Of a DNA stretch of 64,000 bases, positions 1-64,000 are shown one piece after another. Both the position numbers and the translations under genes were made by a program. The notes beneath the pieces were generated by a model. It was not told where the DNA came from, searched no databases, and saw only the letters and a list, made by a program, of their open reading frames with translations. The stretch is from contig OX621249.1 in assembly GCA_951640165.1 (NCBI GenBank), positions 6,375,001-6,439,000 of the forward strand, given 5' to 3'. The stretch comes from Pseudoips prasinana (lineage: Eukaryota > Arthropoda > Insecta > Lepidoptera > Nolidae). Position 1 is the first letter of the stretch. The number at the start of each line of letters is the position of its first letter.

Positions 1-312
1 ATGAGTGCCCACTAACATAGAACTTATTGTCTATGTTATCTACTGTGTAATCTGGATGGCCAACAATATACTGGCATAGAGTAGCCATTTTAATATTTCT
101 ATTTTGACCACCGCACTGGTCTGAGCACATAAATAACTTTTTAGTCTTGACTTTCTCTTTGATAAAACGCAACAAGCAGGAACCAATCATCTGAGGATCC
201 CTAGAAGCTTTAGTTTCATCCCACACATACTCGTACATTGTTACCTCACTATTATGAGCATTATGAATTCCCAGGCAGTAAGTCCAAAGCTGCCTGTTAT
301 AATAGCAAATTC
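1..312 (-). pseudogene. DUF7869-type transposon-associated protein, C-terminal exon (runs off the window)
   Basis: An open minus-strand frame leaves the window at its 3' side. It reads YNRQLWTYCLGIHN, then SDQCGGQNRN, then VSGHS. The block D-x2-GGQNRN followed ~40 residues later by GHS is characteristic of the DUF7869 proteins that are very numerous in arthropod genomes and associated with transposons; their biochemical role is not established to my knowledge. The upstream edge is a good splice acceptor (TTTCTACAG on the minus strand, just right of this exon). The amino-terminal part of a protein of the same kind lies on the same strand at 4912-5355, so I infer one gene opened up by later insertions. 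The exon itself has no stop; whether the gene was ever expressed cannot be told. Confidence 0.7.
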
Positions 313-328
313 CTGTAGAAATAACAGG

Positions 329-562
329 TGTTAACGCGGTAAACCGGCTCACAGGCTCGAGGGGTGGGGCCTAACCACCGAGGGAGGGGAGGCACCAACG
401 GTCGCTGCGCGAGCGCCGCTTCGCGTTGCGCCGCCCGGACAATCGGCCACCGACACTGTTATAAACCGCGTGTGTTTACCTATAACCAATTGTATGTACT
501 AAAACAAGAATACACGTCTTGGTATCAACTGCAAAATTGTGTTTGGACTATCACCCTAAACA
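329..562 (+). mobile_element. LTR retrotransposon remnant: 5' LTR followed by primer-binding site
   Basis: The segment starts TGTTAACG, ends CTAAACA and is more GC-rich than its surroundings. Three bases later comes TGGCGACCGTGACAGGAC (566-583), which has the form of a tRNA primer-binding site as used by insect Gypsy and BEL/Pao elements. It sits in the intron just upstream of the DUF7869-type exon. No gag or pol frame follows, so this is a partial element. Boundaries are inferred from TG...CA ends only; no second LTR or TSD was found in the window. Confidence 0.5.
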
Positions 563-583
563 TAGTGGCGACCGTGACAGGAC

Positions 584-1390
584 CTGCAGAGCTACAAGGA
601 TCAGAGGTCAACCCAAAAAGGAAGTAAGCCCGTTCCTTTAAAACTTACGCATTCCTTTCGATATTTCCTACTTATACCTTCTATGTGCTGTGTAAACTGA
701 GTGCTAACTATAAAATAGTTTGAGAAGGTATCTAGCCTAACGCGTATCTTTCTTAAATGAGCCTACCTATTTTAACGGAAATTCACACCTATTCTAGCCA
801 GCTGTAGTTATAATTTCTATTACCTATCTTACGAGAAATAATTCTCAATAAATCCAGCCCCGGCCGATTAAAATTTACACTGGATTTTTACGAAGTTTAA
901 ACAACCTATTGTTTTACTTATTTTACAACTTAAGTATATTGAAGTATTTCTTATACTTTAATTGCTGGATACAGCTTATTTAGCTTGTGCCAAGCCTACT
1001 TTTACCTACTTCTATTGTTCCTACCTATTATTTCTGTAAAAATAAATATTGCCTACTTAAATAAATCTAGAATTACTTATAAAGCTACGAATAAAGTTCG
1101 TAAAGTTTTCATGAGATCAAATACTATAACTGTTAAACCAGAATCATCTGCAGCTCTATTCTTATCTATCTTAAAATTATTTCTTGCAGATTCAGCCTTT
1201 AATAGATGTAGTTTCCTTTGAGAATCAAGTTCATTCTTTTTGACAGATGATTCTTAAGCTTCTATTTTTATTTTAAAATTATCATATTTTTCACAGGAAT
1301 CAGTAATTGGTGCATGAAAAAATAGGTTGAATTGCTGATAAAAAACTTATCTAAACATAAAATTTTACACTTGTTCAGAAGGTGGAGTTT
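584..1390. other. no gene recognised
   Basis: AT-rich sequence after the primer-binding site. The short open frames here carry no recognisable motif. It may be leftover internal LTR-element sequence or the intron of the DUF7869-type gene. Confidence 0.5.
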
Positions 1391-1527
1391 CTTCTTTATA
1401 TCCCTCTACACCCGGTGGTTTTTTTTTTAATCCTTCATGACGTTGTTTTGATATCTTTCTATACAGTCTAGGAAGCCAAAATCAAATACAAAAAAAATCT
1501 TACGTTTATAGTTAACCCAGGAGTTAA

Positions 1528-4010
1528 CCCTCACGATCGTGAGTTTCAGCTACAACTTGACTACTCACGATCGTGAGGGTACGTTAAATTGAACGTTTAT
1601 TTGGTAGTTGGATGGAAAATGAAAGTAATAATTACTTGTTTATGAGCTTAGTACTTTAATCAGTAATTTTAGAATCAGTCCACCATATAAAATAATTATC
1701 TAATCCTTAATTCTTAAAAAAAAAACAACATTGGTAACAAACGTCAACAAAACAAGGTAACTTCTAAAACTTAACTAATTTATGTTATTTGTAAACTTTC
1801 AGGAACTATCAAAGTTTATTCTTTTTGGTGATAAGACTTAAAACAGTCTTTTCCTCGTGAGATGCATCAATATGTATCACATTTTTCGCATCGTATCTTC
1901 GTCCGGCTGCCACAACTTTCATGGCGACACATCCTTGGGGCTTTTATTTCATCAAACACCGGAAAATGATCATAACCATCGTAACGTTTTGTCTCAGATG
2001 GCTTATTTGCTGGCCTGTAGTGTCTTCTAATTGGAAGATCATCTTCTACTATTGCATCATTTTCAATATCACTCGCCATTCGACGTTCTTTGGGTGGAAT
2101 ACTTGACAATCCGTCAGCTATATTCAAACGAAAATCTAACAAGGGCAAAATGTCTTTCCTTGCTAAATTATTTGCTTGACAATCGTTGCGGTATAGCCGC
2201 CACGAATTTACAATGGCTAAATCGAGAAAATGGATAAGTACCTTCATCGTCCATTTCTTGGTTTTAATAAAATTTCTATAGTACTCCATCTGCTGGTCAA
2301 GTACGTCCACTCCACCCATGTGCTGATTATAACGCTCAATCACCTTAGGAGCTGAAATATCCACGTAAGTCTTCGTGCGTTTATCCCAACGTTTTACTAC
2401 TGATGCAGAGGATGAACCAATTCAATTGGACGCTATTAAAACAGACTTATTGTCTTTCCACTTAACAATAACAGTCGGTTTGCACACATACTGTTGACTT
2501 TCGCCTCGAATCATTCTCGCGTCAGTTTTAAATTTAATTGCAGCACGATCAGGGATTCTATTGATCATTATCGTACCAGTGCTGTGAAGATTTCTCTTGT
2601 GCATCTCTTCTATCAATGCGACAGTAGTAAAATATCTATCATCGTAGATACAGCTTCCAGGCGGGATAGTTTTGCTCAAATGGAGAACTACAGAAGGCCC
2701 TAGCCCGAGTGGTGTCTCCAAACATTGTTTTAGCCCCCTGATAAATGTCGAAGTCGAGCATCAAGCCGTCACTGGAGTCATTACAAAGTTTTTGAGTCCA
2801 ACGGGGCGTGGCTTGTTTCTTACTACTTGACGAAGACTACACCTACCAGTAAATGGTACCTTTGTTCGTCAATAGAGTAAAAACCGGGGACTCTTTCAAG
2901 CTTGTTGCAAGAAGCTTTAACTTTATTTATCATTGGCTGTACCTTCCACAATGGATTGGTTCTTTCACTTGGCGGAGCTTCGTCTGAGTCTATGACGTGC
3001 AATGCATTGCGGATAGTTAAAACTGATCACGAGCCATTTGCTTGCTAATAAACTCTAATCGTAATCCTGCTCTCCAGTACATTGGGATTCGAGGGTAATG
3101 AATACATCCAATGATAATGTGAATCGAAAATACTTTGGCTACATCGACTGCAGTAGTTTTAAGTTCGCGGCCCGTTTTTCTGAGATAATACAAGTTTGTG
3201 CATCTAGATATTTCTTCAAACAATCTTTATCAAAGTAGTCAGAAAAATATTCCATGGGGTCGTCACAGGAGATACTGGCAGCGAAGGATAGTCATGAGAA
3301 GAATCTTGGAAAGGTACCTGTTTTCATACTCGCTTGCGAGGAGCTCGACGCGTAGTTCTTAGGCATTCAGTTGTTGAAGACGTGAGAGGGACAGAGCTCC
3401 GGTTCCAGCCCAAGTTCATCTTCGTTTTCTATGCCAGAGCATATTTCGTCTAAATTGAGCTCTGCCAGGACATTTGCTTGAAAATTATCATCATCATCCT
3501 CAAAATCCTCAATATCCGATAGGTTTCCGTCACCCCAGATTTCCAAAACTTGATCGTCATTTAATTCTCGCTCTAAAAACAAGAAAAAACATACTACCTT
3601 TATTAAATTCATCAATAAATAACAATATTTTCTTTTAAAATTTATTCCTCGCAACCGAAGCCACACGATCGTAGCAGTCAAACTTTACGACTTAATTGTA
3701 TCAAAACTACAAAAGCATTGAATAAATTAAAATAATTCACGTATTTAGATGTTATTTAACTTGTAATAAACTAGAAAACATAATACATTACTAAACAAAT
3801 AATACGCGTAACAAGTACTTACCCGCGGCACTGCGGGGATCGAAAAACGCTGCCATCTTCTACCGAGGCTCGCAGGACACTGGACACCTATAACGGCCCC
3901 ACGATTTTTTTGCGTAAGCGAGTCATCCTCACGATCGATCGATGCCGGTTGCGTTCGGAAAAATTAAACGGTTAGGCGCCAGAATTAAAAAAAAATAAAA
4001 CTCACGATCG
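1528..4010 (-). mobile_element. decayed piggyBac-type DNA transposon
   Basis: The left end is TTAA (1524-1527), the target site used by piggyBac, followed by CCC and the 14-bp palindrome CTCACGATCGTGAG (1530-1543). A second copy of the palindrome is at 1564-1577. On the right, the half motif CTCACGATCG recurs at 3928-3937 and 4001-4010, but the expected GTGAGGG-TTAA terminus is gone. Between them lies a broken piggyBac transposase gene on the minus strand. The palindromic subterminal motif is probably a transposase-binding site (inference). Confidence 0.65.
1867..3681 (-). pseudogene. piggyBac-type transposase (DDE_Tnp_1_7), broken
   Basis: Read on minus from right to left: an acidic amino terminus (LEIWGDGNLSDIEDFEDDDD, 3367-3681); a segment with NLYYLRKTGRELKT and RIPMYWRAGLRLEF (3017-3223); FYSIDEQRYH near 2880; RNKPRPVGLKNFV near 2800; LDFDIYQGA near 2745; then SVVLHLSKTIPPG...DRYFTT and ERYNQHMGGVDVLDQQMEYY. 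These match, in order, the conserved blocks of piggyBac transposases. There are at least three frameshifts upstream of 2730 and one in-frame TGA at 2419-2421 in an otherwise continuous frame from 2721 to 1867. The conserved D of the MGGVD block is present. The copy cannot encode active protein. Confidence 0.85.
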
Positions 4011-4239
4011 TTTCACCGCGGGTGTAAAGGGATATAAAGAAATCAGTTTAGGCAAGCCCAAGTCAGGTACTAAATACATTCGGTTTGTGCTCTTGTGTAG
4101 GGTATAATGTGATTCATATTTGTGAAATGTATTGATAAAGTTTTTACTATTTGTATTCTGTTCTCTGGATTTTTTATTATTATGTTGAACGTAGGTAATT
4201 ACAATATATTATAATACATTTCAAGATAACAGATAAATG

Positions 4240-4295
4240 TAGGTATGGATCAATATGTTCTGCCGGATATGGCAGTACATATTGATCCATACCTA
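4240..4295. repeat. perfect 19-bp palindrome (hairpin)
   Basis: TAGGTATGGATCAATATGT (4240-4258) is followed 18 bases later by its exact reverse complement (4277-4295). The loop itself contains CTGCC/GGCAG, so the stem could extend. It lies just past the stop of the LINE reverse-transcriptase fragment on the minus strand, so it may be a 3'UTR hairpin or an inverted-duplication scar. Confidence 0.9.
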
Positions 4296-4312
4296 AATAT
4301 CGAGTTAATCGG

Positions 4313-4911
4313 TCAAATACTTTTTAGAGAGCAAGCCTCACTTATTACAAGTTCGAGAAGTTTCTTTTTGAACTTGGCGATATTATCTTCCCATAAAATA
4401 TGTTTGGGTAGTTTATCAAACATTTTGGGGGCCATACCTAATAAATTTGTATTGTATACTGCCTTTCTATGTGGCCTGCATCTAATTTTTGTATTATGTC
4501 GCATACTATTTAAAGTATTAAATAAGGATATTTTTTTACAAATATTGCAACCTCATAGATGTAAAGGCTGGTTATTGTCAATATGCGAAGATTAGTAAAC
4601 CATGGTTTGCAGTAATCGGTACTTTGTATACCTCATATGGCTCGACGACACTTTTTGAGCTTTGAATACTACCTTAGTATTTGTTGAATTTCTCCAGTAT
4701 ATTAGCCCGTAACGTAGAGTCGATGCATAGTCCAGATAAGCGTGGTAGGCAGTTAGTAAAGTGGTCCTATTTGACTCCGTATAAAGCTTGTACAGAGCAA
4801 ACGAGTACTGACTAAGGCGGCTACATACATTGTCTGTTTGTCTTCTCCATCACATGTCTCTGTCAAGTTCAAGTCGTAAAAACTTTGTAATTGTGGTTCC
4901 AAAAATATTAT
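4313..4911 (-). pseudogene. non-LTR retrotransposon (CR1/Jockey-like) reverse-transcriptase C-terminus, fragment
   Basis: Minus-strand frames read DNVCSRLSQYSFALYKLY, then LLTAYHAYLDYASTLRYGLI, then LRILTITSLYIYEVAIFVKK, then HNTKIRCRPHRKAVYNTN. This is the order of the thumb and C-terminal region seen in CR1/Jockey-type reverse transcriptases ('LTAYHGY...STLRYG', 'LYIFE...FV', 'HNYNTR'). At least two frame changes occur (near 4520 and near 4600), and the catalytic part is absent, so this is a 5'-truncated dead copy. It abuts the DUF7869-type fragment and appears to have inserted into it. A fragment of the same kind lies on the plus strand at 41151-41532. Confidence 0.75.
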
Positions 4912-5355
4912 TTGAAGGCACATGGTTTCCTCTTTGATCTGTGGGAGGTGAGGGAATTACTAGTTTATCTTTCAAAATTCTAGACAATCTGCCATCACTG
5001 ACACCAAATTGCTTTTTAAAAAATGTTTTGCATTCAGTAACATACAAGCCATCACCATTAATAACTTATACACCCTTGAATTTGAACGCTTAGATTCAAT
5101 AGAAGCAGTGCATGTCTTTTTTGGCATCACGTTAATTAAATAAAAAAAGGTAAGATGTCTGCAAGTTATAATTTCCCAAAGCATAAAAGCTGTTGCACAG
5201 AATTATTTGCTGAGCAGGCAGAATATTTTCATGACACCTATGTTGGAAATTAAACTCACGAGCAGTATTAATTTGTTTTGGTGGCACTAGAACACCTATG
5301 ACATTAATATATTCCTCACCTCATGAAAGCTTTTCCTTTCTCTTCAATTTGATAG
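4912..5355 (-). pseudogene. DUF7869-type transposon-associated protein, N-terminal part, frameshifted
   Basis: Minus-strand reading gives VLVPPKQINTAREFNF and HRCHENILPAQQIIL, then GNYNLQTSYLF, then SKRSNSRVYK; after a one-base frame change near 5047 it continues GDGLYVTECKTFFKKQFGVS and DGRLSRILKD. That series (cysteine/histidine-containing N-terminus, 'GNYDLQTAY', 'VC..FF...LGISDG') precedes the DUF7869 domain in intact arthropod proteins. It is therefore the natural upstream partner of the exon at 1-312. The ~100 residues expected between them are missing or scattered. Confidence 0.65.
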
Positions 5356-6089
5356 GTTCTTTGCATGGGCGCGAAAATAATGAAGTTTCTCATTCACAGA
5401 CTCAAAAAGTAGCCTCACTAATGACATCATGACAGTGAAGTTATAGAGGGCTTAAACCATAGTGGCCTATCTTACTTAGGCCAGGCACCTCAAATTTAAA
5501 TCACAGACTAAAAACCGCAACAGTGATTATGCTGCTTTGGTGAATATTCGTTGTATCACTTTTAAGCCACTCTGGTTCTATCAAAATGATCAATTTCAAC
5601 TGGAAAAATATAAACTCAATATTTTTAAAAAAATAGTTAGGCCACTATGGTTCTCATGGCCTCATATATGAAATTAAAATTTGAAGTTTTAGATACGATA
5701 TGGCTGTATCACTATAGTTCCCGGGTTATTATTTATTGAAATATATGAAATAAAAAATAACTTATTTGTTTTAACCGTCTCCATGCCGTAACAGCGATTG
5801 GGGTCAGTTGAATTACATACAAATAATACAATAGATACTAATGAAACGTGTTTTATATAACACTAATACTAATAATGGCACCACGTGCCGACATTAATCA
5901 GTCTTCAAGATTTGACGACTAGAAAACATTTCAAGAAATTACAAAATACGATACTATAAATTTTACGGAATCATTTTTAAGAAACTTTGAAAATAAACAA
6001 GATCTTTTTTTTTTATTTGAAAAAACATTCAACATAAACTAAAAAAAACACCTCTTTAATCAAATAAACATTGAGAATTAACTTAAATA
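5356..6089. repeat. noncoding stretch with a repeated CCACTATGGTT motif, probable pogo-like element end
   Basis: No gene. The motif GGCCACTATGGTT occurs inverted near 5455-5470 and direct near 5640-5655, with weaker versions GCCACTCTGGTT (5569) and ATCACTATAGTT (5706). Clusters of a short motif near the ends are also seen in the intact pogo-like element at 48650-52257. I infer this is the 3' subterminal region of the broken pogo-like element whose coding pieces lie to the right. Confidence 0.45.
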
Positions 6090-6245
6090 AAAGAAATTCA
6101 GAGTCGCAATTATGGCAAACGCAGCTAAGACCACCTTCTGTGCATTCTTTGTGAGCCCACTGTTTACACGAAGTACATTCAGTCAAAAAAGTATCGGGAA
6201 TGGATGATTTGTTTATGGTTCCAAATTCAAATTTTTGTTTTTTTT
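6090..6245 (-). pseudogene. pogo/Tigger-like transposase, C-terminal zinc-finger segment
   Basis: The minus-strand frame reads TECTSCKQWAHKECTEGG, then CHNCDSEFLLF, a C-x2-C...H-x2-C...C-x2-C arrangement like the PHD-type finger found at the C-terminus of many insect pogo/Tigger-like transposases. The first half of the finger (YYCIVCLAPYSESE) lies at 7500-7603, on the other side of the mariner insertion, so one zinc finger is split by that element. Confidence 0.65.
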
Positions 6246-7495
6246 ATTGTTGTTAGATTGGCACAACTGTTTTCCATTTTGGCGCGGAGTTTTTGTTGCA
6301 TCTGTTATTTATATTAAATACAGTGCTGGTTTTAGTAATATCATATATAGTGTGTATTGCGAATTTCATAATGGACAAAAATATCGAACAAAGAGTTTGT
6401 CTTAAATTTTGCATCGCTAATGGAATTTCGTGTTCGGAGTCACTGAAAATGTTACAGAAGGCTTACGGTGAGCTGTACGACTTTATCAAAAACTCGTGCT
6501 TATGAGTAGTTCAAAGCGTTCAAAAGCGGTCGAGATGTGATGAAAGATTTGCCTCGCTCTGGTAGGCCATCAACGTCTGCAACTGAAGTTAACATCGCAA
6601 AAGTGAAGGAAATAGTGACTGAAAATCCTCATTCAACTCTGAGAGAGATAGCCGCCAAACTTTTTGTATCTCACGAGTCGATTCGTACCATTTTAACTAA
6701 TCATTTGGGTATGAAACATGTTGCCGCTCGGCTAGTCCTAAAAGATCTGAATTTTCTCCAAAAACTCAATCGCATGAAAGTCGCTGAGGACATGGTAGAA
6801 CGAGTCAATTCCGACCCAACATTCATGAAACGCATTGTTACTGGTGACGAGACGTGGGTTTACGAGTTTGACATGTAAACTAGTCAACAAGCTTCGGAGT
6901 GGCGCCTTCCAACTGAACTGAAACCGAAAAAACCACGCCAAAGTCGATCAAAAGTCAAAGTCATGTTGACTGTTTTCTTTGACTATCGCGATGTTGTGCA
7001 CTCTGAATTCTTACCGGAAGGTCGAACGGTAAATAAAGAATATTATTTGAGCGTTATGCGGCGTTTAAGAGAGCAATTTCGACGAAAAGGGCCAGATTTG
7101 TGAAAAGAAAATTCTTGGATTTTGCACCACGATGATGCGCCTTCGCACAAGGCCATCATTGTGAACGAATTTTTGACCAAACCCTCAACAAATACCATCC
7201 AGCAACCACCATATTCACCAGATATAGCTCCAGCTGACTTCTTTCTTTTTCCTAAACTCAAATTACCACTTCGTGGTACCCGTTTTCAATCGGTAGAAGA
7301 CATAAAGGAGAATTCGCGGCGAGAACTGAACTCAATTCCGAAAGCAGCGTTTAAAAAATGTTTTGATGAATGGATTATTCGTTGGCGTAAGTGTATCGTT
7401 TCTGAAGGAGCATACTTTGAAGGTGATAAAATAAATTTGGATGAATAACAAACATTTTGTATATTATTGATCTTTTCCCAGTACTTTCTTGACAG
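6246..7495 (+). mobile_element. mariner element inserted in the pogo-like gene
   Basis: A degraded mariner transposase gene lies between the two halves of one zinc finger of the opposite-strand pogo-like gene. Terminal inverted repeats are weak: TTGGCACAACTG near 6257 on the left and, reversed, TGTCAAGAAAGTACTGGG near 7490 on the right. Ends are therefore placed from the interrupted host reading frame and are approximate. Confidence 0.65.
6371..7448 (+). pseudogene. mariner transposase (DD34D), inactivated
   Basis: Starts MDKNIEQRVCLKFCIANG, the usual mariner amino terminus, followed by the paired helix-turn-helix region (LPRSGRPSTS), then GDETWVYEFDM with the first catalytic D, HHDDAPSHKA with the second and YSPDIAPADFFLFPKLK with the third region. 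It carries a frameshift near 6470 and three in-frame stops: TAG at 6507-6509 and TGA near 7101, both where Trp is expected, and TAA at 6876-6878. The Trp-to-stop changes suggest ordinary decay by single substitutions. It cannot make active transposase. Confidence 0.9.
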
Positions 7496-7499
7496 AGTA

Positions 7500-8137
7500 G
7501 TATATTGTATCCACTTTTTCCATATCTCTCTCTCGCTCTCTGAATATGGTGCTAAGCAAACAATACAGTAGTATTCTTCCTCTTCAAATTCATCCGATGA
7601 CAATTCCTGCCGACTTTTTATTTATAAAGAAATTTTTCCTCCTTACTTTTATAAGTTATTTACTTTTTCTTTTATCTAATATAGTTTAACTTGCTTGGCT
7701 TTGGTCCGTTTTAATTTTTCTGCATGCTCTTTTCTTATCTCTTCTTTCTCTGGTGTATCAGTATAAATAGTTGATTTTCTAGTTTTTCGCCCTTTATTAT
7801 ATTTCCTTAGGGGTGGTTTTGGTAATGGCCTTAGTGCCTCCGGAGTAAAATCGATACGATCATTAGAAGCTTGTTGAAATTTCTTGATAGATACCGATGT
7901 TGCAAAGTCGAGGTGGTGTTTTTATAGTTTCTATTGGTTCATGATCGTTTACTTGCTGGATTATTGGACCTGATGAATCATAGAAAGTTTGTTGTTGATC
8001 TGTTTTCTGGAGAGTCAACTGTAATTCTTCAGTTAAAAGAGAAACCGATAATGGTGGTGTTTCATCTTCAGTTGGATTTTCATTAAATATAAAAACAACT
8101 ACAGACTAAATGGTATTTTCTGGATTAGGTCTATCTG
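7500..8137 (-). pseudogene. pogo/Tigger-like transposase, linker and first half of zinc finger
   Basis: Minus-strand segments read LTDRPNPENT directly next to the Harbinger insertion, then FTPEALRPLPKPPLRK and TIYTDTPEKEEIRKE, then the basic tract EKLKRTKAKQVKLY, then SSDEFEEEEYYCIVCLAPYS. The series 'TPE.IRP.PKA..R' + 'TDTPEK' is typical of the C-terminal tail of insect pogo/Tigger-like transposases. Internal stops and frame changes show it is decayed. Confidence 0.7.
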
Positions 8138-8288
8138 TTAAGCTGCGTATCGATTATGCGCTCCTGGCGCGCGCGTTATGAATGACCGCGCCGAGAGTGC
8201 GTTCCGTGGAACGCGTTCCAAACTTGAAGTATATCAAATAAGCGTACCTGGCGCGCGTGGCAACCGTTCCAGTGTTTGACCCTTAATC

Positions 8289-9945
8289 ATGGAAACCAGT
8301 CGTGTACGAGCAGCAGCAGCTTTTGTAATTATTCACAGTATTATAAAGAAGAAAAAGGAGAAACGAAAAGTGCGTTCGTGGATGAAAGAGCTGTACCGAA
8401 AAAGAATGCAGTATGGAGTGACACTTATCAGAGATATGCAGTTCGAAGTGGTAGAAGACACAATAAAAAACTTCACAAGAATGTCGACAGAACATTTCTA
8501 TTACTTGAGAAACTTGATAGAGCCAAAGGTGAAAAAAATTTACACCCGGTTTCGCGAAGCTCTTACAGTGACTGAAAGGCTGACTATAACTTTGAGATTT
8601 CTTGCCACCGGAGACTCGTATACAAGCTTGCAGTACTTGTTTAGAGTTTCTAAGCAAACTATATCTAGGATAGTCCCAGAGGTTTGTGATGCTATCAGTG
8701 AGGTTTTTAAAGATTGGGTAAAGGTAAGTGAAACACGCAATATTATTATTATTATATTAATTAGTATTATATTTATTTAACTTTTTAAATTAAATTATTT
8801 TGAGTTGTATCTGCCTAAATCGGCTTCATAAATAATATTATTTATTGCCTGTTTGACATATATTAGAGTATGGCTGTCATATTTTCTTAATTCACTTGCT
8901 ATATGCTGGCCATAACTGAAATATGAATCAGTAACTTGAGACGTTTCAGTTAATATTTTAAACTTTTCTTCGGGGTCTTTTTTGTAGTTTTTCCGGTGCT
9001 TTTTTAACAGTATCATTAAATTAATCTTGTGTATTATTACACTTTTCTGAAGATTTTTGGGAAGACTCGCCTTCATTTTGTAATGTACAGTCCTGAAATA
9101 TGAACGTGAATTTATTTAACATTGTATTTTATAATTATTTGTAATTTTACAGATCCCCACATCGAATGGTTGGAAATTGCTGAAGAATTTCAAGAAAAAT
9201 GGGATTTTCCTCAAGTTATAGCTGCCATGGATGGAAAACACGTAATGATACAAGCACCTGGTAACAGCGGCACGGAATATTATAACTACAAACACTTTTT
9301 TAGTATCGTACTGTCCGCTCTCGTAGATGCGGACTACTGTTTTAGATACGTTGACATTGGCTCCCAGGGGAAACTTTCGGACGGGGGATCTTTAAACGCA
9401 CTTCATTATACAAAAGACTCGAAGAAAAGTCCATGAAAATACCTCAGCCATTGATACTTCAAATACCATGTACTTTCAAAGTTCCATACGTTATTCTGGC
9501 AGACAAAGCATTTGCACTAAACGAATACACAATGAAACCGTTCCAAGGGGAGCCAGAGAGGGGGTCTCTAGAAAGAATATTTAACTATCGTCTGTCAAGA
9601 GGACGTAGAGTAATGGAAAATGTTTTCGGAATAGCAAGCTCGGTTTTCAGGGTTTTAAGGAAACCTATGTTATTATCACCGAGTAAAGCTACAAAAGTAG
9701 TTTTAGCTGTTATACATTTGCACATTTTTTTGCGAAAGAGGTCTAGCCAGAAATACACACCACATGGATCTTTAGATACGGAAACAGAAACAGGAATCAC
9801 ACCAGGTAGTTGGAGAAATGAGGGTGAACTACTCCCTCTCACTAATGCGCCACGTAGAAGTGGGAATAACGCAAAAGAAATACGTTTACATCTCGCTCAA
9901 CATTTTGCAACCAACGGAACAATACCTTGGCAAAATAGATATTAA
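8289..9945 (+). pseudogene. Harbinger DDE transposase, two exons, frameshifted
   Basis: Exon 1 (8289-8733) starts METSRVRAAA and ends ...FKDWVK at a consensus donor AAG|GTAAGTG. Exon 2 opens after TTTTACAG at 9153. The DDE core (DDE_Tnp_4 type) is visible: AAMDGKH (first D), LADKAFAL (second D), RRVMENVFGI (E), preceded by SLERIFNYRLSRGRR. A one-base loss near 9164 just after the acceptor and another near 9412 (between ALHYTK and EEKSMKIPQPL) break the frame; otherwise it is open to the stop after IPWQNRY. It works, in intact copies, with the MADF protein encoded on the opposite strand. Two single-base lesions suggest fairly recent inactivation. Confidence 0.9.
8761..9152 (+). other. Harbinger transposase intron
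   Basis: AT-rich sequence between donor GTAAGTG and acceptor TTTTACAG. Nothing else is recognised in it. Confidence 0.7.
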
Positions 9946-10064
9946 AATTAGTAACATTATTTACCTGCGTATCGCCTGTTATATCATTTGACTCATTATT
10001 CCCAATAAAAATATTTAAAATGCATGTGAATTTTTATTTATGTCATCTAACCTTCTTACAAAGT

Positions 10065-10213
10065 TTAGTTACATAGTCCTAGTTTAGTTAATTTCTCCGT
10101 AAAATCACCATGCAAATACATGTTAATTTTTATATAAAACTGTCTTTTTGAGTTTATTAACGGGTAATAAAAACCTGTAAAGTAATTACCAGAGCCAGTG
10201 ATTTGACTTTTAG
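10065..10213 (-). pseudogene. Harbinger MADF protein, downstream half (split by LINE)
   Basis: The minus-strand frame next to the LINE tail reads KSQITGSGNYFTGFYYP and stays open to TAA. In MADF proteins the block REK...K..TGSG follows directly after 'LLSSYRREK', which is where the upstream half at 14968-15166 breaks off. I therefore infer the two halves were one exon. A splice after TGSG is also possible, since GGCTCTG|GTAATT resembles a donor. Confidence 0.6.
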
Positions 10214-10442
10214 ATTTATTTATTTATTTATTATTTAGAAACAAACAGTCATACAAATATATGCTTACAGAATAAATATATTATAATTATAGACCTTTAG
10301 TTTCCTTAATGATATCCATAAAGAAAAAAAATACTTGGTCGATTAGTATAAACTACAGTCAAGTGCAAAATTTCAGTCGTTCATTTAGACTTACAATTAC
10401 ATGAGATTATTTGCTTGTAAAGATTAATCTGATCTAGCAATA

Positions 10443-13346
10443 TCATTCCAGTTCAATACAGGAAATACACTTTAAAGTATTTTTCTTGAATGCGCATAAG
10501 GTTTCATTACAAATATCAACGTTAGACAACTTTTCATTATACAATCTACAAGATCTTCTAATAAAACTATTGTGAGCATAACAAGTTCTACTTACGGGAA
10601 TAAAGAATAAATGTTTTCTACGACAAGCTCGTTCACGTCTATGAGGTACTCTAAAGTCAATTGCATGTAATAATGCGGGTGCATCAACAAAATTATTTAA
10701 AATTTTATAGAGGTACATAGCGTCCAAATCACGGCGGTTATTCAAAGGTGAGATATTATACCTTTCTAGAGAAGTCTCATAATCGAAATAATTATTACCA
10801 GTACGATAGTCAAGAGCCCTTACAAACTTCTTTTGAACCCTCTCGATTCTGTCAATATGATTATTGTAAAATGGCCGCCAAACAGAGCTAGCAAAATCTA
10901 AGTGACTCCGTACGTAACTATTATATAAAATTTTATAGGTTAATATTTTTCGGAAAGGCTTGCTGACCCGTAAGATAAAACCCAACTGTTTATAAGCCTT
11001 AGCTAACATAGCATCGATATGCGGAATAAAAGTAAGTTTTGAGTCCAATATAACACCTAGGTCACGTATCTTTGATACTCGTGTCAGTTCTTTATTAGAA
11101 AGTCTATAATTGTAGTTAAGGATTGATCTCTTTCTGCTAAAACTAATGACAAAACATTTATCTGGGTTCAAAAATAAATTGCTAGTATCACAATAGATCT
11201 CAAATGCATTGAGATCCTCTTGCAACAAGTTACAATCTTCTAGGTTTCGGACGATTCGGAAAATTTTTGTGTCGTCAGCATAGAGTAATTGATTTGAATT
11301 AGATAAATTTTTACTTAAGTCATTTATAAATAGAATAAATAATAGTGGTCCCAGATGAGATCCCTGCGGGACGCCGGAGCTTATAAATTTATAATTAGAG
11401 ATATAACCACCAGATACCACAGCTTGGGAACGATTTTCAACATAAGACTTTATCCAACGAAAGAGATCGCCATGTATTCCAAGCCGCCAAAGCTTGAGGA
11501 GCAAGGTATTATGACAAATTTTATCAAACGCCTTGGAAAAATCTGTATACACCGCATCAATTTGTGCATTACTGTCAAGAGCATCAAGAATAATTTCAGT
11601 AAAAGATAACAAATTTGTATCTACACTACGCCCCTTAAAAAAACCATGTTGGTTCGGTATTATATGCCGACTAACAGCTTTAAATAGTTGATCGCTGACA
11701 ATTTTCTCTAAAATTTTACTAAACTGGCAAAGTTTGGAAATAGGACGATACTTCTCGATGTCCTCAGAATTGTCTCCTTTTGGAATCGGCGTAATCAACG
11801 CTCGTTTCCAGATAACAGGCACACAGCCCTCTTTCAACGATCTCACAAAAAGTAAAGTAAGCGGTATTGACAATGCAGATGCACATCTGTTTATTAAAAT
11901 AGGATGAACACCATCAGGTCCTGCCCCTTTATTAATGTCTATTGATTTAAGATATTTGCATACTAATTCATTGGAAAATAAAATATTGTTTATGTCAAAC
12001 ATAGCATCATTACACGGTGGTAGATTCTGTAAGTCAGTGGAGACCATGGTAGACATTTCGAACACCGAATGAAAGTGTTCGTTGAATAAATTACATATTT
12101 GGTCACCATCTGTCGAAGATATTCCCTTATACTTCATAAGTTGTGGCAGACCAGTCTTGGAGAATATAGATTTAAAATAAGTCCAAAAAAATTTAGGGTG
12201 TGTCTTAATTTTAGTCTCAGAGAAATTTATGTAATTATTATAACATTCATTTTCAAATTTTAATGCTTTCTTTCTTAAAAATTTAAAACTGTCGTAATCT
12301 AAAGGGTTTCCATATGTTTTCCACAGCTTATGAAACTTTCGCTTTTCATTTAGTAACCTACGAAGTGGCCGAATATGCCAAGGAGGCTTAGAACTAAATG
12401 TGCGCTGAGGGCGTCGCGGTACGAATTTTTCTATTAAACTATTCAATAAATTGTAAAATTTGTCTACGCATTGTTCTACCGAAAGACTAGAGAAGAGATC
12501 TTGCCAATCAGTTTTAGATAACTCTGAGTTAATTTCATTATAATTTGCATCACGGAAACAATATACAAAAACGGGAGCCGGTTTTAGTGTGGGCAAAAAG
12601 GATAATTTTAGTTCTATTTCAAGGGCCTTACGGTGTGGATCTTCTGGTGTTAGTGGGCTATCACTAGAAAGCACAGCACAATCTTCATTGCAAAGGACCA
12701 AATCCAGAATTCGATCATTAATATTAACTATTGAATTGTATTGTTTTAGACTCGAAAAAGACATAAATTCACGTAACAATTTTGTAAAATAACAACTACT
12801 ATCATTGAGGAGCACGTCCGCACAGTCAGCAATTGACCATTGGGCCTCGGAAATATTAAAATCACCAGTTAATAAAAAAATATCATTAGGGTTTTCCACT
12901 AAAATATGACCACAAACATCAAAAAAATACGTTATGGCATCTTTGTATAAAGAACCATGCGGAATATAAATGCAGCAGATATTTAAATGTTTAGCATAAT
13001 TGCTCTTATGTTGTAATAGTGGTATGGCAATCCAAATGCACTCGGCGGCGGAGGGCGGTGGAGTTGGCCAGTCCCGGCGCATAGGTTGCAGCTTGCGACG
13101 CACGGCCACAGCTACCCCCCCACCACGCACTTCCACCGCACCGCGAGACAAGGGACACCGGTCGTTACGATAAACAATATACCTATCATCAAAAAATTCT
13201 CGGTCATAAAAATTTGATGTTAACCAAGTTTCTGTTATACAGATAAAATCAAAATTTGATTATGAAACCGCCAAAAAAAAATTATGAGATTTTGTACGCA
13301 GGCCCCTAAAATTTTGATAGTAGCCATTTAAAGTATTTAAAGACAT
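10443..13346 (-). pseudogene. LINE ORF2: endonuclease + reverse transcriptase, one premature stop
   Basis: From the ATG at 13346 (MSLNTLNGYYQNFRGL) the frame runs 967 codons with one TAA at 13260-13262. The APE-type endonuclease shows FDFICITETWL near the start and IFLLTGDFN. The reverse transcriptase shows DAVYTDFSKAFD, SSGVPQGSHLGPLLF and LLYADDTKIF, the catalytic YADD. The end LDYETS...LKCISCIELE is a normal C-terminus. The only lesion is the stop at codon 29; initiation downstream would lose the first endonuclease block. The 5' coding stretch 13020-13150 is unusually GC-rich. Its TPRT machinery is probably inactive as encoded. Confidence 0.9.
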
Positions 13347-13774
13347 TATAACATTAAATCACACTTACAAAAATAGTTTGTTTTTATAAGATGTACAAAG
13401 TGAGTAAAAATGGCATAACTACCAAGATTAAAATAAAATAAACCTAATAGACGCAAGCGAGCTGTCCCCATGTTATTTAAATATAAATATAACCTAAAAA
13501 TTATAATAGAGTATTCAGAGTAGAACTTTACAAAATTAATTACATGAACTAATTTTAATAATTTGAACTTTGTATAGTGACACAATAGTTTGTACTTCAT
13601 TTGTATTAAAATATCAGAAAACCAAAATATTATAATTATTTTAAACACAGTAGTGATTAAATGTATTATTTTCTGTACCAATGAGTAATCATAGCAACAA
13701 CAGACCTTAAATACAGGGCAATTAAGCAGCAAATAATTCACCACATAGATGGATATCCAAATAACTAACAAAAG

Positions 13775-14701
13775 TCACTTAATATTATTAAAGTTAAACT
13801 TATTGTTAATTAGCATGACCTTTGAATTGGCTGTTTTACGTGCCAAGATCTTACAATCACGTATCCACAGAAATGCAAGTTTATTCTCTTTCTTTAACAC
13901 TCGGGCTTGCTTAAGCAGTAGTTTATTGGCAGGCGTTAAGTGGTCATTAAGGTACACGTCGCTGGCAGGGCCAAATAACCCTATAGTAGCTGTAGTGAGA
14001 CCTCTAAACGAACGGGTAGCCGACAACAGCTGATCTTTGTAAATGCGGCGGGTAAACTTCACAATAACTGCCGGTGAACGAGTATTTGATGCCGCCCGGT
14101 CGCCCTTCACATCACCTTCACCAACTATGTAACGACGCACACGATGGATGCTATCGATGCTATTCTCCTCGAATTGTAACTTGACTGCCGTGTATATGTT
14201 GCGTATAATAGAAATCAAGTTTTCATCCTTCAAAACTGGTAAACCGGTAATTTCAACGTTATTTATCCTAGCATATTGTTCACGAACATCGTTCTCATAC
14301 TGTAAGCTAGAAATAATTACCGACGTCGCATCAATCTCTGACTGTAGCTTTGAAAATCCATCAATGTGTTTCTCAGAAACTATCATTCTGTCCTCCAAGT
14401 CAGAAAATCGAGACTCCATTTCGTTTATTTTGCAGTTGGTCTCACGCAAAGCTTTGTTGATATTTATGTTATCCTCCTTCAGTGTTAGAATGTTTTGGTT
14501 AATATCAGATAGCGTAGAATGTATCTTCGATAACTCGCTCGATATAGCGGTGCCTACCGCCTCAGACACACTACGACGGATAAGATCACTGAGGTTGTCA
14601 TTCCATTTAGCTTGAGATTTCGCGTCGTGGCCTGGGTCCATTGGTAATTTCGGCTGATTGCGTCTACGCCGACTACTGTTATCACAGTCGTCTCCATCCA
14701 T
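13775..14701 (-). CDS. LINE ORF1 nucleic-acid-binding protein
   Basis: An intact 308-residue frame from the ATG at 14701 (MDGDDCDNSSRRRRNQ). An in-frame extension to 14887 exists but reads like 5'UTR. Residues ~30-130 are heptad-rich (IHSTLSDINQNILTLKE and on), predicting a coiled coil for trimer assembly. The C-terminal half (NVEITGLPVLKDENLI, SIHRVRR, VYLNDHLTPANKLLL) resembles the domain that Pfam groups with LINE ORF1 proteins and baculovirus FP proteins. It should coat the LINE RNA as a chaperone. It precedes ORF2 on the same transcript by about 430 bases. Confidence 0.8.
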   Translation of the reverse strand: MDGDDCDNSSRRRRNQPKLPMDPGHDAKSQAKWNDNLSDLIRRSVSEAVGTAISSELSKIHSTLSDINQNILTLKEDNININKALRETNCKINEMESRFSDLEDRMIVSEKHIDGFSKLQSEIDATSVIISSLQYENDVREQYARINNVEITGLPVLKDENLISIIRNIYTAVKLQFEENSIDSIHRVRRYIVGEGDVKGDRAASNTRSPAVIVKFTRRIYKDQLLSATRSFRGLTTATIGLFGPASDVYLNDHLTPANKLLLKQARVLKKENKLAFLWIRDCKILARKTANSKVMLINNKFNFNNIK

Positions 14702-14967
14702 GGTTCTCGATAGGGTAAAAGTAATTCGCGTAGGACAAGAATATACCGTTGCACTCCCCACCGCCACGGACAAGATCAGCGACGCGAGAAAGAGACGAAC
14801 TGTTTCTATGTATCGGGTCTTTTCCTCCAATGGGCAACTGATAAGGAACACTAAATGCACTGTATTAAAGACGACTTTTGTTTGCACTAGAATTTAGAAA
14901 TCTTATTACGATGTGAAGCACTACCACCTTCGACAAGTGTCTGGAGCCAACTGAAGATATATTCTCC

Positions 14968-15166
14968 ATTTTTCTCTTCTGTACGATGATAGGAGCACAG
15001 TCATTTTATTCTTTAACTCCGGCACAGGGATTCCCATTTCACTACTGATTTCTCTCCAAGCATCTTCTCTCAGCGATTTGTTGTGATACGAAGAACTTTT
15101 GCTATTCCACAGCAGTTCTTTTGTACCATACAGTTGTATTAACTTACGACAACTTTGGTTATCCAT
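14968..15166 (-). pseudogene. Harbinger MADF/Myb-like DNA-binding protein, upstream half
   Basis: Starts MDNQSCRKLIQLYGTK at the ATG at 15166, just inside the right end of the element. It continues LLWNSKSSSYHNKSLREDAW, REISSEMGIP, LKNKMTVLLSSYRREK, the MADF domain (three-helix, Myb-related) that Harbinger elements encode as their second protein. It is cut by the LINE right after SSYRREK; the frame beyond that point (RIYLQLAPDTCRRW) is LINE sequence. Confidence 0.85.
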
Positions 15167-15374
15167 AATGGGAGCGCACAAACACAAAAAAATACGTGTC
15201 CGTCTCAATTGGCGCGCGCGCCGCGACTGATGCGTGGTAAAAAACCGACAGCCGACGGAACGGACCGCTCCAACGAACACAAAGGCGCGCGTTCCAAAAT
15301 GGTATCCATTTCGCGCGACTGTAGCGCGCGCCAATGTTCGATCTCTTGGAGCGCATAATCGATACGCAGCTTTA

Positions 15375-15830
15375 GAAATGTAAGGGCACAATCGATCGCA
15401 GTAAACAGATTCTGGTTATATGGGTAAATTCCTGTTTCGCGAAAGCCGGCTTGAATGTTGGAACATGTTATGACATGTTCCATCATTCAAGCCGGTTTAC
15501 CGAAGGGCATAGCAGACGCTACAATCACACGTGGAATTTACAGCCTTCTTTTAAGGGCCATATGCGGATCGATCGAGCGCCCGGAGCTTGTGAGAGCAAT
15601 GATGAGGAAAGGACAATACGACAAATCCATTGTTCTTGCTATAGTCTAGTGTGTTTATGTGTACGTGTAAGAATGGTTATCTAGTACGTGTAACACTTTG
15701 TGTGACAGACAAGCCTTATAATGCTTTTGAAAGTGTTCTAGACAATGCAGGAATGATTCATCTTGCATCCAACCTGAGGGATTTGCAGTTATGGGACACC
15801 CTATTTGCCCATCCCTAATAAAATGGTATT
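15375..15830 (-). pseudogene. pogo/Tigger-like transposase, DDE core
   Basis: The minus strand reads CPITANPSGWMQDESFLHCL, then VLHVLDNHSYT, then NNGFVVLSFPHHCSHKLRAL and DRSAYGPLKRRL, then NIQAGFRETGIYPYNQNLF. These are the DDE_1 landmarks of pogo/Tigger transposases (LDNH with catalytic D, FPPH.SH.LQPLD with the last D, GF..TGIYP.N). A TAA follows RRL, and a palindrome at 15446-15495 inserts foreign codons before NIQAGF. The gene continues at 7500-8137 and 6090-6245. The N-terminal DNA-binding part is not seen; it may lie beyond 39896. Confidence 0.8.
15446..15495. repeat. near-perfect 23-bp palindrome inside the pogo-like gene
   Basis: Arms CCGGCTTGAATGTTGGAACA... (15446-15468) and its reverse complement (15473-15495) differ at one position, with a 4-base loop. 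It replaces coding sequence just before NIQAGF and duplicates part of the AGF codons in reverse, so it arose after the gene. Confidence 0.9.
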
Positions 15831-15959
15831 ACTAATATAACACATTAAAAATAATCACTATCCCTTATTCTACAAGAGTCATAGTAATCACAAAATAAAC
15901 ATAATATGATCGATAATGTCAGAAGTAAAAAACTTACTTTTGGGTAGTAAAAAACAATA

Positions 15960-16041
15960 ATGTACATTTCAACCGCGCGGCCACTTCGTAAATTTTGATG
16001 AAACTTTGCCAGGAATTAGTAATAATTTGTTACTATACGTA
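15960..16041 (+). repeat. foldback left arm, outer piece
   Basis: Matches the reverse complement of 39806-39886 almost exactly and stops at TA, where the IS630-like element is inserted. The arm resumes at 22517. Confidence 0.92.
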
Positions 16042-16366
16042 CAACCCGGCCGCGATAACTAGACACCTGGCTCAAATGACATTTGTCTATAGTACTGAGT
16101 GCAAAAAAATGATAGTGCGTGCTGTACTTTTTGTACGTACTGTTTTATAATTTATTACCTACTGAGATAAAACAAGTACTAATGACGAATGTAGTATTTT
16201 TGACTTCATTATCATTACAATTTGGAGCAGTAACTTACCAATATTCGTATTAATATTTTTTTTTATAAAATTAAGTTCATTCTTGTTAAAGTAAGAAGTA
16301 GGTAGAACAATTAATTTCTTACAGTAATAAAACAAAAAAGGATGTTATATTCATTTATTACTAAAA

Positions 16367-16872
16367 TTATAACGAATCGTCACTCAATTCTTCTATACCA
16401 GACATATTATTATCGCTGTCATTTTCTGTGTCTTCGCTTTCAGAAGAAGTCTCTTCTCCTCCAAGAGAAATAATGAATTCCCTTTCTCGGTGTTCTTGAA
16501 GTCGATCTTTCACCCAGTATTCTTCCTCCAGTCTCTGGACATGATTAACTTCTTTTTTCCAGTCCGCAACTGAAATTGACTGGATTGCTTCTCTAGTCAA
16601 CTTTTCAATAAGTCTTTCAGACTGATCTATATTTTTGTCTGCCTCCCTTTGTTTAACTAAATTCCAGATGTATTCTATTGGATTTAGATCACAGTGGTAG
16701 GGTGGCAGACGTAAAACCTCGTGGCCATGCTCCCTCAACAGTTCGTCTACCACATATCTTTTTTCTGTCTTATTTAATTTTATGATGTGGTATAATTCTG
16801 GCTTCGTCATCTTTTCATCAAAACTTATATTATTTTTGGTAAGCCAGCTTTGCATCTCACTTTTGAGTGATG
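16367..16872 (-). pseudogene. IS630-like transposase, C-terminal half
   Basis: Reads SSLKSEMQSWLTKNN, then HEVLRLPPYHCDLNPIEYIW (the third catalytic region, with E in NPIE), then SISVADWKKEVNHV and an acidic serine-rich tail ending at a normal stop. The first two catalytic aspartates are in the other half at 20944-22275. Across the P element the frame joins as EKIPCQSS-LKSEM, so this half itself is undamaged. Confidence 0.88.
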
Positions 16873-16880
16873 ACTGGCAA

Positions 16881-19800
16881 CATAGAGGTAAATGGATAGA
16901 GAAGCTATCGTAAGCAAAATTCTTGCTCCATTTTGGAAAGAATTAAAACTAAAGTTCGCTGCAGCGTTAAAATATTAGCTACGTCGTCTAACCAAACTAT
17001 TAAAACATGCAGCGCTAGATCGCTTACAGAGTACAGTTTTCTCGCGACCAAAACGTCGTAAGCGCCGGGAATTTCATGGCGCTTCCGCGTTTCGTTCAAC
17101 GTAGTGTAACAACATGACGCCCTTATAGATTATACACCGCAGAAGAGATACAACCTCGATGCGGCTTTTGTACCTACAAAATTTCATTAAAGTAAATTCA
17201 TTATATTCTATTTCAAAATTTATAACTGATAAATAAATAAATAAAAAAAATGGTAAAGTAGAAAAGTAAAGGACAATGATTTGTTAAACGTTTATTTATA
17301 CACAATTACGTTTACAATAGTTTAAAAATAAAATCAAATTAATTAAACTCGCACCTCAGTGAGGCTTCCATAGCTAAATGACAAACTTTGCGGTTGAAAA
17401 AAGCTAGCAATCAATGTATATCTCAGTTTCCTTCAAATAGGATAAGTTTTGTCAGTTTCTGTCTTTTTGTTGAAAAATGTATGTCGGGATCTGTTTTGGC
17501 TTCGTGGTGTAATCTTATTTTGGCGTATTTTTCAATCACAGCTCTGATCAAATGTGTTCTGTGATTTAGTGTACCTGGCTGTTGTAAAGAGTGTAAATAT
17601 AGTGAATTGAATATATCTGAGTTCAGAAACAGTTTTAATGTATTTGATACAATTGTATTTATGTTGCTAAATTTCCTGGGCAAATTTTTACCGTGTCCTT
17701 TGTATTTTATCAAATGAAGTATCAGTGTTTCTGTTTTCAAGCAAATTTTGTAAACTTCTTCAGTTGAATAGCACAGTCCTCCCATATCTTTTAGCTGAAT
17801 CAATTTGTGGTGCCATGTTCGAACTGACGTAACCAAGCAAGAAATGCACTCTTCACATTTAAGTTCTTTATTCAACTTTCTTGATACATAGCCTGATATA
17901 TAGCCCACGATCAATTTTTTAGCAGTTGTTAATTGTTCCGCATTTAAACGATCAGCAAGAATTGTACAATTTGTTTCCGCAAGTCTGTCAGAGTCCATAG
18001 TTCTTTCGTTTTCAAGTATCTGAAATTCTTCTTCGTCGTGTCTGTTCATTATAGCTGTATCATTAATAACATCCACTGAAGAAGAAGAATTCAGTATTGT
18101 GAAGTTATCCAGTGGGATGCAATTCCCTGTGAAAGATGACCGCAGCTCTAGATGATTAAGCACTTTTTTATATGCAGCTCGATATTGCAAAACATTTGGG
18201 TTATTATTATTCCCACCGTGTCTCCGGATGCAACCAAAAAACAGCTCCAAGTGATCTTGGCTTAGTCTGTAGGTAGATAAATATTTAATCACCGATTTTT
18301 CCACCAACGCCGAATATAACCCTTTGAGACTTTCTATGCATATTAGTGCACCAACAAATCCAGTCTTATTTTTCGATTCAACTATCAGCTTCTTCGAAAT
18401 GCGTAATAGTATTCTTGGTTCCCGATTTGGCATTCGGATTTCTCGCCTTTGTTTTAGATGGAACTGCAGCCTGCTAATGTATTTTTTGGCATTCTCTAAA
18501 AAAGCGAAAATTTCTTCACTGTTTTTGCAATCAAGGGGTCTTTTGTATCCATAAAAATGGCAAGATTGAGAATTAAGTACATCAAAAAGATTATTCATTG
18601 TAGTAATAAATTTCACTGTACCTTCGGAGTTCTGAAATTGAGAGGATTTCAACTCCTTATCGCAAAGAATTAGTGCGTTCGCAACACTCATGCTCAGTAA
18701 TTGTGTTGCTAGCTTTACTTTCATCACTTGATTGCGAAAGTGAATATGCCGGGGAGACAACTTATTGGCAAAGTTAAGTCCTTCACTTTGTTGTAATTTG
18801 GTCAAATTAACAAGAAGATGCCATTTTATAAGTTGGTCATCTTCATCATAGAGACGTTTTTTGTTCTCAAATGTGTTTCGTATAAGTTTTATAACATGGC
18901 AAGGGTCAACTAATACGTATACTTTGTCTGAAGTAGAGGGATGTATAAAATATGTTTTAAGGTTATCTATATCTGAAAAATCACATCCTAGTTTTTCAAC
19001 AGCCTTAAAATTTGCCGGACACCCATCGAAAGTGATACTGGGTACAAGAACTCCTACCTCAGAGCATTTGTTTAAACAAATTCTTATTAAAGATGCCTTT
19101 GTATCAGCACTGATACCTGCGGCTAAAAAGTAGCCTACAGGAATTTTCCAGTTTTCTGACATAGAAACAAGCATAAATACTAACACTTGCGTTGCTACTT
19201 CTTCTTCTTGGCCTTCTACAGGACAGTCTCCGAAATTTACATATCCTAACTTTTTGTGCTTGAACAGTTTTTGCTTCCTCAATGCCATTTCATCGAAAAC
19301 AAGAGAGCAAATAACCGTTTTGGAAGTCGAATCAGATTTAAGTTTTAAGCTTTTGAAAGATTCATCTGTAAATCCTGGTTCGGCGTTAATACTTCCATAC
19401 CACTTGCTGAGAGTCCGAGGATGGGGTAAAGCATTTTGGAAAAATTGGCGGACGTATTTATAAGCAGCTGGTGAATAGTAATTGCAAGTGAGAGCAAATT
19501 TTCGTATGCTTGGAGAGTACTTAATTTTTTTTTTAGATTTTCTTATCTTATGTAACGTATTAGAATACATCTCTACTACTTCAGCTTTTTTCACCAACTC
19601 ATTCTCTATTTCTTTATTAATTCCGAATTTTCTTTTCAATTGTTTAAGAATTTCAGTTAAAGTTCCTGTTTTCTTCTGAAGATACTTATTTTGCCGTTGT
19701 AATTTTATAATTTTTTGTGACAATACCTTTTTTGCAGCAGATACTTTCCTTAAATCTTTTTTCAACTTAATTTTTCGGGGTGTATCAAAAATTGATTCAG

Positions 19801-20935
19801 AGTCAGAAATTTGCATTTTGTCTAAAGATGTTGGAGAAAACAGTGGATTTTTGTCAGTATATTCTGAAGGATTACTACAAGGAATAGCCGACTTCTTAAG
19901 AAAACGCTTTCCAGCTTTAGTCGTATAAATATCACCATCTCGAAAGTGTGCAGAGCAGACAAACGAATATTTTGTAGGAAGCCACGTGTCTTCGCTCCTA
20001 TCCTTCTGAAGAATTTTTATCCATTCTTCTCTTTTCGAATGACCCGGGTGAATAAACCTGAAATATATAGGTGAATACTTAAGTACCAGTAGGTAGGTAA
20101 AGAATTGAAAAAATGGCTAGTATTGAACTACCAGATTTAATAAAATATTGAACCAAGAAAATTTTTTTATCACCAAAAATAATAAACGTGCACCAAATTT
20201 TTAATACCAGTGAAATTATAACCAAAAATATTACATTTTGCTCATACAGTATAGAAATAACACCAAAATTAATTATTGTTTACCAAAAACTGTAACCAAA
20301 AAATTATGTTTTTACACTTTTCCCAGTAAATATAAAGACAAACTTACCGATGAAAACTGACACCTGATGATTCGCTTACATTTCTCGATGTATTTTTGCA
20401 GTATCGAAATACGCACGTCGTCATATTTTCTGAAATTTGTCAAACATTAGTTTATATTATATACTAAAAATATAGAACGTAAAATAATTATTCAAAAATA
20501 ACAAACCGGTTATAAAATAAATTAAAACATTTTCTAAAAACACCACGTGAAGTCCGTGTTCAGACGTATGTTTTTACCTACAACCGGTTTTGTAATGGAA
20601 CATCTGCATGATTTAGTCTATGATTGTACATGGCGTAGCATTTAAATGAACATTTATCTTTTCTCTTGTGGTATTACGATATTATTACATATTTATTCAC
20701 TTGAACAACAAATGATTTTACTTACTGGCCTTCTCAATTGTTATTTACGTCCAAGTTCACACTTTTATTCGAATTATCGTACTTTAACGTAATATTAGCG
20801 CCGCTCCGTACGCGCCCAAGCTCAATGAACGTCGAAGTCGCACTAAAGTAAGGTGTACGGACTGCAGTACAGTTCAGTTGAACAGAGCGAGTGTTCGGAT
20901 CGCGAAATCTAGTGCGTAGTACATATATATCGATG
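16881..20935 (-). mobile_element. P element (THAP-type) with 8-bp target duplication, apparently intact gene
   Basis: The direct duplication ACTGGCAA lies at 16873-16880 and 20936-20943. The element then runs CATAGAGG...CGATG, so both ends start CAT, as in known P elements, although the inverted repeats beyond that are poor. The match in fact extends to GATGACTGGCAA (12 bp) because the right end ends in GATG. Removal with one duplicate restores the IS630-like transposase frame exactly. It carries one gene, which reads as functional. Confidence 0.85.
17423..20424 (-). CDS. P-element/THAP9-like transposase (two exons, intact)
   Basis: Exon 1 is 20348-20424 and exon 2 is 17423-20057; the donor CATCG|GTAAGTT and acceptor ATATTTCAG|G join in frame (HRFIHPGHS), giving 903 residues without a stop. 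The N-terminal THAP zinc finger is complete: C-x4-C in MTTCVFRYC, then FVCSAHF (C-x2-H) and RFLKKSAIPC. A coiled coil follows (LSQKIIKLQRQNKYLQKKTG). The RNase-H-like core has LVFDEMALRKQ (catalytic D), ITFDGCPANFKAVEKLG, and DPCHVIKLIRN in the GTP-binding insertion region. DHLELFFGCIRRHGGNNNNP is the signature P-element C-terminal block with the catalytic E. Intron 20058-20347 is AT-rich. Expected to act in the nucleus as a GTP-dependent transposase; expression is unknown. Confidence 0.9.
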
Positions 20936-20943
20936 ACTGGCAA

Positions 20944-22275
20944 GGTATTTTTTCGGCTTGTGTTGAGTGATACGGCGCGTTATCTATTACAACTATGCCG
21001 TTTGGAGGCAAGTTTGGCAACAACTTTTCGTTGAGCCACTTAACAAAATTTTTTGTGTCCATCTCGTCGTGGTAATCGCCTGTCTTGCTTTATATTTATA
21101 TAATAACTCGGCCCCGGGGATGAAACCATATTCGCCACCCGCATGAACGAGAATCCAACGTTGGCCGGGATTGCTATTTTTCTTTATACTAGCGTCGCTA
21201 CTATTCTGCCAGCATTTTCTTACTGTGTAGTGAGAATGTATCCAGGTTTCATCTACATACGTCACCGGTTTTTTGTCCGGTCCGAGGTCGTTATTCTCTT
21301 TCATTCGTCGCAGGTATCGAGCCCTCCAGGCAGCGATATCAGGCTTTTGTATCAAAACCAATCGGGCATTCTTGAATTTCTTAAATTTGTATCCCAAATG
21401 ATCCTTTAAGATGAGCCGCAAAGTAGTCCTCTCACCTGTAAAAAAGAGTATTTTTTATAATTTAAGTTCATTTCCTCATCGTAAAAATATTCTATTAGGT
21501 ACCAAAATTTTAGCCAGGTATTATATAAAATAGTAATAAAAAACAACAAAATCGTGAGTACGCTTTATGCAAAAAAGTATTCGAGCGATCGAGACAGAGT
21601 GAATGCGAAGCACAATAGAACACAAGCCACCGGGAACACAGCCCAGTTCCGAGTTCCCAGTTCCGGGAATTCTTTTGTAGGTATAATATTTTCGAGAACT
21701 GCATAGCGTACGGAACCGTAAACATTCTTTAGAAAACAAAAAAAAACCACCCTGACAGTACTTGACACATATACGATATTAGAGAGAAACACACTTACCC
21801 GGAAAATTCAAATCCTTTTTTGCAGCGGCCAATATTTTCTTCAGCGTAGGGACTTCCTTTTTGACAGTGTAGAAACTGTTGATTAAGTTTCTCAGGGCAA
21901 CTAAGTCGAAATTGTCCAAATTTATTCTTTTCCGTGGTTTTCTCTTCTTGCCAGGTGTTGACGGTTCATTTGATGGTCCGGGTAATTGGGCAGACGTCGA
22001 AGTACTCGGCACCGGTAGAATTGATGGTGTTACTGGTTTTACTTGCTTTTTTATTCTCATTAATGTACTTTTAGATATACCAGTAGCCGCGCAAGTTCTA
22101 TTTATCGGTTGATCCACCGGAATCATAAACTTTTTATAAAATTTTTCATGCTCATAACTTTTTTAGGGTCCACAGGAATCAGGAATTTGCTAACTTCCTT
22201 CTCACGTTCAAAAAAAGCCAACACCTTGAGTACCTTGAGTAAGGCCCTCTCTTTACTGTGTATGGTTTTACCCAT
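20944..22275 (-). pseudogene. IS630-like transposase, N-terminal half, frameshifted
   Basis: Starts MGKTIHSKERALLKVLKV at 22275. A frame change occurs near 22130, inside a partial repetition of the FLIPVD/FMIPVD codons; then NRTCAATGISKSTLMRIK (helix-turn-helix) and a proline/serine linker with the basic KKRKPRKR. An intron follows (donor GGTAAGTG near 21793, acceptor TTTTTTACAG near 21436). Exon 2 reads LKDHLGYKFKKFKNARLV, TYVDETWIHSHYTVRK (first catalytic D), GQRWILVHAGGEYGFIPGA; after another frame change near 21090 it reads NGIVVIDNAPYHSTQAEK (second D). This is the IS630-type DDE protein common in insects and aphids. Confidence 0.85.
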
Positions 22276-22516
22276 CGTATAATTGTTGTTAAAATTATAC
22301 GATGGGTACAAGAAAACGTCCAACGTAACGATAAACAAAAACTCAACAAAATAATTATAACAGCAAACAAACAAATGACTCCGAAACTCAAGAAAGGGTA
22401 CGTGCAACGGTAACGGCTATGCTAACGTTACTGAAGGACGAGAGCGGGGCCGCGCGCGGGGCAGCGGGAGGAGGGTTGAGTTTCGAGCCAGGTGTCTAGT
22501 TATCGCGCCCGGGTAG

Positions 22517-23086
22517 TATCTCTTTTCCTGAATTTGTTGCAAAAGAAACTAAGATGCTATGACTAAAAACAGTTGGCCGCTAGGACCGCCACTTGCCGTA
22601 GTCATTACCTATGATTACATAGAAACTAAATTAAGCAGATAGGCGAATGATGCGTCAAAAAAAAGATCATAACTTCTTGTAATTGTTGCAAAAATAAAAG
22701 ATTATAAAATATGAATAAACAAAACGTTATGCAATATTAAGTTTCCAGGTTATGGATAGGTAGGTATTTCATCATTCGTATGACATTATTGGAGATTAAT
22801 ATGTATGGACAATTAGTTGATAATTTGTTACAACGAATAAACAGAAAAAAAATCTAGAAAGTAGGTTAATTAATTTGTTAGAGTCGATTTTAGTTGGCCG
22901 GTCGGACGGCAATATGCCTAATAAATCAATGGCGTTTATCTCGTTATTAAAGGTAGGTTTAAGCTTAGTCAATAGTACTAATCGACAGGTAACATAATCT
23001 GTTTTGGATAAATTAGACGAAAATAGTGGTTAAATTCATATTTTAAGAGATTTTAGCTAAAATATAGTAGTATGAGACTGTATTTG
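22517..23086 (+). repeat. foldback left arm, middle piece
   Basis: Continues the left arm after the IS630-like insertion and aligns over its whole length with the reverse complement of about 39236-39805, with scattered substitutions. It stops at GTATTTG, the target duplication of the LINE; the arm resumes at 34333 with AGTAGAGTGACCATGA. Confidence 0.9.
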
Positions 23087-23950
23087 AAAGAAAGAAAGAA
23101 GAAAGAAAGAAAAAGATTTATTCAGTAAATGCACAGACAACAAGAATATAAAATAACATAACAAAAAATAAAATAAAAACAGACACTAGTTGTCCGTGCA
23201 AGCCTGAAATGGCACCATCTCAGCATTAGCTAGAACATTTTATTGTTCTAGCGCTGGTCATTCTGATGATGCCAAGTGACTGTCACGGAACATTAACTTA
23301 AATAATAAAGATAAAAGTATGTCACGGACAAAAACGATAAAATAAGAATAAAACAAACACAATTTTTAACAATAAAACAAAACAACATTGTTTCTACACC
23401 CTAAATAGATAAAAAATAATTAAAAAAGCTGGTGTAATTAGTATGCTAGTGGCGCATCACTAATATTCGTCCCTTTGGAGCATTATGCGTTCCATATCAC
23501 GACCGAAGCGAGTAGAGAGTCGTACTAAACACGTTATATACTCTTTGGGACAAAGGTATAAAAGTTATATTATTTGCTCTGTGGGCAAACAACAACAAGA
23601 TTACAAGATTCAATAGAATGGTTTGTTTACATTACGTACCTATTACAGGAACATTATTTTCCGATCATATAAACACAAATTTATCAGACACGACAATACT
23701 AAAGACTAAAGTAATGAGTTAAATGTAATGTATACATGAACTGTCGGATGAAGCACTGCTGCTTGTATAGCCATACTCATCATGTGAAACGGTAAAGTGC
23801 ACCAAGACTTATCGAAAATGTCACAACTGTAGAACGAAAGCAAAATTTACCTCTGTTATGTGATTTCCACAGTCCTCCCAGCTATACGATGCACATACCT
23901 AGGTAAGTAATAATTTTTTATTGTAAAACTTGTAAGTTTACTTCATTTAG

Positions 23951-24101
23951 TTAACTGTTTAAAATTTCCTGTGCCAGTAGTAATTTTTTATATTTTATGT
24001 TAAAAGACCACGATGTTCGCAGGCATCTGAGCGGAGGCGGTATGGTTCGCCAAACCTTGGCAGCAGCGTATTTAAAAGAACCACGGAAAGCAGTTGTTCT
24101 A
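23951..24101 (-). pseudogene. LINE ORF2, C-terminal end
   Basis: Reads TAFRGSFKYAAAKVWRTIPP and LRTSWSFNIKYKKLLLAQE, ending at TAA. It directly continues YLISTPKHRT on the far side of the MULE at 24102-32344 when one copy of the 9-bp duplication is removed, which proves that MULE's borders. Confidence 0.88.
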
Positions 24102-24880
24102 GCGTCCGTTACCTCAGCCAGATGTGGTCGAAAATGGTCATTTGAATCTTATAGATAATTAGTTTTGCGGCTTCTGTAATTGTTGCGCACATTTTTAAAT
24201 TTGTTGCGCTTATAGTTTTTTAATTATTTCACAAAAACATTTCCTGCTGAGGTAACGTTACCCCAGCCAGACCTTTTTCTTTCTAATGGGAATATTTAAA
24301 TAAATACTAGCTATAAAATTAGTTGTCTAGATGAAGTAAATGTTGTGCCTTATTTTGTATTTGTTCTTTCTTCGGTTGCGAAGTTATTCGAGATTTTGCT
24401 GGGGTATCGTTTTTGGTTTTGCTAGATCTTTGAAACGGTTAAGCGGATTCTTATCATATTTTGTACAAGACTTCTTTATAATTAGTTTAAATTTGTTCTG
24501 CAATAAAAATACCAAAATAATACATAGCTTAAAGGTTATTTCATTAAATAGAAAAACACTTCAATTGGTCCCAGCACTCTCAATAAGAGGTCTAAAGACT
24601 TACTTTAAACATTATTTTGAAGCTTGTGACTGCCTTCAAATGTATGTAAAGTTTCATTAGTATCCTGTAAGTATTTAACAAGTTATGATGATATTCAGTT
24701 CTTCACGAGCACGGTCATGATGCGCGCGGTGTTATTTGGCAACTGATAAGCCTGTATATGGATATATGAACTGAATGTTATGTCAATTATTAGTTGTGTA
24801 GTTCAGTTGTATATTAGTAAAATTTCAACGTAGTACATTGGATAATTAATGAGATAATACGATTAAAGTCATTAGGAAGT
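24102..24880 (+). repeat. MULE left terminal inverted repeat
   Basis: Aligns with the reverse complement of 31566-32344 with only a few substitutions. It contains a 106-codon open frame (24340-24660) also present, identically, in the other arm; no protein family is recognised, so I treat it as noncoding. Confidence 0.95.
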
Positions 24881-25912
24881 GAATGAAAATGAATGTGGTT
24901 ACGAAAAAGCGAAAACGCAGAACATTATGCTACCTTCTAAAATATGTAGGATAGTGTTACAAATTTAGTACAGACATTTACACAAGTGTTAAAAAAACTA
25001 CATGTTTATTAACGAATTTTTATTAACAGGTAAAATAATCATTTCAATTGAACTTTTAAAGTATTAATAAACTTATACTTAAAAACAATCACAGATTAAA
25101 ATTACAGATAGTAATTTTGCTTTTTTGAATTTTCTATTACTTTTTATTTAAATGATAGATTTCAGTAAACACAGTACACAGTTACAGTTTTTATTTAAAT
25201 AGGTATACACAATATTGGAATGTGTAATGATCACAGACAATAAATAATTATATAATGGTTTTTTTCAGTTAACACTAAACTTACGTATGTCTACTAATAC
25301 CCACTTATATCAATTAAAATCACAGATCAATGGTAATACTAAATGACATCACAATGTAGTAAAATGCTCACAGTTAGTCCTACTGTTTTGTTGTCTCATT
25401 TCAAATATCACATTTTTTTCCCTAAGTTTATACACATAAAATGAACTTAAACTATTTAAAAATCACAGATCAAAAATAATAAAATTTAGTAATATTAAAC
25501 TGCAGTCAAATAATTATGTAAGTATTACTTTTAACTAATTACAATCTCAAAAAGTCAACGTGTAAAGGTAAATAAAATAACTTTGTGACACAAAAGTTGT
25601 CATAAACAGAGATCTAGTTGCCGCTCTAGAGAGACCATAAGCGTAGGCAGATTTTGTTGATTCTTACGTCAGTCGATCAAATGGTCATGATTTAGGTTCT
25701 ATACTAAAAAGTGTGAAATATGTGTTCGCCATGTTTAATTTAATAAAAAACACATTGCTTCCGACTGCACAAGATTGGAGACGATTTTTTTATTATTATT
25801 ATTATCACATCTATAAAAAAAATGTGACTAACATTAAAAGTCACAATTTTAAAGTAAATACATGTCAAGTGACAATACAAGATCTATAAAATAGTTTTGT
25901 ATTTTAGATAAA
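24881..25912. other. MULE 3' noncoding region
   Basis: AT-rich, no frame with recognisable motifs. It contains scattered copies of ATCACAGATCAA/ATCACAGATTAA (near 25090, 25320 and 25460), possibly a short dispersed motif. Confidence 0.5.
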
Positions 25913-28900
25913 TTAGATATTATCAGATTGTAATGTATAAATAATCGCGTGAGGCATTAAATTAATCTGACTCTTCTGAATTTTGCTATACATATCGTCA
26001 TAACATTGAAAAGTTCTAGTTTGTGTTCGATAGCAATGAGCTTTGTAGTGGCCAACTCCTTCAAAGCTGAGAGGTGGATGAAATTCAATGACTGCCAAGA
26101 TCACATATAATCTATTATTAATTTCAATATTAATTGGGATATCATTTAGCTGTAAATTAATATCATGAAGCTCAAATATTATTAAATGGCTCAAATGATA
26201 ATTAAATGAAACTGTGCCTATTCTGCAAGAAACACAAAGTGGTGAGAAATCGTTTTTCATTCCTGCTTCTACAGACTCTTGTAAATTTGTAATACTTTTT
26301 TGTTTTATGAGATCTATATTCAATGGCAAGTATTTGCATTCAAATGACTCTTTGTTTTGGTGGCTAGTGCAAGTTGCGTTTGAGCAAATTCTTTTTCTAG
26401 TAGCGGAAAAGTATGAAATACAAATTTCTTCTAATATTTTTGTAATATTACATGCGCAATTTATAACATTGGACGTAGTTTCGTTATTTGTTTCAAAATT
26501 AGCACAAAAAATATTACTTAAAAGTACATCTCTTTGGTTGTAGAGTTTTTGGCTGAAGTTCTTTGCAGTAGCAAGATTTGCGATGAACGTCGTAAAAGCG
26601 TCATTTTGCATTCTTTTACTGTTGTTGATCTCCTGTCTGAATGTATTTCTTTCTTTGTGCGTCAAATGCACAAGTATTAGTGAGAATTATACTTTTATTT
26701 CTAGATATGGCTATGTTGCCATTTTGTAATATATATATAGGTTTTATGCTAACGTTTGTTTTTTTGCGTGAAACAGCAAGACCTCGCCAGTTTTCTACTT
26801 CAACAGGTTCGTCCTGAAATATAGACTCTAATTCAAAGTCCTTATTGTACTTCACGTTTCGTGTATGAACTGCTGTATTTCTATTTACTAGTAAGTTTTG
26901 AACATTTGAATTTTCTAAGTTATATGTAGATGTCTGCGGAATAGGCGCATTTTGTAAAACTACAATTTTACTTTTTGTTTCATGTGTAAAGTCAAAATTA
27001 TTAGTCATTTTTCGTTTTCGTAAAATGTCTTTATTTAATTTTGTTTTTTCATTATTTTCAGAAATGTTTAATTTGACGGACCCATTTATAAAACTATAGT
27101 GTTGTACTATGAACTCATCAAGTCGAATTCGCTCATCTTTGGTATTATAATATATGGTCTTTAGGTCCTTAAAATGATTTTCATTATTTGAACTACTAGC
27201 TACTTCTTTTGCATTGACAAAATATTTGGTCATAACATTACCCCACATAGGTAATTTTCGCAACAGCCTTTTTAAAGTATCGTTTATAGACGGCAAATAA
27301 TACTCATTTATTTGGTCATGCTTTGGGTCAAGTAATAGCAAATATAACTTTTCCATTTCCATTATTTTGTTGTAATAATTGATAAGAGGACAAACAGTAC
27401 CAGTATTCATAGTTACCTCGTCATTTTCATCTAGAAAATGTTTATCTGTTTGATCATCGTTATCGACACCAATCACATTAGTATCATCCTTATAATCAGT
27501 CAAACGCTGTAGAGCTTGCTCATATTTACCACATAGCTGACCATCTAAACCAGGACTAACATATTTGTGTAATGATACTGTTACTATATCATTGATAACA
27601 GATTTTATTTCCTTATAGCAATGTAGTGTATGAATTTTCTTTATACAGTTAATATAAAAATATTTGCATTTTTCTGATGCTTTGTCAAAACTACTTTGTT
27701 TAGGCAGTTTTTTAAAAAAATGCGATTTTTCTAACCGAATGTAACAAACCGGCACACAAACATCTAGCCCTTCTAAAAGCGAAAAACACTGCGATAAATA
27801 ACCATTTGTATCGGTATGAAGAAAAGTACGACATATAGCTCCTAGTAGTGCAGACGAATCGTCACATACAATTTCTTTGGGTAGAGATCGATTTACTGCC
27901 CATGTACTTAACCAAGTAGCTATAGCTTCAATTGTGTGTGACTGTGATACCATATAACATAAAGGAATACTAGTACTGATAGTATATGCCATGACAGCAT
28001 ATAGAAAAGTATGTTTAGCGTCTTTAAGACTTACTCCTGGAGGCGCTATCGGTTGAAAAATTGAACCAGTTGCGTCGATGGACAAAACAGTGTGTGTATT
28101 TTTTAAAACGTCATCATAATATTTACTTTGTTCATTTGTCCATAAGTAAATAAAAAAAGGGACAAGAGAAAATTTCCGTATAAATGTATCGAATGGGGAA
28201 CTTTGAGACATAGCATAGATGGATAATATTGTGTTTTTATCAAATTGAAGGGCCCTTTTAACATCATGTCGTATTTTCCTTAAATTACCTAATTTAGGTA
28301 GCGTTGGAGGTTCTTTTGGATTATCTATTTTCATGAGTTCATCAGCCAGCAAAGTTCTGACTTTAAGCGCCTTTTCATACTTTAATTGTACAGCAATTTT
28401 TTGTTTTCGTGTCGATGTAAGTTTATTTTTAACATTCAAATCGTGGACATGGTCTTTCTTGTAATTATTTATTTGACAAATCACCTCTAAAAAATTTTCA
28501 GTTTTAGGAGATATGTCAACAATAATAACTGCGCCACACTGAGTACATTTTCCATTGCATTTAATAGAGTCAAACAGTAAGTTCGTAGGTACGTAATTAT
28601 TTTTAAAAGCAAACGTACAATTAAGATCTGTCTTTTTCCATATTTGATCTTGCAGCTCATTAGTCCAACTATTCTGTAATAACGTGTGGTTTTTAGGTGC
28701 AATACGTTTAAATTCGTGAATATCCATTAGAAACTTTACTTTGAAATCAGAATTACTGTAGCTATCATTAATATTTTCAAAATCACCGTTACTGTCAAAG
28801 TAGTTTCTTTTGTTCGTATTGTCTGTTACGTCATCAACCCGTACATCTGTGACACTATCATGGAAAAAATAAAATTTATTACGTCTCACTGACATTTGTA

Positions 28901-29066
28901 TGGCCATTTTAGACATCTTATGTTGAAATATTTCATGCAATTCATTCTGTATACGTTCATATACATCATGAGTAATAGAAGGACACGACTTATTAAATAT
29001 ATATGCATATTTAGAAATAATGCGTTTTTGATCTTGCAATGGTATAGCGCTTTTTCTACCTGCCAT
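25913..29066 (-). pseudogene. MULE transposase fused to a USP-like cysteine-peptidase domain, one frame break
   Basis: Starts MAGRKSAIPLQDQKR at 29066, after a likely acceptor (TTATCCACAG at ~29103-29112). A zinc-knuckle-like CNGKCTQCG lies near residue 175. The DDE core reads LSIDATGSIFQP (D ~331), EIVCDDSSALLGAI (D ~402) and NNENHFKDLK (E ~630). After VENWRGL a second module begins: IILTNTCAFDA (Cys box), then, in another frame from about 26640, LYVILAVIEFHP...GVGHYKAHCYR...FQCYDDM, which is the His box and D of ubiquitin-specific proteases. The frame change between Cys and His boxes (overlap 26616-26671) is one indel or, less likely, programmed frameshifting. A related protein is at 34621-37583. 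Confidence 0.8.
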
Positions 29067-29404
29067 TTTGTTTGCCTTGATTGAGTGCACGAGCGTAATC
29101 ACTGTGGATAACGGGCTAAGAAATTAAATAATTGAGGTCCGCAAATATTGGTCGCTGAGAAGATTGCCATGCCATCGTACATCGGTCATCAGAACATCTA
29201 TAACAAAACAAAAAAAAATAACTGTAAATATAACAAAGTTTTATTTAGAGCTAAAGGGCTGTCGAATTGTAATATGAAAATAGAGGAAAAAGATCAAAGA
29301 TTCAAAACAATATTGTACACAATAAAAGCCTATTAACTACTAAATAGGGTATATAATAAAATGCATGATTCTATAATACTATGTATGATAATAATATGCA
29401 TTAA

Positions 29405-29565
29405 ATTCATTATATCGCGCTCCCGAGGGAACCCTTCAAGATTCCGGGATAAAAGCTATCCTATGTTCTCTCCCGGGTTTCAAACTATCTCCATGCCAAA
29501 TTTTATCAAAATCGGTTCAGCGGTTTAGCCGTCAAAGCATTACATACATAATATCCGATCACATG
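29405..29565 (+). repeat. old interspersed repeat (CCATGCCAAATTTTATCAAA type)
   Basis: Contains ATTCCGGGATAAAAGCTATC, then TTCTCTCCCGGGTTTCAAA, then CCATGCCAAATTTTATCAAA and ATCGGTTCAGCGGTTTAGCC. I recognise this series as an extremely common arthropod, especially lepidopteran, dispersed repeat. Confidence 0.7.
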
Positions 29566-30689
29566 ATGACCGAAAAAAAAAAATATTATTAAATTCCCCA
29601 CCGACAAACCGATGACGTCATCGGGTCTCGTTTCAACATGTTTGTTTAGGAGAAAGTTAAGAAAAGGAGAGAATTCGTGAAGTTCATTAGGAGTTATACC
29701 TTATTATAATATACGCATAAGGCAAAAAGACAAAAAGAATACTTAAGTACATTATCAAGAAACTTAAAACACCCCTCTTTTTGCGTCGGGGGTTAAAATT
29801 ATATGGTGTCGTCGTCACTATCAGCTAACAAAACTGCTTTTCCTGGTATCAAATTAAAAATTTCACCTAAAAAATATATTTAAGTAACACTATTATAACA
29901 GCTCGTAACAAAAACTCATAATAACAAAAGGTACAATTTTGTATACGCCCGAGACGTATACGGGGTGCGGGGGGCAAAAGTCCGAGTGACACACCAATCG
30001 CGCGCTCAGATCGGCGCTACGCTACCTAATAAAAACGACTTCTGCGCATCTAACAACTTTTGCCAAGTTACGTGTTGGGGACTGTAATAGCGCGCGTATT
30101 TAGAGCATTTTTATTTACGTACACTTTACATTTGTAATAATCTACTTACTATAATGTAGAAAAATCTATTTAAGTCCTGATCCATAGTAATTGCGACAGG
30201 TAATAAAGATTGTACAGTGGCCAGCAGGTCAACCTACCTAAATCGTAGTAGTATATACCTAGCTAGATATAAGTACGTACTCACCGTAGATTGAGAGTTT
30301 CTGAATTACAGACGTAGAGAACGTCAAACGATATTTTTTACATCTTCACCACGCAACCATAGTCGCCACCACACTCATATGCAGGTATTATGTCGCCATC
30401 ACCGCGTCCATCATCGCGGCCCGTGGCTGTTGCTATGTTGCCATTCTGTTTATGCCTACAATAAAAAGAAAGAGTACATTTTTTTGTCTAAATCCTTAAT
30501 GGGGTTTCAATTGTAGTTTTGCTACATATTTGAAACTCGAAACGTCATCTATTTGCAAGTTTATATCAACGCGAGTATCGCAACAAGGTAATTATGGATT
30601 TCTTAAAGTCTATGTGTCCAAGGAGTTTGTGGAAATAAATACCTACCTACTGTTGCGGTCATGAATTTCATTAATCAAGTTTCAAGTCT

Positions 30690-30885
30690 ATTACAAACTA
30701 GCTTCCGCCCATGGCTTCGCCCGCATAATATGTTGACAATGTACCTATACATAAAAACCTTCCACTTGAATCAGTATATCTATTAAAAAAAACTGCTTCA
30801 GATTCCGTTGCGTAGTTTTAAAGATCCAAGCAAACAGGGACAGACAACGGGAAGCGACTTTGTTTTATAGGTACTATGTATCGAA
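30690..30885 (+). repeat. old interspersed repeat (GGCTTCGCCCGC type)
   Basis: Contains TTCCGCCCATGGCTTCGCCC, then CTATTAAAAAAAACTGCTTC, then CGTTGCGTAGTTTTAAAGAT and GACAACGGGAAGCGACTTTG. The same common lepidopteran family of dispersed repeats, distinct from the one at 29405. Confidence 0.7.
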
Positions 30886-31565
30886 GGATAAATATGTCGT
30901 CATCATTGTCGAGAATTCCAGTCCAGGTAATAACTAAGTACGAAAAAAAAGAAAATAATAAGTAAGTTCCTAAATTCAAATATTTAAGCCTTAAAAAAAT
31001 ACAGTTTTAGATAAGTACCTAACAACATGTACATATTAATAATAATTTTGCCACTATTTCTGTAGTTACATTATGCAAGCTTACCTTGTTCGTGAATTCG
31101 TCAAGCAGCACGCACCATAATTATGATCATCAATAGAAGCACTCCACATTAACAGTAATTTGCCACACTTATTATTATAATAATAGCTCTCACGCACTCG
31201 ATAAATATTTTCAAAAACAGGAAACGTAACTGCCAAAGCGCACGCGCACTCTACAAGATGAATTATGTAATTATGGAGCATGTTTAGTGCGTTATACAAA
31301 CAAAGAATTACCCCTTCACCCCACCCCTCCCGCGTCCCGCCGAACGACGTGTTATCGGTGATTTTTGATAAGTATGTGCAACTGGAAGATAATAATAATG
31401 TTTTCATAGTACAGATATTATTATATTATTATGTATTTAACAGTGTACGCGTCTGTACCGAAATTGTAAGGTGTATTATACTAAACATTTCAAAAGATAG
31501 CATAATGTTCTACGTTTTCGATTTTTCGTAACCATCTAAACTTGGTCGGGTTACCACGGTCATTT

Positions 31566-32344
31566 ACTTCCTAATGACTTTAATCGTATTATCTCATTAA
31601 TTATCCAATGTACTACGTTGAAATTTTACTGATATACAACTGAACTACACAACTAATAATTGACATAACATTCAGTTCATATATCCATATACAGGCTTAT
31701 CAGTTGCCAAATAACACCGCGCGCATCATGACCGTGCTCGTGAAGAACTGAATATCATCATAACTTGTTAAATACTTACAGGATACTAATGAAACTTTAC
31801 ATACATTTGAAGGCAGTCACAAGCTTCAAAATAATGTTTAAAGTAAGTCTTTAGACCTCTTATTGAGAGTGCTGGGACCAATTGAAGTGTTTTTCTATTT
31901 AATGAAATAACCTTTAAGCTATGTATTATTTTGGTATTTTTATTGCAGAACAAATTTAAACTAATTATAAAGAAGTCTTGTACAAAATATGATAAGAATC
32001 CGCTTAACCGTTTCAAAGATCTAGCAAAACCAAAAACGATACCCCAGCAAAATCTCGAATAACTTCGCAACCGAAGAAAGAACAAATACAAAATAAGGCA
32101 CAACATTTACTTCATCTAGACAACTAATTTTATAGCTAGTATTTATTTAAATATTCCCATTAGAAAGAAAAAGGTCTGGCTGGGGTAACGTTACCTCAGC
32201 AGGAAATGTTTATGTGAAATAATTAAAAAACTAGAAGCGCAACAAATTTAAAAATGTGCGCAACAATTACAGAAGCCGCAAAACTAATTATCTATAAGAT
32301 TCAAATGACCATTTTCGACCACACCTGGCTGAGGTAACGGACGC
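31566..32344 (-). repeat. MULE right terminal inverted repeat
   Basis: Reverse complement of the left repeat, ending GGTAACGGACGC immediately before the target duplication GTTGTTCTA. Confidence 0.95.
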
Positions 32345-32353
32345 GTTGTTCTA

Positions 32354-34325
32354 TGTTTTGGTGTTGATATGAGGTAAGCCGACGCTGTGGTATTATATAA
32401 ATTGTGGTCTCTAGACCAACAAAGTTTTGAGTGAAGGTATTGTGGTCTACGTGTCGCGATTAATCCAAAAACCAAAGTAGAGAGGTGAAGTAATCTACGT
32501 GATGACATTTTCATCATATTTCCGCTATTCAGGAATGGAGTGACATGTGACCGTGGAGGTATATTATAACAGAAACGTGCGCATGCGTTTTGCAGTCGCT
32601 GTATTAACCTTTCAGATCTTTTTAATAGACAAGCTCCATATACCGTGTCACACTAGTTTAGTCGAGACAATATGAGTGACTCGCAGAGGGTTGTCCTAAT
32701 GTGAATATTAATATAGGGTCGTATTCTATACAACAGTTTGAGTCTGTAAAAACTGTTTTGTACAGCTTGTTGTATGTGGGTTTCAAACTGTAGTTGGCCA
32801 TCAAATACAACTCCTAAATTGCGAGCTTCAAATACTTGTTCTATTGGCAAGCCATCTAACATGACATTGGGGGAATTTAAAGCAATTTGTGTTATGATAT
32901 TCTTGGAACCCATGATTAAAAATTTTGATTTAGCTGGATTTAACACTAATGAGTTTTTATGTGACCAGTCTGCTATCCTATCTAAGTCATTATTTATTTT
33001 CATTACAGCTTCAAGACAATTAGAAGGAGTAAATGAAAAATACAACTGAAGGTCATCTGCGTATAGATAGAAACTACAGTTCCTTATGGATTGAGAGATA
33101 TCTGCTGTATAAATTATAAAAAGTAATGGGCCGAGGATTGAACCCTGGGGTACGCCTTGTTTCACTGGACATTGTGAGGATGTGACCTCATTGCCAATAG
33201 TTTTATCTCTCATCCGAACAGACTGGAAACGATTACTAAGGTAACTATGAAACCACTTAACTGCTTCCGTGCTACAGCCATAATATGAGAGTTTGGAGAG
33301 TAATAGTGAAACATCAATGCAGTCAAATGCACGAGAAAAATCTAACAAAGTAAGGATAGTTCCCATGCCCTGATCTCTAGCTTCTAATATATTTCCTACT
33401 ACGTCTAGGAGTGCAGTTGATGTGCTGTGACCTTTGCGGAAGCCAGACTGGCATACCGGCAGTATATTAGTGTGCTCCACATATTCAGTGAGTTGATTAC
33501 ATACCAGTCTCTCTAGGATTTTAGAGAGGCAAGGCAATAAGCTTATGGGACGTAGATCTTTGGGGCTAGAAGGATTTGACTTTTTGGGTATTGGTCGTAC
33601 TATTGCGGTCTTCCAAAAGTCTGGAAAAGTGGAAGTTGATATAGACATATTTATGATTTTAGTAATTGTTGTTAAAGTCTGTGGAAGTGTCAAAGTCAAC
33701 ATGTCAAGTGAGATGTTGTCGATCCCTATAGAATTTGACTTGAAGCTGCGGAATATTTTCAGAACTTGTTGTTCATTAACAGGTTGGAGAACAAAATTCC
33801 CAGCACTAAACCTATTATACTCAAATTTTGTTAATTGAGATATGGTAACGGTATCTTTACAGGGAATCTCTAAAAAGTGTTTATTTAATAGGTCAGGGTT
33901 ACTGTAGTGTGGTGGTATATCACTATTTTGTGTTTTGTTGAATGATATATATTTTTTTAAGTTGTTCCAAAGTTTTTTAGGGTTTTTTATGTTTCTATTT
34001 ATGTGATTGCTATAATATACAGACTTTTCCCTTTCAATGGCAGCTCTGACTTCATATTTAAGGGCTTAATAAAAATTGATATGAATGTCTGACTTAGTGC
34101 GCTTACATTTACTATGATGCCTGTCACGAACCCATATCATTTCTTTTATAGTGGGAGTGATCCAAGGATAGTTTCTTTCTTTGACTAGGATTCTTTTAAT
34201 TGGTACATGGAGATCAAAGAGGGCTAAGATGTCCTTGCTTAAAGTCTCTACCATATCATTAACATTTTCTAGTCCACAAATATAGTTCCAATCCATCCTG
34301 ATCAAATCACTTTGGAAGATCTCAG
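32354..34325 (-). pseudogene. LINE ORF2: linker and reverse transcriptase, two premature stops
   Basis: One minus-strand frame starting inside the endonuclease-RT linker (RMDWNYICGLENVNDMVE). The reverse transcriptase shows LLDFSRAFDCID, VKQGVPQGSILGPLLF and LYADDLQLYF (catalytic YADD). Stops interrupt it at 34066-34068 (after HINFY) and 32653-32655 (SRLN, where Tyr is expected), both in frame. It continues RRLLHLSTLVFGLIATRRP to YLISTPKHRT, where the MULE cuts it; the end is at 23951-24101. 5'-truncated, so dead on arrival. Confidence 0.88.
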
Positions 34326-34332
34326 GTATTTG

Positions 34333-34360
34333 AGTAGAGTGACCATGAATTTTTACAATG
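34333..34360 (+). repeat. foldback left arm, innermost piece
   Basis: AGTAGAGTGACCATGA continues the arm past the LINE and pairs with the reverse complement of about 39222-39237. Similarity fades beyond ATGAATT. Confidence 0.75.
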
Positions 34361-34620
34361 AAGTAAAAATGTTCGGTAAGGTAAATATAGCATACCTACT
34401 TTATGTAAGTAAAAGTCACAATTCAATTAAAATTTCTTTATTCAAAATCAACACAACAAATACAAATAAATCAAGTAATCAAAAATTAACGGGATAGATA
34501 TAAAATCTCTATAAACTTACATATTTATTAACTGTCACAAATATATGACACAGAATGTAGACATATTTTCTTTCTGGTACTTAATTCAATTTTCATAAAA
34601 TTGTCGTCATAACAATAATA

Positions 34621-37583
34621 TTAATTTTTATTTAAAAAATGACATTTATAGTGGCCAATTTTTGTGCCTGGTAAAAATTCAATAGCACCAACTAAGTAAT
34701 AATAATTAGTTTTAATGTTAATAACAAGTGGCAGTTCAGTGAGTAAAACTGAGTCTGCAGCTCCGTTTAAATCAAATGTTAAGATTTCGCCTAACTTAAG
34801 TTCACCTTTTAACTGTGTGTCACATTTTTGACACATCGTGTTAATTTTTTCATCAAAACAAATTGCTTCTTCTAAGCTTGATATTCCAAATAAGTTTAAA
34901 ACATCAAGGTTAATTAAGATAAATACATGGTCTCTTTTTAATTGTATGTTATTACAATTTGTACAGGTTTTCAAGTATTGAGCACTTGTAAAATATTTAA
35001 TAAATATTTTTTCAAATATATAAGCCACATTGCAACTGCACTCTTTATTTTGGAAAAAAGCTTTTGCTATTTCTGATCTACAGTTATAAATTTGCTCTAT
35101 ATTAAGTGTTCCGTTCAAGAGCATAAAAATGTAATCAATTACGAAATCTCCTTTTAATGTACTCAAAAAGTTTTTGAAAGCTAAACTTCTAATACAGGCT
35201 TGACCTATTAAATAAAATGCTGAATCAAAGACACAGGTATTAAAATAACCTGAACTTTCTTTTAATGTTACATTCCTGTTTCTTATAAACACTATTTCGT
35301 CATCTTTTGTAAGGGGGTTCTGTGTGTTCAATTCTCCGCGCCAATTTTCCATGTATGATGGTCTATCACTAAATATGGAATCACTGGAGAAAAATAAATC
35401 TTTTTGTTTTTGTTGGATTCGTTTTTTAGAATTACCGTCTTTCTTTTTATAAATATTTTTATTCATGGCACGTCTAGTCCGGTGTTGTTTTGATTTTATT
35501 AAAGAACGCTTATTATCAAGTGTGGAACCGAAGTTTTTTAATTGATTTGATGCCAAGTACAATTCTCCTTTGATATAATCATAGTGATGTTGTAAGTATT
35601 CATCAATACGTTGTCTCGCTAGTTTTGTTTTAAAAACTAACTGTTTTAAAGTGCGAAAATAGCTTTCTACAGATGAAGACGATGGGTTTAAGGTTTCAGA
35701 TTTGAAATAAGGGCACATAAAGTTACTCCACAACGGAAGTTTTATGAATAATCTTTTTAAAGTAGAGATAAAAAGTGGCAAATAGTATGGACTATTTTTA
35801 CTAACATAGGAATTTGCAGCGTTGCTTCTATTTTCGTTTTCTACCAACAGATCAAACCATACAACAATATCTCGAACGTCGGCATCGTCGAAAGCAATTT
35901 GCTCACATTCAAATACTTTATTTTGATCAACGTTTTCATAATCAACGCACTTATGACTGCTTAACAAATTGTCAAGATTTTGCTTGCTCTCCCTCAAACC
36001 CGAATCGTCGTTTTCAAAATCATTTTGATATAAGCAAAGTTTTATAATTTTAGTCATGATATCTTTTACAAGTGCAAAATCTTGACATTCTTTAATGTAG
36101 CGGATATACTTAATATAGTACATTTTAATTTTTGTATCAACATTTTCGAAACAAGTAAAATTATACAGAGTCTTTATAAAATGACTTGTATCCAATCTTA
36201 TAAAGGTTTTTGGTAGTTCTTCTTTATTTCCGTTCAAGACACTAAAACAACGAATTAAATAATCTTTCACACTTGTAAATTCTGTGAATGTTCTAACATT
36301 TGCTGCTACTAATGCAGATGAATCGTCTGTTATAACTTCGTGAGGATGACAACGTACATTTTTAACCACTGTAATAACCATGCAGAAACAGATGTAGTGT
36401 CATGTGAGTCGGTTATCATCTGACATAAAGGTACACACACATCAAATTGATTAATTAATATTATCACGTATAAGAAAAGTCGCTTGCTCAATTCATAACC
36501 ATTTGGTAACTTAAGAGGTTGAAACATTGAATCCGTGGCATCCAAAGTGATAGTTAATCTTTGAAAATAAGATTGATATTCACGGCAGTATTGTTGTTGT
36601 TCATCAGTCCAGTAATAGATGTGAATTCGAGGATAAATGTGTACATCACGTAAAAAAGCTGGTTCAGTCACAGCCATCGTAAGAATGCTTAGAATAACGT
36701 TATTGTGTAACCACATTCTTTTTCGTTCTTCGTACTTATTTTTCCGCAATGCATTGAGTGTTGGAATTACTGGTGCAGTATCTGTGCTTTCTTGTTTAGA
36801 CATCTTTGCTGCCAGTTGTTTATGTACCAAAGAAGCTGAGTTGTGTTTGAGCATTTTGGCTAATTTTCGTCTGACTAATGCATTCATTCTGTATTTTTTT
36901 CTCGGATCATGTTTTTTATTTTGATCTCCAACTGTGATTTGGCACTGACCTTCGATAATTTTATCTGTTACTTTTTTACACGCTATGTTTGTAAGAGCGT
37001 TACATTGACTGCATTGACCCTTTATTAAAATATGATGCTCAGACTCCACTTTGTAACTTCTGAAATTCCATGTGCACGGTAATCTAGTAATGACCCAAAT
37101 CTTTTTTCTTAAAATGTTTACCCATTTGTACTTAGGCAGTATTTTATATTTTTTAAATGGAGCACATGTTCTCAAGTCTTTTCTTTTATACAAGGCATTT
37201 AATGGTTGCAGTTTTTTCCAGTCATAGATATCTAATTCAAACTTGAAGTTTTTTGTGTCGTTTTCACTATGACGCTCATTAGACTCGACATAAAAATGTG
37301 ACGTTTTGGAACAGGTTCTCGGGCTATTGCTTGAAGATGATGATAAAGATGATGAGGATTGACATACACTTTGCTGTTTACATTTAGTGTTTAGAAACTC
37401 CCCGAAATTTCTTTTCAGTGACATGTAAAGAGCTGCTGGTGTCATAAGATTATCCAAATCACTTGCAATTGTATCAAATATAGGGTCTCTAAATTTAACA
37501 TCCAGTAGTTTGTCGGCATATTTCATAAAAACTTCTCTTTGTTTTGATTTCTCAATAATATGTTTTCGCCCAGGTTTACCCAT
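34621..37583 (-). pseudogene. MULE transposase fused to a USP-like cysteine-peptidase domain, one homopolymer frameshift
   Basis: Starts MGKPGRKHIIEKSKQRE at 37583 after acceptor TTTTATTGCAG; a donor CTGCG|GTAAGTTTT near 38503 suggests an untranslated first exon. Zinc-knuckle-like GQCSQCN near residue 190; DDE core LTITLDATDSMFQPL (D ~348), VITDDSSALVAAN (D), SSVESYFRTLK (E). After MENWRGEL comes the peptidase module: YFNTCVFDSAFYLI (Cys box), paired CTNCNN and CQKCD (zinc finger as in USPs), then YYYLVGAIEFLPG and IGHYKCHF (His box). The only lesion is one missing base in the A-run TTAAAAATG at ~36359-36363; otherwise ~987 codons are open. Paralogue of the gene at 25913-29066. Confidence 0.83.
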
Positions 37584-37688
37584 TTTTGCTGCAATAAAAA
37601 CAATTGATAAAATTAATACAAATGCTTAATACAAAAGATATAATTAATATAATTTGAAATATAATTTAAAATATAATTTGATAATAAT

Positions 37689-38427
<739 letters not shown>

Positions 38428-38435
38428 ATAGTAAT

Positions 38436-39221
38436 CGAACAACAAAACAAATACATATATTTAACTCGTACGAGTGTGCATGCAATTGTAAATAAAACTT
38501 ACCGCAGTTTATTTGCATCACTCTGAAATACGCTTGTTGGTAATAACTCCTCCATTAATAGATCCGACATAATAATGGAAATGATCACAACTCATAACTA
38601 AGCACTTTTAGACACTTCGGTAGTTAGTTGTAATTGTCTCAGCAACTTAATAGTATCGGAAATCACGGGAAAGAAATACGTACGATACGAACACTTCAAA
38701 ATTCAGTACGGTAATGGAAATATTCACATCAAATAATAATCGCTGCTCAACCCCTTGCGGCAAAATATTTAAATCCTTTTTTTTTACGACCGTTGCCATC
38801 ATAGACATCTGCGGTAAGTCAATGAAACGAAACTTTATCAGTAAATACTTTAAAACAATAGAAATTAACAAAGCCGCATACGCTTCGCATATTTTTTAGT
38901 GCACAACAATTAAGTACACCTAGCTACCTGCGTCCGAGCGGCATCCTTTTATCAATAACGACTTGCGCCGCATTGTCTCATTCTTTTGACGTAAATGATG
39001 ATTCATGACTAAGTTCGCAAGCTTCTGAAGTATAGCATAGATATAAGTAGCATAGGTAGCTATATTTTGTTCGGTAAACTATTAAAAGCTCCCTTAATCT
39101 AATGTGCCACCTATTGAAATAAAATAAATTAAATTGGATAGCGGTGAGGAAAAAATACTTACTTACCTACCATAATCCAGGTTCACCCATTTTATAATAT
39201 ATTCCTTCTTATTTATGTAAT
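38436..39221. other. MULE/foldback 5' region, no gene recognised
   Basis: Contains the splice donor described for the MULE gene and presumably its promoter. Short frames have no recognisable motif. Confidence 0.45.
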
Positions 39222-39886
39222 CATGGTCACTCTATTCTTATACAATTTAATTCTACTATATTTTAGCGAATATCTCTTAAAATATGAATTTAACCGCTAT
39301 TTTCGTCTAATTTATCCAAAACAAATTATGTTACCTGTCGATTAGTACTATTGACTAAGCTTAAACCTACCTTTAATAACGAGATAAACGCCATTGAATT
39401 TTAGGCATATTGCCGTCCGACCGTCTAACTAAAATCGACTCTAACAAATTAATTAACCTACTTTCTAGATTATTTTTTCTGTTTATTCGTTGCAACAAAT
39501 TAGCAACTAATTGTCCATACACATTAATCTCCAATAATGTCATACGAATGATGAAATACCTACCTATCCATAACCTGGAAACTTAATATTGCATAACGTT
39601 TTGTTTATTCATATTTTATAATCTTTTATTTTTGCAACAATTACAAGAAATTATGATCTTTTTTTTGACGCATCATTTGCCTATCTGCATAATTCAGTTT
39701 CTATGTAATCATAGGTAATGACTACGGCAAGTGGCGGTGCTAGCGGCCAACTATTTTTAGTCATAGCATCTTAGTTTCTTTTGCAACAAATTCAGGAAAA
39801 GAGATACGTATAGTAACAAATTATCACTAATTCCTGGCAAAGTTTCATCAAAATTTACTACGTGGCCGCGCGGTTGAAATGTACAT
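39222..39886 (-). repeat. foldback right arm (uninterrupted)
   Basis: Reverse complement of the left arm pieces 15960-16041, 22517-23086 and 34333-34360 in that order from the outside in. Because it carries neither the IS630-like element nor the LINE, it shows both pre-insertion sites. Confidence 0.92.
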
Positions 39887-39895
39887 AAAACAATA

Positions 39896-40880
39896 TGGCA
39901 TCTTGCACACAACACCAACGCGTGGGAATCGGCGCACATACCGGTATTAGCACGATGTGCGCGGCTTTAATTATTTTTATGCTTAATTGGTATCTAAACA
40001 ACGCAAATAAGGAATAAATACATGTTTTTACAAAAAGAAAATGTATATTCAAAAAACTTTAGGTAGGTGCGCAGTTTACAGGAACCAAAATAAAAATGCA
40101 GCAAACAAAAAAAAGTTTCTGTAATACTTTCTTCCTCACTCTTTGATGAATTTTCAATTATATTTGGTTCAGCAGAACATAGCCAAGGTTTCAGGCAAAA
40201 ATGTGCTTTCCTTATTTTTTTTGCTTGCATGCTATTTAGCAAAGAATCTAAATATAATTATATACATATTATAAACTATATTTAAAAATTTAAAAGGGGC
40301 GACAAGCACGTGAAATATTTTTTAAGAAATAAAACAAGGCTAATAAACCTACCAGTTTCCAGGCTAGACATTCATTCCAAGATCACATACGTAATGTCGG
40401 GAAAAGTGTATAACAAATTTTCAGAAATTATTAAAAATTATATATTTACACAAAGGCTAAAACAACTAACTATTATCTAAATGCTACTATGATTTAAATG
40501 AATATTTTAATCATACATTTTAAATAATAATTGAAATATACACACACAAATATTAATGAATTAAATAATTTAAATGATTAATTAATATAATATGATCCGT
40601 TATAATAATTCAATAAATAAAATAACAATAAAAATAAAATTGCAAATATTTTTCTATTTTGAACACTAATTTGTAATGGCTCCCTCCTCCCTTCTACTTC
40701 GCCGTGCCCTACAGGGTATAATGTACTTTATATTATAACAACAGCCGTAACTAACTTATGGAGTGCAATAAATGATTGAATTGAATTGACTCCGCCCATA
40801 TGCATATAGTACCGTTGCACAATTTTGGGACAAGGGATGTCAATTTTTTGTTTAGCCTTCTTATCATATCTTGAGACTTT
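39896..40880. other. no gene recognised
   Basis: The flank beyond the foldback element. By position it should continue the pogo-like gene (minus), and CHIVFYYPK can be read across the joined 9-bp site, but I cannot match it with confidence. The rest is very AT-rich. Confidence 0.4.
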
Positions 40881-40956
40881 TCCAACAGGCTCAGCGCAAA
40901 CGTAAGTCGCTGTATGAGTGACGACTTTATTATCTTTTCACACCGGAGCCGAAATG

Positions 40957-40980
40957 TCTACTCCATCTGAATGGAGTAGA
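40957..40980. repeat. perfect 10-bp palindrome
   Basis: TCTACTCCAT, four bases, ATGGAGTAGA. It lies just upstream of a LINE fragment and resembles, in miniature, the palindromes at 4240, 15446 and 54992. Confidence 0.85.
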
Positions 40981-41150
40981 CCTCCTTATCTTATACCTCC
41001 TTATATTATATTCCAGGAAGCCGACAATTCGGTAGCCTGTTTTGCTGAACAGTTCCAACTCATTGTATACCCTGTTTATTCAAATAATATACCAAAGGCA
41101 GGGATGGTATTAAAAATATCGAAAAAACGATATTATTGTTCAGCCTTGGT

Positions 41151-41532
41151 ATAGCTCTCGCCAAACGTATAACGAAGTTATATGTTATGCCGAGGTTCCA
41201 ACGAGCATTCTTGTCGCAAAAGACATGCATTAAGGCAATGGTTAATATGCCTCCTTGGAATTCATGTAAACCACACTTAAAAAAGCTAAACATATTGCCT
41301 TTACCAGGTATGTACGTTCTCGAGATCTGTCTATTTGTAAAGACTTACCCAGCTCTATGTCAAAAAGCAAAGGATATTTACCCTGGAAATACTAGACGAG
41401 AGGATAGACTTCCAAAAAAATAGTTACTCTATGTGTATAAAAATCTACAACCAACTTCCATCAGATGTCCAGAATATATTGATGGAAAAAATGATTTATT
41501 CCGTTGATCAATGGCTACATATAAAATTATAA
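41151..41532 (+). pseudogene. CR1/Jockey-like LINE, ORF2 C-terminal fragment
   Basis: Reads RAFLSQKTCIKAMVNMPPWN, then CKPHLKKLNILPLPGMYVLE and ICLFVKTYP; after a frame change near 41420 it ends KIYNQLPSDVQNI...WLHIKL-stop. This is the 'QK.CIRA...C.P.F...ILTLPCLYI.E...FV' C-terminal block of CR1/Jockey-type LINEs and belongs with the fragment at 4313-4911. The catalytic domain is absent. Confidence 0.75.
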
Positions 41533-41914
41533 AATGTGACATAAATTCAATATCATACTTATTTATATACTTATGTTTTTACTAAATGCTAAAAGCTGTG
41601 ACATATTATCTACTGTGTTGTGACAATTAATTATTATAAGTAGGGATGTAACGATACATGTTTTTCCCTATACGATACCGATACCGATTATAAACGAAAA
41701 TAATCGGCGATGCCGATACAGATACCGATATTGATGGCTTAGTAGATAAGTGCTTCATGTATGTTAAACAAATTTGAAGGAAGTTATTAAGATATTGACA
41801 CCAATTTCTAGAACAACAACAACAACATACAACTATCTCCCTTCAAAGTTATTTCATATATATGAAACACCATATTATTAAAACACTGTTTTAGACTATC
41901 ACGGTTGTTCACTA

Positions 41915-42058
41915 AAGTTATATGATTATTTACGGGATATTTACCGTGTGATATCTTCAGTCATCCCGTGAACATGGTGCATGTAACTGCGCCGAAATAT
42001 CGGGAGCTCATTCCACAACCTTACCACGTTAAATATCCCGTAAATAATCATATAACTT
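41915..42058. mobile_element. small MITE with ~34-bp inverted repeats, TA flanks
   Basis: Arms AAGTTATATGATTATTTACG... and reverse complement are identical over about 29 bp. TA precedes and follows (41913-41914, 42059-42060). No coding. It is nested in the 3' noncoding part of the hAT element. Confidence 0.8.
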
Positions 42059-42208
42059 TACCATATTATTATGTATGTATTTAAGTCCTAAAGACTGTGA
42101 AGGAAAAATACTTAATTAATAAAATTCAGTAAAGCAAATGAAAAAAAAAAAACATTTATTGGTTTCAAACAAAATCAATCACATAGTTATTAAAAAAGAT
42201 ACATAAAG

Positions 42209-44085
42209 TCAGTAATTAAAGTTTACTTTTGGTAGATTTTTGTTAAGAAAACAAAGTTTATTCAAATTATCCGCAGATAATCTGTTCCGCAAGTCATTTT
42301 GTATCAGGCCTGCAGTTGAGAAGAGCCGTTCTGAAGCAACTGAGCTCATTGGATAAGACAAGTATTTTTGTGCAAGCTTTTTTAATTTAGGATATTTGTC
42401 TTCCTGGCGCCAATAGATCCTTGGATCTTGTCTGATTGGAATATTTTGAAATCTTAAATAAGATTCTACCTCTTCTTGTTGAGGCTGAATGGACATGTTT
42501 AATAAAGGCTCGTCGTCTTCTGCTTCTTTAATCAAACTGTCACAAGCAGACCAGATACCCGAGAAAATCTCATTTTGATTTTGTTGCGGCAACTCTATAG
42601 AATTAGTACTCTCTCTGTATGTATCATTTGTAATTAATGAAATAAGATTTCTTCTCGCATTCATGCTTGTAGATTGCAGATTGAAGGTACGCAATTTATA
42701 GCGCGGATCTAGTGCTGTTGCTAAAATAAATGTTTCATCACTCTCTAAATAATCAAATCTATCATTGACCCCTATCTATCAGCTATCAAATTCAGTACAA
42801 AAGCATTATATTCAGGGCTATAAGCATTATCATCCATGGCCGTGGTGTTCTTGATACGTTCTAAGACTTGTCGCAAACTGTTGATCAGCGGTATGGCGTC
42901 AGACAAGCAAGCAGACTCTTGACTAATTGACTTTGTAGCTTCTTCAAAATAAGTCAAGACTGAGACAACCTGTTCCATTAGTACCCACTCTTCTGTAGCC
43001 AATTCAGTTCTACATTTCACATGGGGTAAAGATGCTTGAACTGCAACTCGCTGCTCAAGAAGTCTCCTAAGCGCGTGAAGAGTAGAATCCCAGCGAGTGC
43101 TGACATCCTGGATGAGCAAATGACAAGGAACATTATGAGATTTCTGCATTTCAGTAAGGATTTTACGACCTGACGTAGAATGACTGAAGTGACCAATTAT
43201 AGACCTCGCCTTTGTAATAATTTCATTTATTTTCTCTTCTCCTGAAAACGCATCCTTCAGCACTAATTGTAAAGAGTGTGCCATGCATCTAATACGTTCC
43301 ACACCCACTTGTGTTACAGCAAGTCCCATATTCGATGCATTATCTGTTACTACAGCTCGTACCTGTTCGTCGATAGCCCAATCTTGAAATAACTGACGTA
43401 AGTTTTCAGCTATGTTTTCACCGCTATGTCTTTCGCCTTCAAAAGGAAATACTGCTAGGCAATAGTTCTTTAGCTCAAAATTGTTATTCACTCCATGAGC
43501 AGTCAGACTTATAAAGTCGTTCACGAATGAAGAAGCGTCGCTAGTCCATAGGTCAGTCGTTACAATTATGTGCGGAAGTTCTTGCAAAAGTTCTTTTATT
43601 ATCGTTTTCACACGACAGTAAATGTCTGGTATCACATTTTCAGACATATGTGGACGGGAAACCATTTTGTATTTCGGGCACAACTGCTTAATGGTGCGTT
43701 GAAACCCCTGTTTATTTACTATATCGAACGGCTCCATGTCTACACATATTTGTTCAGCTATCGTTTGCGTGATCGCTTTTGCTCTGGGGTCATCAGTATC
43801 ATACATAATATTTTTGTCCAGAATGTGTTCCAAAGTAGCTTGTTTTTTGAGTGGCGGACCGGCCTCAGTCTTCGAGGTAGATGGGGTGTCGTTTTTCAAC
43901 TCCTTTTCATGGTAACGTTTCACGTGTGTCCACATCTTAGATGTCGTGAAGCCCTTCGATGAAACTGCCTTACTACCACGGGAAACGCTGACATTGCAAT
44001 ATAAACAAGTTGCTTTTGTATCATCATCCTGTTTTATTTGAAAATGATTCCAGATGGAACTTGTACGTTTTAATGGCGTTGCCAT
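42209..44085 (-). pseudogene. hAT transposase with BED zinc finger, one frame break
   Basis: Starts MATPLKRTSSIWNHFQ. The BED finger shows CLYC and HVKRYH near residues 28-61. The RNase-H-like core shows IIVTTDLWTSDASS (first D), RAVVTDNASNM (second D) and IRCMAHSLQLVL. It stops after FVLNLIADR near 42772; the next frame continues NDRFDYLESDETFILATALD, so a small indel broke it. The C-terminal dimerisation block KLAQKYLSYPMSSVASERLF (catalytic E) and NLNKLCFLNKNLP end it normally. A single lesion implies recent loss of function. Confidence 0.9.
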
Positions 44086-44441
44086 TTTCTTTTATATAAA
44101 ATAAAACACTATACAGTCTTCACTAGTCAGTGTCAATAATTAAACAGAATGAATTACGAAATAAAAGCGATGAAATTACGTAAATATAGCGCGAAACATG
44201 ACATTTCTCAACCAAAGCTAAGCAAGCACTGGGGCCGGGGCCGGGGCGGGGGACAGCGCGTCGGCCAGCCGAAGCGACCGCTGAGACGACGCGACGTAAG
44301 AGCGGCAACGTCGCACGCGTCGTTCGTTTCGCGCACTTTTAGAACTGGTTGATATCGGCCGTGTTGTATCGGCGAAGCCGATATATCGGCCTGCCGATTA
44401 TATCGGCCGATATATCGGTATCGGTATCGTTACATCCCTAA

Positions 44442-44650
44442 TTATAAGCTATGCAGAGTAGAAGTAATGCGCTGAGTCTCTTGTTCATGTTTTTTGGAGA
44501 AAAGTCCCAACATCTTTCTAATTTCTTCTTTGAACTCCCCTAACTGTTTATCAAGGGAGGCGTCCATATCGTCAACGTTTCTTTTCGGCCGTAGGAATAC
44601 ATAGTTTGGGGCTGTATTTAGCGACTGGTTAATGTTTGATTGCGACAGCG
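44442..44650 (-). pseudogene. LINE ORF1 fragment
   Basis: Reads LSQSNINQSLNTAPNYVFLR, then DDMDASLDKQLGEFKEEIRK, the amino-terminal part of an ORF1 protein common in insect LINEs, cut by the hAT element on the left. On its right the Transib element is inserted; with that and one CAGCG removed the codons become ATG-TCG-CTG-TCG, giving a start MSLSQSNIN. The upstream sequence beyond 47834 would be the LINE 5'UTR. Confidence 0.7.
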
Positions 44651-47600
44651 CACTGTGGAATATTTCGGTGCGTTTCGGATCAAAAATCTGTATTTCCGTC
44701 AATTTGAAAGATAGGGCTATGAAATTTTGCACACTATAAAGTAACATAATAAGGATTCATATAAGTAGTATTTGATGTATTAAAGTTACGCATATATTTT
44801 TTATATGACAAAGAAAAGTGACAATGTTTAAAATGGTACATATTTATTAAAATATCATATTTTTGACAGTAATATCGTATGTGTATTTCATAATCCTAAT
44901 TACGCATTTATGCTAATTAACATTTAGTGATAAAATAAAATTAAAAATAGTACAATATCTATAACATTAGTCTAAAACATAGGAAACATCTAAATTATCG
45001 CAATATCTATTTAAATTTTGATCAAGAAGATTCACATTTAGACCTGGTGAGTTTCAGGATCTGAAATAAGTTCATTGACCTTGAGAAGGTGTAAAGTATC
45101 CTCATCTAGCTCCTTCACATTTTTAGCGTATGGTTTTCGTAAGCTCGTTATATATGGATCTGATGTATAAAGTAGTGTATGGAACACATCTTCGTTGGTA
45201 GATGTTCGTGAACATTTTCGAGAATGGTGTAGCCGAAATTTTTTATAATCCTTATTGCGCGATTCTTGCGCATCTTCGGAAAGTTGTCCAATGGGTAAAA
45301 CTGCGAAATGATTTATAATACTTTCTCCATGGATTAAAATTTTGTGCACAGATGATGGCATGTAATACCAACTATATTTACTGACATATATCCTTGCAGT
45401 CTCCAGAGCATAATTCCCAAATTTCTTACTATCTACCACTATACCAGATGACAAAGCTTGCAAAACTATGTATAACCGTTTAATTAAATCAATGTCCACC
45501 CCTGTAATATCGGCAGAACAGGAAGCATTGTAAAAAAATCTTCTAGCAGTATTACCATCGTTACTATTTCCCGTTCCCTGTCGTGGTTTATCTATATGTA
45601 TACCTAACTCTTCACGAAAACGCTTCTGTACTTCAGTCTTCTTTTCTTGCTTGAGTCTTTTTTTTTCTTCGCTTGTCGCAGACCACGTTTGGAAAGATAA
45701 ATTATATGATATGTGCAAGATCATTTCCATGCACCGAATCCAGGCATGTAATGTGGACAATCCGTATTGATAAGCATTTTCATTTGCAGGCCTGGCTGTT
45801 ACTTTGGTTAAATCATTCATTTGCCTGGGAGTTGCTCCGCATATTGTACAAGTAGAACTAGAAGCCGTGTCTGTCAAAACTTGTGCCACTTTTCCGTCTA
45901 TCATCGTCAGAAAAAGTTCATGTTTGACTTGAACTCCTACGCCTTCTTTGTTGATTATGGATGGAAGCAAAGTTTGTATCTGGTTTTTTATTTCATCTAC
46001 AACAGATTTCGTCTTTTCCGGTGTTTCTTTGCAAAATTCGATAGATATAGGCCGACAGAAACGAACAGATGAAGGCACTGGATTTTGCCATACGATAGAG
46101 CCTGATTCCTCGTCAATTAATCTGATGGGCACAAAAGAAGTAATAAATAAATTTGCATCGGAAATAAGTTCAGACTCCTCTGGAAGTTTTTGTTTGTACT
46201 GGCTTTGTCCAGATGACCCATCACAACCCCATTTGCTATATAATAGTAAATGTTTTTGTCCATTCTTGTAAACTGTATCTATAGATAAAATTCTAGCTGC
46301 AGTGTGATCTAATAGATCTTGAATTTTCAATATTTTTGCATACGTATTTGTGATTTCGATTGTTGGCGATGGTGGATGGCACCTCTGTTTTATTTATTGT
46401 ATTTTGTAGTAAGGTGGAAATATTGAACAGTTTCTTTCATCTGTAACGTTCCGGAGATACAGATACTGAGCTTTTGTTAGTTCCAAGGCGATGAACACAC
46501 TTAAAGCTTCTTCATCGGTAAGCCCTTTGATTATTTTTGCATAATCTAACTGATTCATAACAAATACCTTTTTTTCGGCATCAGCCAATCTTAAATTTTC
46601 AACTAGTTTTGCTTCAGTTCCTTCTCCTATAGATCGCAATCCTTGTAGATATGCGCTTGTAATGTGCTCCAAACCATATTCATTTAACAAAATAGTGTTT
46701 TTTCTTTTTTTGCTCGATTCTGAAGAGTCTCCATATGACACACACGGTCTTCCTCGTTTACCAGAAGAAGTAGATGGTACAGAGTCGGCTGATATGTTTT
46801 CTAATGTCGGTATAGTCAAAGAATAATCAGAATCCAACCAACTAGCGTTCTTTCTTAAAAAGTTTTCCTTGTTGCGCCCTGCTTCACTCCAGCGTTTATT
46901 AAACGAAGGGATGATACTTCTTTGATTATTGCCAATAATAAAACATATATTGTCTTCCGAAACTTGTTTTTCCTCCAAATATGTTGAAAGTGCCGCAGTC
47001 GTTCTTCCGCCTTCTATATAAGACACTATTAACTCACGTTTAATACAGTTAAAAGTAGACATTTTGAAGAATAAAATAGCCGTACTCTAGTTAAAGACCA
47101 CTGAAACTGTAATGGAGACATATTTTTACAGCCCTTTTTATATTGTTTCAGAATGTGGGAATTATTTCAGATATCTATTTTCTCCCGGAAATTGATAAAA
47201 ACTTAACAAAATAAAACAATTAATTGATAAAACATACCACAAACTATTGATAAAAGTCAAGTACAGAACCGCAATTGATAGCAATTTCCGTTCCCAAACT
47301 AATATTCCATTTCTTGACATATCTTCGTAACGCGCAAAAATGCGCAGCTAATTTTTTGATATGTTTTTGATGAGCAACTAAACTATGAATTAACACTAAT
47401 TTCGAAACATCGGTAAACGTCTGTAAGTTTTAAAAGCTGGGACGAAGTTGAGGAAAACTTTTTTGTTCATTTTTTCTTTAAATTATTTTCTATTTATATA
47501 GTCGTATTTAAAACAATCAATTCTATATACTCTAAACTTACGATAGATGAGCTTTTCAAAAACATATAATACCTTGTACCTTTTCCTTTGAAGTTTTAAA

Positions 47601-47829
47601 ACTATTTCACTTTGAAAATCGTAAATGAACAATTTAATATTTACCGATTGCAAAAACGTTTAACTTGACGACATGAAAAAAAATACTTTCAATATGTACA
47701 ACGTGATTTATGTTATAGAATATTGAACTTCGACTTTCGAACTGTTAAATTACATTCATAAAGTACCCTATTTCTATCAGTTGTAAAAATCAATTTTGAT
47801 ATGCGTTTGTTCTACCATATTCCATAGTG
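44651..47829 (-). mobile_element. Transib (RAG1-related) element with 5-bp target duplication
   Basis: Ends CACTGTGGAATAT and, reversed, CACTATGGAATAT; the first seven bases resemble the heptamer of V(D)J recombination signals and of known Transib ends. CAGCG flanks both sides (44646-44650, 47830-47834), the 5-bp GC-rich duplication expected of Transib. Removal restores the start of a LINE ORF1. It encloses one RAG1-like transposase gene. Confidence 0.88.
45038..47062 (-). pseudogene. Transib/RAG1-like transposase, one premature stop
   Basis: Starts MSTFNCIKRELIVSY at 47062 and stays in one frame for 674 codons except TAA at 46394-46396 (after PPYYKIQ, followed by IKQRCHPP). Landmarks parallel the RAG1 core: AQYLYLRNVTDERNCSIFPP before the core; WGCDGSSGQSQYKQ with the first catalytic D in a CDG motif; NPVPSSVRFCRPISIEF; CTICGATPRQMND, like the CTLCDAT zinc-binding region of RAG1; and QLSEDAQESRNKDYKKFR followed by EDVFHTLLYTSDPY, matching the RAG1 block around its catalytic glutamate. 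I cannot place the second aspartate confidently. One substitution would explain the loss of function. Confidence 0.82.
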
Positions 47830-47834
47830 CAGCG

Positions 47835-48260
47835 ACATGTTGATTGTTGGCTCCATTTGTATTAGGACACCACAGATTATATATATAATAATTTGAACTG
47901 CGCCAGACGTTGTTGTGCAAGAAATTAGCGAATGAAATGGCATCAATACCAAATCCCCCGTCGCAACGCAACGGGTAAAGCTTCGACGATTGATTTGATG
48001 TAAAGCAGCGTAGTCGTTCTCGTAGTTGCTACGGAACGGATACCGGTTCTGTAGCAGCGTTAACAGTATTCCTCTCTAGTAGGGGAGTGATGTTGTAGGC
48101 CGCAAGCGCACCGGTTTTCGTAGCAAACAAGGATAGCAATTATGTCGACTATCTCTTTCCAACTTGAGGTACGGGGGGAGGGTACGCGCCCGCAGTGAAG
48201 CCGCGCGGGCAGACTCAGCGGTGCGAAACAAGGGCAGCAATTATTGTTTTTAATTAATTA
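47835..48260 (-). other. probable 5'UTR of the LINE interrupted by Transib
   Basis: Upstream of the restored MSLSQSN start. It includes a GC-rich block (about 47960-48240), unlike its AT-rich surroundings. No protein motif is recognised. Confidence 0.4.
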
Positions 48261-48489
48261 TAATGCGAGCATGGTATGCGTGCACACAATTTTAATGGCT
48301 TCCCAATGACACTTTGAGTACAATTTTGAATGGCAAAAACTTTATAATTTCTCAAGCAACGCGTGGCACTACTGCTCTCGATGCAGTTCCGGGCGAAAGA
48401 GGTATAGAGATATAAATGGATTGATAGAAGAACTGAGAAAGACCAGGGTCGGTTGACATATAGGGGGTATATGTTACAAGAACATTAGT

Positions 48490-48612
48490 TTCGCACATGT
48501 TATGGTACTTTTATCGCCTTCTATTAGAGGTTTACGTAAGCTGATAGAGATATGTGACCGCTATACTACTTCTCATGGTATACGTTATGATATGTATCAT
48601 GATATATATGGG
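48490..48612 (+). pseudogene. LINE reverse-transcriptase fragment
   Basis: Reads MVLLSPSIRGLRKLIEICDR and YTTSHGIRYD. It corresponds to the region right after the YADD motif in the LINE at 57742-59363 (DMVLLSASVCGLSKLLGICE). Only about 40 codons survive. Confidence 0.7.
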
Positions 48613-49035
48613 TCGTTTTCAAAATTAATGTACATTTCCTTTGTGTTTAGGGTAAACAGTACAATGATTGGCATTCTAAGATGATCTTCAACATAAATGT
48701 AGTAACTTCTATGTTATAATAGTATTTTTATATATCTAATGTTTACCAGATATAAGGTATATAAACGTATAAATTATAATGAAACACATTGGTATTTAAA
48801 AAAATAGCTTTATTGCTTAAAAAGTAACATTAAACTTAATTCTATGTTATTGCACAATCATTGGCACGGAAGTATAATTATTGGCACAGCGAGTTTGGTA
48901 TAACGATTGGCACTACATATTTACTAATGTAGGCACACCTCCTTGCCGTCGCAAAAATAGGCGAACCTAGGTAGGTAGGTACCTACGTAGATAAATAATT
49001 TATCCCATCCATGGTCCATTAATAAACTCGCCTAC

Positions 49036-51603
49036 CTAATCATCTTCTAATACTTTTAATAGTTCTTCATTTGTCATTGGTCTCAATATATTTTCTTTAA
49101 CTTTTATCTTATCTTTTCTGGTTTCCCTTGATACTCTAAAATTTGCAGGTTCATCTAAAATAGGTCCTTTCTTTAATGCTTTTTTGACCATTACTTGTTC
49201 CGATTCTTTAACGCTTTTTTCATTTTCAGCTTCAGCTGCATCTAAAATTGGTCTGTTTTTTATTTCCTTTAGGGTAGTAATATTTGCAGGTTTAACTTCG
49301 CTCATAGGTTCTATTTTTAATTCCCTTGTTCCTCTTTTTTCTTCAATATCACTTGAGATTCTATTTGCTGGTTTAATCAAGACGTTTGATTGGATTACAA
49401 TTTTGGGTTTGATACTATCAGAGTTTGGTTTACTTTTCTTAATTAACTTTAAATCTTTGGCTTTGTTCTTTTTCTGTATAGTTTCAGCTTGTTTTTTTTC
49501 CTTGAGTAATTGTTTCTCTTTGGCTTTCTCTAGTCTTTCTATTCGTTTGTTCTCCTTTTCTTGTATCTCTTTCATCTTTTTTTGTTGTTTTTGTAGTTCT
49601 ACAGCTTCCCAATCTTTACTAGTCAAAACAAAAGAGCGATGTTCTGTACCAGCTTTCTGTGTTTTAATTGGAGTCTTCGGTAACTTTAAAAAATCGTTTA
49701 TATTTTGTGCCTTTGTAGGGATTTCGATTGGCATATCATCCACCAGAACCCATTTTCCACCAATCAGCTCTACACTTTGACAACTGGTGGATGGAATAGG
49801 TATTAAATTTATTGGCGTTATTGACTGGTTTTCTCTTTGATATTCTGAAATAACGTCAACCGTTTGTGCAGCTTCTGGTATTGAATCGTTTATTGATGAA
49901 TAGATTATACAGGATTCTAAAGGTAATTCTTCAACCACCTGATTCTGAAGTTCAACATGCTCTCCACCTATTTCGTGTCCTGAGGTTTCTGAATAATCGA
50001 CAACCATCGTGTTTGCTTTAGATATGCCAGTGTCTTCGGATTGAGGTTCATGGGATAGTTCTGGTTCATTTAGCAAAAGTTGTACTTCTGTTGGCATTGT
50101 CGTTAATTCATTAAAGGCTGCCATGGTGTTCAAATCTTCTGAACCATCGTTGTTTTGTTCATTTAAATTGCTCCTGTCCTTGTGTTGTATGAGTTCCATA
50201 GAAGTTGTCTCTTGTTGTGGCTCTTGTGTTGAAATTTTTGGTACGAGATATTTATACAAGTCGTAAAGCTTTTTAGCTTCTATTGATTTACCTACCATCT
50301 GATTCTTCATCTTTCGGACTAGCTGTGGTCCAACAATTTCTTCAAATGTCTTATAGTTAAGACTTGTAGAACAGTTGTCATCCAAAATTTCTTGTACTGG
50401 TTTAGAGGGCATTAAACATTTTGTATAGTCCACTTGATCTGGATTAAATGGGCATAAACCACAAGCTTCAAAACCGTTCTTTAACGTCGTCTTATTTAAT
50501 TTGGGTAAAAGCTTCTCTAATATAGGAGCAACATCTGTTTTTAGTAAGGATTTCGTTAAGTTATCTGTACGCCATTCTAGGACTGCTTTACGCCACATTA
50601 CTTTTATTGGGCGAAACGCCGCTACGTCTGCTGGTTGCAAAATCCGTGTCGCGTTAGGGTATAGAGCTATAAGTATTATACCAAGATTTTGACAAAGTTG
50701 AGTAAGCTGAAGTGTTGTGTGGCTTTTATGCCCATCCAAAAAAAGAATTACTGGAAAAGTGATATTCCTCTTCATTAGCGCTGGATGTAGAACATTCTGT
50801 ATGTACTGAATGAAAAGCTCGGCCTTCATCCATCCATTATCTGACAAGCCAATGCCCCACTCGCTAGGCACAGACTTTTGAATCTCAGGTCGCATTCTCT
50901 TTAAGGGGTAAATAATCATAGGAGGTGTTGTTACACCATCCGCCGAAAATGTAAACATTACGGTAACACACGATTTAGACTGAGCGTGATCTACCTCATA
51001 CACATTTTTGGTTCCCCTCAAAGCGATAACTTTAGTATTCTTTGGGCATAAAATAAAATTAGTTTCATCCCCATTGTAAACTCTAGATGGATCACTCAAA
51101 ATATTAAAAAGATCATTGTTTTTCAGATATTCTTCTACTTGTTTAAACCAATTTCTAATTTGCTTCTCTGACAACTTTGAGCTTGCTGAAGTTACAGCCT
51201 CTGATGTTCGTATAGAAAGCTCAGGATGCCTTTTCAAAAATAATTTATACCATCCATCGCCTGGTGTATTATCTATAAAACTGTTTGGTCTGGGATTTTC
51301 GTCCAAATACAGTTTGACACTCTTTATGACGTCCTCTTTACGCCGTGGAAATCCTTTTCTACAAGCTGAAATTATCCATTTAACTACCTCTTTTTCTTCT
51401 GCATTAGTCAGAACTGTATCTGGACCAGGTCGACTTTTAACAAATAAGTTGGATAGGCGAAACTGCAAAGTTGCCCGTGGGATATTAAATTTATTAGCAG
51501 CAGTTTTCTTACCCATTCCATTTTTTATGGCTTGCAAGGCTTTTTCTACATCTTCTTCTGTATATGCTTTTGAGTATTTTTTTCCAACCGTAACCTTCGG
51601 CAT
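49036..51603 (-). CDS. pogo-like transposase (HTH-psq, CENP-B-type HTH, DDE_1), intact
   Basis: The 855-residue frame starts MPKVTVGKKYSKAYTEED; an in-frame extension to 51690 lies across a likely acceptor (CACTTTCAG|GTAC) and is not used, and a donor CGT|GTAAGT near 51983 suggests a 5'UTR exon. Residues ~10-60 form a psq-type helix-turn-helix (KKTAANKFNIPRATLQFRLS); ~70-140 a CENP-B-type HTH (PGDGWYKLFLKRHPELS). The DDE_1 core shows RVYNGDETNFILC (D), VILFLDGHKSHTT (D) and TRILQPADVAAF (D), then GFEACGLCPFNPD. The last ~400 residues are low-complexity, ending in a lysine/glutamate-rich coiled coil (~690-740). No disruptions, so a functional protein is possible. Confidence 0.92.
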   Translation of the reverse strand: MPKVTVGKKYSKAYTEEDVEKALQAIKNGMGKKTAANKFNIPRATLQFRLSNLFVKSRPGPDTVLTNAEEKEVVKWIISACRKGFPRRKEDVIKSVKLYLDENPRPNSFIDNTPGDGWYKLFLKRHPELSIRTSEAVTSASSKLSEKQIRNWFKQVEEYLKNNDLFNILSDPSRVYNGDETNFILCPKNTKVIALRGTKNVYEVDHAQSKSCVTVMFTFSADGVTTPPMIIYPLKRMRPEIQKSVPSEWGIGLSDNGWMKAELFIQYIQNVLHPALMKRNITFPVILFLDGHKSHTTLQLTQLCQNLGIILIALYPNATRILQPADVAAFRPIKVMWRKAVLEWRTDNLTKSLLKTDVAPILEKLLPKLNKTTLKNGFEACGLCPFNPDQVDYTKCLMPSKPVQEILDDNCSTSLNYKTFEEIVGPQLVRKMKNQMVGKSIEAKKLYDLYKYLVPKISTQEPQQETTSMELIQHKDRSNLNEQNNDGSEDLNTMAAFNELTTMPTEVQLLLNEPELSHEPQSEDTGISKANTMVVDYSETSGHEIGGEHVELQNQVVEELPLESCIIYSSINDSIPEAAQTVDVISEYQRENQSITPINLIPIPSTSCQSVELIGGKWVLVDDMPIEIPTKAQNINDFLKLPKTPIKTQKAGTEHRSFVLTSKDWEAVELQKQQKKMKEIQEKENKRIERLEKAKEKQLLKEKKQAETIQKKNKAKDLKLIKKSKPNSDSIKPKIVIQSNVLIKPANRISSDIEEKRGTRELKIEPMSEVKPANITTLKEIKNRPILDAAEAENEKSVKESEQVMVKKALKKGPILDEPANFRVSRETRKDKIKVKENILRPMTNEELLKVLEDD

Positions 51604-51639
51604 CTTAAAGCTGTCTAAGTACCTGAAAGTGATGAAAAG

Positions 51640-52225
51640 AAGAGGAAACCTTAGGTGGATATAGTCATTGGCACAACAAAAAATATACAATGATTGGCAG
51701 TGCCAAGAATTCGAATAGAAGCGAAATCAAACTTATTTAGCAACCCAATATGGTCTATTTTGATGAAAATGTAATTTAACCAACAAATACATACACATGA
51801 CACCAAAAAAAAAAAGTACAATCATTGGCATCCGTGCCAATCACTGTAACAATAAACAAAAAAAATACAGTGATTGGCACCAATGCCAATGGTTGTACGC
51901 TTATTTTTCAACACTGAAAACAATAAAATAGCAAGATATACCGTTATTTAACAATATCAAATATAAATTGGCGTAGAAACTTACACGAAAATCACTTTTT
52001 CACGTGCTCTTCTATCCTCCAGCACTACACTTTTTACTATAAAATCAACACGATCACGACCTCTTGATTTCCGTTAAAACTCACAAACAGATGTGAAATA
52101 AAAATGGCTGACAACAGTGTTGCCACTTTATAAGATTAGATATTCTACTCAATAAGGTATTGCAGCCGAAAATAAACAGAAATTGTCTCTTAATATCTGG
52201 ATTTTTATATCAGAGTGCCAATCAC
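51640..52225. promoter_or_regulatory. right subterminal array of TTGGCAC motifs
   Basis: Copies appear at about 51666, 51691 and 51702 (inverted), 51825 and 51836 (inverted), 51877, 51888 (inverted), 52216 and 52235 (inverted). Most have the form CAATNATTGGCA. They flank the 5'UTR exon, so they may serve both transposase binding and regulation of the gene; this is inference. Confidence 0.65.
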
Positions 52226-52460
52226 TGGGGGGGTGCCAACAATAGTATAGTTTACCCTATTTTATGTTATCGTGACACAAAAGTAACTCAAGTGAAGAGT
52301 AAGGGCAGAGTCACAACGAAGTATTTAAATACCAATTTGGTAGTAGTAAATCAGTTTAATCATATTAAGATTTGACAAAATCACATGTAAGAAACTTAGA
52401 AAGTAAATAAAAAACGAGGTATAGATAGATACCTCGTAAATAGATTTATATCTAAAACAA

Positions 52461-52714
52461 TCATCATCATCATCATTACAGCTAAATAAGTCCACTGCTG
52501 GACAAGCCTCCCTCAAGAATCGTCTTGGGGGGATATGCCATAATCGCCACGCTTGGCAGGCGGGTTGGCGATCGCAGTAAGATGGTCATAGTACTCAGAA
52601 GGAAGCTGCTGCCCATCCTCTGGTAGATATTCCCTCGGGTCGACTTCTACGCCCCCCACGGGATGAGATGGGGTGATGATATTCTGATTCTGATATTTGT
52701 CGCCGTCACCACAC
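52461..52714 (-). mobile_element. short internally deleted RTE derivative
   Basis: ATCTAAAACAA is duplicated at 52450-52460 and 52715-52725. The right (5') part matches the head of the RTE copy at 61125-62204 (rc of GCCACGCTTGGCAG and ATTCCCTCGGG), and the left (3') part matches its tail (GTCCACTGCTGGACA plus CAT repeats). Endonuclease and reverse transcriptase are entirely missing. Confidence 0.88.
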
Positions 52715-52725
52715 ATCTAAAACAA

Positions 52726-53300
52726 GGTGGTCATAAATTTCACTTTTAAAAACTAATTAACGGTTTTAGGAGTCTAGTACATGAAAGTATGTGACGTGAC
52801 CGCATACAGCGTTTTTTAGTGGTCCCCACAATAGCATTTCTGCGTCTGTTGTTGTCTGTGTTTACGAACTGTTAAGGGAGATTAATGGACGTGAGTTGAA
52901 AATAAACATGTAACGTTTTTTCTTTTCAAAACTGACATTTGTCTTGTCACATTTATTTGACGAATTTAAGCATATTATTTTTTAAATATTTAACAAGTTT
53001 TTATGTTAGAGTCCGCGCAAACTAAGTCTTCGTGCTATCAAAATCGGAAATAATCATTTGCCGCCATCTCGACGTTTATATCAAGTGTCAAGAGAGTGTG
53101 CTGTGTTCCATATTTTCCAAAGTAAATATCCATCATTATGCTGAACGTGATTACAAGTGCTAGCAGGGATAGTCTTGAAGTTCAAATACGCACGCAGACT
53201 TATCTTGCGCGCAGTCTAAACATTTGTGCAAAAAACACACATAAGAATTTAAGAAATTTTATGTCACTGAGTAACTCAACATTAATTTAAAATTCTATAC
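52726..53300. other. no gene recognised
   Basis: AT-rich sequence between the RTE derivative and a MITE. No motif or repeat was recognised. Confidence 0.5.
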
Positions 53301-53307
53301 CTATTTA

Positions 53308-53424
53308 GGCCCACTTGCACCAACTTCTTAAATGTGTTTGAATTGTATTTAAACACAATTTTCTATTGTCATTTTGTGTTTACATTCAATTTAAACATAT
53401 TTCAAAAGTTGGTGCAAGTGGCCC
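53308..53424. mobile_element. PIF/Harbinger-type MITE, TTA target duplication
   Basis: GGCCCACTTGCACCAACTT at the left and, reversed, GGGCCACTTGCACCAACTT at the right, with TTA on both sides (53305-53307, 53425-53427). Arms cover most of the 117 bp, so it folds into a hairpin. Confidence 0.85.
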
Positions 53425-53482
53425 TTAGTGTAACAAAATATAAAATTTGGTCAACAAAAAAAAAGTCTTGCAATAATATTTT

Positions 53483-53538
53483 TATATCGTTAGAATAATA
53501 CGTATATTGAATATTATACGTATTGTTTTAACGATATA
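53483..53538. repeat. 24-bp imperfect palindrome
   Basis: TATATCGTTAGAATAATACG... pairs with ...CGTATTGTTTTAACGATATA around an 8-base loop, with a few mismatches. It may be a very small MITE. Confidence 0.8.
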
Positions 53539-53753
53539 AACATATTTTCTTATTTAGGGTTACATTTTACACTTTTAACTTATTTAACATCTTAATAATC
53601 TTAATTTTAACAATCATAAAATTTGTGTTTAGTTCAATAGATTTTATATGGACTATCTGTATTTTAAACTGACACAATTTGACTAATAGTTAGATTGACA
53701 TTCTTATTATTAAAAGACCAACAAGCGATGCCATAGATAGTCAAAATTTATTT

Positions 53754-56318
53754 TTAAAATCGCTTCGTCATCACTATCATCAAACATGTCACTATAGTCT
53801 TTTTTAAATCACTCGATGATACATTGTAACATTGGGCTGATTTTCTCATTTTTTGTAAATCGGATAATTTATAGTTTACTTTTATATTTGAAAGAATAGT
53901 GACTTTGGACGTGCTTGGTTTGTTAATGTCAGTATTAAAGTAAGTCGATTTTTTAAAATCTGTTGCGTTATAATCTGTTTTGGCGATTAGACCATCATTA
54001 TCAGTTTCACTGCTCTCGGAATGGATAGTGACTTTGGACGAGCTTGGTTTGTTGGTGTCTATATTAAAGTAAGTCGGTTTTTGATGATCTGTTGCGTTAT
54101 TATCAGTTTTGGCGATTAGTCCATCAATATCAGTAACACTAATCTCGGAATCAGATGAATAAACAATTTTTCTTTTTTTTTTGTCCGACATGGATTCTCT
54201 TTTTTTTTCAGCAAGCTACGTTCTTTTAAAGAATAGCAATAACAAAACCCCTTTATTACAGACGATCTTTCATACCATTACCATTTCACATACGGTTCTT
54301 GATTTACAAACAATTCAGACATACCAAAGGAACTTGTTATTTGATGTATTTGCATTGTTTGCGGTACAGCAACTAAGTCATATGAGCTTATCCCTCTTTC
54401 TACTTCATTAATATGATCCTCTTTTATTAGGTACATCTTCACCGTAGTTTCATCTTTTAGGGCGTCACACGCTGTTTTCGCGTCTCCTATATCTATATGG
54501 TATGCTACCTTCTTGTCCAATGTTCTTTTGATCACCACACCTATGCCATCAGCAGCACCTTTGCCGAGCGGCTTCAAAAAAGTTCCAGGTAGCAAAAAAA
54601 AATCCTAAGGATTCCAGCACACTCGAGGATAAGAAAAAGTTCTTTTTTTGCCTATATTGGCTTGTGGGTCCATCCGAGTAAAAATGAACTATGTTCACTT
54701 GAGGTGATTTTTTTCTTATATCCCGTAGTATGGGCGAAAGATGAGCCCAAATTTCTTCCGGAGTATGCTTCGTTGAGTCTAAAATGTGCAAAAAGACTCT
54801 AAAGAATTGTGACCGTATACAACACTGGTGTGGAGACTAATTTGTATTTGGGATGCACCAAAATGTAAAGCTTTGATTTCTTTATGGATCTTACAAGCAG
54901 AGTTCTCCGAGAAGTCGTAATGGATTAGAACTTCATTCACACTTAAATTTTCTTTTAAGTATTTGTACCACTTATATTGGTGATATATAAAGCACTAGTA
55001 GAAATCAAAATCCACTGTTACACAGTGGATTTTGAATTCTACTAGTGCTTTTTTAAACTCCATTATTAAATGCCTTATCGTCCCTGATTTTATTATTTTA
55101 CCATTCATTTTGCTGTTTTGTTTTTGTTCTCCTTATGATATTCAATAGTTTGAATTGTCCATTCCAGCCAAGATACTTTGTCATCTAAATTGCACTCCGA
55201 CAAATTTTAACAGTTGCATTTTCTTTATAAGAACATTTGCATTCAGAGTACATACATTCCCTCTTATGAGTATCACAGACAATGCTTTTCATGAACAAGT
55301 CTAAATCTTTAGACTTCTCTATCGAAAGATTTCTCAGTGTTGCATATTTAAATTCTAAATTTCCGTGTTTTTTACAGGCGCATGTTTCATGGCTAGAGAG
55401 ATTGGGACTTAATACAAAAAAAGGCTTGCATCTAGTAAAAGTGGTATGAGATACGGGAATTTTATTTTTTTGGATAAATTTATAGCGTAATTTTTTCATT
55501 GACTCTAGGAGGTATCGTCATTGCATCTTATTTTTTTTCACCGTCTTCGTTTCCTTCTTGCGAGCTGTAGCGTGGCTAACGTCATCTTGTAAGAAAAAGT
55601 TACGAATTTTTTGTGCGAGTGCCTCGTGTTTCACCGGTTTCTTCGGCGGAACTCGAATTCTACCTTATAGCCCAATTATTGCTTCCAGCTTCATTTTATT
55701 CCTATACTTTTTCACCAAACTATTATCAATTATATTTTTTATTTTATTTTTTTGCTCATTATTGGTCGCTAATTCATACTGATGTTTGCTTGATTCACAC
55801 AATATATTTTTATGAAAGTGTTCCTTTTTAACTTTTTCCATTTCTGAAAGCGAAATATTTAAAGAACGAACAAAGGATTCATTTTTGGAGTGTGGCGTTA
55901 GTTCTCTTACATTTGAAATATTCTCTTTATCCTCATGGTCTTGTGAATTCGCTGCTTTTAGAATTTTGTACCTATATATAGTTTTTTTAGTGCTTTATTT
56001 TTTCTGATTAATGTATTTACTTTTTCTCTTAATTTTTTATTTTCCTGTGTTATTTTATTATATCTCTGTTTATACACTTTTCGACAAAATTAGTTTTATC
56101 CGGTTTTCTTCAGTTATTTGTTGCTTAGACCTTCGCCATTCCTTTCGCCTTACTTTTTTTTCAGATTCAGAAAGTTGATGTATCGGTATGTATTTATTTT
56201 TAGTTCTAATCAAATTCTTTTCTTGAACTTCCTTCAATTTTTGTGGATTATTAGATTTTAAACGCTCTCGGTAAAGTCTTTGCCGTTCAGCAGGCGTTAA
56301 CGTTATCTTTCCTAAAAA
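53754..56318 (-). pseudogene. transposon-associated protein with SDGPTSQYRQKKN motif, broken
   Basis: Downstream of an acceptor (CCTTTTTAG near 56319) the minus strand reads GKITLTPAERQRLYRERLKS, a charged coiled-coil region, then FFLQDDVSHATARKKETKTV, TTFTRCKPFFVL, ETCACKKHGNLEF, HYDFSENSACKIHKEIKALH, VHFYSDGPTSQYRQKKNFF, TWNFFEA, LGKGAADGIGVVIKRT, and a serine-rich end with two near-identical ~35-codon repeats (GLIAKTD...SSKVTI). I recognise this as a large, uncharacterised arthropod/cnidarian transposon-associated family. It is broken by a stop after EAIIGL (~55665), TGA after KKNKMQ (~55520), a frameshift after NFFEA (~54560), and the palindrome at 54992. Confidence 0.65.
54992..55048. 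repeat. near-perfect 27-bp palindrome inside the decayed gene
   Basis: GCACTAGTAGAAATCAAAAT... (54992-55018) and its reverse complement (55022-55048) differ at one site, with a 3-base loop. On the minus strand it turns ...LVEFKIH into LVEFKIHCVTVDFDFY-stop, adding reversed codons to the gene. Confidence 0.95.
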
Positions 56319-56373
56319 GGAAAATACAATTACTATTCACATATGTGAATATGTGTACTGTAAACTCGGTGTA

Positions 56374-56506
56374 CAGGGGCCAGCATATCAAGCTACCCCA
56401 ATCTGTCAAATTCTTTGATAGATTTTCAACTATAATTTATAGAATAAGATTCATGTTCAACTGGGAAAATTTGACAGTTTTGGAGAGCTTGACCTGCTGG
56501 CGTCTG
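56374..56506. mobile_element. pogo/Tigger-type MITE, TA flanks
   Basis: Ends CAGGGGCCAGCATATCAAGC and, reversed, CAGACGCCAGCAGGTCAAGC, with similarity for ~40 bp. TA on both sides (56372-56373, 56507-56508). The CAG start and TA target fit Tigger-type non-autonomous elements. Confidence 0.8.
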
Positions 56507-56559
56507 TACTATGTCAGTGTTTTTCTAAAGAATACTAGAAAAATACAAAATTAACAAAT

Positions 56560-57690
56560 AAATCACATTTAAATCTTTTATTTTAATTTTGAACATTGAC
56601 ATTTTAACCGTAGATATTTTAATTTTCGGATAACATGGGTGTACCCATTCAGTATATTGATATTCTTATAGAATGAATAATTATGAAATGCGTTGAACGG
56701 TAGATCAAATAAACATTCGATATTTTTGAACACTCGATGTACTGAGTGTAAGATTCAATGAATTTTTGACTTATTAACCACTCGTTAGAAAGAACGTTCG
56801 AGTATTTAGACGTTCGATTTATAGTGGTGAAGCATTTGATATTCAATTATTTGTCATTCGATTTGGCATAGCACACCCCTGTAAATAAGCCCTTACCCAT
56901 TCCATTGTGTAACGTGACACAAAAATAATAACACAACGGTCACACAAATGAACAAAATCAACGTGTCCATAACCTACAAATAATAATATTCTTGTTATTT
57001 CACTCTCGAATTACTCGTGAAACATGCATTCGACTTTAATTTACCATCAACTACACCTACATGCTGCACTGTAAAGTATAGTACTTACCGAATTCCCGTA
57101 ATGTAGCACTTTAAAACAAATTCTTATTGTCCTTTTCACGAAGCGCACGATGTGAAACCAACAGTTACTTATCAAAATGGCGCGGCTGGAAGAAACCAGC
57201 GCCCTCTCGTTGTAACTGTTTTGACGCATGGAGTTGCCATACTAAATTTGGAATTTAATTCTATTATTAGAAAATATCATTGTTAAAAGAAAGAATAACA
57301 CAAAGGAATGAAATATGAGACACGTGTTTATGGGCAAATAAATAAATTGTTTATTATAATTACATTATCTTGTGATATTTTCCGTTCACTTGACAACATA
57401 TTGTTGAATCAGGTTACATATATAATGCATCCAGCATTATTTAGTATTTGCTGCATTTGTAAAAGTCGCACGACTGTGGACATTGTACTTTTGAATGGGA
57501 AACAAATTCCGACCGGAATTAAATTTAGTTTTTTATAGAAATAGAACCAATTTCCATATTAAAACATTCGTATGTTTGTTATTCTATTACTGATTAGTCC
57601 GAATGTTAATTTATATGTTTACAGTACAAACTGTATTTTTTTTTTTGCCAATAAGTTTCATGGAAACATCATTACAACAAAAAGTACATT
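56560..57690. other. no gene recognised
   Basis: A minus-strand donor (AATTCG|GTAAGTAC near 57088) could end an untranslated or short coding exon of the decayed gene to the left. Otherwise AT-rich with nothing recognisable. Confidence 0.4.
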
Positions 57691-59655
57691 AATTTTGAAA
57701 ACGACCCATATAGGCCGAAGTCGGGTCGTGTTTGGAGTGAGATGCAAGAAAGCCGTAAAATCTTTAAAAGCCGGTTAAAGTGGTGTCAAAATAACCGTGA
57801 CCAACTTAAAATGGATATTCTGGCAACGCATCACGCCAAACATGATTTTCGTAGTTTTTGGAAGTCTACTAATAAAGTAAACAGAAGGCCGGGCTTGCCT
57901 GTGAGCGTTGCTGGCATTACTGATCCAAAAAACATAGCTGATATGTTCAAAAGCCATTTCATGGTAACTTCACCATTGGGATCATCACGGTCTGGACTTG
58001 AGGGTATGACTCAAGGGCAGGAGCTCAGTGTAAAGTTTACGGCCAAAGATGTTGGGAAGGTTATCACGACCATGACCCGAGGCAAGTCTCCTGGCCACGA
58101 TGACTTGAGTATCGAGCATCTTAAATATGCTGGCGTCCATCTTCCAAGGGTTCTGGCTATGTTTTACTCCATGTGCCTAGGGCATTCATACCTACCGCCA
58201 GCTATGATGCAGACCGTGGTGGTACCGATCGTGAAAAGTAAAACTGGTGATATAAGCGACGCCAACAACTATAGACCCATATCTCTGGCTACAATTATGT
58301 CTAAGGTGCTTGACAGTCTTCTTAACACACTAATGAGTGATTGTCTCGAGTTACATGACAATCAATTCGGTTTCAAATCGGGACTCTCCACTGAAACAGC
58401 TATTCTGTGTTTGAAGCAGACTGTCAAGTACTATACTGATCGCAAAACACCAGTCTATGCTTGCTTCCTCGACCTTACGAAAGCGTTTGACCTGGTGTCC
58501 TATGATATCCTCTGGGATAAACTGAACGACACATCCCTGCCGAGTGAATGCATTCGTATTTTGAAATATTGGTACGGGAACCAGGTCAACGTAGTTCGGT
58601 GGTCGGGGGCGCTGTCTGAACCATACAGGTTGGAGTGCGGGGTGAGGCAAGGGGGGTTGACATCGCCAACGCTCTTTAACCTGTATGTAAACGCACTTAT
58701 CGAGAGGCTGAGCAGCACGCATGTCGGATGTCATGTTGGTGGGGTTTGTGTAAACAGCATCAGCTACGCAGATGACATGGTGCTGCTCAGCGCCTCTGTT
58801 TGTGGCCTGTCTAAGCTGCTCGGCATTTGTGAGGAATATGCTCTCAGCCATGGACTGCTCTATAACAGCAAAAAAAGTGAATGTATGGTTTTTCGGGCCA
58901 GGGGTAAATGTCCGGATAGTATCCCTAGCATTATATTAAATAACGTACCGCTAAATAGGGTTGACACCTTCAAATACCTTGGCATCTGGTGACCTCTGAC
59001 CTGAAGGACGATGCAGACATAGAACGGGAGCGTAGGGCGTTGTCTGTTCGAGCGAACATGATAGCTCGCAGGTTTGCACGATGCTCGAAAGAAGTAAAAA
59101 ACACTCTTTTTAGTGCGTATTGCACTTGTTTCTACTCGAGCGCCCTGTGGGCTGACTATACTCAAAAACAGTACAGCGCCCTACGAGTCCAATTCAACAA
59201 TGCCTACAGAATGTTGTTGGGACTGCCTCGGTACTGCAGTGCGTCTGGGATGTTCGCTGAGGCGCGCATTGACTGCTTTTATGCGACGATGCGAAAACGG
59301 TGCACATCTCTGGTGCGTAGGGTCCGCGCCAGCTCCAACACCATCCTGAGGATGATGGCTTAGAGGTTTGACTGTCACTACATTAACCATTGTTGCATGC
59401 TTAATGTAGTGACAATAGCAAAGTGAATGAATTAGGGACATAACTGTTTCATTATCGGTCCGTATTTTCTGACTTATATTTTAATTTTAATATTTTTATA
59501 CTCGTGACATGTATGTTTTAATTCATTGACTTTGCCAATTTACTTTTTAGTTTTAATGTAATTTTGTGTTGTGTTGTCTTATTTCTCTAATTTTAATTTA
59601 ATGTACTTATTATGATCCTTTTGGTGGTCGAAATAAACGAATAATAATAATAATA
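57691..59655 (+). mobile_element. 5'-truncated LINE with (AAT)n tail
   Basis: Begins inside ORF2 (YRPKSGRVWSEM just upstream of 57742) and ends with AATAATAATAATAATAG after an AT-rich 3'UTR. No target duplication was found with confidence. Confidence 0.75.
57742..59363 (+). pseudogene. LINE reverse transcriptase, one frameshift
   Basis: Lacks the endonuclease. Reverse-transcriptase blocks in order: GKSPGHDDLSIEHLKYAG, NNYRPISLATIMSKVLD, NQFGFKSGLSTETA, ACFLDLTKAFDLVSYD, CGVRQGGLTSPTLFNLYVNA, ISYADDMVLL (catalytic YADD), then DTFKYLGIW. One base is lost at ~58990 and the frame continues TSDLKDDADIERERRA...RMLLGLPRYCSASGMF. The 'MQESRKIFKSRLKWCQNN' N-terminal block is of a type frequent in insect genomes; I do not assign the clade. 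The fragment at 48490 is a relative. Confidence 0.9.
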
Positions 59656-60034
59656 GTATATAACAAATATCAAACACAAATTCAAGGAGTATTTCATTGC
59701 GAACCTATGACATGTATCATAGGTTCTCAATTAAATAATATTTGAATTTAAATATAAATAGCTTTCATTTTCTATCGCGTCTACATTTACATATATATTA
59801 CACGCAACCGAAACACTATTTTTCGTTTTAATGTCATAAATAGAACAGCCTGTGGTTAGTGTGCATCACAACTTGCAACTTGTCAACAACGACGCTACGA
59901 CGCTCATCGCCCGCGCGTGGGACTGAGACAGATAGTGCGTTGAGTTCTTTTGTTCTGTGGCTGCACGGCACAAATTAACAAGCCACCCGTTATTATTATA
60001 TTGTTTGTACAATAAACTTGTAATATTAGTAATA
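59656..60034. other. no gene recognised; small GC-rich patch
   Basis: Includes ACGACGCTCATCGCCCGCGC near 59890 and a possible polyadenylation signal AATAAA at ~60010. It could be a fragment of an LTR or a promoter; no decisive feature. Confidence 0.35.
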
Positions 60035-60325
60035 GGAATTACAAGAAAAAGTAAAAGAATTGGAGAATAATGTAGCCTTACTTTCTAACAAATATGAATG
60101 CTCACAGGAACAAATTAAGACACATATTCTTGCTGAGACCGTTTTAAATAGTCAGAAAATAAACATTTATTTAATTCAAATCTCAATCATTCAATGTCAG
60201 GCTCTCGGCTTTCTATAACTCATAGCAAACAGGGCCACCCCCAATTTGTTCTTAATGACCATGTTATTGAAAATACCCATCCGCAGGAGACAGAACTTCC
60301 AAATCAATCTATAATAGAATGATCA
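60035..60325 (+). pseudogene. possible exon of an unknown coiled-coil protein
   Basis: After a possible acceptor (AGTAATAG|GAATTAC) the plus strand reads ELQEKVKELENNVALLSNKY, a heptad-rich coiled coil, then, in another frame, MSGSRLSITHSKQGHPQFVL and ELPNQSIIE at the edge of a foldback MITE. No family is recognised. One frame change is needed, so it is likely decayed. Confidence 0.35.
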
Positions 60326-60703
60326 AAGTAACTTACCTGTAAGTGAACTTCGATCACTATTATACGCAGTTAACGCCTCGTCTGAGATGATTATGTAGTC
60401 TACGTACTATCGTATTTACAAACACGCGTTTAAAGAATTTGGTAAAAAAATACCAAATTTGAAAATATGTAGTTGCCACCCTGTCCGCTATGGCAACACT
60501 GACAGATAAACGTCTCTTCATTAAGTTTAAAGTATAGTCACATTACCCGACTATGCGGAAAAGAGGGTAATGGGGTTTTGTTCATCATTATGGAGCAGGG
60601 TGGGAAGTTCTTGAACGGGAGGGAGCCTCAGACGAGGCGTTAACTGCGTATAATAGTGATCAAAGTTCACTTACAGGTAAGTTACTTTGATCATTCTATT
60701 ATA
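60310..60703. mobile_element. foldback MITE with 77-bp arms
   Basis: 60310-60386 and 60627-60703 are reverse complements with a single mismatch (start TATAATAGAATGATCAAAGT, inner end CCTCGTCTGAG). The 240-bp loop is unrelated. The inner-arm sequence TTAACGCCTCGTCTGAGATG recurs in direct orientation just outside the right arm (60707-60727), so the unit is more complex than a simple hairpin. Confidence 0.9.
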
Positions 60704-60729
60704 CTTATTAACGCCTCGTCTGAGATGAT

Positions 60730-61113
60730 TATGTAGATGTTGAAAGATTTGGCGACATAATGAAAGAATTAAGTAACCACACTGTTTAATAACACTTACA
60801 ATTTTGTAAATCAAAATTAGCACCTACTTACAAATCATGAAATAACATTGATTATCGTTATTATTTCTACTTAGAATATATTTCCCAGAAATATCATTTG
60901 TTTCAAGGGATAGATTACAAAATATGGCGAAGATTACAAAATTTTTTTACCTCTGTAACCATCCTGCTGTTGATTTAATAATATCTATATTCAGACTTTT
61001 TTTTTTTGGTACGCGTCTGTGTTAGCAATATCTTCTCTATCTGCTAAGAGTATGAGTCGAAGCAGGGAATTAGGTTTTTTAATTGTAATAAAAAGATTGA
61101 ACTGTTCTTTTGT
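60730..61113. other. no gene recognised
   Basis: AT-rich sequence between a foldback MITE and an RTE derivative. Confidence 0.5.
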
Positions 61114-61124
61114 AACAGTTTTGT

Positions 61125-62204
61125 CATCATCATCATCATATCAGCCGAAAGACGTCCACTGCTGGACAAAGGCCTCCCCCAAAGATCTCTACAATTGCCG
61201 GTCTTGCGCTATCCGCATCCAGCGATTTCCAGCGACCCGCACAATATCATCGGTCCATCTTGTAGGGGGCCTGCCCACGCTGCGTCTTCCGGTTCGTGGT
61301 CGCCACTCGAGAACCTTTCTGCCGTTGGGGTAGAAAGGTTTCTCCATGAAGTCAGCCAACATTTGGCCCCGGGGGTTCCGGTCACCAGTTCCAAATTGCC
61401 CCACTCTCAGCTCATTACCGAATCGTTTGCCCAGCTTCGCGTTAAAGTCCCCCATGACCACAGTGAAATAGGAGTTAGAGGTATGTATGGCTCTGGATAT
61501 GTCCTCATACATAACCTCGACTTCATCGTCGGAGTGTGTCGAAGTGGGTGCGTATACCTGTATAACCTTCAACGAATACCGCTTGGTGATTCTGAGTATG
61601 AGGTACGCAACCCTCGTCGACACACTCTCGATTTTCACTAGGTTGTTCACGAGGGACTTGTGGACTATGAACCCGACACCACCTTGGGATATTTGGTCAC
61701 CCTCCCGGTAATAGAGCAGGTTTCCGGATTTCAGTATTATCGAGTCCTCCCCCTCTCTTCGGACTTCAGATAATCCTACAATATCCCAATGTAACCTGCT
61801 CAATTCTTCCTCCAGTTCGGTTATCTTTTCGTCGGACCGCAGTGTACGTGTGTTATATGTTGTCAGGGCCAGAGGTCGTCGGTGTTGGTAACGCGGAATC
61901 TGCCGGGGATTCTTAGCACCCCCTGCCCTGCCCTAACTACGCCTGTTACCACGGCTGGGAATAGCAGGGCTGCCGGGGACTGGGGGCCGCGGTTTGGTTG
62001 TGTCCATCATTTGAGGGGATTTGCCATAATCGCCACGCTTGGCAGACGGGTTGGCGATCGCAGTAAGGTGGACATGGTACTCAGGAGAACGCTGCTGCCC
62101 GTTCTCTGGTATATATTCCCTCGGGACGACTTTTACGTCCCCCCACGGGATGAGAGGGGGTGGTGATATTCTTAGGCCGTCACCACACAGCATTCAGCAA
62201 CAGC
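61125..62204 (-). mobile_element. internally deleted RTE element
   Basis: AACAGTTTTGT is duplicated at 61114-61124 and 62205-62215. The 3' end on the left is a CAT-repeat tail (ATG repeats on the element strand), as in lepidopteran RTE elements. The 5' head matches that of the derivative at 52461-52714. The reverse transcriptase is deleted. Confidence 0.9.
61189..61803 (-). pseudogene. RTE endonuclease joined to the ORF C-terminal tail by an internal deletion
   Basis: 204 codons without a stop. The first ~150 are the APE-type endonuclease (DIVGLSEVRREGEDS, GVGFIVHKSL, VIQVYAPTSTHSDDEV, FTVVMGDFNAKLGKR, GQFGTGDRNPRGQMLADFM). They fuse at EKPFYPNGRKVLEWRP to the distal tail GRRSVGRPPTRWTDDIVRVA, which in full elements lies after the reverse transcriptase. 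It is often annotated as 'craniofacial development protein 2-like' in insects, a misnomer for RTE endonuclease. The in-frame fusion can make a polypeptide but not reverse transcriptase; it would need enzyme from a full element. Confidence 0.88.
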
Positions 62205-62215
62205 AACAGTTTTGT

Positions 62216-63188
62216 ACCATCTAGATAATCACAAAGTGTTCTTGCAGGAAAAAAACTAGATTTTTCAGTAAAAAAATTAAAATTTAACAGTTGTTGAACA
62301 CCATTGATCTTAGAAGTTTTAATTAGTTGAGTAACTTTTATTTATATATAATCATTGGTTATAGCAATATTATCAATTGAAATCTATGATAAAGTTTGAA
62401 GTCTTTGTGAAGTTATTAATTTTAATATTATTATTATTTTAGATAAAGTATTTAAATCTAAAATTGTATTGGAATAGAATTGTTTATATAATCTAGAATA
62501 ATACTTGGGTCGCAAGTTTCATTATATTTAGGTTTAGTTAGTCATAGCTTAAATACACCTCTAAAAAATAAAACTTATCTTTTGCTATTGAATGTGCCAT
62601 AAGTGGCACAGCTGTGGAATTTTCAGTGAGACATTGCAAAAGATCATGTGAACCGATTTAGTTGTAGGATCAGCTTTATTAGTTTTACAAAATTTCCACT
62701 ATTGATCGTAACATATAATTCATGTTACAAAGTTTAAAAATTGTTGTAAAGTATTTTTAGTCAATGACTTTAATATAACATTAACATTTTGCTGACAATA
62801 TCCCACCCTCCGCATATCACGTTGTAAATTTTATAAACAAAGCAATATCATTGAGTAGGGGGGAAATGCATAGAATTTTAAAACTGTCCATGTTATGGTG
62901 AAAGCATCTACTGAAAAAACAATCTGGTTAATTTTTCTATGAAACAAATGTTTCACATTTTTTATTTGTATGTGAGGCAAAGAGATTTCAGCTTAACTTA
63001 GTCTATTTATTATTTTTTCATAATCATACGGTGCTAGTCCCATTCTGTTTCTAGGTTGCATATCTATATATATCTTCTTTAAGATAGTATACATGAAGCA
63101 AAAATATAGATTTTTCTTCTCTCACAAAACTGCCATATTTTTCTTGATAGTAAAGGAAATTGCCCATTCTTCTGTAGAGCTTCGTCCC
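62216..63188. other. no gene recognised
   Basis: AT-rich. It may be the 3' noncoding part of the piggyBac element to the right, but no TTAA-flanked terminus was found. Confidence 0.4.
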
Positions 63189-64000
63189 TCAGTAAATAAT
63201 AACATTAAATAAAGTAAAAAAATATAGAAATATTTTGTGGGGTTTTCTTAACTTTTTGTTGTATGAATATTCATTATAAAGGAAGTGAGCATTCACTACA
63301 CTGGTCCCCCAAATGATCTCAAAAGCCAATTTGCGGTACCATTTGGTACAGCGTCTAAGAGCTGATCCATAAGTCGCCATTTGATCACTTATATCTATTG
63401 AAGATTTGCCGTCATTGTAGTCCGCAATGCACTTAGGTTTTGTACGTAATTCATTGGGACGTCGGCTGTTGTACGTTACCATCTCCAGTGCTGACGTTTT
63501 TGTGGTGAGCATTCTAACGTCTCTTTTGTCGCGCCAGTTTAGAGTTACTATGCCATTACTGCTTTGCTTTGCAGCTATTTCCCCTTTTTTCAATTTAGCG
63601 TGTATGACCTCTTTTGGCAGATATTTTCTGTTTGCCCTTAGGGTGCCGACAAGATGAGTTTTTCTCTTACGTAAACGCAAGGCAAGGGGAACACTTGTAT
63701 AATAATTGTCGGTATACATCGTTCTTCCTTCTTCGAATAAACCATCCGCTAAAGACATAACTGTTTTTTCTGAGACTTCAGATTCGGGGTTCTTAGATTT
63801 CCCACAATAAACGGCTAAATTCCAAGTGTATCCTTTTTGGGTACAAAGTTTAAAAACTTTGATGCCATACTTTGCACTTTTGTTGATATCAGCCTACCAC
63901 GCCAGGGTATTAGGGATTCATCCACACATATTTTTTCTCCCGGTGTATATACGCTCTTGTAGTTGTTTACAAACTTATCCAGGACATCTCTCAATTTGTA
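63189..64000 (-). pseudogene. piggyBac-type transposase, partial (window edge), frameshifted
   Basis: From the right edge the minus strand reads LRDVLDKFVNNYKSVYTPGE, KICVDESLIPWRGRL with the first catalytic D. A one-base frame change near 63890 leads into KSAKYGIKVFKLCTQKGYTW. Then TMYTDNYYTSVPLALRLRKR (second D), THLVGTLRANRKYLPKEV, DKRDVRMLTTKTS, and DYNDGKSSIDISDQMATYGS (third D region). It ends KKLRKPHKIFLYFFTLFNVI without the usual cysteine-rich C-terminus. It differs from the piggyBac at 1867-3681, so two families are present. Confidence 0.85.

Follow-up and report, generated by a model that had tools for sequence, protein, structure and literature searches.

A window of 64,000 nucleotides of Pseudoips prasinana DNA contains two foldback-type elements with MULE-sized duplications, E1 and E2, both dead. 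In each of them the transposase gene runs on into a C-terminal domain that, judged from residue conservation and structure prediction, appears to be a cysteine protease of the USP fold, equipped with a zinc-type finger. We consider it probable that these are decayed autonomous MULE/IS256-like foldback transposons encoding a one-protein transposase, the tail of which would be an active USP-fold deconjugase that protects the transposase complex.

Two nested foldback elements

E1 is a complete foldback/MULE-like element of 8243 bp on the minus strand (24102-32344), flanked just outside by the perfect 9-bp target duplication GTTGTTCTA. Comparison of the arms delimited left (24102-24886, plus strand) and right (31560-32344, minus strand) terminal inverted repeats of 785 nt each, which are 99% complementary. 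Weaker similarity continues beyond the left repeat to about 24993. The gene (25913-29066, minus strand) is spread over two frames. According to its open reading frames and the predicted model, the N-terminal and DDE part spans 26796-29066, with the start Met at codon 29064-29066 and the DDE residues at 28074-28076 (D), 27858-27860 (D) and 27180-27182 (E). The USP-like domain extends from ENWRG to the stop codon (25913-26795), with catalytic-type codons for Cys (26670-26672), His (26048-26050) and Asp (25997-25999). The frame is lost at about 26658, directly after NTCAFDA, and comparison with another copy identified a short out-of-frame deletion as the cause.

E1 is nested inside E2, an outer MULE-like element on the minus strand (15960-39886) that holds later insertions and whose arms were located through comparison with another genomic copy, L036. 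The perfect 9-bp target duplication of E2, AAAACAATA, lies just outside 15960 and 39886; a second 9/9 match on the offset scan, AATGTACAT, falls within the palindromic ends of the element itself and was rejected. The right terminal inverted repeat occupies 39221-39886 (minus strand), and the outer 82 bp of the left repeat (15960-16041, plus strand) are cut off from its inner part (22516-23087, plus strand) by an insertion at 16042-22515 (minus strand) that encodes a P-element-type transposase (ORF 17423-19816). Another insertion, downstream of the E2 gene (23088-34325, minus strand), contains E1 in its entirety as well as a reverse-transcriptase ORF (32653-33702). The E2 gene (34621-37583, minus strand) is also spread over two frames, with the N-terminal and DDE part at 35350-37583, where the frame is lost near 36330-36381, and the USP-like domain, counted from ENWRG, at 34528-35349. 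In the latter, an in-frame stop (34621-34623) falls between GHYKCHFLNKN and YYCYDD, separating the His codon (34651-34653) and the Cys codon (35233-35235) from the Asp codon (34606-34608).

MULE/IS256 elements have long inverted repeats and target duplications of about 8-11 bp, and the same end features, with perfect 9 bp duplications, are present in the two elements described here. Long inverted repeats are likewise shared with the insect foldback/MULE elements FB-NOF, Tetris, Phantom and Muta1; for Tetris, target duplications of 8-10 bp are reported (PMC4079207).

The transposase part

The predicted model of the transposase part shows a DDE fold, and D348, D420/D421 and E640 are conserved in 14/14 relatives and in E1. 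The N-terminal part is probably DNA-binding. Single-sequence Pfam scans of four window ORFs and of nine relatives gave no match to MULE or UCH, and MULE (PF10551) was also absent from the families listed for the set of 25 domain rows described below. A Herpes_pp85 match (E 2.3e-5, above its cut-off and weaker in later scans) sits in the DDE part and was taken as chance. Ahead of the USP-like domain, the model of the relative P0001 predicts disorder for the linker, where pLDDT stays below 50 (687-757).

Relatives and conserved residues of the USP-like domain

The initial annotation had described, in both MULE genes, a DDE core followed by a module with a Cys box and a His box, and this order is confirmed at the minus-strand positions given above. 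After ENWRG, both E1 and E2 show NTC[AV]FD, two Cys pairs, GHYK[AC]H and [FY]xCYDD. The finger had been assigned to one copy and the FQCYDD end to the other; the motifs are real and the split is wrong, given that each copy has both (CSNATC, CVSC and FQCYDD in E1; CTNC, CQKC and, beyond the stop, YYCYDD in E2). The apparent division arose because the first pair of E1 is CX4C rather than CX2C, and because the CYDD of E2 lies behind the stop.

A search with the E2 domain returned nine related proteins, eight of them 907-1026 aa long; the best is 1013 aa long and 87% identical over 97% of the region. Thirteen relatives were found with eight aligned proteins as query and 14 with the domain alone, in partly overlapping sets, P0026 being a Coccinella septempunctata protein. 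In 14/14 aligned domains Cys39, Cys129, Cys132, Cys173, Cys176, His233, Asp248 and Asp249 are invariant at a mean column identity of 38% (alignment without P0008, P0013, P0017, P0018 and the window pieces). The same eight residues are invariant in 25/25 members of a wider chosen set, which includes five genome loci and leaves aside most others together with P0008, P0013, P0017, P0018 and P0025-P0031, and in which mean column identity is 28% over the whole length. With 24 invariant columns of 285, the probability that seven named residues all fall among them is about 1e-8 under random placement, a figure that is overstated because Cys and His are conserved above average. These relatives and invariant residues bear out the earlier judgement that a chance fusion is unlikely.

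The finger cysteines (C129, C132, C173 and C176, in 14/14) form a first pair of CX2C or CX4C type and are zinc-type by sequence, Asp follows His by 15-17 residues in 14/14 domains, and E-N-W is nearly invariant in both sets. The second Cys pair and His are 54-60 residues apart in 14/14 domains, whereas two exons of host USPs have 94 and 99 residues there. Ubiquitin USPs carry a QQD-type box; no such Gln-Asp box is visible in the aligned domains at its likely place, column equivalence being assumed. Among incomplete sequences, the fragmentary P0013 has a first pair that is missing its second Cys, and no CYDD end, P0017 stops within the finger, and P0026 and P0028, which stand outside the counts, have NTCAFD and end ahead of GHY.

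Fold prediction and profile comparisons

The domain of P0001 (residues 752-1013, with the putative triad Cys779, His973 and Asp988) was predicted to adopt a USP/papain-like fold, with structural matches that extend over about 250 residues at a high rmsd (4.2-6.2; whole-model pTM 0.47). USPL1 and USP30 tied as the best match, and Ulp1 and OTU structures were absent among the structural matches listed. Profile evidence lies below threshold: Pfam UCH reached 17.3 bits with the P0001 domain (E 0.0039, under the cut-off of 23.9) and E 0.0011, again sub-cut-off, with the best of 14 members. It touched 5/14 members and 4/25 of the wider set in this way, with no match for most members, and a genome-wide UCH search gave nothing at the E1 and E2 positions. 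Pfam C98 (PF15499) was touched by 1/25 members, at E 0.2, compared with 4/25 and better E values for UCH.

Profile comparison paired residues of the domain with USP5, with the GHY box and following Asp as in USPs. The 25-row profile performed more poorly, USP5 (E 0.34) ranking behind an unrelated chain at 0.3, and phmmer searches of single sequences against the PDB gave no relevant match. In hhalign comparisons, residues of the domain paired with those of two host USP exons at low probabilities, 17.5% and 5.2%; in the 5.2% alignment (E 0.0075) the NTC of the domain pairs with the host NTC, and one further host exon gave no useful alignment. The proposal of a USP-like tail on both transposases is supported by the predicted fold and the conserved residues. 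Of the checks suggested with it, structure prediction gave a USP fold for the P0001 domain, and the profile search yielded UCH matches that stay below the cut-off.

Copies in the genome and probable joint inheritance

The assembly searched comprises 1.13 Gb in 56 contigs. With the E1 domain piece as query, at least 149 matches were obtained at E values up to 0.001 (150 of 236 candidates scored). Counted by eye, 28 of these 149 are listed with open frames no shorter than 950 aa; in three of the 28 a stop interrupts the match, and another, L010, spans the first half of the query only. L036, an E2-family copy with 98.7% identical DNA, has a 1032-codon open frame spanning the whole domain. Among E1-family copies, L007 is open through the domain, and L038 reads through the domain in a frame of 844 codons, its N-terminal part lying in a different one; L013 has lost the end beyond CYDD. 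At nine loci the domain sequence is the same letter for letter, a sign of recent copying. Viral contigs gave 57 pattern matches and no relatives. That the domain has been kept intact in some copies of the same genome suggests a use on the host protein-tagging system.

Pairwise identities of the DDE part and of the domain (24-76% for the latter among 14 proteins) run in parallel, with a Mantel r of 0.90 that 0/2000 permutations matched or exceeded. Maximum-likelihood trees of the two parts show no well-supported conflict; a group of six and the pair P0002-P0011, both of the DDE tree, are simply unresolved in the domain tree. This set of 14 rows omits P0009, P0013, P0017, P0018 and the window pieces. 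Parallel distances and the absence of tree conflict point to one old fusion, inherited together. As part of our best explanation, the domain would have joined the transposase once, before the sampled families split, and been kept since. The dN/dS values of near-identical copies (dS below 0.1) range from 0.17 to 1.48 on few changes and are uninformative, so that selection on the domain is deduced from residue conservation only.

Possible function of the tail

In the explanation that we favour, a single protein comprises an N-terminal part, the DDE transposase, the linker of predicted disorder and the C-terminal USP-fold domain, which is most likely an active deconjugase with a Cys-His-Asp triad. 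Its targets would be the transposase itself or factors gathered at the transposon ends. By stripping ubiquitin or a ubiquitin-like modifier from them, the enzyme could let the transposase-DNA complex escape degradation or modifier-dependent silencing.

The short stretch between finger and His, the lack of a visible QQD-type box and the tied top match to USPL1 make a SUMO substrate a serious alternative, in which the domain would be a USPL1-like (C98) isopeptidase removing SUMO from the transposase or from silencing factors. We hold this possibility only tentatively: USPL1 ties with USP30, C98 touches fewer members than UCH and with a worse E value, and the tail has GHY as in ubiquitin USPs, whereas USPL1 has Phe457 after His456 (PMC8983731). 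Both GHY and the matches to UCH favour ubiquitin, and we lean slightly towards it over SUMO as the modifier.

A catalytically dead binding fold appears improbable. Such a reading could draw on the remoteness of the sequence from known USPs and on PAN2 and Sad1, inactive USP-fold scaffolds mentioned in PMC10318531; scaffolds of this kind may, however, lose the Cys, His and Asp that are here invariant in 25/25 sequences despite their low overall identity. It is quite improbable that the tail is a processing protease cutting its own transposase for maturation, with no ubiquitin-like substrate. Although the disordered linker and the nearly invariant E-N-W would suit such a role, USP-fold enzymes of known activity act, to our knowledge, on ubiquitin-like conjugates. 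Capture of host genes by MULEs is on record, and the tail might accordingly be a functionless captured fragment; the same frame, the same order and the parallel distances over 14 proteins, the many open copies in the genome and the merely remote similarity to host USP exons make this very improbable indeed.

Comparison with known systems

With USPs (MEROPS C19; Pfam UCH PF00443; Ubp8, USP46, USP30) the tail shares the predicted fold over some 250 residues, the NTC and GHY boxes, the Asp after His and Cys pairs at the finger position. It differs in staying below the Pfam cut-off, in showing no visible QQD-type box, in a finger-to-His stretch about 40 residues shorter and in being fused to a transposase. 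USPL1, the tied best structural match, resembles the tail in having a zinc finger with four Cys and in lacking blocking loops; it is described as a SUMO protease without these loops in which Met replaces a conserved Gln (PMC8983731). It departs from the tail in having His-Phe rather than GHY and in its C98 profile.

Modifier proteases joined to DDE transposases have precedents in Ulp1 with Mutator and Ulp1 and OTU with Ginger1, for whose tails similar functional reasoning was put forward (Bao et al. 2010, PMC2836005). The Mutator tails, as described there, have protease folds other than the USP fold. The same source lists a Trichomonas protein with transposase_11 and peptidase C19, a protist protein that is not MULE-like and that we compared by description only. 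OTU and VTD are on record with Helitrons, and activity has been shown for the VTD deubiquitinases of Helitron-type transposons (PMC9741609); like the tail they are encoded by a transposon, but by a rolling-circle one, and the VTD Asp-x-His motif is absent from the tail, where Asp follows His by 15-17 residues. The main text of an arthropod-wide MULE survey names DDE and zinc-finger domains and nowhere uses the words protease, peptidase or ubiquitin (PMC13359780); nor do these words occur in the main text of a eukaryote-wide survey. No USP tail on MULE-like elements was found in the literature searched, the scope of which excluded most subscription journals. The initial annotation named no characterised C19/USP-type fusion; the protist case is on record. 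What is new, relative to the literature searched, is a USP-fold tail on a MULE-like transposase; Ulp1, OTU, VTD and the one protist C19 case were known already.

Significance

Proteases for ubiquitin-like modifiers occur on transposons of unrelated kinds. Here the predicted USP-fold domain and the transposase form one chain, in a fusion that appears old, kept across many families and open in present-day genome copies. This arrangement would make the need of transposition for such an enzyme directly testable via one point change in one protein, and it supplies a compact and remote branch of the USP fold in which the choice between ubiquitin and SUMO can be studied. A more far-reaching interpretation, which we regard as doubtful, is that the elements belong to a large undescribed foldback MULE-like clade with an obligate compact USPL1-like deconjugase, which would act at the element's own ends, freeing chromatin or repair factors of SUMO or ubiquitin and so countering modifier-dependent silencing by the host. 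If true, DNA transposons would have recruited a protease for ubiquitin-like modifiers independently once more, in addition to the cases of Ulp1, OTU and VTD.

Mobile elements of the window

Mobile elements are densely nested across the window. A LINE-like pair occupies 10443-14887 (-), where a 902-aa reverse transcriptase ORF is accompanied by an upstream ORF matching Baculo_FP_2nd, and profile matches identify a DDE_1 transposase of the pogo/Tc5-like type at 49036-51690 (-), open over 884 aa, as well as a piggyBac-like DDE_Tnp_1_7 transposase at 63189-63758 (-). E2, the outer MULE-like foldback element, has its left inverted repeat split by an insertion, and this insertion carries a P-element-type transposase ORF (17423-19816, -) with an open frame of 797 aa and profile matches to the HTH, both RNase H parts and the GTP-binding insertion domain. 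The 430-aa ORF at 45038-46330 (-) matched the RAG1 recombinase profile with an E-value of 1.8e-5 and 23.6 bits, slightly below the cut-off of 25, and may be the remnant of a RAG-like transposon; a BED zinc-finger ORF is located nearby (42772-44085).

USP-like sequences and profile matches

In the genome-wide search with UCH, the Pfam profile of ubiquitin-specific proteases (USP), six of the matches are closely spaced on both strands at G000:C2:2349932-2388128. The Cys boxes are near-identical in the four that were read, and the cluster is possibly a local expansion of USP genes. P0026, a relative annotated as a protein of the beetle Coccinella septempunctata (organism as named by the source), joins a reverse transcriptase fragment, a transposase end and the first portion of the USP-like domain, stopping short of the His box; it is perhaps a gene model spanning nested elements.

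In the E2 transposase reading frame at 34621-36381 (-), Pfam Herpes_pp85 exceeds its cut-off (23.4 vs 19 bits) within the DDE part. This looks like a chance match, from which proteins like the E2 transposase could receive a wrong label.
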